A stretch of 64,000 bases of DNA. Origin: Nicotiana tabacum (taxonomy: Eukaryota; Streptophyta; Magnoliopsida; Solanales; Solanaceae). The stretch covers positions 32,096,758 to 32,160,757 of the forward strand of contig NC_134080.1 in the NCBI RefSeq assembly GCF_000715075.1, written 5' to 3'. The number at the start of each line of letters is the position of its first letter. Position 1 is the stretch's first letter. Positions 1-64,000 of this stretch are shown here, one piece after another. The notes under the pieces were generated by a model, which was given only the letters and a program-made list of their open reading frames with translations, was not told where the DNA came from and made no database searches. The translations under genes were made by a program, and so were the position numbers.

Positions 1-1490
1 CTGTTCCTTCTTTTGGTGCAGCTTCAGCTTGAGCTATGACTTTACTCAATTCTTTTACCAGCCCAATAACTTCATCTTCATGTTCCTGTCTCTCAGAAAG
101 AATATTAGTTTCATCAAAAACTATATGTACACTTTCTTCTACATACAAAGTTCTTTTGTTGTACACTTTATAAGCTTTGCTATGTGAAGAATATCCCAAG
201 AATACTCCCTCATCACTTCTGGGATCAAACTTACCTAGGGAGTCCTTTCCATTAGTGTGCACAAAGCACTTGCATCCAAAAGCCCTAAGATGGGATATAT
301 TTGGTTTTCTCCCTTTAAGTAACTCATAGGGAGTCTTTTCTATAAGAGTTCTAGTCATGCACCTATTAATGATGTAACATGCAGTATTTACAGCCTCTAC
401 CTAGAAGCTATGAGACATTTTACTAGAAAGAAGCATAGTCCTAGCCATATCTTCAAGAGTCCTATTCTTTCTTTAAAATACTCCATTTTGTTGAGGAGTC
501 CTAGGGGCAGAGAAATTATGATCTATACCTAGCTCATCACAAAATTCAGCAAACTTAGCATTTTCAAATTCAGTTCCATGATCAGACCTAATTGATGCAA
601 GTTGATTACCTACTTGTTTCTGAGTTTTTCTAACAAAGGCAGTAAACATGTCAAATGCTTCATCCTTAGATGTTAAACAGAATACCCAAGTAAACCTAGA
701 GTAATCATTAACAAGCACCATCACATATTTCTTACCACCTCTACTCAATGTTCTCATTGGACCACAGAAATCCATATGAACCAGTTCTATCGACCTGGTC
801 GTGCTTACCACTTTCTTGCTTTTAAAAGAGGATCTTACCTGCTTCCCCCTTGCACAAGCCTCACAAACTTTGTCTTTATTAAACTTGATGTTAGGTAACC
901 CTATCACCAAGTCCTTGGAGACTAATTAGTTGAGTTGATTTAGACTTGCATGACCAAGTCTTTTGTGCCATAGGAGGGGATCATTGTCCAACATACTTAA
1001 GCAAATGAGTTCATTTTCTGAAAGGGTGGACAAATCTACAATGTAAATATTGTTAACTCTTTTTCCTTGCAAAAAAATCTTGTCAGTGGTAAGATTTATC
1101 ACAAAACATTTGGTAGAAGTGAATGCTACCAAATTACCTCTATCACACAGTTGTGAAACATTGATTAGGCTATATTTCAAGCCAACTACCAAGTAGACAT
1201 TCTCAATGGACTATGAGTCTGTCTTACCTATCTTTCCAACCCAAATGATCTCACCTTTCTTACCATTTCCAGAGGAGATATTACCTCCTTTTAGGTTCTC
1301 AATGAAAGGAACTGGTTCTTACTTCCAGTCATATGGTTTGAGCAACCACTATCCATGTATCATATTTGGCTACTTCCCTTCACTTGGACCTGCAAAACGA
1401 AATTAGGGATTAGTCTTAGGAACCCAAACTAGTTTGGGTCCCCTTTTATAGGCAAATGAGTGAATTAAATTCTTTTTAGCCCATCCAGGC
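1..1490 (-). pseudogene. copia A GAG-pre-integrase and integrase core, decayed
   Basis: On the minus strand the frame runs from a GPKLVWVPKTN segment near 1440, through a GAG-pre-integrase domain around 1190-926 (LLWHKRLGHASLNQL, CEACARGKQ), into the integrase core at 910-473 (HMDFCGPM, YSRFTW, SDHGTEFEN, PQQNGV). It continues to the window edge with a GYSSHSKAYKVYN segment. The D, D and E positions of the DDE core are recognisable. Stops interrupt the frame near 925 and 400. It would have cut and joined element cDNA into host DNA; this copy cannot. Confidence 0.85.
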
Positions 1491-1636
1491 TGTAAGAAGG
1501 CACGAGACAAAATATGATATATTGATATTTTGTGTTCAATACAATACAAGAGGTCCTTATTTATAGCTATACTAGACAAGGACATACTACTCCTATTCCA
1601 ATGTGGGACAAGACTACATTATGTACATATCTAACA
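1491..1636 (-). repeat. 3' LTR of mini copia element
   Basis: The 146-bp repeat begins TGTAAGAAGG and ends ATATCTAACA on the plus strand. It aligns over its whole length with 3482-3627. The sequence just to its right, CTCCTCCTCAAGCCGG, is a purine tract on the minus strand, which places this copy as the 3' LTR. Confidence 0.88.
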
Positions 1637-1643
1637 CTCCTCC

Positions 1644-3449
1644 TCAAGCCGGTGCATACACATCATATGTACTGAGCTTGTTACACATGTAGCTAATACG
1701 AGAACCAATAAGAGACTTAGTAAAAATATCTGCTAGTTGATCATTCGACTTTATAAACTTTGTAACAATATCTCCTGAAAGTATTTTTTCTCTGACAAAG
1801 TGACAGTCGATCTCAATGTGTTTAGTCCTCTCATGGAACACCAGATTTGATGCAATATGAAGAGCAACTTGGTTATCACACACTAATTCCATCCTGCTGA
1901 TTTCCCCGAACTTTAACTCCTTGAGCAACTGCTTGACCCAAACTAACTCACACGTTGCCATAGCCATGGCCCAATATTTCGCTTCGGCACTAGATCAAGC
2001 AACTAAATTTTGTTTCTTGCTCTTCCACGAGACCAAATTACCTCCTACTAGAACACAATATCCAGATGTAGATCGTTTATCAGAAGATGATCTTGCCCAA
2101 TCAGCATTTGTGTACCCAATAACTTACTCGTGGCCTCGATCCTCGAATAGTAATGCTTTGCCTGGATCTGACTTTATACCAAAGAATATTAACAACTGCA
2201 TCCCAGTGACTATCATAGGGAAAATCCATAAACTGACTTACAACACTCACCGAAAAAGAAATGTTAGGTCTAGTCACTGTGAGGTAATTCAATTGTCCAA
2301 CCAACCTCCTATATCTCGTAGGGTCTCTAAGAGGCTCCCCCTGTCCAGGCAGAAGCTTAGCATTCAGATCCATAGAAGAGTCAATAGGTCTGCAATCCAT
2401 CATTCAAGTCTCCTCAAGAATGTCTAAGGCATACTTCCGCTGTGTAATAACAATACCTGAGCTAGACTGAGCGACCACAATACCTAGAAAATACTTTAGT
2501 CTGCCCAGATCCTTAGTTTGGAAGTGCTGAAAGAGATGTTGCTTCAGATTAGTAATACCATCCTGATCGTTGCCAATAATAACAATATCATCAACATAAA
2601 CCACCAGATAAATACACAGATTCGGAGTAGAATGCTGATAAAACACAGAGTGATCAGCCTCACTACGAGTCATGCCGAACTCCTGAATAATTATGCTGAA
2701 CTTACCAAACCAGGCTCGAGGGGACTGTTTCAAACGATATAGTGACCTGCACAATCTGCATACATAACCACTAAACTCCCCATGAGCAACAAAACCAGGT
2801 GGTTGCTCCATATAAACTTCCTCGTCAAGATCACCGTGGAGAAAAGCATTCTTAATGTCTAACTGATAAAGAGGCCAATGACATACAACAGCCATGGACA
2901 AAAAAGACAAACAGATGCTACTTTAGCCACGGGAGAGCATGATGTAAGAACTGCATCCCCCCCAAAACGCAATGGAGCATGAGATTGTATGAGTAGGGTA
3001 CGAGTAGTTTCAATAAGATATCTATTATTTCTTTTAGCTACCCCATTTTGTTGAGATGTGTACGGATAAGATGTTTGATGAATAATCCCATGAGATTTCA
3101 TAAACTGCTGAAATGGGAAAGACAAATACTCTCGGGAATTTATCACTACGAAATGTGCGAATAGAAACCCCAAATTGGTTTTGAATTTCAGCGTGAAAGG
3201 TCTGGAAAATAGAAAACAACTCAGATCGATTTTTATCAAAAATATCCCAGTGCACCTAGAATAGTCATCAATGAAACTAACAAAGTAGTGGAATCCTAAT
3301 GTAGAACTGACCCGACTAGGACCCCAAACATCTGAATGGACTAAAGTAAAAGGTGACTTTGAGCAGACACAAAACAACTTTGAAAAGTCGCCGAAAAAAG
3401 GGTTCCAGTCAACTAATTTTTCTTCCCGGAGTCGCTGGAATTTATGCAC
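1644..3449 (-). pseudogene. mini copia pol: integrase fragment, RT, RNase H
   Basis: Minus-strand segments are an integrase fragment at 3449-2945 (LVHSDVWGPS, SFIDDYSR, TSQQNGVAKR) and RT from about 2940 to 2400 (YQLDIKNAFLHG, LYRLKQSPRAW, YVDDIVI). RT then continues at 2403-2101 (LVGQLNYLTVTRPNI), and RNase H follows at about 2100-1644 (CDNQVALHIA, ERTKHIEIDCHFVREK, QLADIFTKSL). The YVDD polymerase motif is intact. Stops and frame breaks occur near 2403, 2100 and 1970. The abrupt passage from integrase to RT marks an internal deletion. Confidence 0.86.
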
Positions 3450-3469
3450 AACGATAATCTCTCACGATT

Positions 3470-3481
3470 GCTCTAATACCA
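3470..3481 (-). other. primer binding site of mini copia element
   Basis: The plus-strand bases GCTCTAATACCA read TGGTATTAGAGC on the minus strand. This is one base from the initiator-Met tRNA site TGGTATCAGAGC. It abuts the LTR at 3482 directly and fixes 3482-3627 as the 5' LTR. Confidence 0.85.
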
Positions 3482-3627
3482 TGTGAGAAGGCACAGGAGA
3501 AAATATGACATATTGATATTGTATGTTCAATACAATAGAAAAGGTCCTTATTTATAGCTATACTATACAAGGACATACTACTCCTATTCCAATGTGGGAC
3601 AAAACTACATTATGTACATATCTAACA
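3482..3627 (-). repeat. 5' LTR of mini copia element
   Basis: This 146-bp copy starts TGTGAGAAGG and ends ATATCTAACA. It differs from the 3' copy at several positions, so the insertion is not recent. It contains the plus-strand string TTTATAGCTATA, part of an AT-rich likely promoter area. Confidence 0.88.
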
Positions 3628-3632
3628 CAAAC

Positions 3633-5372
3633 ATCTTATTTTTTCTTTGAACAAAGATTTTGTTCTTTTGACTGGACTTTTCTTTTGTATTACACTCACT
3701 TTTGTAATGACCAGTCTTGCCACCGTGTGTTTGTTCTTAGGAAGTGTGATTTACTTGCTTTTGGGATCCCACTTAGGTGCTGGGGTCCCATAGCCAAGTC
3801 CTCTCTTATTGCTACTATGATGCTCTTGTAGCCAGGATAGTGCATAAGAGGACTTATTCGGATTTGCAAGTTCTGTCTAGTTCATGCTTCACCTTGCTTA
3901 GATCTTCTTTTAGGACTCTTATCTGCTCATCTCTCTTGTACAACTCATCCTTCATTTTTCCTAGATTTTCTTCTAAGGTGAGGTATATGTGATCAGCTTT
4001 CTTTTTACCTGTTCCTAATTTCAGTTTTAAATTTTCAGATCTAAGTACTAAGACAGTGGTGTCAAGTTCAAGAACCTGGTTCTTCAACTCAGTATTTTTA
4101 CTATCACTTTCACTAGCCCTGAGTTCCATATTTTTGCACTTAGCTTTAAGGATTACACATTCCCTAGACAGCTATTCTTTCTTATTGTTTATGACTTCAG
4201 ACTCATCAATGAAGTCTAGCAGTAATTCAAATAGCTTTTCGTTAGACAAAAATTTAATCTTGTCTTTGAGATGAATCACATTTACCTCTTGTTCATCATC
4301 TAATTCTCCAATGGCCATAAGTGCTTGTTCATCTCTAGCTTCATCTTCTGAATCCTCATCTGAGCTTTCTCCTCAAGAAGAAACCATAGCCTTTGTTGAT
4401 CCTTTGTTCTTCTTGGGTTGAACCTATTCCTTCTTCCTGTTTCTTCGTTAAGTCCTTTCTTTCTTCCATTCAGCTTCCCACTGAGGAAAATTCTTGATCA
4501 TATGGTTAGTCTTACCACATTTGTAGCAGCTCTCGTTGGTCTGTTTTTCAGGGGCCCTTGGTTTGTTAAAGGTTGCACATCTTGAAGAACCCTTTCCTCT
4601 CATTAGGTACTTCTTGAAATCCCTTGTGATCATAGCCATTTCATCATCCTCTAATCTGCACCTTCAGTTATTCTGAGAGCCAGACTTCTTTCCTTCTTGG
4701 GTGCATCCATCTTCATGGTTTGCCTTCTCAGTTCATGGGCAGTGAGATTTCCAATCAGCTCATCTAACTTGAGAGTAGCAATGTTCTTTGTTTCATGAAT
4801 AGCAGTGATTTGGCTTTCCCAAGTTACTGGCAAGACCCTTGCCAAGATTTTCTCAACCTTGTCTTCTTCAAGGATAATTCTTCAAAGAGACTTAAGTTCA
4901 TTTGTTAGTGTTGTGAACCTTGTGTACATCTCTTGGATGATTTCTCCTTCCTTCATGGTGAAATTCTCATATTGAGAATACAATAGTGTTCCTTTTGATT
5001 CTTTACATGAGGAGTTCCTTCATGGGCCACTTGTAGAGTGTCCCAGATCTCCTTAGCATTAGTACATCTTTGAATTCTGCTGTACTCTTTTGGACCTAGT
5101 TCACACACACGCCATTTCTTGGCCTTGGCATTCTTTTCCCACTTCTTTAAATCTTCAGCAGTACAGTCAACTCTAGTCTTTGGCACATCCACTCCTTCAG
5201 CATTCTTCTTAGTAGTAGCCAGGGGACCATCAATAACAATGTCCCAAAGTTCATAGTCTTCTCCTATGATGTGGTCTCTCATCCTGTTCTTCCACTAGGA
5301 ATAGTACTGGCCATTAAAGAGTGGAGGCCTAGTAATGGATTGTCCTTCCCGGTTTCCAGGTGGTGCACTCAT
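3633..5372 (-). pseudogene. copia A gag with UBN2 domain, zinc knuckle and coiled coil
   Basis: The likely start is the minus-strand ATG at 5372 (MSAPPGNREGQS). The UBN2-type domain follows at 5282-4953 and on to about 4651 (MRDHIIGEDYELWD, RCTNAKEIWDTLQ). A CCHC knuckle lies at about 4590-4450, with CYKCGKTNHMIKNF where the last cysteine has become phenylalanine. A coiled coil rich in Glu, Lys and Leu sits at 4129-3854. A stop at about 5299 lies where the frame reads NGQYYS*WKN. Gag would form the particle that packages element RNA. Confidence 0.83.
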
Positions 5373-5431
5373 CCTGATATGTTCCTAAGGTGTTAGCCTC
5401 TTCAAGGATAACCTGCGTTGATACCAGTTGA

Positions 5432-6355
5432 TGTTCTATACTTCAATACCATACAAGAGGGAGGGTGATTTGTGTGGTGCCCAATTTTTCATTTAACCTG
5501 ATTATAGAAGGACCTGGTTCTTCTATGTGTTCTAACTACTACTGTTGCGGAATAATAAATATAGAAATTAAAGAACACAAAGATTTTACGTGGAAAACAC
5601 CTGGCTCAAAAGGTGAAAAAAATCACGACCTACTTTCCAGTAGGATTTTCCCAAACTCTCCACTAAAATCACTAAGCCAAAAACTGCATTTACAAAAACT
5701 CTTTTGTAAACCTCAGATTAACTCTAATCCCGTTGTAGCACACAACCTCAACTGTTGCGACAACTTCAAGTTAACTCTAACTTGAAAACTCTAAGTACCT
5801 AATAAAACTGCTTCTAGATAAAACTGAAAGGTACAATATTAAAACACCTTCTACAATTGAACTAGAATAAAAAGACAGACGCTTGGAACTAGTTCTTCTA
5901 TCTGGTTCAAGTAGCTTCAGGATTGCACGCTTGAATCACACATAAATTGCTTGCAAAATTGCCTTGCTATTTTGCTCCCAATTCACGTTTAACTTCTGCT
6001 TATGTGCATTACCTGTAAAAGAGAACAACACTGATATTTATGGAGTTAGTAAAAAGAGATTGACTAGAATACAGATGCTACTCTTCCTTGGTGGAAGAGT
6101 TCTAGTTGGTCTCATCCTCTAACTCTATCCATTTCTTAAGCCGTGTTTCTCTTTGTGTAAGGAGTCTTTCTCTTTATCCAATATGCAACCTTTTCGATCA
6201 GGATCAGGAGATATCATTTCTGGTAAATTAGGTTATCTCTTTCACGTGCATCTCACATGTTTGAGTTGATCATAACTGTGCTTCACAAGATAGACCTGGT
6301 CCATGTCTGAGTTCCTTTGTCAGTCTTCAAAACTTCACCTTTACTTGGGCCAACA
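5432..6355 (-). repeat. 5' LTR of copia A
   Basis: The LTR runs from TGTTCTATAC to GGGCCAACA on the plus strand, 924 bp. The reverse-oriented site at 5415-5426 reads TGGTATCA on the minus strand and is the PBS, five bases from the LTR edge. No partner LTR is in the window, so the outer end at 6355 is set by the TG...CA rule and is approximate. The possible target duplication GAGAT (6356-6360) cannot be checked. Confidence 0.72.
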
Positions 6356-6420
6356 GAGATACACGCGCAACGCGTGTACTCTAAGACTAGTTAATTTGAA
6401 AAACACTAAATTTTAGCAGC

Positions 6421-6600
6421 AATTAGTGTTTAGCCAAGCTTTTAAAAATTGCTTCTATGTGTATTTTTCCCAAAAGTGTTTTTCAAAAAAGTGTTTTTGG
6501 CTGGAGAGAAACTACTTTTTTCTACATCTCCAAAATTGCTTCTGCTTATCCTCAAAAACATTTTTTTTTTCCTTCCAAAATCTTGGCCAAACACTTTAAC
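6421..6600. repeat. MITE-like element with terminal inverted repeats
   Basis: The left end AGTGTTTAGCCAAGCTTTT (from about 6424) and the right end TCTTGGCCAAACACTTTA (6581-6598) are inverted copies with a few mismatches. The interior is also partly self-complementary (repeated AGTGTTTTT and AAAAACA words). The size of about 180 bp and the absence of coding sequence fit a miniature inverted-repeat transposon. Confidence 0.7.
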
Positions 6601-7674
6601 TTTGAATTAAAAAAAAAGTGACTATAAGATCTTTTATTTTATTGATTTTTCTTTACCTTTGTCTCCTTATTAGTTGGAGTGACCCAAACAGTACCGCAAT
6701 AACAAAAGAACAAAAAGAAAAAGAAAAAAAAGTGTTTGCCATTGAGAGCATATCTTTCATAGTAATTATAACATATCAAGAAGATGATTAAAGTTGTGCC
6801 ACTCTATATTTATATATTTACATGCATACTTCCTTTTTCCTTTCTGTCCCGAACTGAATAAAAAAAAAAAGACTCGTTGGCGTGCTTTATTTTCTATATA
6901 AAACCTCAAAAAGCTACTACAATTGGCCATCTCTCTTGATAATTAAACTGAACAATCTATTTTGTTTGGTCAAAACTGAAGAAATAATCATGCAATTAGA
7001 TTAGATGAAGTGAATAATGTTGTTTGGTTAAATCAGAAGAAAGTCAAAGCTAAACTAAAAGGTTGAGTGAGCAAAAAGCGAAGGCCATTATTTGATGGAC
7101 CTAACTCCATACACACGTACCACCTTTTCTAAACCTCTATAGCGAAAAAATTACAGTTAGGATTTTTATAGTCATACCCACCTCATATGACTCTCCCTTT
7201 TCTATCAAATATAATTCCTAACTTCTATGCTACCCAGTTTCACCCTTTATTTGTCTTTTTTTTTTTCGGTGGACAAGAAGGACATAGGTTGGTCATTTCT
7301 CAGTCTTCCATTTTGTCCCTTAGCTTGTCCAAAGAATAAACAGACTCCAGACAAGCATATTAAACATCTAAAGACTCAAATGTACGTTGTATCATAAATC
7401 TCGGTGTTTAAAGGAACTGAATTTTAAGTAACATTATAGCCTAGGAAAACGTTAAAGAGATTTCAATAAGAGACACTAGTGATTTGATTTTTGGTCGGGA
7501 TTGAGTTAGAAAAGATTTGGGAAAGACGAAACACTCATATATAGGCAATCAAAAGCAAGAAATAAACGAAATAAAAGAAAGCAACAGTGTTCCAGCAGAG
7601 CTTGAGTATAAGTAATATGGGTTCGGCAAATCTAGTGATTTTTGCTTAGACTTTATATTTGTATTAGAATAATT

Positions 7675-7677
<3 letters not shown>
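6601..7677. other. intergenic, nothing recognised
   Basis: AT-rich sequence with A- and T-tracts. I see no credible ORF, RNA gene or repeat boundary. Confidence 0.5.

Positions 7678-7726
<49 letters not shown>
7678..7726. repeat. TA dinucleotide microsatellite
   Basis: About 24 uninterrupted TA units. Length is likely to vary between individuals. Confidence 0.95.
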
Positions 7727-7727
<1 letters not shown>

Positions 7728-7767
7728 AAATATATATGAAGTTTTAGTAACTTAGACGAGTTCTTCT

Positions 7768-7886
7768 TGAGCCGAGGGTCTTCCGGAAACAACATCTTTA
7801 CTTCTTCGGGGTAGAGATAAGGTATGTATACACTCTACCCTCCCCAGACCCCACTCATGAGATTTTACTAGATTGTTGTTGTTATT
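7768..7886 (+). mobile_element. TS-like SINE relic, 3' part
   Basis: The sequence has the recognisable 3' body of the Solanaceae TS-type SINE: TGAGCCGAGGGTC, then GGGGTAGAGATAAGGTATG, then ACCCTCCCCAGACCCC, ending in a TTGTTGTTGTTATT tail. The tRNA-like head is not apparent, so the copy is 5'-truncated. A sister copy is at 15556-15665. The family name is from memory. Confidence 0.78.
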
Positions 7887-9164
7887 ATAACCAAGAAGAG
7901 TTATGGATTGATGTCAAACTCAAAACTCATAAACTTCAAATAGAAGCCCGTTTACAAGTTGAGAAGTGGTTGGAAGGTAATTGAAGAAACAAGTTGAGTG
8001 TAGTGGCCAGTTTAGACATGACCTTTTGGCTCGATGATGGCAGTTTTAGCATGCCTATTCATGGGCAAACGATTAGAGAACGACACATTTACACCTCCCA
8101 TGGCAGAAAACATGTGCTCTCAACCCCCCCTCCCCCCCCCCCCCAAACTCAAAAAATCAAGAAAGAAAAAACTTTAATTTTCTTTTCCTCTCTTTCATGA
8201 GAAATATTTTTGTTCCTTTTCTTGCCTAGCTAGTTCTTCCTTTGTCTTCTACCTTGAAATCATTTATCATTCTATTATTCGCCCCACCCCCCCCCCCCCA
8301 ACCCAAACCATACCTAAAACCACTATTAGCATGAAAAGGTATATTTATATGTTTTTCTTCATATTGAAATTTATAAAATCATGAGAAATAAACCATCAAA
8401 ACATTGTTTCATATATTGATGAAAAAGTCTTACTAACTAGGTATCATTCCAAAATGTACTTAAAGAGTTGGTGGCCAAAAATAAAGATCAAAGAGATAGG
8501 CGTAATTAAATAGTAAATAAAATCTTATATATGGACTCACTAGTGAATCCTGAGAGGTTCCCACTTGGTTAATTTCACGTACGGATTACCTAAGGGATCT
8601 CCGTTTGGAAGTTGAAAGACGAGCATTTTGAACAAATATAGCTCTATCTCTTGCTTTATTTCCTTTTTTTTTTTTTAGTTTTCATTTAATTACCATGGGT
8701 TTAGTATTTGTTTTAGCTTTCAGTAAGATAAGGAATATTGTGTTTTAACCACTCAAAGGTGAGGTGCCAAAATGCCGTCCGACTCTTACAAGATTTAATA
8801 GGAAGGGCTTAGGAGTACAATTTAAATAACATGAGGTGTTGAATAGGAACCACGCAAAGACCAAGTGTCATAATGCAAAGTCGGGAAATATTTGAGGGTC
8901 TCCAATATATCTGGCCTAAAAATGGATAGGCAAAGGCAAAATGAAGGATTCTGTCAATGTATAATACATGTTCCTTGTATATATAGTAGACCAGAAAGTA
9001 TGCAGGCAAGCACGGAATGCCAAGATGATTGTGGAATACGTGCAGAATCAAAAACCAATTGAACAGAACAATTTTATGATATGTGGGCTCCAGATTAGTC
9101 AACAGTCAACTTAAATATCAATAGTTATTGTACTATATACTTTATTATATTAATTATTCTTAAT
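7887..9164. other. intergenic with poly-C tracts
   Basis: There is no supported gene; open frames here are short and low-complexity. C-runs lie at 8124-8144 (one T inside) and 8282-8299. Confidence 0.5.
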
Positions 9165-9345
9165 AAAAGGAGCCTCAGAGCAACATTAAAATGTCTTTAT
9201 GTGGCATATAATGGGTTCGAATCGTGAAAGTAACGACTAGTATTTGTGTTAGAATAGACTGTCTACATCATATATACCCCTAAGATGTGGTTTTTTCTCG
9301 GACCCTGCATAAATGTGAGATGTTGACCCCTTGTTTTTAAATTAT
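9165..9345 (+). mobile_element. SINE relic with pol III B box
   Basis: A B-box-like GGTTCGAATCG (9214-9224) is followed by GTGTTAGAATAGACTGTCTA and, further on, TCTCGGACCCTGCATAAATG. This is the order seen in Solanaceae tRNA-derived SINEs. The A box is degenerate. It resembles the reversed copy at 13692-13850, which supports one family. Confidence 0.7.
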
Positions 9346-10879
9346 TCTTAATCTCCTCATTTCTTTGAGGAAAAAGAAAATGAGGAATTTAATCAATCAT
9401 GATAGGAAGTTCGGTTGTACAAGATTTGAATGGATTTTTAGAAATGATCCAAGAACAGAAATAACCTAAGATAATTCTCAATTTAATTCACCAACTGATT
9501 TTCCCTCCTCGATATTTTTCGTTCTTTTCCTCTTCAGTAGTACCATTAGATTATTCGTTTACTTCCTTTTTTGCTTCAAAGAGAAGAATATTACTTAAAG
9601 AAAATAAATCATACAGATGCATCTGTATTATAGAAATAATGTTCGTTAGCCTCTCATCATTCATCTTTTACTATGTCCAAAGAATAAAGAAGAATTTACG
9701 GGAAAAATTCTGGTAATATATACATAAGGTCTTATATATGGAGTTCATTGCAATGAAACTACGTATTCTATTATTCTGATCCCATTTTTTCTAGTACATA
9801 CTACTTCATAGTTCATAATAAAAGGGGGGAGGGAATCATAGTACAAACCTTTTTACAAGGTTCGAGCTTTATGCTCAATTAATTAGCTTATACTATTCAC
9901 TTTTGATTCTCCTCCCTATATTCAAGCTTATCAAGAAGGGTTCAAATTCTCATGTGCAAAAATATACTAATTTTTGTAATTCGAAGAGGAAGAGAACAGA
10001 ATAGGTGAAACAACCCATGGAGAAATCAGAATGGCCTTCTCCTATACTAGTACTATAATTTAAGAAACGGATCCAATATATGTTGATTAATGCCATAATT
10101 ATTTGGTTTCTTAATTATTCTTTTAAATAATGAGCTAATATTTTTTGGGTGCTTCTATAATTTCTCAAGTTTTGTCTATTTACAATGGTATGTATATTAT
10201 ATTATTGTGTGTCTATTTCGACAAACATGTATATATAATTGAATATACATCTATATATACATAAAATATGATTTAATTAATATGGCGGTGGTCCATCTAC
10301 TGCTAATTTGCCTTGCATGTCAAGCGATCTTTTTATACGCCCCACCCCCACCCCCCAAATGCCCGATCTTTTTGTCTATGTCTCATCGACATCTATTCCA
10401 AAAGAATTATTACTATATATATATCATTTTGTTTATATATTTTTAAATTATCTCCTCTTATAGTTTTCTGTTTTATCAATTTATCAAAAGAAGAAAAAAG
10501 CAGCTCGTTTTCCCTCGTTCTCTTGGATCCTCTCTGTCAAAATTTATCAAGAATATAAATACATCACGTAGTAATAGTAGTATTTTGTGAGCGAATTGTA
10601 GGCGGAAGTTGAGAAGATTAGTAATAAACTTATTCCTCAGTAAAGAATCAAAAGGGAACAATATCTTGATAATTCTTGGACCGTATTTTTCTTTATCGAA
10701 ATTCATACAAACTTTTCAGTTATATTTTATAAAAACATAAGTTAATGCAAATATGCTTTCTGTAATTTAATATTATTACTATTATGCTAGTAGTACGCCC
10801 ACCGGGGGGGGGGGGGAGGGGATTGCCGTGTGCTTTTGAGAAGACAGTTCCGTAGCTTTTGCTTTAGTAGTCAAGAGAG
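9346..10879. other. upstream intergenic and promoter region of NAC075
   Basis: AT-rich, with no coding signal. A C-rich tract lies at 10340-10356, and a nearly pure G-run at 10804-10821 sits shortly before the presumed transcript start. I could not pick a TATA box with confidence. Confidence 0.4.
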
Positions 10880-12018
10880 AGGTCTGAAAACAAAGATGTG
10901 GAAGCCTTAGAGAGCTTTACAAAGAAAGAAAGAAAGGAAAAAAACCAACTGGCCACATTTCTTTCTACGACTTCTTCCCTTCTCCTCTCTCTCTCACACA
11001 CACAGAGAACTATACACAGAGAAACCGTACCTCTTCATGCTCTCCTTAATTTAGCAAAGGAAGTTAAAGGTAAGTCGTTTCCATTTGTATGACATATATA
11101 GTTTGAGTCAAAATAGAGTTTAACAAAGAAATGAAAACTTTTGAATATTTATCTTGAACATACATATATATTTTTTTATTATAAATTAAAGTTTTAAAAT
11201 TTGTAGTCTAAATATATATGTCATAACTTTGTGTGACTTTAAAAGCTTTATCATTAATGGTGTAAAGAAAAATTCAAGTTAAATTATTTTAAAATATATA
11301 AACCTAATAAGTATTCTTTTTTTTAATGAAGTAATATGAAAATAAGTATATAAACTAGAACGTAGAGAGTAGCAAATATATAGGGATAGATAGGTATGAG
11401 GGCGCGCACCTTTTCCTTTATCCCTGCTGCTGTCTTCAGTTAAAGTTAGAAGGAAAATTTTGGTGTTTTGCTGGGGTACTTAAAGCCATTTAGCGAATTT
11501 CATGCCCCCCCCCCCCCCCCCAAAAAAAAAAAAAAAAACCATAATACTTCTCTTCCTTTCTATTCCATGTCTTTCTTCTCTCTTTTCTTTCCTTATTCAA
11601 CATCTTAATTTCTCTCGCTCTTCCCTTCTCCTATAATCTTCCTGTTGGCTTATTTTTAGGGTATGTGTCTTGGTTTGATTTTTTTTTTTTTCGTATTTAT
11701 TTTGTTTCAGATATTCATTTGCCTATTCATCTTTAAATTATGTTTTTCTTTCTTGAGTTTTTATGATTTTTGGGAGATATGGACTATGGATTTCATTTTA
11801 GAGTTTCAGAACAACACTTATTAATTTTTTATTTTGGCTCCGCAGGAGCAGCTGATAGCATAAAGCTTGACAAAGGGTATTGGTTGATATCAAAGGTGTA
11901 GTAATTAATATCAAGGAAATCCTGAGGGAGGATTATATATGGAAGATTTTAATTTAAGTTGATAGTCATAAAGTATTATCTCAACTTTACAAAGGGATCA
12001 ATAAAGAAGGTGGAATCT
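10880..12018 (+). promoter_or_regulatory. NAC075: NAC075 5' leader: UTR exon, 776-bp intron, UTR of exon 2
   Basis: A UTR exon with CT/CA-rich sequence (near 10980-11005) ends at a strong donor, AAAG|GTAAGT, after 11069. The acceptor GGCTCCGCAG at 11845 opens exon 2, which runs into the CDS. The exon 1 start is unknown; 10880 is a guess. ATGs at 10896, 11037 and 11939 each open frames of 4 to 7 codons that close before the main start. Confidence 0.6.
11939..11962 (+). promoter_or_regulatory. upstream ORF in NAC075 leader (MEDFNLS)
   Basis: Seven codons and a stop, 56 nt before the NAC075 start, in the same exon. Two shorter ones, MWKP (10896-10910) and MLSLI (11037-11054), lie in the first UTR exon. 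Such frames can lower translation of the main ORF. Function here is inferred from position only. Confidence 0.5.
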
Positions 12019-15000
12019 ATGAATAAGAGTAGTAGCAGTCATCAATTGGGATCCATAAGCAGTTGTGATCTCATTGATGCAAAGCTTGAGGAACATCAAT
12101 TGTGTGGATCCAAACAGTGTCCTGGTTGTGGACAAAAGCTCGACGGAAAGCCGGTACAGAATTTTACATTTCATAATTACTCTATATTCTTAGCTCCCTA
12201 TATCAGATAGATTATGGAAAAAATGTTCTGTTCAAAAAAAAGTGTGATTTCGTTTTCTTTCTTGCAATTTTTCTGATATTTTTTTGAGGTTTTAGTAGAG
12301 AATTTTTTGTTTTTATTTATGTTAAGCTAGTGTAATGTATTTAATGGAGCTTAAATTAGTGCAGGATTGGGTAGGTCTACCAGCAGGGGTGAAGTTTGAT
12401 CCAACAGATCAAGAATTGATAGAACATCTTGAAGCAAAAGTAGTGTCTAAAAAAGAATCAAAATCCCACCCTTTGATTGATGAGTTCATCCCTACTATTG
12501 AAGGTGAAGATGGGATTTGCTACACTCATCCTGAGAAGCTTCCAGGCAATTACTTGTACCATAATTAAGAAATTACTTCTTTCCTCCCAATTTAATATCA
12601 GTGTTCAAATTTCGAGAGTATTTTTTTACGATAATTTTTTCACGTCTTTCAAATATTTTAAATTATTAATTATAGTATGTTTTATAGTATTATTTATGTG
12701 ATTTTTAAATATGTACTTATTTTAAAAAATTTAAAGTTTTTATGTGCAAATTTACGATCAAAATTGAGAAGTTTGATTCTCAAAATGTGAATTGTGCCAC
12801 ATAAATTGGGCAGAAGGAGTAGTAGGTTTTACTATGTTGCTCTCTTTTCTGCTAAGGCAGGTGAAAAATTTGAATGGATTTTAGCTAGCTAGCTAGATTT
12901 CGTTTATATTATTATCTTGCATGTTTTTTCTCACTGACCTTGAAGAGATAAAACACTTTTAGCAGTTTGTTGCACCTAAGTAAACCTAACTTTGAATTTG
13001 CATATGAGTAGGTGTTACAAAGGATGGACTGAGTAGACATTTCTTCCACAGACCATCAAAAGCTTACACAACTGGGACAAGAAAAAGAAGGAAAATCCAA
13101 ACAGAATGCGACTTACAAGGCGGCGAAACGCGGTGGCACAAGACAGGCAAAACTAGGCCAGTGATGGTAAACGGCAAGCAAAAAGGGTGCAAGAAAATTC
13201 TAGTACTGTACACAAACTTTGGGAAGAACAGAAAACCAGAAAAGACAAATTGGGTAATGCATCAATATCATTTAGGACAGAATGAAGAAGAAAGAGAAGG
13301 TGAACTTGTGGTGTCAAAGATATTTTATCAGACTCAGCCTAGGCAATGTAATACAACTACTTGGTCTAATAATGAGAGGAGTATTAATACTGGGGATCAT
13401 AGTGGCAGTGGGAGCTGTTCTTCTTCTAAGGAAATCAATAATATTAATCCTAATTCTCATAGTCATAGGGATGAACTTTCTGCTGTTGCTGTTGGTGTTG
13501 CCATGTCCAGTAATTACAATACTTTCAACATTCAACAACTTAAAGCTGACCATTTTAGCTTTCTTCCATTTAGAAAAAATTTTGATGAGGTATTATTCTG
13601 CTCCTTTTTATTTATTTATTTATTTATTTATTATAATCCCTTTTCTAGCGCTTGTTTTCTTCAAAATCATATAAAATCTTTGAAACTAAAAAATAAGGGC
13701 AGTCAGTCTGATGCATAAAGCATTTCGTATTCACACAGGGTCCGAAAAGGGGCCACACCTCATGGGGTGTGATGTAGATAGTCTATCCTAATGCAAGTAT
13801 TAGTGGCTGCTTCCACAACTCAAACCCGTGACCTATAAATATTCTTTCAGACTAAGTATTAAAATGAAAAGAGAAAAATTTAAATTTATCTGCTTTTTTG
13901 CATATTGAATCAAACTATTGATATTCTTGTGGATTTATAGCATTATTGTAACTTTTATTTCCTTTTTCTCGTTTCTACCTTTCTAATTTTCTTTTTCCTA
14001 TCTCTGATATATTATTTCTTTTTCACCGTGAGATACTCAAGACATAGCTAGTATTTGGTCCTAAGATTAATTAGCTTCACCAAAATCCAAGTTCATCCAT
14101 GACATTAATCAATAATCAGTCTTCACAGCACATTGCTTAAAGACTCAGCATGATGAAAACCATACCAGACTTGCTTGACAACAACAACCATCAAATGATG
14201 TTAATTATGTTAAATTACTTTATTATAAAGGTAGTATATTAAAGCATGAAATTTACTAGGAGAATATTTCTTAAAGAGAATACATAAAAAATACTACTGT
14301 ATTACTTAGTGCTAGCTAAAATAGTTTAAGTATTGAGAGACATTTTTTACAGGCAGGGATTATGGATGCAGATGCTTCAATGGCAAGTGAAGCAGCAGCG
14401 CCAGCAGGCACGTGCGAAGAACCTGAGTCCCAGAGGCAACATCCCCATCACGTGACCAATGAACCTTCTCACCAACATCATCACCATCATCAGAATCAGA
14501 TTGCAACTAGTGCAGCATTCAACATTAGCAGGCCATCCCCTCCACTTTCAGCCATTATAGCTCCACCTCCTCCTCTACATCACACTTCCGTTATTCTTGA
14601 CCACGATTCCTTCCATGTTCCCAGGAATTATAATTTTCAGGTAACTCAGCAACACAAATATACTTTTTCCCTTCCTAATGAACTATATTACTCTCGCTAC
14701 CCCAATTCATGTCAAAGCGTTCGGATTTCGAGAGTCAAATGAATTATTATTTGACCATAATTTTTTCATATGCTTTTTAGATATTTCAAAAAATATAGAG
14801 TAATTATTTTGACTTATAGTGTTTTTACATTGTTTTCAAATATGTTAATCTTATTTTGAAAAACTGAATTCTTTTATGTCCAAATGCATGACAAAATTAA
14901 CAAGTTTGAATTCCGAAACCTAAAAGTATCAAATAGATGGAGTAAGAAAAAGGAGGTGGAGGACTACATTAATGATGGTTTACATGTCAGCAAAAAGTAG

Positions 15001-17092
15001 GAAACATTAAATTATGTTTTCCCTATAGGAGTTTTAATATCCATGTTTCTTGCAGACAATACATGACCACAGATATGATTATGTTCAGGTTTTGTTCTAA
15101 TTAGTGTATATTTCGGCAGCAACAACAACAGCAGCAACATCATAAACTAGGAGCAAGGTCTGCATCTGGATTGGAAGAACTCATAATGGGGTGCACTTCA
15201 TCAACTGATATCAAAGAGGTACACAATATACAGTCACCAACTTTTTTACCGTATCATTCTTTCGTGTCATATTACTAACAACTATGCAAGAGAAAAGGAA
15301 AAAAGATAGTCCGGTTGGAAAGGAGAAGAAAGATATATCCTGCTTCTTTTATTTGTCAGAGTATTATTTTTCTTTTTCTCTTTTTCTCTTTATTCTTTGC
15401 CATTTTCCTGCTTTTTATAATTTTATTTTCAAGCATCATATCAAACTCAGAAAAACTAAGAAAATTATTGGTACTAACAGCGAGGGATACACACCCAGAC
15501 CTTGCTAATTTTAACCAATTCTCAGTTTTGGTAATACTCAATTGTTCTCGTTTTTTGAGCCAAGGGTCTTTCGGAAACAGTCTCTCTACCCTGGGTAGGG
15601 GTAAGGTCTGCGTACATACTACCCTCCCCAGATCCTACTAGTGCGATTTCTGTTGTTGTTGTTGGTAATACTTTGCCATAATTGGTTCTTGCATGCATGG
15701 GATTCTGCAGTCAAAAGGTGACTATGATCAAAACCCTTTTCTTGTGGTATTTTTCTTTTAAGAGAAAGTTATGGAAAAGAAAGGAGAGTTTCCTCTATCC
15801 TATCGACGTTCCCTTTCCACCTCTTTAACCTCCTCACATAGTCTTCTCAGTACGTAGTACCAATTTCTTCTCTCCAATAATTTCTTAGTTACTTTCTTTA
15901 CGTTTTGTATCTTTTAGTCTTCCTTCTTTTATTCGTCGTTTTCTTTCCCCATTCGGTGCTCTCCATTCATAGTAGGACAATCATAGGAATTTCATGTTGG
16001 ATAAGCGTAGTTCCTTCTTCTTTTGCTTTACTTTTGGTTCAAAACTTGTCGTGACGTTTATTTTTCAAGGATTTAGTTTGACCTGGTCAAAATTCAGCCT
16101 CGACTAACTAGTTCTTATGTAAAATTTGAAAAGTCCTCATGATATACAAATGTTTTCATTATCTAAGATAGAAATTAGGAAATTGCATGCTCTTCCTGGA
16201 CAAACTGAATAATTTGAAGGGAAGATTAATTCCAACGTAATTAGGTTGCTCTAGAACTAATTTACTATCAGAAGTCGTGGCTTAAAACTATCTGATTGAT
16301 GAAGCTAGCTGATGCCAATACTATGAAAAACTTACAGAAGGTGACTAACTGTGCTAGTAACAATTTGTTGAATTTGATATTCTCAAAATGAACTTGCTAC
16401 CAGACCTGATATAAATCTAAATTCTCAAGCTGTTAATTGTGGTTTTGCAATAAAGTCCTTCCTTAATTTCCGCAACTTTTGAATAACAAAAAAAAAAAAA
16501 ACAAAAAAAAAAAAAACAAAGAAGAAAAATATGATTTTTCTGCATTACAATTGTTCCTAATTGGGGTAAGGGAAAGCGTAGAGGAAAAGCAAGATAGTGA
16601 CAACAAAGACTTTTATGTATATGTAGTTATATGAATGTGTGCATGAGATTGTCTGCGTCAGTCACTGCCTTCTCAGAATATATATTGAGAGACACATTTT
16701 GGCAGAAAGGGCAAAAAAAGAAAGATTCTTGAGGTGTGCCCTGGGCAAATGCAATTCCAAAATGTTACGAGGGCTTCAACCCTTATTTCTGGATGTCACT
16801 TTTTTTAATTAAGAATTAGCCTAAATAGCTGCCACTGAACCACATAAAAAAAAATATTCGACAGATGTATAATATATTTATAGTTCGTATATAATGTGTT
16901 TATCTCATATAATCAGTGTATAATCTATATCGTTCTGCAGTTAGGAAAACTAAACAATGAATTCGGTAGGCTATTTATGTAGTTATTTTTTATTTTTTGC
17001 AGGAGTCATCACTCACAAATCCTCAAGAAGCAGATTGGTTGAAGTACTCCTCATTCTGGCCTGATCCTGAAAACACGGATCATCATGAGTAG
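12019..17092 (+). CDS. NAC075: NAC-domain transcription factor, ANAC075-like
   Basis: Six coding exons: 12019-12153, 12365-12545, 13012-13589, 14353-14640, 15120-15218 and 17003-17092, giving 456 residues (Arabidopsis ANAC075, from memory, is about 500). The start is the first in-frame ATG after the stop at 11950 and gives [12 protein letters not shown], matching the family. Residues 29-37 hold a C-X4-C-X2-C cluster. The NAC domain spans about 46-194: [57 protein letters not shown], then WVMHQYHLG. The tail is His-, Pro- and Gln-rich and keeps the family's [16 protein letters not shown] and [13 protein letters not shown]. It should be a nuclear DNA-binding regulator; the Arabidopsis gene has been linked to leaf ageing and cell-wall programmes. 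Every exon joins in frame with no stop, so it appears intact. Confidence 0.93.
12546..13011 (+). other. GC-AG intron of NAC075
   Basis: Exon 3 must end CTTCCAG and exon 4 must begin GTGTTACAAAGG to give the conserved [13 protein letters not shown]. The intron therefore starts GCAATT and ends GAGTAG. The donor AG|GCAATT fits the known minor GC-AG class, whose consensus is AG|GCAAGT. No GT nearby gives the conserved protein. Confidence 0.85.
13692..13850 (-). mobile_element. SINE relic in NAC075 intron 4, antisense
   Basis: On the minus strand it reads GGTCACGGGTTTGAGTTG (B-box-like, 13816-13826), then GCATTAGGATAGACTATC, then TTTTCGGACCCTGTG, and ends GACTGCCCTTATTTTTT. It is the same arrangement as 9165-9345 and lies opposite to the gene. 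Confidence 0.72.
15056..15088 (+). other. possible alternative exon or acceptor in NAC075 intron 5
   Basis: The acceptor CTTGCAG at 15055 and donor CAG|GTTTTG at 15088 frame 33 nt in the correct phase ([11 protein letters not shown]). The gap to the next acceptor at 15119 is only 31 nt, too short for a normal plant intron. Reading through gives V-L-F-stop. I therefore used 15119 as the main acceptor; use of 15055 would truncate the protein. Confidence 0.4.
15556..15665 (+). mobile_element. TS-like SINE relic in NAC075 intron 6
   Basis: TGAGCCAAGGGTC, GGTAGGGGTAAGGTCTGCG and TACCCTCCCCAGATCC are followed by TGTTGTTGTTGTTGG. It matches the 7768-7886 relic in order and length, is in gene orientation, and is 5'-truncated. 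Confidence 0.8.
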
Positions 17093-17600
17093 GAGAAATA
17101 TGCCGAGAAAGAAAGCAAAAGAATCAAAGAAGAGAAGATGAAGTGGAAAATTCTGAGGGGACAAAAATCTTTATCATCACGTTAGTACTAATTCAAGCCT
17201 TGCTGAAGTTGTTTTTCAAAAAGTGGCCAAACGGGACAATTGTTGGGATTTTAATTTATAACCTTTTCCTATCTTTTCTTGTTGAATGACTGGCCAAAGC
17301 TAAGGACCAACTGAACTAACTGTTCAACAACCCCATGTTGGAAAAGAAGAAAAGAAGAAGAGGAAGAATAGAAAAGGAAAAAGAAAAGAAGACACAAACA
17401 AAGAGAAAAAAAGAAAGAAGACAAGAAAGGCTGCACTGATTCTGACAAAATACAAGACGGGAGCCAAAACCCAAAGCGAATCCAACTGCCATCAAAATCA
17501 TCACCATTATGATTACCATATCATCTTTATTGCCAATTTATTAATATTTCTTTATTTTTATTCTTCTTTTCCTTGTATATTACTTTTTTTTTCTTTTAAC
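17093..17600 (+). other. NAC075 3' UTR (end not fixed)
   Basis: Sequence after the TAG at 17090-17092. A nearly pure purine stretch of GAA/AGA words lies at 17339-17430, followed by T-rich sequence near 17520-17600 where cleavage is plausible. No canonical polyadenylation signal stood out. Confidence 0.45.
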
Positions 17601-18974
17601 ATGTAATACCATAGGAATATTTGTGCAAAAGTGCATACACAGCTTTGTTTACTGTGTCTTTGAACAGTCACTTTTAAAGTAGAATACTTGTTCATGTTGG
17701 GACACAAATATATTTCCCTTTATAGAAATGAGATGTGACATTAATTTATAAATGCATTGTTGCCTTTATTATATTTCACACAACTTTATATATGAGTTTT
17801 CTAGATAAATTTAATTAAAGAGTCTCACAAGTAAAGCTGCTTCTGGTTAGAGCCTGGTGGCCAATCTACTAAACCTAATACTTAGTGTTTACGTAACCTT
17901 TTGCTCTAAATGTCCATTGGCTCTCGTTCATGTTAGGTTTTGCCTTTGAATTCTATCTTGGCCCGATCTTTGAGACCTAAAAAATGATAAACAAAGAACT
18001 ATTCCACCTCGATTTATGTGATGTTATTTGACTCGCCGTGATGTTAAAAAGGAAAGAAACAAAAACAGATTTTAGATCTAAAACAAGCTATATATAGAAA
18101 TTTGTATGATTATAAATTTTTTCATTAAGGGTGAAATGAGAGGTTTAAAGCTAAATTATTTTTCAATATAAATAGGTAGTATCATTTTCTTGGACAGACA
18201 GAAAATGAGAGTATCACATAAATTGAAACGGAGACTGTGATAGTTTAGTTACTTTTGCATTGGAAAACTTGAATTTCAGCGCTTCATATTCATTACAGTA
18301 ATTAAGTACTAAAATTATTAGGTTTTTCGCAAGCTGATTGATTAATTAAGAGGTCTCCTGAAGGCAAGCAAAAGAAAAGGAGGAAAAGAAGATCAGATTT
18401 GGCTAAAATCTCTTCTGATGCAATTTGAATATTTTTAATTAGAACCAAATTTTAAATTTTAAGTGCATAACTTTTGTTAGTGATACAAGGAATGCTCTTT
18501 ATTGCTTTATTCTGTTCCATATTCGAGAGCCTTCTTCTGCAGAATCTATTACACTTACTAGTATAACAAATTAAAGAGATAGAGAGAGAGTAACGTGCAT
18601 GGAGCATCTTTATCTTTAATTAGGACGTGCATGAATGCAATGTAGTAACAATTAAAAATTAGTAATTTCAATAAAGAAGAAGATGAAATCCAACATGGAG
18701 GTGTGTGAGGCAACTTCATCGTAGTTTCTGAATGTAGGCAGGAATAAAGGTACGAACAAGGAATGAAAAGGACAACATTTGGCTTTTCACCTTTTATCTA
18801 TATATCGTATATATCTGGAGGACAAAGGTATAGCAAAATGCATATATTCTCTATATTCCAACTTCTATTTTTTTTAATATATAAAAAAAAGACCCCTTTT
18901 TAATTAGTATATAAAAAAAGACCCTTTTTTAATTAATCTTCTTATTTTACTCTTAATGAAAAATACCTTTTATA
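17601..18974. other. intergenic, nothing recognised
   Basis: AT-rich. A pair of direct repeats built on ATATAAAAAAAGACCC lies at about 18878-18930. There is no coding or RNA signal. The last five bases, TTATA (18970-18974), are the left target duplication of the next element. Confidence 0.5.
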
Positions 18975-19451
18975 TGTGGGGTCCATACCTCACCTACTAT
19001 GTTAAAGTTGGAGAAGACAAAATAGGAGGCTGAAAAATTTGCAAAAGTTTGGGCGGCTGGACTTTGTAAATTTTGAACCAATCAGATTGGTTGGGTAGGT
19101 GAAAATTGTGCCTATAAAAGGAGCTATTCGTTCCTCATTGAAGACACACCAAATCGAGAGAAGCAACAGAGAGTTAGAGAGAGTAATCCACAGATTGTAG
19201 TCTGTGAGATAAATAGTGAGTGTGAGTAATATTGTTGTGAGGTGTTGAAAATAAAGAGTGTTATTTCTTTCGAAGTTGTAATAGTCTCTTGACACTACCA
19301 AGTTGTAATATTATAGTGGTATTATATTTCTCCGCTCGAGTATTGTAATTTACCCCGTTAAAATATTTGGTGTCGTTGTTACTCTCTTGTGTCATTGTTA
19401 TTTACCGTGAATATTGTTCCTGGGCGGGATATATTATTTTTTATCCCAACA
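18975..19451 (+). repeat. 5' LTR of copia E
   Basis: 477 bp. A TATA box, CCTATAAAAGG (TATAAAAG at 19113-19120), precedes a likely U3/R start near 19140. It lacks the 13-bp segment present in the 3' copy after CCTCACCTACTA. Confidence 0.94.
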
Positions 19452-19454
19452 ACG

Positions 19455-19466
19455 TGGTATCAGAGC
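19455..19466 (+). other. primer binding site of copia E
   Basis: TGGTATCAGAGC is an exact match to the initiator-Met tRNA site, three bases after the LTR. The gag ATG (19468) follows almost at once. Confidence 0.95.
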
Positions 19467-19467
19467 C

Positions 19468-20490
19468 ATGGAGAATAATGGTCCGCTGTCTTTTCAGTAC
19501 TCCCGTCTCACAAAAGATAATTGTGAGAAGTGGTATCTACGTATGAAAGTCGTTCTTGGCTCCCAGGATGTGTGGAAAATCGTAGACAGAGGGTATGCAA
19601 AACCCGATAATGAGGAAGCTCTACCTCAAAATGAAAAAGATGTCTTGGCAAAGACAATGAAGAAGGATCAACAAGCTCTTACGCTCATCCACCAATGTTT
19701 GGATAATGCCATGTTTGAAAAGGTGGCAGATGCTACCACCTCAAAAGAAGCTTGGGAGATTTTACAAAATTCTCTTCAAGGAGTTGACAAGGTGAGGAAG
19801 GTAAAACTGCAAACTCTAAGGGCTGATTTTAATGTTTTAAAAATGAAAAAATTCGAATGCATTTCGGTTTATTGTTCAAAAGTGAAAGCTATTGTAAATC
19901 AATTGAGACGATATGGGGAGGACATAGAAGATATCCGTGTGGTAGAAAAGATCCTTCGCACTTTAACACCTAAAATTCGATTTTATGGTATGTGCTATGT
20001 GCTATTGAAGAGTCTAAAGATTTAGACTCTATGACGGTGGAGCAATTGGAGGGTTCTTTACAGGCCCATGAAGAAAAGATCAAAAGGAGACAAGAAGTGC
20101 CATTAGAGAAACTTCTTAAAACTCAGGAATCCTTTAAGGATTATGGAGGTGAAATAAGCTATCGAGGAAACGGACGAGGACGAGGCTGTGGCGGTCATGG
20201 AAGAAGAAGAAATAACGGTAATAGCTTGAACAATGAAGTTAAAATCCTCCAAACATTCAGAGGTCGTGGTCGTGGACATAAAGGAGGAAGAGGACGTGGC
20301 TACTACCAAGAAAATAATGGACAAAGGTATGACAAATCAAAAATTAAGTGCTATAATTGTCATAAATTTGGCCATTACTCTTGGGAATGTCGTAGCAATA
20401 TTGAAGAAAAAGCTAACCTTGTTGACGTCAATAAAGAAGAAGTTGAGTCAACGTTGTTGATGACACTCAACGAAGAAGACATAGATGATT
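19468..20490 (+). pseudogene. copia E gag, one frameshift
   Basis: MENNGPLSFQYSRLTKDN opens a UBN2-type gag (WYLRMKVVLGSQDVW, SKEAWEILQNSLQG). At 19985-20005 the word ATGTGCT is doubled, shifting the frame. The second frame continues with EESKDLDSMTVEQLEGSL, a Gly/Arg-rich stretch, and a CCHC knuckle CYNCHKFGHYSWEC (20349-20390). Confidence 0.9.
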
Positions 20491-21760
20491 GCAGCTCGTG
20501 GTATTTGGACAATGGAGAAAGCAATCATATGTGTGGATGCAAAGAGAAGTTTGTGGAGATCAATAAAAAGGTGAGAGGTAATGTGTCCTTTGGAGATACC
20601 TCAAAGGTTCAAATCGAAGGGATATGTACGATTCTGATCTCCTGTAAAGATGGTAGTCACAAGTTAATTCAAGATGTTTATTATGTGCAAAAATTAAAAA
20701 GTAATATTTTGAGTTTGGGCCAACTTCGTGAAAAGGAATATGACATCCACATGAAAAATATGCATCTTTGGCTTAGAGATTCAAGTGGAATTCTAATTGC
20801 TAAAGTGCACATGGCAAAGAATAGATTATTTTATCTGGATCTTAAAACAATTGATGCAAAGTATTTGAAGGCTAATGTGCAATATGAATCATGGTGTTGG
20901 TACATGCGATTTGGGCACTTGAATTTTGAAGCACTCAAATCAATGGGAGAAAAGAACATGGTGCATGGGATACCATCAATCAACCATCCTAATCAATTGT
21001 GTGAAGCTTGTCTTCTTGAAAAACATGCAAGGAGGAGTTTTCCAAAGTAGGCCATGTTAAGATCAACCAAACCGCTCCATCTTGTTCACACTGATGTGTG
21101 TAGACCAATCAATCCACCCTCCTTTGGTAAAAGTAAATACTTTCTACTTTTCATTGATGACTTTAGTAGAAAGACTTGGGTTTATTTCTTGAGCCAAAAA
21201 TCTGAAGCTTTTGCTGCTTTTAAAAATTTCAAAGTACTTGTGGAGAAAGAAAGTGGCTCTGAAATTAAAGCTTTAAGGTCCGATAGAGGAGGTGAATTCA
21301 CTTCAAAAGATTTTAATGACTTCTGTCAGTCTCATGGAATTCATCGCCCTCTAATGGTACCTTATTCATCCCAACAAAACGGAGTTGCTGAGAGAAAAAA
21401 ATCGAACAATTCTTAATATGGCTAGATGTATGTTGAAAGCTAAAAGTATGCCCAATGAATTTTGGGCTGAAGCTGTTTCTTGTGCAGTTTATTTGAACAA
21501 TAGGTCTCCAACAAGGAATGTTAGAGATCAAACCCCTCAAGAAGCATGGAGTGAAAGAAAGCCAAGTGTCAAGCACTTGAGAATCTTTGGAAGCATAGCC
21601 TATGCTCATGTGCCACATCCAGGGAGAGCGAAGCTTGACGCTCGAAGTGTCAAGCATGTATTTGTTGGCTATGATACGAGTTCAAAAGGCTACAAGTTAT
21701 AACCCAAGCAGTGGCAAGGTGGTGGTAAGTCGCGATGTTGCATTTGATGAAGAATTGACA
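20491..21760 (+). pseudogene. copia E protease and integrase, broken
   Basis: The protease motif is WYLDNGESNHMC near 20500, where the family has D-S/T-G; the Ser to Asn change would inactivate it. The GAG-pre-integrase motif RFGHLNFEALKSM lies near 20910. A TAG at 21048-21050 cuts the frame before the integrase core (LHLVHTDVCRPI, FIDDFSRKTWVYF, RSDRGGEFTS, PYSSQQNGVAERK). An A-run insertion at about 21397 shifts the frame, which continues NRTILNMARCMLKAKSMP. It is lost again near 21700. Confidence 0.9.
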
Positions 21761-21979
21761 TAGAACTGGGAAGCTCAGGAAGAAACTTCATATGATTTTA
21801 TTCCATACTTTGGTGATGAGAAAGAACCAGAGACCATGGAACCTGTGTAGGATATAACTCCACCTCCTTCTCCAACCAATGTTGTATCTCCCTCTTCTCA
21901 AGAAATTTCAAATGAACAGCCGCAAAGGACGAGGAGTATTCAAGAGCTCTATGAGGATACAAAAGAAGTTACTAATTTG

Positions 21980-23500
21980 ATTTTTTATGTTGTCTCTTTG
22001 TTGACAGTGAACCAATGAACTTTGATGAAGCTGTTACAAACAAAAGGTGGAGACAAGACATGGAGGAGGAGATTGAGTCAATAGAGAAGAACAACACTTA
22101 GGAGTTAACAACTCTTCCCAAGGGTCATCGAGCAATTGGAGTGAAATGGGTATACAAGACAAAGAAGAATGCTGATGGAGATGTGGAGAGATACAATGCA
22201 CGACTTGTGGCTAAAGGCTACAAGCAAAGACAAGGCATTGACTATGAAGAAGTCTATGCACTTGTTTCCCGCATGGAGACGATTCGTTTGCTGATCTCTT
22301 TGGGGTCGCAAATGAAGTGGAAGATTCATCAACTAGATGTCAAGTCAGCCTTCTTGAATGGCTATCTTGAAGAAGTCTATTTTGAACAACCATTGGGTTT
22401 CACGATAAAAAACCATGAAGATAAAGTGTTGCGATTGGAGAAAGCTTTATATGGATTAAAGCAAGCCCCACGAGCATGGAATAGTTGCATCGACAAATAT
22501 TTTCAAGAAAATGGATTTACTCGTTGTCTCTGTGAATATGCTCTTTACCTTAAAGTTCATACTAATGGAAATATCTTACTTGTTTGTCTTTATGTTGATG
22601 ATCTTATTTTCACGGGTAATAACCTAAGTTTGTTTGAAGCTTTCAAGAAAGATATGTCCCGGGAGTTTGAGATGACAGACGTAGGGCCCATGTCATATTA
22701 CCTGGGCCTAGAAGTGAAGCAGATGAATGATGGAATTTTTATCTCTCAAGAAAGCTATACAAAAGAGATATTGAAGAAGTTCAACATGCTCGATTGCAAC
22801 CCCGTGAACACACCGATAGAAAGTGAGACAAAATTGTCCAAGTTTGATGAAGGAGAAAAAGTGAATCCCGCATTTTTCAAAAGTCTTGTGGGAAGTTTGA
22901 GGTACTTGACTTGTACCAGGCCAGATATACTCTTTGCAGTTGGAGTAGTCAGTCGTTTTATGGAAGATCCTACCTCCACTCACTTGAAAACCACTAGAAG
23001 AATTCTTCGCTACCTAAAAGGTACGATTGACTTTGGGTTATTTTATTCTTCTTATTATAATTTCAACCTTGTGGGATTTTGTGATAATGATTATGCGGGA
23101 GATATTGATGATAGAAAAAGTATAACTAGTTTTGTATTTTTTTGGGTGATTCTGTTATTTCTTGGAGTTCAAAGAAACAGTCCATAGTTACTCTCTCGAC
23201 TTGTGAAGCCGAATATGTAGAAGCAACATTATGTACCTGCCATGCTATTTGGCCAAGAAGATTATTGAAGGAGCTCAATTTGCCACAAATTGAAGCTACA
23301 AAGCACAGGCACTTGCCAAGAATCTGGTGTATCACGATCGAAGAAAGCATATCGATACAAGATATCACTTCATCAGAGAGTGCATTGCCAAGAAGGAAGT
23401 GGAGCTCAAATATGTGAAGTTTCATGATCAAGTTGCAGACATTTTTACAAAGCCTCTCAAGTTTGAAGATTTTCAGAGATTGAGAACAAGACTTGGATAA
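21980..23500 (+). pseudogene. copia E reverse transcriptase and RNase H, broken
   Basis: RT starts after NFDEAVTNKRWRQDMEEE; TGG to TAG at about 22099 precedes the long frame 22141-23187. Motifs are WVYKTKKNADGDVERY, HQLDVKSAFLNGYLEEVY, LYGLKQAPRAWN, and YVDD at 22591-22602. The frame shifts near 23145, after which RNase H reads SWSSKKQSIVTLSTCEAEY. It then decays to FHDQVADIFTKPLK-like remnants before 23500. Confidence 0.92.
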
Positions 23501-23528
23501 TAAAAAAATCAAAATTAAGGGAGAGATT

Positions 23529-24018
23529 TGTGGGGTCCATACCTCACCTACTAAATAAAGAAAAATGTGGTAAAGTTGGAGAAGACAAAATAGTAGGCTG
23601 AAAAATTTGCAAAAGTTTGGGCGGCTAGACTTTGTAAATTTGAACCAATCAGGTTGGTTGGATAGGTAAAAATTGTGCCTATAAAAGGAGCTATTCGTTC
23701 CTCATTGAAGACACACCAAATCGAGAGAAGCAACAGAGAGTTAGAGAAAGTAATCCACAGATTGTAGTCCGTGAGATAAATAGTGAGTGAGAGTAATATT
23801 GTAGTGAGGTATTTAAAATAAAGAGTGTTATTTCTTTCAAAGTTGTAGTAGTCTCTTGACATTACCAAGTTATAATATTATAGTGGTATTATATTGCTCC
23901 GCTCGGGTATTGTAATTTACCCCGTTAAAATATTTGGTATCGTTGTTACTCTTTTGTGTCATTGTTATTTACCGTAAATATTATTCCTGGGCGGGATGTA
24001 TTGTTTTTTATCCCAACA
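23529..24018 (+). repeat. 3' LTR of copia E
   Basis: 490 bp, colinear with the 5' LTR, with an extra A-rich 13-bp segment. The flank TTATA at 24019 is the right target duplication. Confidence 0.94.
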
Positions 24019-24023
24019 TTATA

Positions 24024-24545
24024 GACGGGTGAAATCCAAAAATAGCCCGATTTACAAGCAGTAATTGAAAAATAGTCACAGTTTCAAAAGTAATCGAAAT
24101 TTAGCCACTTTTCATGTAAAGATAAATCTGAACGAAAACACTTTTTAAAATTCGAAAAATATTCCAGCATAATATACTGGAGTTCCAGTATAATATACTG
24201 GAGTTTTAGTATAATATACTAGACTTCCAACATAATATACTGGAGTTCCACCATAATATACTGGTCCAGTATAATATAATGGAGCATAATATACTGGTCC
24301 AGCTTAATTTGTTGGAAGTTCATACACAGGTGCTCCAATCTCCAGTATATTATGCTAGAACTTTCTGTGTGTTGGCGTTCCAGCATAATATGCTGGAAGT
24401 TCATACAGGTGCACCAATCTCCAGTATATTATGCTGGAACTTTTCGTGTTGCAGCAAAATGGTGGCTATTCTTCAATGAATTTGCAAATTGGCTATTTTT
24501 CAATGACCAGTCCGAAAACTGGCTAGCCCGTGCTATTTTTATTTT
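24024..24545. repeat. non-autonomous element rich in palindromic ATACTGG words
   Basis: The core (24165-24440) holds many direct and inverted copies of CAGTATAATATACTGGA and CAGCATAATATGCTGGAA. The edges AAAAATAGCCCG (near 24040) and, inverted, AAAAATAGCACGGG (near 24530) look like short terminal inverted repeats. No protein is encoded. I recall similar repeats being common in Solanaceae. The class (MITE-like) is inferred. Confidence 0.65.
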
Positions 24546-24722
24546 ACAGATAGGGGCGATTCTATGTTGGCCCAAGGGTGGTCAACTGAACACCCTTCGC
24601 CGAAAAATCATACTACGTATAAGGTAAAATATTAGTTGTTATTGATTAAAAAATACACCCTTGCATAGCCACTGGCAAAGGGTTTGAACACCCTTATTGA
24701 ATTTCCTGGCTTCGCCACTGTT
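24546..24722. repeat. dispersed Solanaceae-type short repeat
   Basis: The phrase GGGTGGTCAACTGAACACCC at the start and CCTGGCTTCGCCACTG at the end mark a short dispersed repeat that I recall from Solanaceae intergenic DNA. Whether it is a SINE or a MITE is not clear from one copy. Confidence 0.5.
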
Positions 24723-25257
24723 TATAAAGGTCCTATTATGATATATTAAGACCACAAATTTTAAAAATCTTGTTATGATATGTTTAATTTAGACCACAAG
24801 TTTCAAAAGTTTTATTTCTCCTTAAACTCGTTAATTACATATGCATGAAACTGAGAAAATATTACGCTGATCTTCCAAAAATAAATGGGTTACTCTCATT
24901 TCCTATTACTACTAGGACATCATGATTTTGTAACTGGACTTAATTATAAGTCTAACATCATATTATTTTCCAGAAAACTTGCTGTGTTGTCCTAGATCCC
25001 TACACGCTCACCCCACCGAGAGAAAGGAAAAGAAAAGGAAGAGAAAGATACAGTTCTTAAACCGATTTTACTCCTATGAACGGATCTTCCAGACAAAAAG
25101 AATTAAAATGGCAAAAGAGAAAAGAAAAAACCCACATGGAGGAAAAAGTAAAATATTGCACCCATGGATTCTATTATGTTATACATGCTTTCGTGCATGT
25201 ATCTCAATTGCAAAATTTGCGGTAATATTATAATCTAGGAGCATGACAGTAAAAAAA
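24723..25257. other. intergenic, nothing recognised
   Basis: AT-rich sequence with two copies of a TTATGATATRTTTAA-like word near 24735 and 24770. No gene is supported. Confidence 0.45.
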
Positions 25258-25544
25258 TAATCCTTCACGCGCAGAGTGCAGTATGAGTACAATCGACCCC
25301 ATATATTCGCAAGTGTGGAGTCTAACCTTGGCGAAATAGTGACGAGGCTATGACAAGACACCTATATAATAAACCTGAGCAGATAATAGTATATGTATCA
25401 AATAACAACAAATAAGAGCTAGACAAGTAGTATCGGGAGGGGGACAACTAAAAGGGGATACAAGATATGAGAATTTCAGCATAAATGATAACCAGGACAA
25501 TCAATATGCCTTTGACCGGTGAAAATAATTAAACACAGTAAGAA

Positions 25545-25725
25545 AAAGTGCACGGCATCACCCTTCGTGCTTTTACTCTCAACCTCACCATATAAATCAA
25601 TAGATATGGCATGACATCACCCTTCATGCATTAACTCTCATAACATGGCACGACATCACCATTCGTGCATTAACACTCACAATATGGTACGACATCACCC
25701 TTCGTACATTAACACTCTCCCTTAC
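25545..25725 (-). repeat. tandem array in element B 3' LTR
   Basis: About four units of roughly 40 bp built on CACGACATCACCCTTCGTGC and ending in CATTAACACTC-like sequence. Each unit contains a short inverted repeat, GCACGA/TCGTGC. The partner array at 33470-33705 has about five units. Confidence 0.85.
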
Positions 25726-26584
25726 CATAAAGCAATGAACAAATAACAGCAGGGAGATAGAACAACAAGAACAAGCCTTACTTCAATATTTAGTTTCACA
25801 ATTCCAACCTCAACTTTGAAATCAATATTCAATTATCACCAAGGAAATCCGTAAACATGATAAGAATGATCAATTTAATAATAACTAGTCTAAACATGGA
25901 TAACATGATCAAAGAAGCGATAATTACAAGGAATCAAGTCTTATCCGCATGCTTTAACCCGACAACAACGCATAAATACTTGTCATCTCACATATACATT
26001 GTACCCAACATCTAAACATGTAGCAAATAGACAAACAAGTCATATTCCTTCAAGTCAAGGTTAACCGCGACACTTACCTCGCTCCAAAGACCAAACTCAA
26101 ATCTCAACCACCGCTTTGCTTTTCAAACAAGCCTCCGGACCAATAGAATCTAGCCATTTACCAACCAAATGATTTAAATTAAGCCTAGGAACTACCCACG
26201 ATTGTAAAGAATTCAATTTAGGTCATTATTAAAAAAGTCAACAAAAGTCAACATCAGGGCCTGCTTGGTCCAAACCCGAAATTTGAACCAAAATTTGAGT
26301 ACTCATTCACCCCCGAGCCAGGTTATATAATTTATTTTGGAATCCGACCTCAATTTGAGGTCTAAATCCCTAATTCTACCCAAAATCCCTAATTTCCACC
26401 ATGAAAACACAAGATTTTTGGTTCAAATCTAAGGAAATGTAGTGGAAGATTGAAGAAACTAGTTTAAAATCGCTTACCAATGACTTGGGGAAGAAAAGTT
26501 CTTTGGAAAATTGCCTCTATGGTTCTTGAGTTTGAAAATTTGAAGAATGAACTAAAAATCCCGTCAAAGTCATATTTGATCAAT

Positions 26585-26895
26585 TGCAAATGTTGCATTT
26601 GTGACCTGGGGTTTGCAAATGCGAGCCCCATAAATGTGAAGAATCCATCGCAATTGCGAAGACCTTCCCATTTCTGCTTTCTTCGCAAATGCGAATTCTG
26701 TCCCTCCGCAAATGCGACCACTTGATCGCATTTGTGATCACTACCCCTCATGTCCCACTTCGCAAATGCGAAGTATATTTCGCAAATGAGAACTCAATGT
26801 GGCTCAGCTCTTTTCGCATTTGCGATGAGTAGCTTGCAAGTGCAAACCCCTCAATGGTCGCAAATGCGATGCCTGATCTCGTAAATGCGAGATCA
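26585..26895 (-). repeat. hairpin-word cluster in element B 3' LTR
   Basis: About nine or ten near-copies of TCGCAAATGCGA / TCGCATTTGCGA, each a 5-base-pair stem round AA or TT, for example near 26683, 26706, 26758, 26813 and 26857. It lies 0.72-1.03 kb from the LTR start in element orientation. The partner cluster is at 34555-34875. Confidence 0.88.
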
Positions 26896-27623
26896 GAGGC
26901 CTGCACCAGAACTGGAAATACCATCAACATTTCTAAGTCTAATTTCACTCGGTAGCCTATTCGAAACTCACCCGAGCCCTCGGGGCTCCAAACCAAACAT
27001 GCATACAAGTCTAAAAACATCATACAAACTTGCCCGCACTATCATCGCCAAAATAACACCAAGAACTATGAATTGAGCACCAAATCAAATCAAAATTTTC
27101 AAGAAAACTTTGAAACTTCTATTTTCAGAACCGGACGTCTGAATTACGTCAAACCAACTCCGTTTCTCACCAAATTTCACAAACAAGTCATAAATATGGT
27201 ATTGGACCTATATTGTTTTTCGGAACCAAAATACGAACCCGATATCCAGAAAAAGTCAACCATTGATCAAACATTTCAAATTCATTAAGTCTTTAACTTT
27301 CAAATTTCAATAAAGTCCAATAACTCGGGCTAGGGACTTCTGAATTTGATTTCAGGCATACACCCAAGTCCCAAATCACGATACGGACCCAGCGAGATCG
27401 TCAAAATATGAATCCGGGTCCGTTTGCTCAAAAAGTTGACCAAAGTCAACTCAATGGTTTCCAAAGTAAAATTTCACAATTTTTAACATAAAAGCTTTCC
27501 AAAAATATGCCCGGACAGCGCACGTAATTAGAGGAATGTTAAAATGAGGTTTTTAAGTCTTCAAAGCACATAATTAGTTTCTAAAATATAAGATGACCTG
27601 TCGGTCATCACATTCTCCACCTC

Positions 27624-29100
27624 TAAAACAACCGTTCGTCCTCGAACAGACATAGAAAAGTACCTGGGATGGTGAAAAGGTGGGGATATCTATTTTGCAT
27701 GTCCAGCTCGGATTTCCAAATAGCTGCCTCGACGAGCTGACCTCTCCACTGCACTCGAACTGAAGAATAAATCTTTGATCTCAACGGATCAACCTGCCAG
27801 GGTAGAATAGCCACTGTCTCCTCCTCATAAGTCAAATCCTTGTCCAACTAGACAGAGCTGAAATCTAACACGTGGGATGGATCGCCGTGATACTTCCGGA
27901 GCATGGACACATGGAATACCAGATGAATTGCTGATAAACTGGGTGATAATGCGAGCTTGTAAGCCACCTCACCCACTCTCTGAAGAATCTCAAAACGTTC
28001 GATAATCTAGGGCTCAACTTGCCCTTCTTTCTGAACCTCATTACACCCTTCATGGGTGAAACCTGAAGCAACATCCACTCTCCGACCATGAATGCAACAT
28101 CACGAACTCTACGATCGGCATAACTCTTTTTCCTGGACTGAGCTGTGACAAGTCTATCCTGAACAATCTTGACCTTATCCAAGGCATCATGTGCAAAATC
28201 TGTACCTAATAACCGAGCCTCATCCGGCTCAAACCATCCAACCGGCAATCGACATTGTCTACCATATGATGCCTCATAGGGAGCCATTTGGATGCTCGAA
28301 TGATAGCTGTTGTTGTGGGCAAACTCCGCAAGTGGCAAGAACTGATCCTAAGAGCCTCCGAAGTGCGCTCGGACTGTCCGTCCGTCTGAGGATGAAACGT
28401 CGTGCTCAACTCAACCTGCGTGCCCAACTCATGATGTATTGCACTCCAAAAATGCGAGGTGAACTGCGTACCTCAATCAGAAATGATAGACACGGGCATG
28501 CCGTGAAGAGGGACGATCTCACGGATGTAAATTTCAGCCAACCACACTAAAGAATAGGTAACTACCACATGAATGAAATGCGCTAACTTGGTCAGCCTGT
28601 CCACAATGACCCAAACTGCATCAAACTTCCTCTGAGTCCATGGGAGTCCAACAACAAAATCTATAGTGATACGCTCTCACTTCCACTCAAGAATCTCTAA
28701 CTTCTGAAGCAAACCACCAGGTCTCTGATGCTCATACTTTACCTACTGACAATTTAGACACCGGCCTACATATGAAACTATATCCTTCTTCATCCTCCTC
28801 TACCAATAATGCTGCCGCAAGTCCTGATACATCTTGGCGGTGCCCGGATGAATAGAATATCGGGAATTGTGGGCCTCCTCTAGAATCAACTCACGAAGTC
28901 TATCCACATTAGGTTCAAAACTCCATCATCTCCAACAGTAACCTGCTTGGCATCACCGTGCCACACCGTGTCCCTAAGGACAAGCAAATGAGGGTCATCA
29001 TACTGCCGCTCCCTAATGCGCTCAAACAACGAAGACCGAGCGACCTTACAAGCTAGAACACGACTGGCCTCAGAAACATCCAACCTCATGAACATCTAAT
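27624..29100 (-). pseudogene. element B integrase and chromodomain-like tail
   Basis: Minus-strand integrase segments are at 29095-28886 and 28427-28206 ([13 protein letters not shown]), then 28338-27950 ([30 protein letters not shown]). The tail is at 27847-27623 (VQWRGQLVEAAIW, RYPHLF) and ends FEDERLF at 27647-27626. The DDE core is broken by several stops. The tail's VQWRG block resembles the chromodomain of chromoviruses, which directs integration to particular chromatin. Confidence 0.88.
27634..27647 (-). promoter_or_regulatory. AGGA-loop inverted repeat before 3' LTR (element B)
   Basis: GTTCG-AGGA-CGAAC on the minus strand, 21-22 nt from the 3' LTR edge at 27612. It overlaps the last codons of pol (FEDER). 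Matching copies lie at 42785, 57879 and 62657. Confidence 0.75.
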
Positions 29101-31000
29101 GCATGTACATCTAATGCATGCGGTCTCTCATCGATTGGAATGTACGTAAGGCTGCCCATACTCACTGACTTCCTACTCAAAGCATCGGCCACCATATTGG
29201 CCTTCCCAGTATGATACTAGATGGTGATATCATAGTCTTTCAATATCTCCAACCACCTCATCCGCCTCGAATTGAGCTCCTTTTGTTTGAAAAAGTATTG
29301 CAAACTCCGATGATCCGTGAATACCTCACACGACACACCGTAAAGATAGTGCCTCCAAATCTTCAGCCCATGATCAATGGATTCCATCTCTAAGTCATGA
29401 ACATGGTAATTCTTCTTGTGAACCTTCAGCTGCCGCGACGCATATGCAATAACCCTGCCACCCTATATCAATACCGCATCAAGTCCAATACAAGATGCAT
29501 CACAATATACCGTATAAGATCATGAACTTGTGGGCAACACCAAGTCTAAGCAGTCTTGAGCTTCTGAAAGCTCACCTCGCACTCGTCAGACCATCTGAAC
29601 AAGTCACCCTTCTAGGTCAACCTAGTCAACGAGGCTGCTATTGATGAAAACCCATCCACAAACCGACGATAATAGCTTTCTAATCCCAAGAAACTCCGGA
29701 TCTCTATAGTAGAAGTGGGTCTAGGCCAATTCTGAACTGCCTCAATCTTCTTATAGATCCATCTGAATATCCTTTACCGACACAACGTGCCCCAAGAAAG
29801 CGAATGAGACTCAACCAAAACTCACATTTTGAAAACTTAGCATATAACTAGCTGTCTCTCAGAGTCTGAAGAACGATCTGAAGATGTTGCTCATGCTCCT
29901 TTCGACTGCGGGAGTAGATCAAGATATCATCAATAAACACAATCACAAAGGAATCCAAATAGGGCTTGAACACCCAATTTATCAAATCCATAAATGCTAC
30001 TGGGGCATTTGTTAGCCCAAATAATATCACTAGAAACTCATAATACCCATACTGAGTCCGAAAAGCTGTCTTAGGGACATCAGATGCCTTAATCCTCCAC
30101 TGATGATAGCCAAATCTTAAATCAATCTTTGAAAACACCTAGGCACCCTGAAGATGATCAAATAAGTTATCAATCCTCGGCAATGGGTACTTGTTCTTGA
30201 TGGTGACTTTGTTTAATTGCCGATAATCTATGCACATCCTCATCGATCCATCCTTCTTCTTCACAAACAACACAGGTGCACCCCAGGGTGAGACACTAGT
30301 TTAATGAAGCCCCTATCAAGCAAATCTTGCAACCGCTCCTTCAATTCTTTCAACTCTATCATGGCCATACGGTATGGCAAAATAGAAATGGGCTGAGTGC
30401 CCGGGGCCAAATTAATACAGAAGTTGATATCTCTATCCGGTGACATCCTCGGAAGGTCTGCAGGAAATACCTCTGGAAACTCACGAATAACCGGTACTAA
30501 ATCCATGTAAGGAACCTCCGGACTAGAATCGCGGACATAAGCCAAATAAGCTAGACACCCCTTCCTGACCATATGTCGAGCCTTCACATAAGAGATAACC
30601 CTGCTAGTAGAATGGCCAGGTGTCCCTCTCCACTCTAATTAAGGAAACCCCAACAAGGCTAAGGTCATCGTCTTGGCGTGACAATCCAATATAGCATGAT
30701 AAGGTGACAGCTAATCCATACCTAAAATGAAATCAAAATCAACCATATCGAGAAGTAGGAGATCTACACGAGTATCAAGACTCTCAATGGTAACCATACA
30801 CGAACGATAAACATAATCTACACCAATGGCATCACCCACGGGTGTGGACACATACATAGGAGCACTCAAAGAATCACGAGGCACAACTAAATATGAAGCA
30901 AATTAGGATGACACATAGGAATAAGTAGAACCCGGATCAAATAGAACTGAGGCATCTCTACTGCAAACTGAAACCGTACCTGTGATAACTGTGTCACATG
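29101..31000 (-). pseudogene. element B protease, RT and RNase H
   Basis: Protease lies near 30945 (LFDPGSTYSYVSS; then VDFDFILGMD). RT runs over 30587-29848: [44 protein letters not shown] and FIDDILIYS near 29924-29937. RNase H remnants follow to about 29100. FIDD is the usual polymerase motif of Ty3 elements. Many stops interrupt the frame. Confidence 0.9.
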
Positions 31001-31099
31001 ACTCAGCCTCACGCCTGGCTAGAAAGGCATAACATCGAGGTCGGTCCCTACCACTCTGAACTACATCTCAAGGACGGGCTTTGGCTGGCTGGCCTCCAC

Positions 31100-32579
31100 C
31101 TCTAGCGACCTGACCTCTACCTTTAATGGCCTGACCTCTACCTCTAGCTACCTAACCACTACCCCTAGCTGGATGAGCGGGTGGTGAAGCATCTGGTGCT
31201 GGGACAATGGTACGAGAACCATGATGCTGAGAACTGCTCGATGCTCGAGGGCAAAATCTAGCAATGTGCCTCTGATAATCACAATTATAACATGACCTCG
31301 GCTACTGTGATTGCTGACCCTAAAACTGACCCTATCGGCCTGAGTAACCACCCTGAAAACTCTAGAGCAAAGGTTCACTAATAGGAGCTGGTGGTGCACT
31401 GTAGGCTAGCTAATCGAAATAATACATATGAGGGTCACGACCACCTGAAGCACCCAGGGATGACTAGAGTGTTGAATGAAATGGCCTGGGAGAATGGCCT
31501 CTACCAAAAGTACCTTTGCCTCCAAATGAGGCACCATTGAATCTACCAGAATAATGAGGACTCTTTTCAGACCCCTGACCTCCCCCCTATGCTAGAACCA
31601 TCTCGACTCGCTTGGCGACATTGGCAAACTTCTGAAAAGAAATCTCACTCCCAATCTCCTTGGCCATATGCAACTTGATAGGCTGAGCAAATCCCTCAAT
31701 AAACCTCCTTACCCTCTCCCTCTTGGTAGGAAGCAGAAGAATAGCATGACGGGCCAGATCTATAAAGTGTGTCTCATACTGGGTGACAGACATAGTGCCC
31801 CTGCTGAAAATGCTCAAACTGTCTCCGATAGTCCTCTCTAATTGTGAGAGGAAGGAACTTCTCAAGAAATATCTGAGAGAACTGGTCCCAAGTAAGAGTA
31901 GGCAAGCCAGTTGGTCTGATCGATACAAAGTCCTTCCACCATCTCCTGGAGGAACCCATCATCTGGAACATAGCGAAATCGACCTCATTGGTCTCAACTA
32001 TCCCCATGTTCCACAACACCTCATGGAATCGGTCAAGATAATCATGTGGGTCCTCAGAAGGTGTTGGGAAGAGCTTGGTGAACTTTTCCAATCTCAATAA
32101 GCCCTTAGAAGACATAGTTGGTCCATCACTGGCCTGTGCTATAGCAATCGGCTGAACTTTCCCAACTGGTTGAGCTGCTGGAGTCTGAAACTGGGGAGTC
32201 ATCTACTCCATAGTGTGAGTAGTGGGAGACTGTGCTCCTCCCCCTAGCCTGAGAGACGGCTAGTGCCATAAGGAATGTGTCGTCATATGCCACACTCTCC
32301 ATAAGGCCCACTAAACAGACCAAAGCATCCTAAAGTATTGGGGTGGCGATGAACCCCTCCGGGACCTGAGCTGGTCAAACTAGCATAGTCTGGCTGGAAC
32401 CTCCTCATCAAACTCCACCCAAGGCTCCGTTGTTGTGCTGTTACTCGAGCTTTGGGCTGAGCTCTGCCCTTGCCTCGGCCTCTGGCATGACCTCGACCTC
32501 AACCTCTGCCCCTCGTAAGAGCAGCCAATGGGAACTCTGGCTACTGCTCAGCTAAAGATGAAGTACGTGTTCTCACCAT
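31100..32579 (-). pseudogene. element B gag
   Basis: The start ATG at 32579 gives MVRTRTSSLAEQ followed by a stop, then an Arg/Gly-rich segment. The retrotransposon gag domain spans 32200-31587 (LRLEKFTKLFPTPSEDPHDY, TWDQFSQIFLEKFLP, RFIEGFAQPIKLHM). The CCHC knuckle CYNCDYQRHIARFC lies at about 31290-31245. It has several stops. Confidence 0.9.
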
Positions 32580-32767
32580 CTGTGAGAGAACAATAGTAGA
32601 AGAGTTCAATTATCAATGAGAGAACAAAATCGCACGACAGAGAAGAATTGAAGTGAAATTTGTTCCTAAACTTCATAGCCTCTGGAAGATAAGTACAGAC
32701 GTCTCAATACCGATCCTCGAGACTCTACTAAGCCCGCCCGTGAATTGTGAGACCTAGGAAACCTAGT

Positions 32768-32780
32768 GCTCTAATATCAA
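32768..32780 (-). other. primer binding site of element B
   Basis: Minus-strand TTGATATTAGAGC, two changes from TTGGTATCAGAGC (initiator-Met tRNA), two bases from the LTR. Confidence 0.82.
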
Positions 32781-33469
32781 CTTGTCACGACCCAAAATTT
32801 CCACCTTCGGGACCGTGATGGTGCCTAACATTTCACTAGCTAGGCAAGCCAACGTTAGAGGATTCTTAAGTCAACTTCAACCAATTTCAGTAACAGGAAC
32901 AATAAAGCTAAACAGAAGCTAAAACTGATTTGCGGAATAACATAAAACCCATAATATCTGATATATTTAGGATCTGGAGTCACAACTCAAGAGCTACTAT
33001 AATTTACTACAAAGAAAGTCCGAAAGAAAATACACTATTCTGAAAGAAAATAAACAGTAAAAAAATAAGACTAGGAAGAGACTCCAAGGTCTGCAAACGC
33101 TAGCAGATCTACTTTGGGTCTCCTGACGAGCAAGTCCAGCTGCTAACCTCACGATCAGCTAGGGCCGGTATTAAAATTTGCACAATAAGTGCAAAGTGTA
33201 GTATGAGTATAACCGACCCCATGTATTCGTAAGTGTTAAGCCTAACCTCAGTGAAGTAGTGACGAGGCTATGAAAAGACACCTATATAATAAACCTAAGC
33301 ATATAACAGTATATGTACCAAATAACAACAAATAAGAGCTAGATAAGTAATATCGGGAGGGGGACAACTAAAGGGGGATAAAAGATATGAGAATTTCAGC
33401 AGAAATGATAACCAGGACAATCAATATGCCTTTGACCGGTGAATGTAATTAAATACAGTAAGGAAAGGT

Positions 33470-33705
33470 GCACGACACCACCCTTCGTGCTTTTACTCTC
33501 AATCTCAAAGTGAAACAATGAAACTGTACGGCATCACCCTTCGTGCTTTTACTCTCAACCTCACCATATAAATCAATAGATATGGCATAGCATCACCCTT
33601 CATGCATTAACTCTCATAATATGACATGACATCACTGTCGTGCATTAACACTCACAATATGACATGACATCACCCTTCGTGCATTAACACTCTCCCTTAC
33701 CATAA
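33470..33705 (-). repeat. tandem array in element B 5' LTR
   Basis: About five units of the GCACGA...TCGTGC hairpin repeat, one more than in the 3' LTR. Confidence 0.85.
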
Positions 33706-34554
33706 AGCAATGAATAAATAACAACAGGGAGATAGAATAATAAGAACAAGCCTTACATCAACATTTGGTTTTATAATTCCAACCTTAACTTTGAAATCAA
33801 TATTCAATTATCACCAAGGAAATTCGTAAACATGATAAGAATAATCAATTTAACAATAACCAGTCTTAACATGGATAACATGATCAAAGAAGTGATAATT
33901 ACAAGGAATCAAGTCCCACCCGCATGCTTTAACCCGACAACAATGCATAAGTACTCATCACCTCACATATACATTGTACCCAATATCTAAACATGTAGCA
34001 AATAGACAAACAAGTCCTATTCCCTTAAGTCAAGGTTAACCATGATACTAACCTCGCTCTAAAGACCAAACTCAAAGCTCAACCACCGCTTTGCTTTTTA
34101 AACAAGCCTTCGAACCAATAGAATCTAGCAATTTACTAACTAAACGATTCAAATTAAGCCTTAGAATCTACCCACGATTGTAAAGATATTCAATTTAGGT
34201 CATTATTGAAAAAGTCAACAAAAGTTAACACCCGAGCCCACTTGGTTCAAACCCAAAATTCGGACCAAAATCCGAGTATCCATTCACCCCCGAGCCCGGT
34301 TATACAATTTATTTTGGAATTCGACCTCAATTTGAGATCTAAATCCACAATTTACAAAAATCCCTAATTCTACCCAAAACCCCCCAATTTCTACCATGAA
34401 AATACAAGATTTTTTATTGAAATCTAAGGAAATGTAGTGGAAGATAGAAAGAAACTAGTTTAGAATCACTTACCAATGATTTGGGAAGAAACGTTCTTTG
34501 GAAATTCGCCTTTAGTTTAGAATCACTTACCAATGATCTGTTCCAGATGTCGCA

Positions 34555-34875
34555 TTTGTGACCTGAGGTTCACAAATGGGAATAATCCATCGCAATTGCG
34601 AAGACCTTCATGTTTCTGCTTTCTTCACAAATGCAAAAAATAGTTCGCAAATGCGAAGAATAGTTCGCAAATGCAAACTCCGACCCTCCGCATATGCGAC
34701 CACTTGATTGCATTTGCAATCGCTGCCCCTACTGTCCCACTTCGCAAATGCGAAGTATATTTCGCAAATGCGAACTCAATGTGGCCCAGCTACTCTTCGC
34801 ATTTGCGATGAGTAGCTTGCCAATGCGAACCCCTCAGAGGTCGCAAATGCGATGCCTGATCTCGCAAATGTGAGA
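34555..34875 (-). repeat. hairpin-word cluster in element B 5' LTR
   Basis: Repeated TTCGCAAATGCGAAG-type words, several degenerated, for example at about 34648, 34741, 34796 and 34842. Same offset from the LTR start as in the 3' copy. Confidence 0.88.
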
Positions 34876-35766
34876 TCAGAGTCCTGCACCAAAACTAGAA
34901 ATACTAGCAACATTTCTAAGTCCCATTTCACTCGGTATCCTATACAAAACTCACTCGAGCCCTCGGGGCTCCAGACCAAACATGCACATAAGTCTAAAAA
35001 GATCATACTAACTTGCTCGCGTGATCAAATCGCCAAAATAACACCTAGAACTACGAATTGAGCACCAAATCAAATGAAATTCTCAAGAAAACTTTAAAAC
35101 TTTTATTTTCACAACCGGACATCCGAATCACGTCAAACAAACTCCGTGTCTCACCAAATTTTATAGACAAGCCATAAATATGGTATTGGACCTATACCGG
35201 AACCAAAATTCTAACCCGATATCCAAAAAAGTAAACTATTGGTCAAATATTTCAAATTTATTAAATCTTTTACTTTCAAATATCAACAAAGTCCGATAAC
35301 TCGGGCTAGGGACTTCTGAATTTGATTTTGGGCAAGTCCCAAATCATGATACAGACCCATCGGGACCATCAAAATACGAATCCGGGTCTGTTTTCTCAAA
35401 ATATTGACCAAAGTCAGCTCAAATGGTTTCCAAAGCAAAATTTCATATTTTTCACAGTTTTAAACTTAAGAGCTTTCCGAAAACACATCCGGAATATGCA
35501 CGCAATTTGAGGAGGGTTAAAATGAGTTTTTATGGCTTCAAAGCGTAGAATCAGGTTCTAAAACATAAGATGACCTATCGTTTCATTACAACAAAAAAAA
35601 GGTTACAGATGGTGAAAGTATCATTTTATCAACGAAACTATTATGGGCGTACAACTATTAATGGTTTGGAATTTGCAGTACAAACTAATAAAAGATTAAA
35701 AAAATGTAATACTAGTGAATCTTATGGCTGAGAGCACTCTTACGTCTTACCTATACTACAGTGACG

Positions 35767-35967
35767 ACTACTAGACTGTTTTGTGACAATCAAGTTGCCT
35801 TACACATAGCAGCTAGGTGAGCGCATAGCCTCTGAAATTTTAGTCAAATGCTATGTTTCTAATAAACATACATCAGTTGGCTGGTTTTCAACAAAGCCAC
35901 TGGGAGTTCAAGAATTTCATGGTCTAATAGGCAAATTAGGCATGTGCAACCCACTTATTTAGAACAA
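35767..35967 (+). pseudogene. copia RNase H relic
   Basis: LFCDNQVALHIAAR is followed after stops by STKPLGVQEFHGLIGKLGMC, the end of a copia RNase H domain. About 200 bp, with no LTR or other domain. It is fused directly to a short Athila-type integrase segment at 35965. The stretch 35591-35766 before it holds nothing I recognise. Confidence 0.72.
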
Positions 35968-36001
35968 TGATGCTCGGGTGGTGTGTGAGTTCTTATGGAA
36001 G
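35954..36001 (+). repeat. 48-bp direct repeat, left copy (partner 46219-46266)
   Basis: Matches 46219-46266 at 44 of 48 positions. Both encode the integrase fragment VVCEFLWK. The copies flank the CACTA block that carries element C. Confidence 0.85.
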
Positions 36002-36680
36002 CACACCATCTGGCCTTCTCCATCTGACGGATGGCATATCACACCATCCGACCTTCTATGTTCTTAGTGCCATCTCATATGAAGAGCGGAACCCATTGAT
36101 ACATACAACCTCTTTAACCTTGGTATAAAGGGTAAGTAGTGCATCGTCTTCACTGGAACCTTTTTCTCTTTATCATTTGTGATTTCTTTGTAACGAGGCT
36201 GGCTACGTAATTTGCAATTTTCTAAAGTTGCATCATCCTTATAGAATAACATGCAATATTTCTCACAATAATCAATCCTCTCCGATGAAAGACCCAACAT
36301 GGAAATCAATTTCTTTGCCATGTAACAATCTTTGGGTAGGTCAATCTTTGTCGGATTAAGTTCATTCATAAGGCCAATGATATAATCCATGCCCTCTTGA
36401 GAAATAGAATTATCTGATTAAATACTTAGTAATTTAACTGCAAAAGACAACTTGGAATGCATTGCGCCTTCATAAAGCGGCCAACTAGCTTACTCTAACT
36501 GCTTGAAGAAGCTCTTAGCCTCATCATTTGGTTCGAATTGAGCCCCTGGGAACATATAAAAAGCATCCCTCATCATTTTATTAAATCAAAATTTTTTAAC
36601 ATTAATATTCTCCTCTATGGGAGTATCTTCTTTACCATCAAAAGAATAATGAAAATCAACATCATCTACACTAGTGTTAC
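36002..36680 (-). pseudogene. CACTA (En/Spm) transposase fragment, TNP2-like
   Basis: On the minus strand the sequence reads NTSVDDVDFHYSFDG, then FYMFPGAQFEPNDEAKSFF, then LPKDCYMAKKLISMLGL and MHYLPFIPRLKRLYVSM followed by MRWH. This is the order seen in the TNP2-type transposase of CACTA transposons. It continues N-terminally at 45837-46065, beyond element C. Several stops are present and no CACTA terminal repeats were found. Confidence 0.82.
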
Positions 36681-39600
36681 TGTAACGACCTGGCCAGTCG
36701 TTTTGAGGATTTAATCTTTGTTCAGTGGTGTAAGGTCTTGAATATCTTCGTAATATGAGCATCGACTTGTGTGTATGGTTGAATTCGGTTAATGGATGAT
36801 TCAGAGTCGAATTGGAAGAAGGAATGAAGTTTTGGGAGTTTGAACGGTGAGAATTTAACCAGAATTGGACTTTTGAGTAAACGGCCCCGGAATGAAATTT
36901 TGATAATCCCAATAGCTTTGTATGGTAATTTTGGACTTAGGCATGTGTTCGGATTCAGATTTGGAGGTTCGTAGGGTAAATTGAGGTATTTCGGCGAAAG
37001 TTGAAAAAGTTGAAGTTTGAAAAATGGAGAAGTTTGACCCATAGTTGACTTTGGTGATATCGGGGTCAGAATGTGATTCCTAGAGTTGGAGCAGCTCCGT
37101 CATGTCATTTTGGACTTGTCTGCAAAATTTGGCATCATTCCGGGTTGATTTGATCGGTTTCGACACAAGTTTTTGAATTTGGAAGATTTGGAAGTTCATA
37201 GTTCGATTCATGGTGTGATTTGTCGTTTCGGTGTTGTTTGAAGTGATTTGAGACCTCGAGCAAGTCTGTGTTAGGTTATGTGATTTGTTTTTGAGTTTAG
37301 ACGGGGTCCCGGGGGCCTCGGGTGTGTTCAAGGTGGGCTACGAGTATTTTTCCCCATTTTTGGAACTGCTGTTTTGCTGCTTCTGATATCCTTCTTCGTG
37401 ATCGCGAATAGCCTCTCGCGTTCGCGATGCCTTGTTGCTGACCACCTCGAAATCCTTCTTCGTGTTCGCGAAGCTCTGCATTTTCCTTCTTCGCGTTCGC
37501 ATCCTTCCCTTCGCGTTCGCGAAGCCTTGCATTTTTCTTCTCCGCGTTCGCGAGCTCATCCTCGCATTTGCAATGAGCAACCTGGGCAGCCTTAACTTTT
37601 CTTCTTCGCGAATGTGGACCTCTCTTCGCGTTTGCTATGCATAAAAACCTGGGCAGACAGAATATATCCCAAAATCGAGGGTTTCACCATTTTCATCACA
37701 TTTTGACTTCTAGAGCTCGGTTCTTGGCGATTTTTGTTGGGTTTTTCATGAAATTCAATTGGGTAAGTGTTCAACAACTAGAATTAAATATATTTCATGA
37801 ATTTGTCTTTATTTTTATCATTTAAATTGTGTTTTTGGTTAAGGAAAGAGTTAGTTTTTGAAGAAAAATTTCAAAGTGAAAAAATCATGATTTGAGGGAC
37901 CAAATGGTATCGGAATTGGTTAAATTTTGTATGGTTGAACTCACTTTGGAATGGGTGATTAGATTTTGTAAAATTTGATGGGTTCCGAGGTGCGGGCCTG
38001 GGGGTCGACTTTTGGGTCGATTTTTATATTTTCGTAAAGATTAAAACTTTATTATTCGAAATAGTTCCTTATTCGATTTATGTATGTTTTGGAGTTGTTA
38101 TAGTTGGATTTGAGCTGTCCGGAGGTCTTTTCGCCTGAGAAGTCCATTTTAGAGTACCGAGTTGTCGTCTTTGAGGTAAGTATCTTGCCTAACCTTGTGT
38201 GGGGGACTTCCCATTAGGGTTGAGTCTTCTATGTTGATTGAAATCCGTGTACGTGAGGTGATGAGTGTGTACCCGGACTTAATTGTGGATTGTTGGCCTT
38301 TTAGGGATCTTAGTTTCTTATATTAACTATGTATGGAGTTATTCTTGATGTGATTGAGTTCCTGCTTATTAGTTTCGTCTCTACATGCTTAATTGGAATT
38401 GTTTGCTGCATGATTTACTCTTATTGCCTAATTGTCATCCTGTTTGATTTAACTGAAGAACTTCGTCTCTCTTATCATCATGCTACCTTTTCATAACTGC
38501 CTGCGTTACTGAGAGTTATTGTCATCCCTCCTATAATCACCTAGTCTTAAGTGTAGCTAAGATCACCTTCCTTTAACTGAAATTAACAAATGTTCTTGTA
38601 ACCTCCTAACCTTAAACGGAGTTTAGATGAACTATATCTTTGTCGACTTGCCTTTATTTGGGACTACTAGACTCGTGTTGTCTTCCTTGTACTGATTTTG
38701 TTTATTTAGGATTGTCACTACATGTTAATTTCCCCTTTCGTTGAATTGTCCCCTTTATGCCTTCCATTTCTCTTACTGTGGATATTCTTGTGAACGGGTT
38801 ATGTTTATATGCTTATATGTGGGTTGCGCATGTGGCGAGATAAGGTGGGAACATTATGATGCGCGTGTGACAAAACAAGGCAGGCACTTATTATGTTATT
38901 ATTTGCACACATGGCGAGACAAGGTGGGCTATGTCAGGGATTGATTGTGAGGATTTATGATAGCCTAGGGGCATTCCTGTTTGTTAATATTGTGATTGTG
39001 GTACACTTACCTGTATGAGCTTTATCTCATGGAAGTTGTGAGGAAACATCGTATGTGTTGTCTGCTCTTCTCCTTACGTCTATTAGCTGGTAATAATTTT
39101 TTTAGAGCACTTGCACAAGCATACACGTAGTTGAACACTCCTATTGGATATGAAGTTCTCCTAATTTTGCTGAGTATAGATGTACACCCTCGTTTACTTA
39201 TTATATATGTGAGAGTGGCCCTGGTTAGCAAGTGAGTTGTCAGTATGACCATGAGGCTGAAGGGGGCACAGGATGCCAAGTGTTAGATTTTAGGTACTGG
39301 GACTCGTGAATTGTAATTGTCCGAGATTTGGTATTTCGTGGAAATTGTTGGATAAGACCTGATGTGAACACTGTCGTAGGATCTGAGTTATTACTTACCT
39401 TTACTGCATTGTGACTCTAGGATTTGGGTTGTGTTTTTGCTCGCTCTTCTGTGTCATTATTTTGGTATTTCGTGTTGCTTGCGGTTTCTTTCCCTTATTG
39501 AGATTGTAGTATTATTAGCCATTTCGTGTAGTCTTTATATATACATCATGTCCCGTTGTTCCTATATTTGTACAGTTTATTGGACTGGTAGGTGTCTTTA

Positions 39601-40105
39601 CTGTTCCTCGTCACTACTCCACCGAGGTTAGTCATGATACTTACTGGGCACCACTGTGGTGTGCTCATGCTACTCTTCTGCACATTTTTGTTGTGCAGAT
39701 CCTGGTACTTCCACTCAGTTCTATCATCCTTGGGAGGAGGCATTTCTGTAGAGACTTTGAGGTATATCTGCCGCGTCCGTAGACTGAGGAATCCCTTTTA
39801 TTCTTTCTGTAATAAGTATAGCCCTTCAGTATTTTCCCCTTATTTAGACATTTTCGGAGTTAGAGCTTCTTATGTATCTCTTAGCTTGTGATTCGTGAGA
39901 TTCTGGGTTTTGGGAATTGTTGTTAGCTTTGAGAGTTGTAATTATATGTGCTGATCGGTACCTTAAACACTGTTTCATTTTACTATTTCGTTTTTAATTA
40001 TTTCTTCCGTAATTATTGTTTACATTCCGCATTGTTAGGCTTACCTAGTCGTATAGACTAGGTGCTGTCACGATGGTTCACGGAGGGCGAACCGGGGTTG
40101 TGACA
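36681..40105 (+). repeat. 5' LTR of element C
   Basis: 3425 bp, TGTAACGACCTGG to GTTGTGACA. It contains about 650 bp (36920-37575) missing from the 3' LTR, including most of the hairpin-word cluster. It lacks the 37-bp tandem array of the 3' LTR, having instead three GCACACATGGCGAGACAAGG-like units (38826-38930). Confidence 0.92.
37385..37640 (+). repeat. hairpin-word cluster in element C 5' LTR
   Basis: Repeated CTTCGCGTTCGCGAAG-type words, e.g. near 37410, 37457, 37500 and 37540, forming TTCGCG/CGCGAA stems. It lies 0.70-0.96 kb from the LTR start. After it come an AT-rich ATATATCCC and a GGGTAAGTG donor-like site near 37760. Confidence 0.9.
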
Positions 40106-40107
40106 AG

Positions 40108-40120
40108 TTGGTATTAGAGC
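40108..40120 (+). other. primer binding site of element C
   Basis: TTGGTATTAGAGC, one base from the initiator-Met tRNA site, two bases after the LTR. Confidence 0.9.
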
Positions 40121-40308
40121 TCTAGATTCATAGGAGTCATGGATTACAAGCCGGTTTATTATAGTCTCGTTGATCGGTACAGATACGTCTATACTTGTCT
40201 ATGAGAGGCTATGTAATTGTTAGGAAAATTTCCACTTCATTTGATTTCCTTGTCGTGCGAGATTTTTGACCTCACAATCCTAAACCTCTGTCTTCCATTC
40301 TCTCATAG

Positions 40309-41578
40309 ATGGTGAGGACACGTGCTACCCGAGATGATCAGGCACCCGCGCCCCTACTGCTGCCGTCAGAGGTCGGGGACGGGGTAGAGGCCGAGGATGC
40401 ACACGTGGTGCAACCAGAGCACCCGCACGAGCTGCCACCGAGGTACCACCAGCAGTCCCAACCGGAGTCCAGGCACATGACACGCATACTGCTACTACTA
40501 CTCCAGCTCTTCAGGAGACTTTTATGCAGTTTATGAGCATGTACACCACTTTGGCTCAAGCAGGGTTGCTTCCCCTTGCTGCAGCCACATCTCATGCAGG
40601 GGGAGGAGCACAGACTCCCGCCGCCCGCACTCCTGAGAAGCGAGTGCATGTTTAGCAGGTCCTTGAGATTATTCATGTATAGCCTGCAGTTCGATATCAA
40701 CCCGAGTGCAGGGCACCAGCTTCCGAGGAGGAGCAGCTGAGGCTTGAGAGATTCAAGAGGTACAAGCCTCCTGTATTTAGTGGTCTAGCATCGGAGGATG
40801 CTCTGGGATTTCTAGATGAGTGTTACCGCATTCTCCATACCATGGGTATATCGGAATCGAGTGGGGGTTTCTTTTACCGCCTTCTAGCTTCAAGGAGCCG
40901 CCTATGAGTGGTGGCGCACCTATGAGTTAGACAGTCCGGATGAGGCAGCTTTACCGACTTGGACCCAGTTTTTAGATATGTTCCTAAGAGAGTTTGTCAC
41001 TGAGAGCCTCAGAGACAGATGGAGTGCAGAGTTTGAGCATTTGCGCCAGGGTACTATGACTGTCTCGGAGTATGTTGTATGTTACAACAACTTGGCTAGA
41101 CATGCCCCAGCCTTGGTTTCTACTGTTCGCAAGAGGGTTTGCCGGTTTATTAAGGGGATTAATCCCAACATCAGGTCTAGCATGGATTGTGAGTTGGAGA
41201 TAGATATTTCTTATCAATAGGTGGTGAGAATTTCTAGGAGGATAGAGGGTATGCATGCTAGGGAGAGAGAGGAGAGGGAGGCTAAGAGGTCTCGAGAGTT
41301 GGGAGAAAGAGTTTGAGGAGGCGAGGAGGCCTCGTAGACCTAGGATATCTGCTGGTCATTATTTTGGAGGTAGGGTGCGACATGGTAGAGGTTTTGTGGG
41401 TCAGCCAGTTCAGTTTGCACTTCAGGCTTTGCATAGTGACTCAGGTGTTCATGGGTCTCGAAGTGCCCGTACCGTACAGTTTCCACAGCCTCGTCAGTAG
41501 AAAGGTTGCTTTGAGTGTGGAGATACTAGCCATATGGTGAGAGATTGTCCTAGACTTCGGGCCAATGTGTCACAGTGA
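40309..41578 (+). pseudogene. element C gag
   Basis: MVRTRATRDDQAPAP starts the frame, which shifts within the first 60 codons. The gag domain includes RLERFKRYKPPVFSG, EDALGFLDECYRILHTMG, MFLREFVTESLRDRWSAEF and VCYNNLARHAPALV. The knuckle is CFECGDTSHMVRDC near 41510-41551. Stops lie near 40654, 40679, 41218 and 41500. Gag of such elements is thought to package their RNA while a relative supplies the enzymes. Confidence 0.88.
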
Positions 41579-42784
41579 GGTATTTAGGTGAGTAGAGGGC
41601 GCCCGAGAGGAGGAGGCCCGGTTCATTGATGTGTTTCATATAGTAGGCTTGAGGCCGACGCGCTAGCTGAATGTCATTCAGGTATGATTTTGGTTTGTTA
41701 TAGAGGAGCACCATCCGTATTTCATTACAGTTCTACTTATCGGGGTGAGTTTCCCTACTTGTTTCTCCATTTATAGGTGCATTTCATGATTAGCACTATG
41801 TTTATGTGATTACACTGTTGAGAGGTTCTATGAGTGATAGGCGTGTCTATCGTCTGTTTCTAGCCATTGTCGGGAGTTATGAGACTAGTAGTAAATTCCT
41901 ATTGTCCATTTCGGTAGGCTTGATGTGATTTCTGAGTATCTTTGGCTACGACCTATGATTTTATGCTCTACCAGTGCGGGAGCCAGTACGTGTTGTAATT
42001 TTGGTGACGGAATTGATCTAGTGAGAGTTCCTAGCTGATTTGATGTGTACCCTACTTGTGATTTAGGGTGGAGGGAGGGACCCTCGTGATTTCATGTGTA
42101 TTGATGTGTTGAGGTCGGGCTGTGTACCGCGGTGGGAGTTATATCAGTATGAGAGCCTTGTGATTCTTTTATATGCCTTAATTCTTTCTTGTTAGATTGT
42201 TTTGTAGATTAGTGTTGATAGAAAATTTGTGCTTGTCTGGCTTGTTTGGTAGTTCTCTTATGTGTTGCCCTTCCCATATTCAGTCATTTTTGTTCTGTGC
42301 TTTCAGCTTGTGGGTATGTGCCCGTTGGTATTAGCTGAGATTTGGTGATTCAGATGTTTAGTTATGTGGCTTCCATGGTTATTGTATCATCGCCAGTGTG
42401 GTGGGGGTTTGAAACAGGTTTCTATTAGATATGAGGCTTATGGCCGGTGCTAAATTTGATTCCGGACGAATATTGTGATCAGAAATATTACTGTGGGCTA
42501 TATGTGATGTGTCCTATTGTAAGGGTGTACTATATGGGTGTTGGTATGAATTTATGCAGCTAGTTGAGACTGATACCGAGTATGGATTTAGAATCGGGTC
42601 TTTTGAAAATGGATGGAAGATGAGAATTCTGGTTCTAAGGCTTATTGGCATTGCTAGAAAGGCTAAATTTCAGTTGAGATGGTGTCGTCAGGCTTACGTG
42701 GATTGGGGTGACATGCGATCACCCGCAGATGTATGTTGGAAGTGTGTATTCAGTGACTTGAGGACTCGAGGCGAATCTTGGCAT
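41579..42784 (+). other. element C interior without pol
   Basis: About 1.2 kb between gag and the purine tract. I found no protease, RT, RNase H or integrase motif in any frame. Only the last codons, FEDERWF at about 42786-42808, recall a pol end. Confidence 0.7.
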
Positions 42785-42798
42785 GTTCGAGGACGAAC
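42785..42798 (+). promoter_or_regulatory. AGGA-loop inverted repeat before 3' LTR (element C)
   Basis: GTTCG-AGGA-CGAAC, 22 nt before the LTR at 42821. It is kept although the rest of pol has been lost. Confidence 0.78.
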
Positions 42799-42820
42799 GT
42801 TGGTTTTAAGAGGGGGAGGA

Positions 42821-45800
42821 TGTAACGATCTGACCAGTCATTTTGAGAATTTAATATCCGTTCAGCGGTGTAAGGTCTTGAACAACTTTGTAATATGAGC
42901 ATCGACTTGTGTGCATGGTTGAATTCGGTTAATGGATGATTCAGAGTCGAATTGGAAGAAGGAAGGAAGTTTTGGGAGTTTGAACGGTGAGAATTTGACC
43001 AGAATTGGACTTCTTAGTAAACGACACCGGAATGAAATTTTGATAATCCCAACAACTTCGTATCAGCAACCTGGGCAGCCTTAAGTTTTCTTCTTCACGA
43101 ATGCGTCCCTCTCTTCGCGTTCGCGATGCATAAAAACCTGGGCAGACAAAATATATCCCAAAATCGAGGGTGTTACCATATTCATCACATTTTGACTTCT
43201 AGAGCTCGGTTCTTGGTGATTTTTGTTGGGTTTTTCACGAAATTCTATTGGGTAAGTGTTCCTCAACTAGATTTAAATATCTTCCATGAATTTGTCTTTA
43301 TTTTTATCATTTAAATTGTGTTTTGGGTTGGGGAAAGTGTTGGTTTTTGAAGAAAAATTTCAAAGTGAAAAATCATGATTTGAGGGACCAAATGGTATCG
43401 GAATTGGATAAATATTATATGGTTGAACTAATTTTGGATTGGGTGATCAGATTTTGTAAAATTTGATGGGTTCCGAGGTGTGGTCTCGGGGATCGACCTT
43501 TGGGTCGATTTTTATATTTTTGTACAGATTGAAACTTTATTATTCAGAATAATTCCTTATTCGATTTATGTGTGTTTTGGAGTTGTTATAGTTGGATTTG
43601 AGCTGTCCGGAGGTCTTTTCGCCTGAGAAGTCCATTTTAGAGTACCGAGCTATCGTCTTTGAGGTAAGTATCTTGCCTAACCTTGTGTGGGGGACTTCCT
43701 CTTAGGATTGAGTCTTCTATGTTGATTGAAATCCGTGTACGTGAGGTGACGAGTATGTACCCGGACTTAATTGTGGGTAGTTGGCCTTTTAGGGTTCTTA
43801 TGCTCTTATATTCACTATGTATGGAGTTATTCTTGATATGACTGAGTTCCTACTTATTAGTTTTGTCTCTACATGCTTGGATGGAATTGTTTGCTGCATG
43901 ATTTACTCTTATTGCCTAATTGTCATCCTGTTTGATTTAACTGAAGAACTTCGTCTCTCTTATCATCATTCTACCTTTTCATAACTGCCTGCGTTACTGA
44001 GAGTTATTGTCATCCCTCCTATAATCACGTAGTCTTAAGTGCAGCTAAGATCACCTTCCCTTAATTGAAATTACCGAATGTTATTGTAACTTTCCAACCT
44101 TAAACTGAGTTTAGATGACCTATATCTTTGTCGACTTGCCTATATTTGGGACTACTAGACTCGTATTGTCTTCCTTGTACTGATTTTGTTTATTTGGGAT
44201 TGTCACTACATGTTAATTTCCCCTTTCGTTAAATTGTCCCCTTATGCCTTCCATTTTTCTTACTGTGGCTATTCTTGTGAACGGGTTATACCGACTCCTT
44301 GTGCGGATTGTGTTGGTGTACGCGGTCTCTGCCGTGCGGTTGTGGTTGTGTTGGTTCATGAGGTCTCTGCCATGCGATTGTGGTTGTTGGTGCACGAGGT
44401 CTCTGCCGTGCGGTTGTGGTTGTGTTGTGCACGAGGTCTCTACGGTGCGATTGTTGTTGAGGGGTTGCACGAGGTCTTTGCCGTGCTATTGTTACTATTG
44501 ATATATTGCACATGCGGCGTGACAAGACGAAATATGTTTATATATTTATATGTGGGTTGCGCATGTGGCGAGATAAGGTGGGAACATTATGATGCACGTG
44601 TGGCGAAACAAGGCGAGCACTTATTATGTTATTATTTGCACACGTGGCGAGACAAGGTGGGCTGTGTCAGGGATTGATTGTGAGGATTTGTGATGGCCTG
44701 GGGGCATTCATGTTTGTTAATACTATGATTGTGGTACGCTTACCTGTATGAGCTTTATCTCGTGGAAGTTGTGAGGAAACATCGTGTGTGCTGTCTGCTC
44801 TTCTCCTTACGTCTATTAGCTGGTAGGAATTTTTTTAGAGCACTTGTACAAGCATACATGTAGTTGAAGACTCCTATTGGATGTGAAGTCCTCCTAAGTT
44901 TGCTGAGTATAGATGTACACCCTCGTTTACTTATTATATATGTGAGAGTGGCCCTGGTTAGCAAGTGAGTTGTCAGTATGACCATGAGGCTGAAGGGGGC
45001 ACAGGATGCCAAGTGTTAGATTTCAGGTACTGGGACTCGTGAGTTGTAATTGTCCGAGATTCGGTATTTCGTGGAAATTGTTGGATAAGACCTGATGTGA
45101 ACACTGTCGTAGGATCTGAGTTATTACTTACCTTTACTGCATTGTGACTCTAGGATTTGGGTTGCGTTTTTGCTCGCTCTTCTGTGTCATTATTTTGGTA
45201 TTTCGTGTTGCTTGCGGTTTCTTTCCCTTATTGAGATTGTAGTATTATTAGCCATTTTGTGTAGTCTTTATATATACATCATGTCCCGTTGTTCCTATAT
45301 TTGTACAGTTTATTGGACCGGTAGGTATCTTGACTATTCCTCATCACTACTCCACCGCGGTTAGTCTTGATACTTACTGGGCACCGCTGTGGTGTGCTCA
45401 TGCTACTCTTCTGCATATTTTTGTTGTGCAGATCCAGGTATTTACACTCAGTTCTATCATCCTTGGGAGGAGGCATTTCTGTAGAGACTTTGAGGTATAT
45501 CTGCCACGTCCATAGACCGAGGAGTCCCTTTCTATCTTTCTGTAATAAGTATAGCCCTTTAGTACTTTCCCCTTATTTAGACATTTTCGGAGTTAGAGCT
45601 TCTTATGTATCTCTTGGCTTGTGATTCCTGAGATTCCGGGTTTTGGGAATTGTTGTTAGCTTCGAGAGTTGTTATTGTATGTACCGAGCGACACCTTAAA
45701 CGTTTCATTTTACTATTTCGAGTTTTAATTATTTCTTCCGCAATTATTGTTTACATTCCGCATTGTTAGGCTTACCTAGTCGTAGATACTAGGTGCCGTC

Positions 45801-45836
45801 ACAATGGTTCACGGAGGGCGAACCGGGCTCGTGACA
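42821..45836 (+). repeat. 3' LTR of element C
   Basis: 3016 bp, colinear with the 5' LTR except for the missing segment (junction near 43063) and the added tandem array at 44315-44500. Confidence 0.92.
44315..44500 (+). repeat. 37-bp tandem array in element C 3' LTR
   Basis: Five units of about 37 bp with the core GCACGAGGTCTCTGCCGTGC, which has GCACG/CGTGC arms, followed by GGTTGTGGTTG. The 5' LTR has no such array at the matching place. Confidence 0.9.
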
Positions 45837-46218
45837 GTTACTCTCCCCGTAAACAGTTCACATACAATAATTTTCCATAAACCCCTTCATATATAGATGA
45901 ACAATAACAAAATAACTTAAGACACTTGCATTTAACACAAGGGATCCTAATCGTCACTTCAATAAGAAAATCATCAAGTGTCTTTGCTTTAGTAATGAAG
46001 CGAGCAACCCTTTCTATAATTTCATCTGGCAACCCCATACTATTTGGATGATTTCTATTATACATTCATCTACGATGTGCAAATTCTACCTACACATAAA
46101 AGAAAATTAGAAGTTGAAATATTTATGTTATTTACCCTAATCAACATTTTATTCTTCAAAGGTCACTTATCTAAATAGTTTAATTATATGTTTTAGTGTG
46201 AATTTGATATTTATCCAT
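45837..46218 (-). pseudogene. CACTA transposase N-terminal part
   Basis: MYNRNHPNSMGLPDEIIERV, followed by TLDDFLIEVTIRIPCVKC, from 46065 down to 45842 on the minus strand. This matches the transposase-associated domain at the start of CACTA proteins and joins the part at 36002-36680 once element C is removed. The remaining 46066-46218 is AT-rich with no recognised end of the transposon. Confidence 0.8.
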
Positions 46219-46227
46219 ATTATTTAG

Positions 46228-47113
46228 ACCAATGATGATCCGGTGGTGTGTGAGTTCTTATGGAAGAACATCTTTACCCACTTTGGGACACCTCTAGTGC
46301 TTATCAATGATAATGGGTCACACTTTGTAAACAAGCAATTTGTTGTATTGCTGTCCAAGTATGGGGTCACACACAAAATTGGAACCCCGTACTATGCCCA
46401 AACTAGTAGGCAAGTTGAAGTGGCTAACCAAGAGCTTAAACGAATTATTGAAAAAACAGTTAGTGCTTCTCTTAAGGATTGGTCTTTAAAGTTGAATGAA
46501 ACTCGATGGGTGTATAAAACTGCGTTCAAAACAACCATAGGGACTTCACCGTTCAAATTAGTGTATGAAAAATCGTGTCTCCTATATATTGAGATAGAAC
46601 ATAAAGCTTATTGGGAAATTAAGATGTTTAATCTTGATCTTAGTCTTGCAGGTGAACACAAATTGTTGCAGATGAATGAATTGGAGGAGTTTAGATTGGA
46701 TACGTATGAAAATGCACGAATCTTTAAGGAGAAGACATACCGAAAATATATTTATGAAGTTTCCAATTTTTTTATTGATTGACATCAACTCTAGACTCTT
46801 GCCCCAAGAAATAAATTAATGAAGAGGTGACATAATCGCCTGATTAAACCAAAGGAGTTTCATGAAGGGGACAAGGTCTTACTATATAATAGTAGACTTA
46901 GGTTGTTCCCTAAAATATTTCAAGTCAAGGTGGGCAGGTCCGTATGTGGTGAAACATGTCTCACCATATGGCGCCATTGAGATCCAACATGAGGAAGGGA
47001 ATGAGAGCTTTAAAGTGAATGGGAACAAGTTGAAACCGTATCTTGTTGGAGGATTTGACAAGCAATCCTCTAGTATCGTGATTAAATTAGCCTCAGTGAC
47101 TGAGTCAAGCTGA
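46228..47113 (+). pseudogene. Athila-type integrase C-terminal half
   Basis: DPVVCEFLWKNIFTHFGTP and INDNGSHFVNKQF are followed by QVEVANQELKRIIEKTV, DWSLKLNETRWVYKTAF and SPFKLVYEKSC. A frame break near 46780 leads to FHEGDKVLLYNSRLRLFP, then SRWAGPYVVKHVSPYGAIEI. These are hallmarks of Athila-group integrase. The first catalytic Asp is not present. Confidence 0.88.
46862..47113 (+). pseudogene. Athila pol terminal segment after frameshift
   Basis: The reading frame passes to a second one near 46920, giving the C-terminal SH3-like part of integrase (YGAIEIQHEEGNESFKVNG, LKPYLVGGFD) and ending in TESS. It is a continuation of the entry at 46228, listed apart because of the shift. Confidence 0.75.
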
Positions 47114-47271
47114 CGACTATAGCTTAGAACTGCGTCTAACCCTTTTTCTTGCTTTTGTAGAATATTTTAGATAATTGTACATTAGGATTATTAGAGTGTA
47201 TGAGTTTTGAAATTTATTTGGGCAGATATGAGCATGATTTGGACACAAAATAAGTATATAATAGAGTGGGG

Positions 47272-47480
47272 ATGTAACCCGAGAGCTAAAAAGCGAATAA
47301 GAGTCGAACTCTGAGAATATCGCACTAGCACGCCGCATGGCGCGGTACGCTAGCAGTGATGCAAAAACCTGACAGAAATGAGCTCTCTAAAAATCCCCAC
47401 TACCGTGCTGCGTGGGGAGGCAGTACAATTTGCGGTCAGAAATTTTAAAATAAAATAAAAATTTGAAAAAAGAAACGCCC
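47272..47480 (+). repeat. LTR-like GC hairpin block between pol and env-position ORF
   Basis: A purine run AGAGTGGGGA is followed by TGTAACCCGAG, then ACGCCGCATGGCGCGG and ACCGTGCTGCGTGGGG. The same succession (CTCTGAGAA, CGCGCCGCATGTGGCG, CTCTGAAAATC, CACGCGGTGCATGGC) occurs in the 3' LTR at 62960-63080. It therefore looks like a decayed LTR or an LTR-derived internal promoter. Confidence 0.55.
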
Positions 47481-48549
47481 AGCCTTTTATTCTCTTTCTT
47501 ACCCGATTCCCTACCCCACTTTCCCCCAAATCCCTTATTCTCTCTTCTCAAACTTTTCTCTTTCTCACCCCAAAATCCTTACTTCTTCCTCAAATCATTC
47601 TTCTTTTCCACTCCTATCATCTTCATTACTCATCAAGATAAGCTCTCTCTTCTCATATCTCCTCTTTTTAGTAGTAATTTTAGGTAGTTTAGTTAATACC
47701 TCTAGGCTCTAACCCTAGGTAGTTTTTCATTTTTTCGTTAATATTCATATTTTGGTCAAAATTTGTGCTTAAACTTGTGGGGTTTTCATTATTCTTTATG
47801 TGGATGATTTTTGGTATGTTTTGGTGGCATTGGAGTTATTTTGTGATGAAGTTTGGTGAGGTTGCCTATATGGCCAAAAATTGGTGAATTGTGTGTAAAA
47901 TATATGCACTTTGTGCTATTATAAAGATGTGGTTGTGTTGGGTGGTGCATTTGATGTTGTTGTATGGTTGTTCTAACCCATTTTTAGCTGAAATATGATG
48001 GTGAAAGATTTGCCTATAATGTGTTTCTTGAATTGCCTTAGCGACATAAATTGTGTTATTGTTGCTAATTTGGAAGGGAATTGCCTTGTTGGACGTATTG
48101 CTAGATGATAAATATGGGGTGGCGGTCATATGTTAATTTTCTGAACTTGTAAAGTGTTAGCCCCGAGTGCTAATCGACTGCCCACTCCATTGTTTTCCTA
48201 ATTGCTACTTGAGATGTTCGATTCATGTTAAGTACTTGTGTAGTGTTGTATTGTAAATTCTTAATTTTGTTAGTAGTAAATTTGTGTAACTTCTTAATTT
48301 TATTTTCTTAGTTACTAGTTTCGCTTCTTGATTTTGTACTTTACAATAGTGTAGTGTAATAGTTGATTGCATTGTTATAATGTTATGATGGTGGTGGGGT
48401 AAGCTAGTGAAGATGTGTGAAGTGTTTCAATGGGGTAGTCTGAGTCCCCAATATACATTGTACTTGTGACATGCCAATGACATAAGTGTGGGGTGGTCAC
48501 CTCATTTGGTCTTGCCTTTTGTTTTAAATGTTGTGGCTAATTGTGTTCA
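47481..48549 (+). other. CT-rich leader-like region with splice-like acceptor
   Basis: CT-rich sequence (47480-47650) resembles a 5' leader. AT-rich DNA follows, ending CATCTTATGCAG at 48559 just inside the env-position ORF. No ORF longer than chance is seen. Confidence 0.4.
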
Positions 48550-49772
48550 TCTTATGCAGGTACCATATCTCGCCGCCCTAGCAAATGTGCTAACACAAGT
48601 TCCTTCGAGGTTGCCTCTAGTAGTCAGAGAGGTAGTAGGCAGGCACCACCCCCGACCCAGTGGAGGAGGAAATGAAGCACATTGATCCAGATGCAGACGT
48701 GGTCCTGGTTTTCAAGTATGGCATTCAGGCTGTGCCAGCTTATACTAGAAATTGGTACAGGACCTTTATTCCTGCGGTGAACCTCGACCCGGAAGTTGGT
48801 ATAGATGATGGCAAGCTAGTTTGGCAGCACTCTGGGATATACAACAACATCAGATACTTGGGTTTTGAAATTTTATTCCATCCCGGTTAGCCGGTGAACA
48901 TGAACTTGGTAAAGGAGTTCTATGCCTACTAGCAACCTAAGGCCAGTTTGGATGCATTGTATGAGGTGCAAGTGACCGGAAAAATGATCCCTTTTTCCTC
49001 GTAGATGATAAATCACATTATGGGGTTCGCGGAGCACTCTTATAAGTTGTTCTAGAGATTCTTGTGTTGGCCCAACTATCCTGCTATTAGGTGCCAACTA
49101 TGTGGAGTTGATTCTCTTGCACGTGGATGATGGATGCTAATGAGTTCCACAAAGACATGAAGAAGAGTAATTTCTAATGTCCCGCCAGGGTTCTTCTCCG
49201 GTTGATTAATACAAAGATTATGCCTACCCAGAGCGACATTGATGTCTCAAGGGTGAATGCGTCTCATTTATGCCACTTGACCCGGATGAAGTTTGATCTT
49301 GGCAAGATTATGTTTGAGCACATGGTTCGAGTACGACCATTTGGGGCCCCCGACTTTATAACCCGGGCATGATCACTCGACTTCTGCGGACGCACCACGT
49401 GGAGGAGGAGTATCTTTATAATCAGATGATTCTGGTGTCGTATCCTATTCATGCTTTTGATATCACAGTTGTGATAGACCCCCCTTATGTTGTTGTTCTT
49501 GTGGAGCAGAGATTGCTTCATGTTAAGGAGATACTGCAACTACTATTTGCTGATATGCGCATTTGCGCTGCTCGAGGGTAGACTGACTTAGCAGAACTGC
49601 AGAAGGACCACCCCCTCTCTGCTGTCACTCAACAGTGGTTGGGCTTAGCAGAGGGAGCACATATGCCATCGAATGAGGATGCAAACTCTTTTCCTGCTGC
49701 TGATGAGGAGTACCTACACACCTTTGAGGGTGTTGATGAGGATTAGGCCGAGGGCATCAGAGAGTTACCTTT
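48550..49772 (+). pseudogene. env-position ORF of Athila-like element (plant transposon protein type)
   Basis: Frames read PSKCANTSSSRLPLVVREV, DADVVLVFKYGIQAVPAY and TRNWYRTFIPAVNLDPEV, then YLGFEILFHPG. After a stop come PVNMNLVKEFYAY and GKMIPFSS, then RVLLRLINTKIMPTQSDID and FDLGKIMFEHMV, and lastly an acidic end (EEYLHTFEGVDED). I recall such proteins as putative plant transposon proteins of Athila-type elements. No signal peptide or clear membrane segment is visible. About ten stops. Element D interrupts just after it. Confidence 0.65.
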
Positions 49773-50457
49773 TGTGATGACCCGGCTAGTCGTCTCATGA
49801 GTTACCACTCTACTTCCCCTATTTCTGCATCTTTATGCTTTGTTTATCAGTGTTATGTGGTATCGGGTTGGTCGGATCGAGTTCGGAAAGGATTTGGTAA
49901 GGTTTGAGACACTTAGTCTTTTTAGAGTGAGTTTAAGTTGCAAAAGTCAACCGGATGTTGACTTGTATGTTACAGGGCTCGGATATGAGTTCCAATGGTT
50001 CGGTTAGCTTCGGGAGGTGATTTGGGATTTAGGAGCGCGATCAGAATGAGTTTTGGAGGTTCAGAGTAGATTTAGGCTTGAATTGGTGAAGTTGATATTT
50101 TGGCGATTTTCGATTGGTAGGAAAGATTAAGGCTTGATAGTTGTAATAGTTCCGTTGTGTCATTTGGGACATATGTGCAAAATTTCAGGTCATTCAGACG
50201 TGGTTTGGTTGGGTTTTTGATCAAAAGCGGAATCCAGAAGATTTTGGGAACTTAGGCTTGAATCCGGTGTGTTTTGGTTGATTTGATGTTGTTTGAGGTA
50301 TTTTGAAGATTGGTACAAGTTTGAATAAGGTTTTGGGATACGTTAGTGCTTTTGGTTGAGGTCCCGGGGGCCTCGGGGTGATTTCGGAAGGTTGACGGGG
50401 AGTTTGAGGAATTGTTGCAACTGCAGATTGGTGTTGCTTCTGGTATTTCCACACTTG

Positions 50458-50735
50458 TGGATTGGGGACCGTAGGTGCGATGCCGCATGTGCGGAAGTCG
50501 AGTCGCAGAAGTAGAAGGAACCTCAGAAGCGGTTAAGGGACCGCAGAAGCGGTTAAGGGACCGCAGAAGCGGTTAAGGGACCGCATCTACAAAGGCGCAG
50601 GTGCGATATAGTTCATCGCAGATGCGAAACCTGGGGACTTAAGTGATTTCCGCAGAAGCGGATGAATAACCACAAATGCGGTACCGCAGAAGTGGTAAAT
50701 AGGGCCGCAGATGCGAAAATGCCTGGGTAGAAGGT
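50458..50735 (+). repeat. hairpin-word cluster in element D 5' LTR
   Basis: Words such as CCGCAGAAGCGG, CGCAGATGCG and GCCGCATGTGCGG with CCGC/GCGG or CGCA/TGCG stems, 0.69-0.96 kb from the LTR start. A 20-bp unit with ACCGCAGAAGCGG is repeated three times at 50521-50580, but occurs once in the 3' LTR. Confidence 0.9.
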
Positions 50736-51714
50736 ATAAATTGTGCTCTTCGCGATGTTGAGCTATTTTCACCATTTCTAATTCGGCTTGGGAGCTTTTT
50801 GGACGATTTTGAAGAGGGATTTCAAGGGAACTTCATTGAGGTAAGGAATTTGGACCTAAAACTCGTTCCTATGCTAATATTTCACGGATTAGAGCTTTGA
50901 TTGATGGAATTTAAGGGCTAAAATTGGGGAAACTAGGTCTTGGAAACTTAGACCTTTGCTTGAGTATTTGAAGGACCATTTGAGGTCGGATTTTAGAACT
51001 TTTGATATGTATGAACTCGTGGGGAGATAAGAAAGCTATTGATGTAAAAATTATCGAATTTCGAGATGTGGGCCCGGGGTCGAGTTTGGCCAATTTCAGA
51101 ATTTTTGGTATTATTTGATTGTTTTCGCTTGGGCTTCGTTCCCTTAGCATATTTTGACGTCATGATTCTAATTTTGAATAGATTCGACGCGAGTGGAGGC
51201 CAATTCGAGGGGCAAAGGCATCGCGAAGTAGTATTTTCGCTGGTTTGAGGTAAGTAACCATTGTAAATCTGGAACTGAGGGTACCAAACCCTGGAATTTG
51301 ACTTGTTTTGATAAATGCGGTGACGCGCATGCTAAGTGACGAGCGTGTGGGCGTGCACCAGTAGGGATTGTGACTTGGTCCGTTCCGTAGAGACTATTAA
51401 GCCGCATATTTGATTTGGAATCTCATATTATTCTGTACTTTAGTCATTTATACTCTATTATGGGTTGTATCCCATGTTTGGGGCCTTGTGGCGACCTGTT
51501 GAGACCCTTAAGGGCATTTTTACTGTTTTTCCTCACTTTACTTGTTGAAAGCATAGCCTTAGTCATGTTTATACCTGTTTAAATGTTTAAAACTGGTTTT
51601 ATCAGTCCACTTCTAATTGTGTGGACTGTTTGGGCTGAGTTCCCTAATTTTTATTGTTGTGCCCGAGAGGCTGTGAGGTTAATGACTGAGAGAGGTTGAG
51701 AACCTAATATTGGG

Positions 51715-51925
51715 GATATTATATGTATATATTATGGATTGGGCTGCACGTCGTAGTGATATATATTTGATCGGGTTGCACGCCGCAAAGATAACGATAT
51801 ATATATATATATTGGATCGGGATGCACGCCGCAGCGATATGACGTTTGGGCTGTAGGAGCCCCTCCATAGTCTATACACCCCCAGTAAGCGTAGTCGACT
51901 ATAAATTATGTACCGGGCTGCACGC
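51715..51925 (+). repeat. second tandem array in element D 5' LTR
   Basis: Roughly 30- to 55-bp irregular units with GGGCTGCACGCCGCAGCGAT, i.e. GCTGC/GCAGC arms, separated by ATATAT tracts. The partner is at 59855-60020. Confidence 0.82.
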
Positions 51926-52730
51926 CACAACGGTTATTATGATTTCTATTATTATGAGATATTAATGAGCCTGAGTGTTGAGAGTGAGTACTGAGTGACG
52001 AGAGTGAGTCACGAGTGACTGAGAGGCTGCCCGAGAGGCCATGTTCTGAGTGATACCTTGTTTGAGGGGCCCAGTTATGATATTTTCACTAATTTCACTC
52101 TTCTTTTAAAAATAGTCTTTGTTGGAAAAATTGCTAAGTATATGATTTCAAGTGTTTAAACTGAAGTTGATAATTTTACGATGAAACTGGTTTTAAACTG
52201 TGAAATGGATTTGTTATCCTATTGTTTATTCAGTTATATGATTTTTAACTGCTCGTCACTACTTTCAGACCTTATTTACTTTAGTTACTTACTAAGTTGG
52301 CATACTCACGTTACTCCCTACACCTTGTGTGCAGATTTAGGTGCCCGAGTGGTAGAGTGAGGGTCCTCAGCTGATCCAGAGGTTGCCGGAGATTTCAAGG
52401 TAGCTGCATGGCATTCGCAACCCTGTTTTCTCCTTCTTATCTTGTTCTTTTCCGTATTTTTCTATACTTTTGGTTGTATCAGACAGTCAGTTATGTAATA
52501 GAGGCTCTAGACTCATGACACCAGATATTTGAGGCTGCATAGTTTTCATGTTTTATTTGAGTTTCGCATATGTAATTGTGTTTTATATGCTTATTATGAA
52601 AATTTGGTATTTAAACCTGTGTTAGAAGATGGTTTTATAAAAGGAATTTGTTGTAGTTAAATGGTTTGGGTTGGCTTGCCTAGTAATATGATAGGCGCCA
52701 TCACGACCGGATATTTCGAGCCGTGACAAG

Positions 52731-52743
52731 TTGGTATCAGAGT
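52731..52743 (+). other. primer binding site of element D
   Basis: TTGGTATCAGAGT, initiator-Met type with one change, two bases after the LTR. Confidence 0.92.
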
Positions 52744-52929
52744 CTAGGTTACATAGGTCTCGCGAATCATGAGCCGGTTTAGTAGAGTCTCGCAGATCGG
52801 TACAGAGACGTTTGTATTTATCCTCGAGAGGCTACAGAACCTTTAGGAAAAACTTCATATTCTTGAAATTTTTGTCGTGCGAATCTATTGATCCGAATAC
52901 TAAACCTCTGTTATTCCATTCTCTCACAG

Positions 52930-54430
52930 ATGGTGAGAACAAGTGCTACCGGGTAGGATGGACGACTGCCAGTACCTCCAGCTGAGGCCACCAGAGGCCG
53001 AGAACGCGGTCGAGGCCGTGGTAGGGGCAGAGCAGCTAGGGCAGCACCTGCGAATCCACCAGCTTCCCCAGTTCAGGATTAGGTCCTAGCTGTGGACGCT
53101 ACAGCAGCACCAGTTCAGGCACCAGCTGTGCCTATTATGATTCCAGGCCTTTAGGAGGCTCTAGCTCATATCTTATCAGTGTGTACCGATTTAGCTCAGG
53201 TGGTTTCAGTTACTACGGTCACAACTACTTCTCAGGCCGGGGGAGGCACCCAGACTCCCGTTGCTCGCACACCTGAGAAGGTTGTGCAGAGACTCCAGAC
53301 ACCAGGGGCACCTCCAGCCCAGCCGGTTGCACAAGCTCTAGAGTTTGTGGTACCAGTTATGCCGGACGACAAGCAGCGTCGACTAGAGAGGTTTGGTAGA
53401 CTCAAGCCTCCGACTTTTAGTGTTGTAGAGGGTGAGGATGCCCAGGGTTTCTTAGACAAGTGCCAGAGGATTCTTCATATAGCGGGGATTCTAGAGACCA
53501 GTGGTGTAGCTTTTACCACCTTTCAGTTTTCTAGGGCTGCCTTCACTTGGTGGGAGGCATATGAGAGACGTAGGCCTGTTGGTGCAGCGCCCCTTACTTG
53601 GCAGCAGTTCTCTGTTCTCTTTCTAGAGAAGTATGTGCCACAGTCTCGCCGAGAAGAGCTGCACAGGCAGTTCGAGCAGTTGTATCAGGGAGATATGATT
53701 GTGACAAAATATGAGATATGGTTCTCTGAGTTAGCTCGTCATGTGGTCTGGTTGGTTCCGACAGATTGAGAGAGGATTATGAGGTTTGTTAATGGTCTCA
53801 TATATTAGCTTCGGATTCTCATGACTAGGGAGAGGGTGACGGGTGCTACCTTCAAGGAGGCTCTTGACATCACCGGTGAGATTGAGTCGGTTCGCTGCTA
53901 GGAGCGAGAAGAGAGAGAGGCCATGAGGCCTCGGGGATCTGGTAGATTTAGTGGTGCTCCTTCGAGGGGTCAATTCCAGCAGGGCAGAGGCCGCCCATCC
54001 AGACAGGCTCATTCAACTCACCCAGGTAATTGTGAGGCATCATCGGGTCATGGTTCTCACAGTTCTCATGAGGGCCACTCCTCACTCAGTGCCCTTCTAG
54101 CCTAGAGTTCATCTCGTGCTCCATCAGTGCAGGGTTCTTCCATGCCAGGTCCTTCTACTGGTCATTCCGGTGCCAGGGGTTTCCTTCAATCCCCATCTCC
54201 AGCACTGGGAAGTTGTTATGAGTGTGGAGAGTTTGGGCATATGAGGAGGCAGTGTCCTCATCTTCATGATGATCAGTCTCAGCAGAGGGGTCAACCCTCG
54301 ACTTCTGCTCCAGTTACTTTACCACCCGCCCAGCCAGCTAGGGCTAGAGGTTAGTCAGCCAGGGGTCGCCCTAGAGGGGGAGGTCGATCAGGTGGTGGTC
54401 AGGCCCGTTTCTATTCCCCCTAGGTACACC
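52930..54430 (+). pseudogene. element D gag, one frame with nine nonsense codons
   Basis: From MVRTSATG at 52930 the same frame stays readable to about 54425. Nonsense codons lie at 52954, 53080, 53152, 53767, 53806, 53899, 54103, 54352 and 54421; all but 53767 (TGA) are TAG. The gag domain includes RLERFGRLKPPTFSVVEG, DAQGFLDKCQRILHIAG, WQQFSVLFLEKYVPQ and YQGDMIVTKYEIWF. The knuckle CYECGEFGHMRRQC lies near 54214. Frame retention with many stops points to point decay rather than rearrangement. Confidence 0.92.
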
Positions 54431-56470
54431 AGATGTTGTTGCTGCTTCAGATGCCGTGATTTCAAGTATTGTTTCAGTCTGCCACAGAGATGCCTCTGTA
54501 TTATTTGATCCCGGTTCCACCTTTTCTTATGTGTTATCATACTTTGCTCGTTATCTGGATACGCCCCATGAGTCTCTTATTTCACCTATTCATGTATCTA
54601 CTCCAGTGGACGATACCATTATTGTAAACCGTGTGTACCGGTCATGTGTGGTGACTATTGGGGGTCTAGAGACCCGAGTGGATCTTTTATTATTGTATAT
54701 GGTGGATTTCGATATCATTTTGGGCATGGACTGGTTATCTCCGTGTCATGCTATTCTGTACTATCATGCCAAGACAGTCACATTGGATATACCGGGTTTG
54801 CCACAGATTGAGTGGTGAGGTTTGACTGATTATGTTCCCAGTAGAGTGATCTCATTCTTTAAGGCCCAGCGTATGGTTGGGAAGGGATGTCTTTCGTATC
54901 TAGCCTTTGTGAGGGATGTCGGAGCTGAGACTCCCAGTATTGATTCTGTTCCAGTTGTGAGGGATTTTCCCAATGTGTTTCCTGCAGACCTGCCAGACAT
55001 GCCACCGAACAGGGATATTGATTTTGGTATTGACCTGGTGCCAAGCACTCATTCCATTTCTATTCCGATGTATCATATGGCACCAACGGAGTTGAAGGAA
55101 TTAAAAGAGCAGCTTCAGGAACTCCTCGATAAGGGGTTCATTTGGCCTAGTGTGTCACCTTGAGGTGCGCCAGTTCTATTTGTGAAGAAGAAGGATGGCA
55201 CTATGAGGATGTGCATTGATTATAGGCAATTGATTAAAGTAACAATTAAGAACAAGTATCCTTTGCCTCGCATTGATGATTTATTCGACTAACTTCAGGG
55301 AGTGAAAGTATTCTCCAAGATTGATCTCCGTTCGCTCTATCATCAGTTGAAGATCAGGGACTCAGATATTCTTAAGACAGCTTTCAGAACCCGATATGGT
55401 CATTATGAGTTCTTGGTGATGTCTTTTGGGCTGACCAATGCCCAGCAGCATTCATGCATTTGATGAACAGTGTGTTTCGTCCTTATCTTGACTCATTTGT
55501 CATAGTCTTCATTGATGATATTCTGGTATATTCGCGTAGTCAAGAGGAGCACGCGGAGCATTTGAGAGTCATGTTGCAGAGATTGAGAAAGGAGAAGCTT
55601 TATGCAAAATTCTCCAAGTGTGAGTTTTGTCTCAGTTCAGTGGCTTTCTGGGGGCACGTGATGTCCAGCGAGGGTATTTAGGTTGATCTGAAGAAGATAG
55701 AGGCGGTTCAGAGTTGACCCAGACCATCCTCAACCATAGAGATTCGCAGCTTTCTTGGTTTGGCAGGCTATTATCGCTGGTTTATTAAGAGATTCTCATC
55801 TATCGCATCACCCTTGACCAAGTTGACTCAGAAAGGTGATTCATTTGTATGGTCGGACGAGTGTGAGAAGAGCTTTCAAAAACTCAAGACAGCTTTGACC
55901 ACAGCTCCAGTGTTAGTTTTGCCATCAGCTTCAGGTTCATATACCGTGTATTGTGATGCTTCGAGAGTTGGTATTGGTTGTGTTTTGATGTAGGAGGGTA
56001 GAGTTATTTCTTATGCTTCTCATCAATTGAAGCCCCATAAGAAGAACTACCTCATTCATGATTTGGAGTTGGCTACCATAGTTCACACGTTGAAAGTTTA
56101 GAGGCATTACTTTTATGGTGTGTCTTGTGAGGTGTTTACTGATCATCGTAGCCTCCAGCACTTGTTCAAGCAGAAGGATCTCAATTTGAGGTAGCGAAGG
56201 TGGTTGGAGTTGCTTAAGGATTATGATATCACTATATTGTACCATCCAGGGAAGGCCAATGTGGTGGTCGATGCTTTGAGCCGAAAGGCGGTGAGTATGG
56301 GGAGTTTGGCATATATTCCAGTTGGGGAAAGACCTCTTGCGGTTGATGTTCAAGCCTTGTCTAATCGGTTTGTGAGCTTAGATGTTTCGGAGCCAGTCGG
56401 GTATTGGCTTGCAAGGTTTCTCGGTCTTCCTTATATGATTGCATTAGAGAGCGCTAGTACGATGATCCAC
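54431..56470 (+). pseudogene. element D protease, RT and RNase H
   Basis: Protease: SVLFDPGSTFSYVLS and DIILGMDWLSP (54500-54760). [47 protein letters not shown] and FIDDILVYS (55509-55535), then FLGLAGYYRWFI. RNase H: YTVYCDASRVGIGCVLM, HDLELATIV, TDHRSLQHLF, VVVDALSRK. Nonsense codons lie at 54816, 55161, 55290, 55679, 55715, 55991, 56099 and 56192. One C is missing near 55440, shifting the frame, and a second shift falls near 56440. Confidence 0.93.
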
Positions 56471-57900
56471 ATTTGCTTGACCTTAAGGACAGAGCTCAGC
56501 ATGATGATGTCAGAGATGTGACCATTGGTGATGATGGGGTGTTGAGGATGCAGGGCCAGATTTGTGTGCCCAATGTAGATGGGCTTCAGGAGTTGATTCT
56601 GGAGGAGGCCCATAGCTCGCGGTATACCATTTATCCGGGTGCCACGAAGATGTATTAAGATCTGAGACAACATTATTGGTGGAGAAGAATGAAGAAAGAC
56701 ATTGTGGGATTTGTAGCTCAGTGTCTCAATTGTCAGCAGGTGAAATATGAGCATCAGAGACCGGGTGGCTTGCTTCAGCAGATAGATATTCTAGAGTGGA
56801 AGTGGGAAAGGATCACTATGGACTTTATTGTTGGACTTCTACAGATTTTTAGAAAGTTCGATGCTATTTGGGTGATTGTGGATCGGCTGACCAAGTTCGT
56901 GCACTTCATTCCTGTGTGTACTACCTATTCTTCAAAGCGGTTGGCAGAGAGCTATATCCAGGAGATTGTATGGTTGCATGGTATCCCAGTGTCCATCATT
57001 TTAGATAGGGGCACTCAGTTTACTTCGTAGTTTAGGAGGTCTGTGCAGCGAGAGATGGGTACTCAGGTTGAGTTGAGCACAACTTTTCACCCTTAGACGG
57101 ACGGACAGTCCGAGCGCACTATTCAGATATTGGAGGACATGTTGCGTGCTTGTGTCATTGATTTTAGAGGGTCATGGGATCAGTTTCTACCGCTTGCAGA
57201 GTTTGCTTATAACAACAGCTACTAGTCGAGTATTCAGATAGCTCCATATGAGGCTTTGTATGGGAGGCGGTGTAGATCTCCAGTTGGTTGGTTCGAGCCC
57301 GATGAGGCTAGGCTATTGGGGATAGACCTGGTGCAGGATGCTTTAGAAAAGGTGAAGGTAATTCAGGAGAGGCTTCGTACCGTGCAGTCGAGGCAAAAGA
57401 GTTATGCTGATAGGAAGGTTCGAGATGTGTCTTACATGGTTGGCGAGAAGGTTCTGTCGAAGGTTTCACCCATGAAGGGTGTTATGAGATTTGGGAAGAA
57501 AGGGAAATTGAGTCCTTGGTTTATTGGGCCTTTTGAGGTTCTTCGGAGGATTGGGGAGGTGGCTTATAAGCTTGCTTTGCCACCCAGCTTGTCGAGTGTA
57601 CATCCGATATTTCATGTTTCTATACTCCAGAAGTATATTAGAGATCCGTCTCATGTTTCTGATTTCAGCACGGTTCAGTTGGATGATGATTTGACTTATG
57701 ATGTGAAGCCAGTAGCTATTTTGGGTCATCAAGTTCGAAAGTTGAGGTCAAAGGATATAGCTTCGGTGAAAGTGTAGTGGAGAGGTCGGCCCATGGAGGA
57801 GGCTACCTGGGAGACCGAGCGGGAGATGTGGAGCAGATATCCTCACCTGTTTGAGGCTTCATGTATGTTTCTTGACTCGTTCGAGGACGAACGTTTGTTT
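56471..57900 (+). pseudogene. element D integrase with chromodomain-like end
   Basis: The zinc-binding region HSSRYTIYPGATKMY lies before a TAA at 56655, then CLNCQQVKYEHQRPGGLL. The core has MDFIVGLLQ, VDRLTKFVHFIPV and ILDRGTQFTS, then [16 protein letters not shown]. The C-terminus is [51 protein letters not shown], then EEATWETEREMWSRYPHLF, ending FEDERLF. TAG at 57028, 57094, 57223 and 57775. The WRG...EEATWE block resembles a chromodomain. Confidence 0.93.
57879..57892 (+). promoter_or_regulatory. AGGA-loop inverted repeat before 3' LTR (element D)
   Basis: GTTCG-AGGA-CGAAC, 21 nt before the LTR at 57914, overlapping the FEDER codons. Confidence 0.78.
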
Positions 57901-57913
57901 AAGTTGGGGAGGA

Positions 57914-60900
57914 TGTTAGGACCTGGCCAGCCGTCTCATGAGTTACCACTCCGCTTCCCCCATTTCTGCTTTTTTATGCTTTGTTTATCTGTGTTATGTG
58001 GTATCGGGTTGGTCGAATCGAGTTCGGAAAGGATTTGGTAAGGTTTGAGACACTTGGTCTCTTTAGAGTGAGTTTAAGTTGAAAAAGTCAATCAGATGTT
58101 GACTAGTGTGTTAGAGGGCTTGGATGTGAGTTCCGATCATTCGGTTAGCTTTGGGAGGTAATTTGGGATTTAGGAGCGCGATCGGAATTAGTTTTGGAGG
58201 TTCGGAGTAGATTTATGCTTGAATTGGCGAAGTTGATATTTTGAAGATTTTCGGTTGGTAGGCGAGATTTTGATATAAGGGTCGGAATGGAATTCCGAGA
58301 GTTGCAGTAGTTCTATTGTGTCATTGGGGATGTGTGTGCAAAATTTCAGGTTATTCCAACGTGGTTTGGTTAGGTTTTTGATCAAAAGCGGACTCCGAAA
58401 GATTTTGGGAACTTAGGCTTGAATCCGGTGTGTTTTGGTTGATTTGATGTTGTTTGAGGTGTTTTGAAAATTGGTACAAGTTTGAATAAAGTTTTGGGAT
58501 ATATTGGTGCTTTTGGTTGAGGTCCCGAGGGCCTCAGGGTGATTTCGGAAGGTTGACGGGGAGTTTGAGGAAATGTTGCAGCTATAGATTGTGCCGCTTC
58601 TGGTATTTCCGCACTTGCGAATTGGGGACCGCAGGTGCGACGCCATATATGCGGAAGTGGAGTTGCAGAAGCGGAAGGAACCGTAGAAGCGGTTAAGGGA
58701 CCGCATCTGCGAAGGCGCATGTGCTGTATTGTTCATCGCAGATGCGAAACCTAGGGACTTAAGTGATTTCCGCAGAAGCAGATGAATAACAGCAAATGCG
58801 GTACTGCAGAAGCGGTAAATAGGGCCACAAATGCGAAAATACCTGGGCAAAAGGTATAAATTGTGCTCTTCGCGATTTTGAGCTATTTTCGCCATTTCAA
58901 ATTCGGCATGGGAGCTTTTTTGACGATTTTGAAGAGGGATTTCAAGGGAACTTCATTGAGGCAAGGAATTTGGACCTAAAACTCGTTCCTATGCTACTAT
59001 TTCACGGATTAGAGCTTTGATTGATGGAATTTAAGGGCTAAAATTAGGGAAATTAGGGCTTGGAAACTTAGACCTTTGCTTGAGGATTTAAAGGATCATT
59101 TGAGGTCGGATTTCAAAACTTTTGATATGTATGAACTCGTGGGGAGATAAGAAAGCTATTGATATAAAAATTATCGAATTTTGAGACGTGGACCCGGGGG
59201 TCGGGTTTGGCCAACTTCGGGATTTTTGGTATTATTTAATTGTTTTCGCTTGGGCTTCGTTCCCTTATCATATTTTGATGTTGTGATTTTGATTTTGAAT
59301 AGATTAGACGTGAGTGGAGGCCAATTCGAGGGGCAAAGGCATCGCGGATTAGTATTTTCGCTGGTTTGAGGTAATTAACCATTGTAAATCTGGAACTGAG
59401 GGTACAAAACCCCGGTATTTGAACTTTTTTTATAATGTGGTGACGCACATGCTAGGTGACGAGCGTGTGGGCGTGCACCGGTAGGGATTGTGACTTGGTC
59501 CGTCCTGTAGAGCCTATTAAGCTGCATATTTAATTTGAAATCTCACATTATTCCGTACTATAGCCATTTATACTGTATTATGGGTTATATTCCATATTTG
59601 GGGCCTTGTGCCGATCTGTTAAGACCCTTAGAGGTATTTTTACTATTTTTGCTCACTTTACTTGTTGAAAGCATAGCCTCAATCATGTTTTTACCTGTTT
59701 ACATGTTTAAAACTGGTTTTATCACTCCACTTCTAATTGTGAGAACTGTTTGGGCTGAGTTCCCTAATTTCTATTGTTGTGCCCGAGAGGCTGTGGGGTT
59801 AATGATTGAGAGAGGTTGAGAACCTAATATTGAGGATATTATATGTATATATTATGGATTGGGCTGCATGCCGTAGCAATATATATATATATATAGAACC
59901 TAATGGTGAGGATATTTATATATCTATGAATTATGGATCGGGCTGCATGCCGCAACAATACTTATATGGATTGGGCTGCACGCCGCAATGATATTTATAT
60001 TGGATCGGGCTGCGCGCCGCAGCGATATGACGTTTGGGCTGTAGGAGCCTCTCCGGAGTTTGTACACCCCAAGTGAGCGTAGTCGACTATAAATTATGGA
60101 CCGGGTTTCACGTCGCAATGGTTATTATGATATCTATTATTATGAGATATTAATGAGCCTGAGTGCTGAGAGTGAGTACTGAGTGACGAGAGTGAGTCAC
60201 GAGTGACTGAGAGGCTGCCCGAGAGGCCATGTTCTGAGTGATACCTTGTCCGAGGAGCCCAGTTATGATATTTTCACTGATTTCACTCTTTTTTTAAAAA
60301 TAGCCTCTGTTGGAAAAATTGCTAAGTATATGATTTCAAGTGTTTAAACTGAAGTTGATAAGTTTACGATGAAACTGGTTTTAAACTTTGAAATGGATTT
60401 GTTATCCTATTGTTTATTCAGTTATATGATTTTTAACCGCTCGTCACTGCTTTCAGACCTTATTTACTTTAGTTACTTACTGAGTTGGCGTACTCACATT
60501 ACTCCATGCACCTTGTGTGCAGATCCAGGTGCCCGAGTGTCAGAGTGAGGGTCCTCAGCTGATCCAGAGATTGCTGGAGATTTCAAGGTAGCTGCATGGC
60601 GTCCGCAACCCTATTTTCTCCTTCTTATCTTGTCCTTTTCCACATTTTTCTATACTTTTGTTGTATTAGACAGTCAATTATGTAGTAGAGGCTCTAGACT
60701 CATGACACCAGATATTTGGGGCTGTGTAGTTTTCTTGTTTATTTGACTTCCGCATATGTAATTGTGTTTTAAACGCTTATTATGAAAATTTGGTATTCAA
60801 ATCTGTGTTAGAAAATGGTTTTATAAAAGGAATTTGTTGTAGTTAAATGGTTTGGGTTGGCTTGCCTAGTAATATGATAGGCGCCATCAAGACCGAATAT

Positions 60901-60914
60901 TTGTGGTCGTGACA
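57914..60914 (+). repeat. 3' LTR of element D
   Basis: 3001 bp, TGTTAGGACCTGG to GGTCGTGACA, colinear with the 5' LTR including both repeat clusters (58598-58850 and 59855-60020). Substitutions are scattered, so the insertion is not very recent. Confidence 0.94.
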
Positions 60915-60941
60915 CCTTTTCACTCTTGTTTTACTATTTTA

Positions 60942-60955
60942 CATTGAGGACAATG
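60942..60955 (+). promoter_or_regulatory. AGGA-loop inverted repeat, variant arms (Athila remnant)
   Basis: CATTG-AGGA-CAATG is followed 19 nt later by the end of the purine run AAGTGTGGGG. It has the same centre and spacing as the GTTCG version but all different arm pairs except the outer C/G type. It lies just downstream of the env-position ORF once element D is removed. Confidence 0.72.
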
Positions 60956-60974
60956 CAATTTGTTAAGTGTGGGG

Positions 60975-62656
60975 TGAGGTGCTCCTATTTGTTTGTAGTT
61001 GTTTGTTTTCTATTTGCTAATTAACTTTTTTTGATTTGTTTCTTGCTTTCTTAGACAATATGGTCTATAAATGATAATTCTGAATTCTATTGGTTTGTAA
61101 TAGTTAGTAATTAATTGTTTAGTTTTGACCCTTCCCAACGATGGATTTCGTCAACTGATTTCTTGCGGGATTTAAAGTCGAACGAGAACAAGACAAAAAA
61201 AAATAAAAAAATTTGAAAATCCAAAGATATGTCTTTATTTTTATTGTATTTTATTTTATTTTCCTTTCTTAGGTAGTTAATAATTCTTCTTTGGTTTTTC
61301 TTTGTGTCGTGGTTCTTTTACAAGGGCTTTTATTTAAATCGGGTATAGTTAGTTTTTATTTTAGTTTTATAGAAATAAAATCTCGAGTCATAGTACTAAT
61401 TTGAAGAAATTTTCCTTGACTGCATATGCCTTGAGAGTGATGAGTGCCTTAGTTGTGACGCCTAGGCTCAGTTCTGAACTCATGGATAAGTACCTTAAAT
61501 TGCTTGATTGTGACTTTGCTTAAGTGCTTTGACTAGAGAATCGAGATAGATCCGATCTTAAGTGAGTTATGTATCAATATGTGAGTAAGATTTTTGTTGA
61601 TATTCTGTGCATGTCAGTTGATGTCTAGAACTTGCCTTGTATATTTGCAAAGCGAAATGGTAGGTTTGTTTAGTCTAGAAAGTGATAGAGGCATTTCTTT
61701 TTTGAGCCAATTATATGTCTGTAACCCGTCTAATTGTTGTATATCCTAGTTTGCCTCGTTGAGCCTGCAATCCTATTTTCTTTAGTAATCACACTACAAG
61801 CCTGACATGTTTGTTGAATTGACCATTTATTTGAACAGTTTTTCTCTCATGAGAACTTGAAATATTTATGAGCTTGTTAAAAGCTAAGTATAGGTATGGT
61901 TGGGGTTTTGAGTGAAACTGAAGGATAGGAAAAATGTGCACTGTTTGAAAAAAAATGTAAGAGCCACTTGTAGGGAATTGAAAAAAAATAAGAGAAAAGA
62001 AATTCATAACTTAAAAAAAAAGAGAAAAAGGTTGATGTTGTATATGTTATAAAGCAAATTATTCCTTGCTAGTAGTAAATCTTGTTTTGTGTGTGCTTAA
62101 AAATATTGGACACGGTGTTATTTTGTGAAGGTTGGGGAGTGGTTCAACATAAGTGTGGGGTTTGAATTGGTGAAATTGTATGTATTAAAGTGCTCAGGGA
62201 GGTATAGTCCCTATATCCAAATGTATCCTACCTGTCTCGCAGCCTACATTACAACCAAAATAAAGTCATACTTGATCTTTGACTGAATAAACTCAATTAG
62301 TAGAGTATTACACTACGGACAAGCCTATGGTACATCTTTTGTGGAATATGAATTTTGATTCTGAGAGTGAGTGAATTTTTCTATCTTGAGTTCCTATTCA
62401 TTCTTGAATTTTATTTTGTATAGGAACTCTCTATTTTTCGTGTGAGGGCACATGACTTGCGAAGGAAAGGTAATGTCGTTGACCTTTTTGTTAAAGTAAA
62501 TGAGCAGGTTGTGAAAAATGCGTGGTGCTTTTGAGTCGAGCTTTGAAGCTAGGATGTTATGATAGGGTGTTTTGTCTGCTTTAAATATTCTTGGCATGAT
62601 GTTTTAAGGAAGTTGTTTGATGAAAAGGCCGTTCCTATGTCAAGTGTAGTTTCATT
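60975..62656 (+). other. Athila 3' untranslated region
   Basis: AT-rich 1.7 kb between the first purine tract (AAGTGTGGGG, 60965-60974) and the terminal one (62679-62688). A short ORF, 62559-62675, ends SLFEDEQ. Nothing else is supported. Confidence 0.5.
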
Positions 62657-62670
62657 GTTCGAGGACGAGC
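62657..62670 (+). promoter_or_regulatory. AGGA-loop inverted repeat before Athila 3' LTR
   Basis: GTTCG-AGGA-CGAGC, 18 nt before the LTR. The one change from the chromovirus version keeps a U-G pair in RNA. It lies in a 38-codon open frame that could be chance. Confidence 0.75.
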
Positions 62671-62688
62671 AATAGTTTAAGTGTGGGG

Positions 62689-64000
62689 TGCTGATGGAAG
62701 ACTAGAAACCCGAGTTTTAGTTGTAGTTTGTACTCTAATTACTGCATTTACGTGTATTTAAGCTTAAATGATAGTGTATTATACTTATTACGTGTTTTAT
62801 GCCTTGTGGGAAGTGATTCCGAGTTAAAAAATTAATTTAGAGTTAAATCAATCAATTTAGAGCTTTGAAGTCATAGTAAAGCCCAAGAAATTAAGCTGAG
62901 ATCGCGTACGGGGGGTCGAGGACAAAGTCTGGATATCAAAAAGTGGAAAAAACTATTTACTCTGAGAAAACAGCACTGTCGCGCCGCATGTGGCGTGGTG
63001 CAGCTAGGTAAAGTGAACTTTCTGTTAGAAACTTGGCCTCTGAAAATCTTTACACACGCGGTGCATGGCACGGCCGGGGGCACATATACAATTTTCTTAG
63101 AGTTATTTCCTAGTTCTTTGAAAGGGTTGTTTTTTTCCGGGACCGTTCCTACATGGTATAAATAAATCAAAAATACGATTTTTAGAGGACTTCGGACCTA
63201 AGAAAAATTTGACAAGCAACTAAGGCAAGAAGACACGAGAATTCATCAAGCTTTTAACCAATGATCGTTGCAATATGGGAGTTTGTATTGAATCATTAGC
63301 ATTGATGTTTTCTATGTTTTCTTAACCTTATTGAGATGACTTTTTCCATTGCTATGGATTAATTTTCCTTAGGGTGTCGATATATATGGTGTATTAATAA
63401 TTTGTTTAGGGATTCAATTCTTGACAATTGTTTAAATTAATTAATGGAGTTGTAAATCGCATTGTGAAGTTATTTATTATTTGGCTTAATCAGATGAGGA
63501 GCTTTATATTGAATTTCTTTACATCTTATGCTCTAGTTTAAGTTCATTATTCAAATAGGCAATCCAAAGAGCCTCTTGAATTGATAATCGAACTAGAAAA
63601 TAAGGAAATATTCGTGAGAAGTTACCCTTTAGACCATAACCATTATTTTATTCGTTGCAATTGTTTACCATGTTTCAATTGGATTAATTACTAAAATTAA
63701 CGTTTAATCAATAGTATTATAGAGTGAACTAACTCAAGAATTAGATCCCGAGTCAATTATCTTGCACATGTCTAGTCAATTACCCTTATTTCTCTCATTG
63801 ATATTTCTCTGTTGCTCATCTGCTGTCTTTTGTGATCAATTGTTAATCACTTAATTTTTAGTAGTTAATCTTCGTGGATAATCATAAAATCAACTGTTAA
63901 TTTTCCTGGATAGTAATTAACTAAAGATTATTCGAACACTATTTACATCCAAACAATGTGGAGACGATAATTAGACTATACTATCTTTGACTAGCGAACA
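62689..64000 (+). repeat. 3' LTR of Athila-like element, right end outside window
   Basis: Starts TGCTGATGG straight after the purine tract AAGTGTGGGG. It contains the GC hairpin words CGCGCCGCATGTGGCG (from about 62979) and CACGCGGTGCATGGC (from about 63055), then GGTATAAATAAATC (TATA) at about 63155. The rest is AT-rich. No end or second copy is in the window. Confidence 0.65.

Follow-up and report, generated by a model that had tools for sequence, protein, structure and literature searches.

Why should four Ty3-type elements within a single 64,000-nt stretch of the tobacco genome (the window) carry the same short inverted repeat, GTTCG-AGGA-CGAAC, just before the purine tract (PPT) of the 3' LTR? 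In many plants, Ty3-type elements make up much of the genome, and we know of little description of their cis signals beyond the PBS and the PPT. A first-pass annotation of the window had offered two answers, i.e., codon constraint on the FEDER end of pol, which the repeat overlaps, or a structured signal for plus-strand priming, RNA 3' processing or packaging.

The positions given for the repeat proved correct: the 14-mer GTTCGAGGACGAAC lies exactly at 27634-27647 (minus strand), 42785-42798 and 57879-57892 in the elements called B, C and D, and the copy in an Athila-like remnant, at 62657-62670, departs from it by one mismatch. The distances to the LTR held for D and B (21 nt each) and for C (22 nt), and the 18 nt reported for the Athila-like copy was obtained with only one choice of TG, the other giving 21 nt, in a window without a second LTR for that copy. 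When up to three mismatches are allowed, the window has six matches to the 14-mer where 2.45 would be expected; the loose word by itself is thus weak, and position is what counts. A scan of both strands for a GGA loop on a stem of at least 5 bp with a purine tract downstream returned five places, whereas 30 first-order Markov sequences averaged 0.57; the five were the four copies already noted and one at 60942-60955 that had been missed:

57878..57893, plus strand: hairpin of D, CGTTCG-AGGA-CGAACG, 6 bp (motif match, stem scan, folding)
57901..57913, plus strand: purine tract of D, 9 nt past CGAA, with the 3' LTR starting at 57914 (LTR-pair edges)
27632..27649, minus strand: hairpin of B, CTGTTCG-AGGA-CGAACGG, 7 bp including one U.G (motif match, stem scan, folding)
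27613..27624, minus strand: purine tract of B, 10 nt past CGAA, with the 3' LTR starting at 27612 on the minus strand (LTR-pair edges)
42783..42800, plus strand: hairpin of C, ATGTTCG-AGGA-CGAACGT, 7 bp including one U.G, in an element without detected pol
42808..42820, plus strand: purine tract of C, 10 nt past CGAA, with the 3' LTR starting at 42821 (LTR-pair edges)
62654..62673, plus strand: hairpin of the Athila-like remnant, ATTGTTCG-AGGA-CGAGCAAT, before the 3' LTR, 8 bp including one U.G
62679..62688, plus strand: purine tract of the Athila-like remnant, AAGTGTGGGG, 9 nt past CGAG
60942..60955, plus strand: fifth hairpin, CATTG-AGGA-CAATG, 5 bp (stem scan, folding)
60965..60979, plus strand: internal purine tract of the Athila-like remnant, AAGTGTGGGGTGAGG, 10 nt past CAAT and about 1.7 kb before the LTR

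From the stem base to U3 there are 20, 19 and 20 nt in D, B and C. The fifth hairpin, which starts 28 bases past the right edge of D and stands before AAGTGTGGGG as an internal purine tract, has three of its five pairs changed on both sides relative to GTTCG/CGAAC. Covariation as strong as that among the five window copies appeared in 0 of 500 shuffles, a test that leans toward pairing, since the row at 60942 was noticed partly because it is paired. The sequence TAAGTGTGGGG occurs at 48483, 60964, 62150 and 62678 on the plus strand, in or near the Athila-like region, which suggests several PPT-like sites there; the GGA hairpin is absent at two of these four (48483 and 62150), and before the first of the two, CATTG and CAATG flank a wider gap. 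One extra PPT has been reported for Athila4 and Calypso in the accessible part of PMC2829016. Separately, an inverted repeat of 6-7 bp was seen 3 nt inside the LTR in three of the six LTR copies of B, C and D (those starting at 49773, 36681 and, on the minus strand, 27612), with differing arms (GATGAC/GTCGTC, AACGAC/GTCGTT and GATGACC/GGTCATC); the PPT may have a hairpin on either side, one of them inside the LTR, and a 6 bp inverted repeat is reached by 27% of random 34-mers.

The host elements are all old copies, judging from LTR pair identities of 87% in D, 91-94% (in pieces) in C and 82% in B, and BLASTN at 1e-3 found no similarity among their three 3' LTRs. D (49773-60914) is a plant Ty3/gypsy element, with gag and Ty3-type integrase C-terminal domains (matches to Retrotrans_gag and SH3_Tf2-1), an LTR pair, a PBS and a PPT; its insertion into the Athila-like remnant is marked by the 5-bp repeat CCTTT. 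The Athila-like region yielded only an rve match at 46228-46779, below the curated cut-off; for the remnant at 62.6 kb, as for the TTTAAGTGTGGGGG sites discussed below, we use the name Athila provisionally, following the annotation in the case of the remnant. C (36681-45836) is a Ty3 derivative with gag (Retrotrans_gag at 40888-41217). The earlier observation was that it has lost the rest of pol and still keeps the stem; no pol family was detected in its eight plus-strand ORFs of at least 60 aa, nor did its interior match any of 352 integrase-tail proteins. Three parts of that interior recur in D, namely its first 0.3 kb, a stretch of 59 nt and its final 45 nt, the last of these comprising hairpin and PPT; the match to B consists of comparable short pieces together with the final 35 nt. 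C resembles B and D only at the hairpin-PPT end and in short stretches toward the PBS and gag. In C and D the 5' LTR is adjoined by TGGTAT(C/T)AGAG, presumably a primer site of the tRNA-iMet type.

The assembly from which the window was taken (4.0 Gb; 3,996,098,646 bases) allowed the position of the repeat to be followed beyond these few copies. The exact 14-mer occurs 30,537 times (15,372 + 15,165) and its reversed control 6 times (0 + 6). In 44 of the 48 copies read, which were taken from the first ~100 listed and all lie on contig 1, a fixed rule found a purine tract after the 14-mer, 9 nt past CGAA in 40 of them; by eye, the remaining four have damaged tracts downstream. The converse approach started from sites chosen without the hairpin. 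A sequence joining PPT and LTR start, TTTAAGNGGGGGAGGATGT, occurs at 8,734 places (control 0), and among 70 of these, read from the first ~100 listed on contig 1, 68 carry the core with at most three mismatches, against 1.9% of random segments, the core-to-tract gap being 9 nt in 57 and 10 nt in 11. Athila-type sites, chosen by TTTAAGTGTGGGGG alone (185 places, control 15), had GGA in place at 30 of the 50 read among the first ~100 listed; the other 20 had no GGA in place and include, by our reading, several unrelated repeats or relics. The annotation had named absence of the stem from most intact Athila copies as a refuting result; the 30 of 50 with GGA in place are Athila-type PPT sites, which are not proven intact elements. 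A third PPT type (62 places) had GGA in place at 19 of the 20 sites read.

Loops in the Athila-type and third sets are AGGA, GGGA and rarely CGGA, while the stems differ in step; since the register used for the genome PPT sets favours GGA, this constancy of the loop is partly by construction. The gap to the PPT is 9-10 nt in the window, 8-11 and 7-10 nt in the Athila-type and third sets, and 8-9 nt in 17 of 21 fitted peptide tails of related proteins; the position of the inverted repeat is thus fixed near the junction of PPT and 3' LTR, with a gap of 7-11 nt overall. In one tract type, with TTTAAGGGGGG, the spacing is 7 nt where the arms are AACATTCG/CGAATGTT and 9-10 nt where they are of the GTTCG type, and the gap seems to be set per family. 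Searches of plasmid and phage collections gave no hairpin match, tight hairpin patterns had no match in a viral contig collection without plant DNA, and loose patterns in viral and genome contigs, also without plant DNA, returned bacterial and phage chance matches that were not used. No related locus was confirmed in collections without plant DNA apart from one contig; this IMG/VR viral contig (L240:1-4265) starts with a plant Ty3-type integrase fragment fused to phage-like genes and is probably a chimeric assembly.

One account of such a repeat would be that the protein demands it, i.e., that the hairpin is a by-product of codons for the FEDER end of pol. To its credit, the FEDE-type peptide is the commonest reading, in 46 of the 64 tails placed on a tree. 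These tails came from three protein searches (the best 120 of ~8,000 scored in each; 352 distinct relatives, proteins only), in which the tail peptides, where they extend far enough, often fit the same bases read as FEDE, as SRT(K/N) or as RGR, i.e., in three frames. On a quick tree of the 64 proteins with the tails removed, which like the tail wobble count given below uses only tails matching the chosen peptide readings, the reading changes 11 times; if only starred branches are counted, the three labels still require 7, 6 and 4 changes, and one starred clade holds VSRTKL, SFEDET and KFRGRNF. The hairpin of C, moreover, sits within an open frame read as VRGRT in an element without detected pol, and the Athila-type copies have quite different arms. 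Codon constraint was consequently rejected as the sole cause, and of all the explanations weighed here we give it the smallest chance, a very slight one. Where a purine tract was readable behind the tail, the core was found in 16 of 22 tails, with a core list widened after the tails had been seen (P0315 and P0348 match only the widened list). Of the six without it, P0098, P0115 and P0249 are by our reading chance fits elsewhere, P0106 is doubtful, and P0135 and P0193 are true misses; in these last two, the tail RIQGLNS replaces the core before a clear purine tract, with codons that would allow a different hairpin.

If the sequence is kept as a structure, then its arms ought to change together, and between families they do. 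Of 184 possible pairs, the 23 distinct arm pairs of the Athila-type set form 154 as standard pairs; shuffling the 3' arms gave 108.4 (sd 7.3), and 0 of 5000 shuffles came up to the observed value. Examples are GTGCATTG-GGGA-CAATGCAC, ATTGCTCG-AGGA-CGAGCAAT and AAGACATG-GGGA-CATGTCTC. The third PPT type, with 14 distinct arms and, like the Athila-type set, a register set by GGA alone, gave 88 of 112 pairs against 80.9 shuffled (12 of 5000). For the fifth pair, exact 14-mers in the genome number 30,537 with G/C, 16,879 with A/T, 3,719 with A/C and 4,212 with G/T, i.e., 7,931 unpaired or wobble, where independence would predict ~513 with A/T; these are copies rather than events, counted genome-wide with only some checked at a PPT. 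Among the peptide tails, 58 distinct ones gave 4.31 extra Watson-Crick pairs against 2.94 (0 of 5000), a set that includes some chance core matches (P0050, P0349). Their flank residues, which share ancestry, allow 36 of 48 pairs against 24.3 (8 of 20,000), and for those flanking FEDE, three full pairs are possible with 9 of the 16 distinct combinations, where shuffling gives 3.75 (13 of 20,000), N/I, I/N, S/T, T/S, M/H, A/S and P/R among them. In these peptide tests the synonymous bases of the relatives were free to choose, in the shuffles as well, and the peptide readings were widened after the tails had been seen.

The excess of paired changes that the annotation had asked for was therefore found between families, and within one family it failed to appear. 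Among the 70 sites, from related subfamilies, pairs numbered 371 of 468 against 365.3 shuffled (145 of 2000), with only pair 7 exceeding the shuffles and pair 8 falling below them, and in the other register 301 of 400 against 297.3 (911 of 5000). Given the age of these copies, mostly neutral decay is to be expected among them, and the null result means that the signal lies between families, whose ancestry is shared and whose counts are not events. The arms do differ in step between families beyond chance, with shared ancestry not removed. Paired changes of this kind would also arise without selection if reverse transcriptase (RT) switched templates at a quasi-palindrome and so perfected its arms; this mutational origin leaves unexplained the near-constant loop, the gap to the PPT and the presence of the core at 68 of 70 PPT-chosen sites, and we regard it as improbable.

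With the structured signal so preferred, it may be asked in which nucleic acid it acts. The palindrome is symmetrical in both strands, and could work as DNA, either as a minus-strand hairpin or as a binding site in duplex form for, e.g., integrase or a host factor. G.U mismatches are about as frequent as A.C mismatches, at ~12 and 11 in the commonest types of the Athila-type set and 5 and 4 in the peptide tails. The three non-Watson-Crick pairs in the window stems, a small number, are all T.G in the RNA sense with no A.C, and arms that vary widely between families are unlike a sequence-read site. As the larger of the wobble counts does not lean toward RNA, action as DNA is kept as an unlikely alternative that still deserves some weight. 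In predicted folding, the window 20-mers have free energies of -6.3 to -7.6 kcal/mol and the internal site -2.8, with z scores for the five of -1.56, -2.79, -2.46, -4.76 and -5.52, and the 51-56 nt contexts fold no more stably than is usual for shuffles (z -1.60, -1.18, +0.27 and -1.02). Positions 24000-64000 of the window gave no Rfam match at gathering scores, and no tRNA genes were found in the window.

The loop hardly varies, the arms change in step, the gap is almost fixed and the hairpin persists without pol; together these features argue for a nucleic-acid signal tied to the PPT, and on this comparative evidence the GGA-centred inverted repeat 7-11 nt before the PPT is best read as a structured cis element of that kind. 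The structured signal suggested at the outset is thereby upheld, by the 68 of 70 PPT-chosen sites that keep the core and by Athila-type arms that pair beyond shuffles, its exact role being what we infer. The hairpin stays at the PPT without pol in C and stands also at the internal PPT (60942-60979), and for this reason it is assigned to the plus-strand priming module, where it would presumably act as RNA in the genomic transcript. Our main reading, to which we give a probability of roughly 0.5, is that the predicted RNA hairpin helps the RT or nucleocapsid of the element to place the plus-strand primer cut. RT making the minus strand would meet U3 first, the PPT next and then the hairpin, and a pause or docking at that point could bring its RNase H close to the PPT/U3 junction, 19-20 nt behind the stem base in B, C and D. 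When RT stalls at the base of a hairpin, polymerase-dependent RNase H cuts increase, and in Ty3 RT a distance of ~13 bp separates the two active sites, according to the portions available of PMC3187697 and PMC5371799, respectively; with the stem-to-U3 distance, this spacing makes docking or pausing at the hairpin geometrically possible. A roadblock would not need a fixed loop, and the weak stems of the window copies speak against a plain roadblock and for loop recognition. The near-constancy of the loop suggests that a protein would read GGA, the stem needing only to pair.

Recognition of the loop is also the heart of the strongest rival, in which the hairpin is a binding or packaging signal for the Gag nucleocapsid, whose zinc knuckles would read the GGA-type loop, its proximity to the PPT being incidental. 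Retroviral packaging hairpins present G-rich loops to nucleocapsid, and a kept loop (AGGA, GGGA, rarely CGGA) on stems that vary in step is the pattern of a loop-read hairpin, with the proviso on register made above. A packaging signal, however, need hold no gap of 7-11 nt to the PPT, nor stand at an internal PPT, and we consider packaging possible but a good deal less probable than a part in primer placement. The repeat might otherwise be half of a bipartite tRNA primer site bridging the RNA ends, as in yeast Ty3, which pairs the T-arm of its tRNA near the RNA 3' end (PMC5371799, in the part available); the sites beside the 5' LTRs of C and D fit such a scheme, and the arms vary with each other rather than being fixed to one tRNA, leaving it a shade less credible even than template switching. 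Returning to primer placement, its boldest form is that both deep plant Ty3 lineages share an unrecognised RNA ruler, with a stem rewritten in step and a GGA loop 7-11 nt before the PPT, that would dock or stall RT and so direct RNase H to the correct base for cutting the plus-strand primer; we advance this general form tentatively, as doubtful though somewhat likelier than packaging.

Being retained in different families and reading frames, the hairpin offers a way into the question of how the plus-strand primer is chosen, and it can serve in practice to mark the edge of the 3' LTR in plant elements. It carries a warning as well: the FEDE, SRT and RGR ends of annotated pol represent a nucleic-acid signal and not protein function.

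How, then, does this hairpin compare with systems already known? Retroviral packaging stem-loops likewise combine a paired stem with a conserved loop, and lie in the 5' leader, whereas the present hairpin is beside the PPT. No description of it was found in the literature searched, the available parts of PMC1142308 and PMC3185511 included, which does not imply its absence from print. Among elements of the same superfamily, the position from chromodomain to PPT is clade-specific in the chromoviruses of Beta vulgaris (PMC3605345) and the PPT sequence is conserved in group A of the plant CRM elements (PMC3059260); the main texts of these two papers contain the word hairpin 0 times, and the parts available mention no palindrome before the PPT. 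Yeast Ty3 also has cis signals near the 3' end of its genomic RNA, and its PPT lies in a base-paired region, but the available portions of PMC5371799 and PMC11381356 describe no GGA-loop hairpin at a fixed distance before it. The closest precedent comes from the Sireviruses and from nearly half of the classic Ty1/copia elements examined, in which an inverted repeat encloses the PPT, its left arm bordering the tract, its right arm inside the 3' LTR, the PPT in the loop and the arms averaging 19-28 bp (PMC2829016, as far as available). The arm layout of that PPT-flanking repeat is not the one found here, since in the five window copies both arms precede the PPT, on a stem of ~5-9 bp with a GGA-type loop and in Ty3 hosts. 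The likeness is of another order: in both cases the repeat can overlap coding sequence, there in elements with a short linker, and in both it is precisely placed at the plus-strand primer site and common to divergent elements (PMC2829016, same portion).
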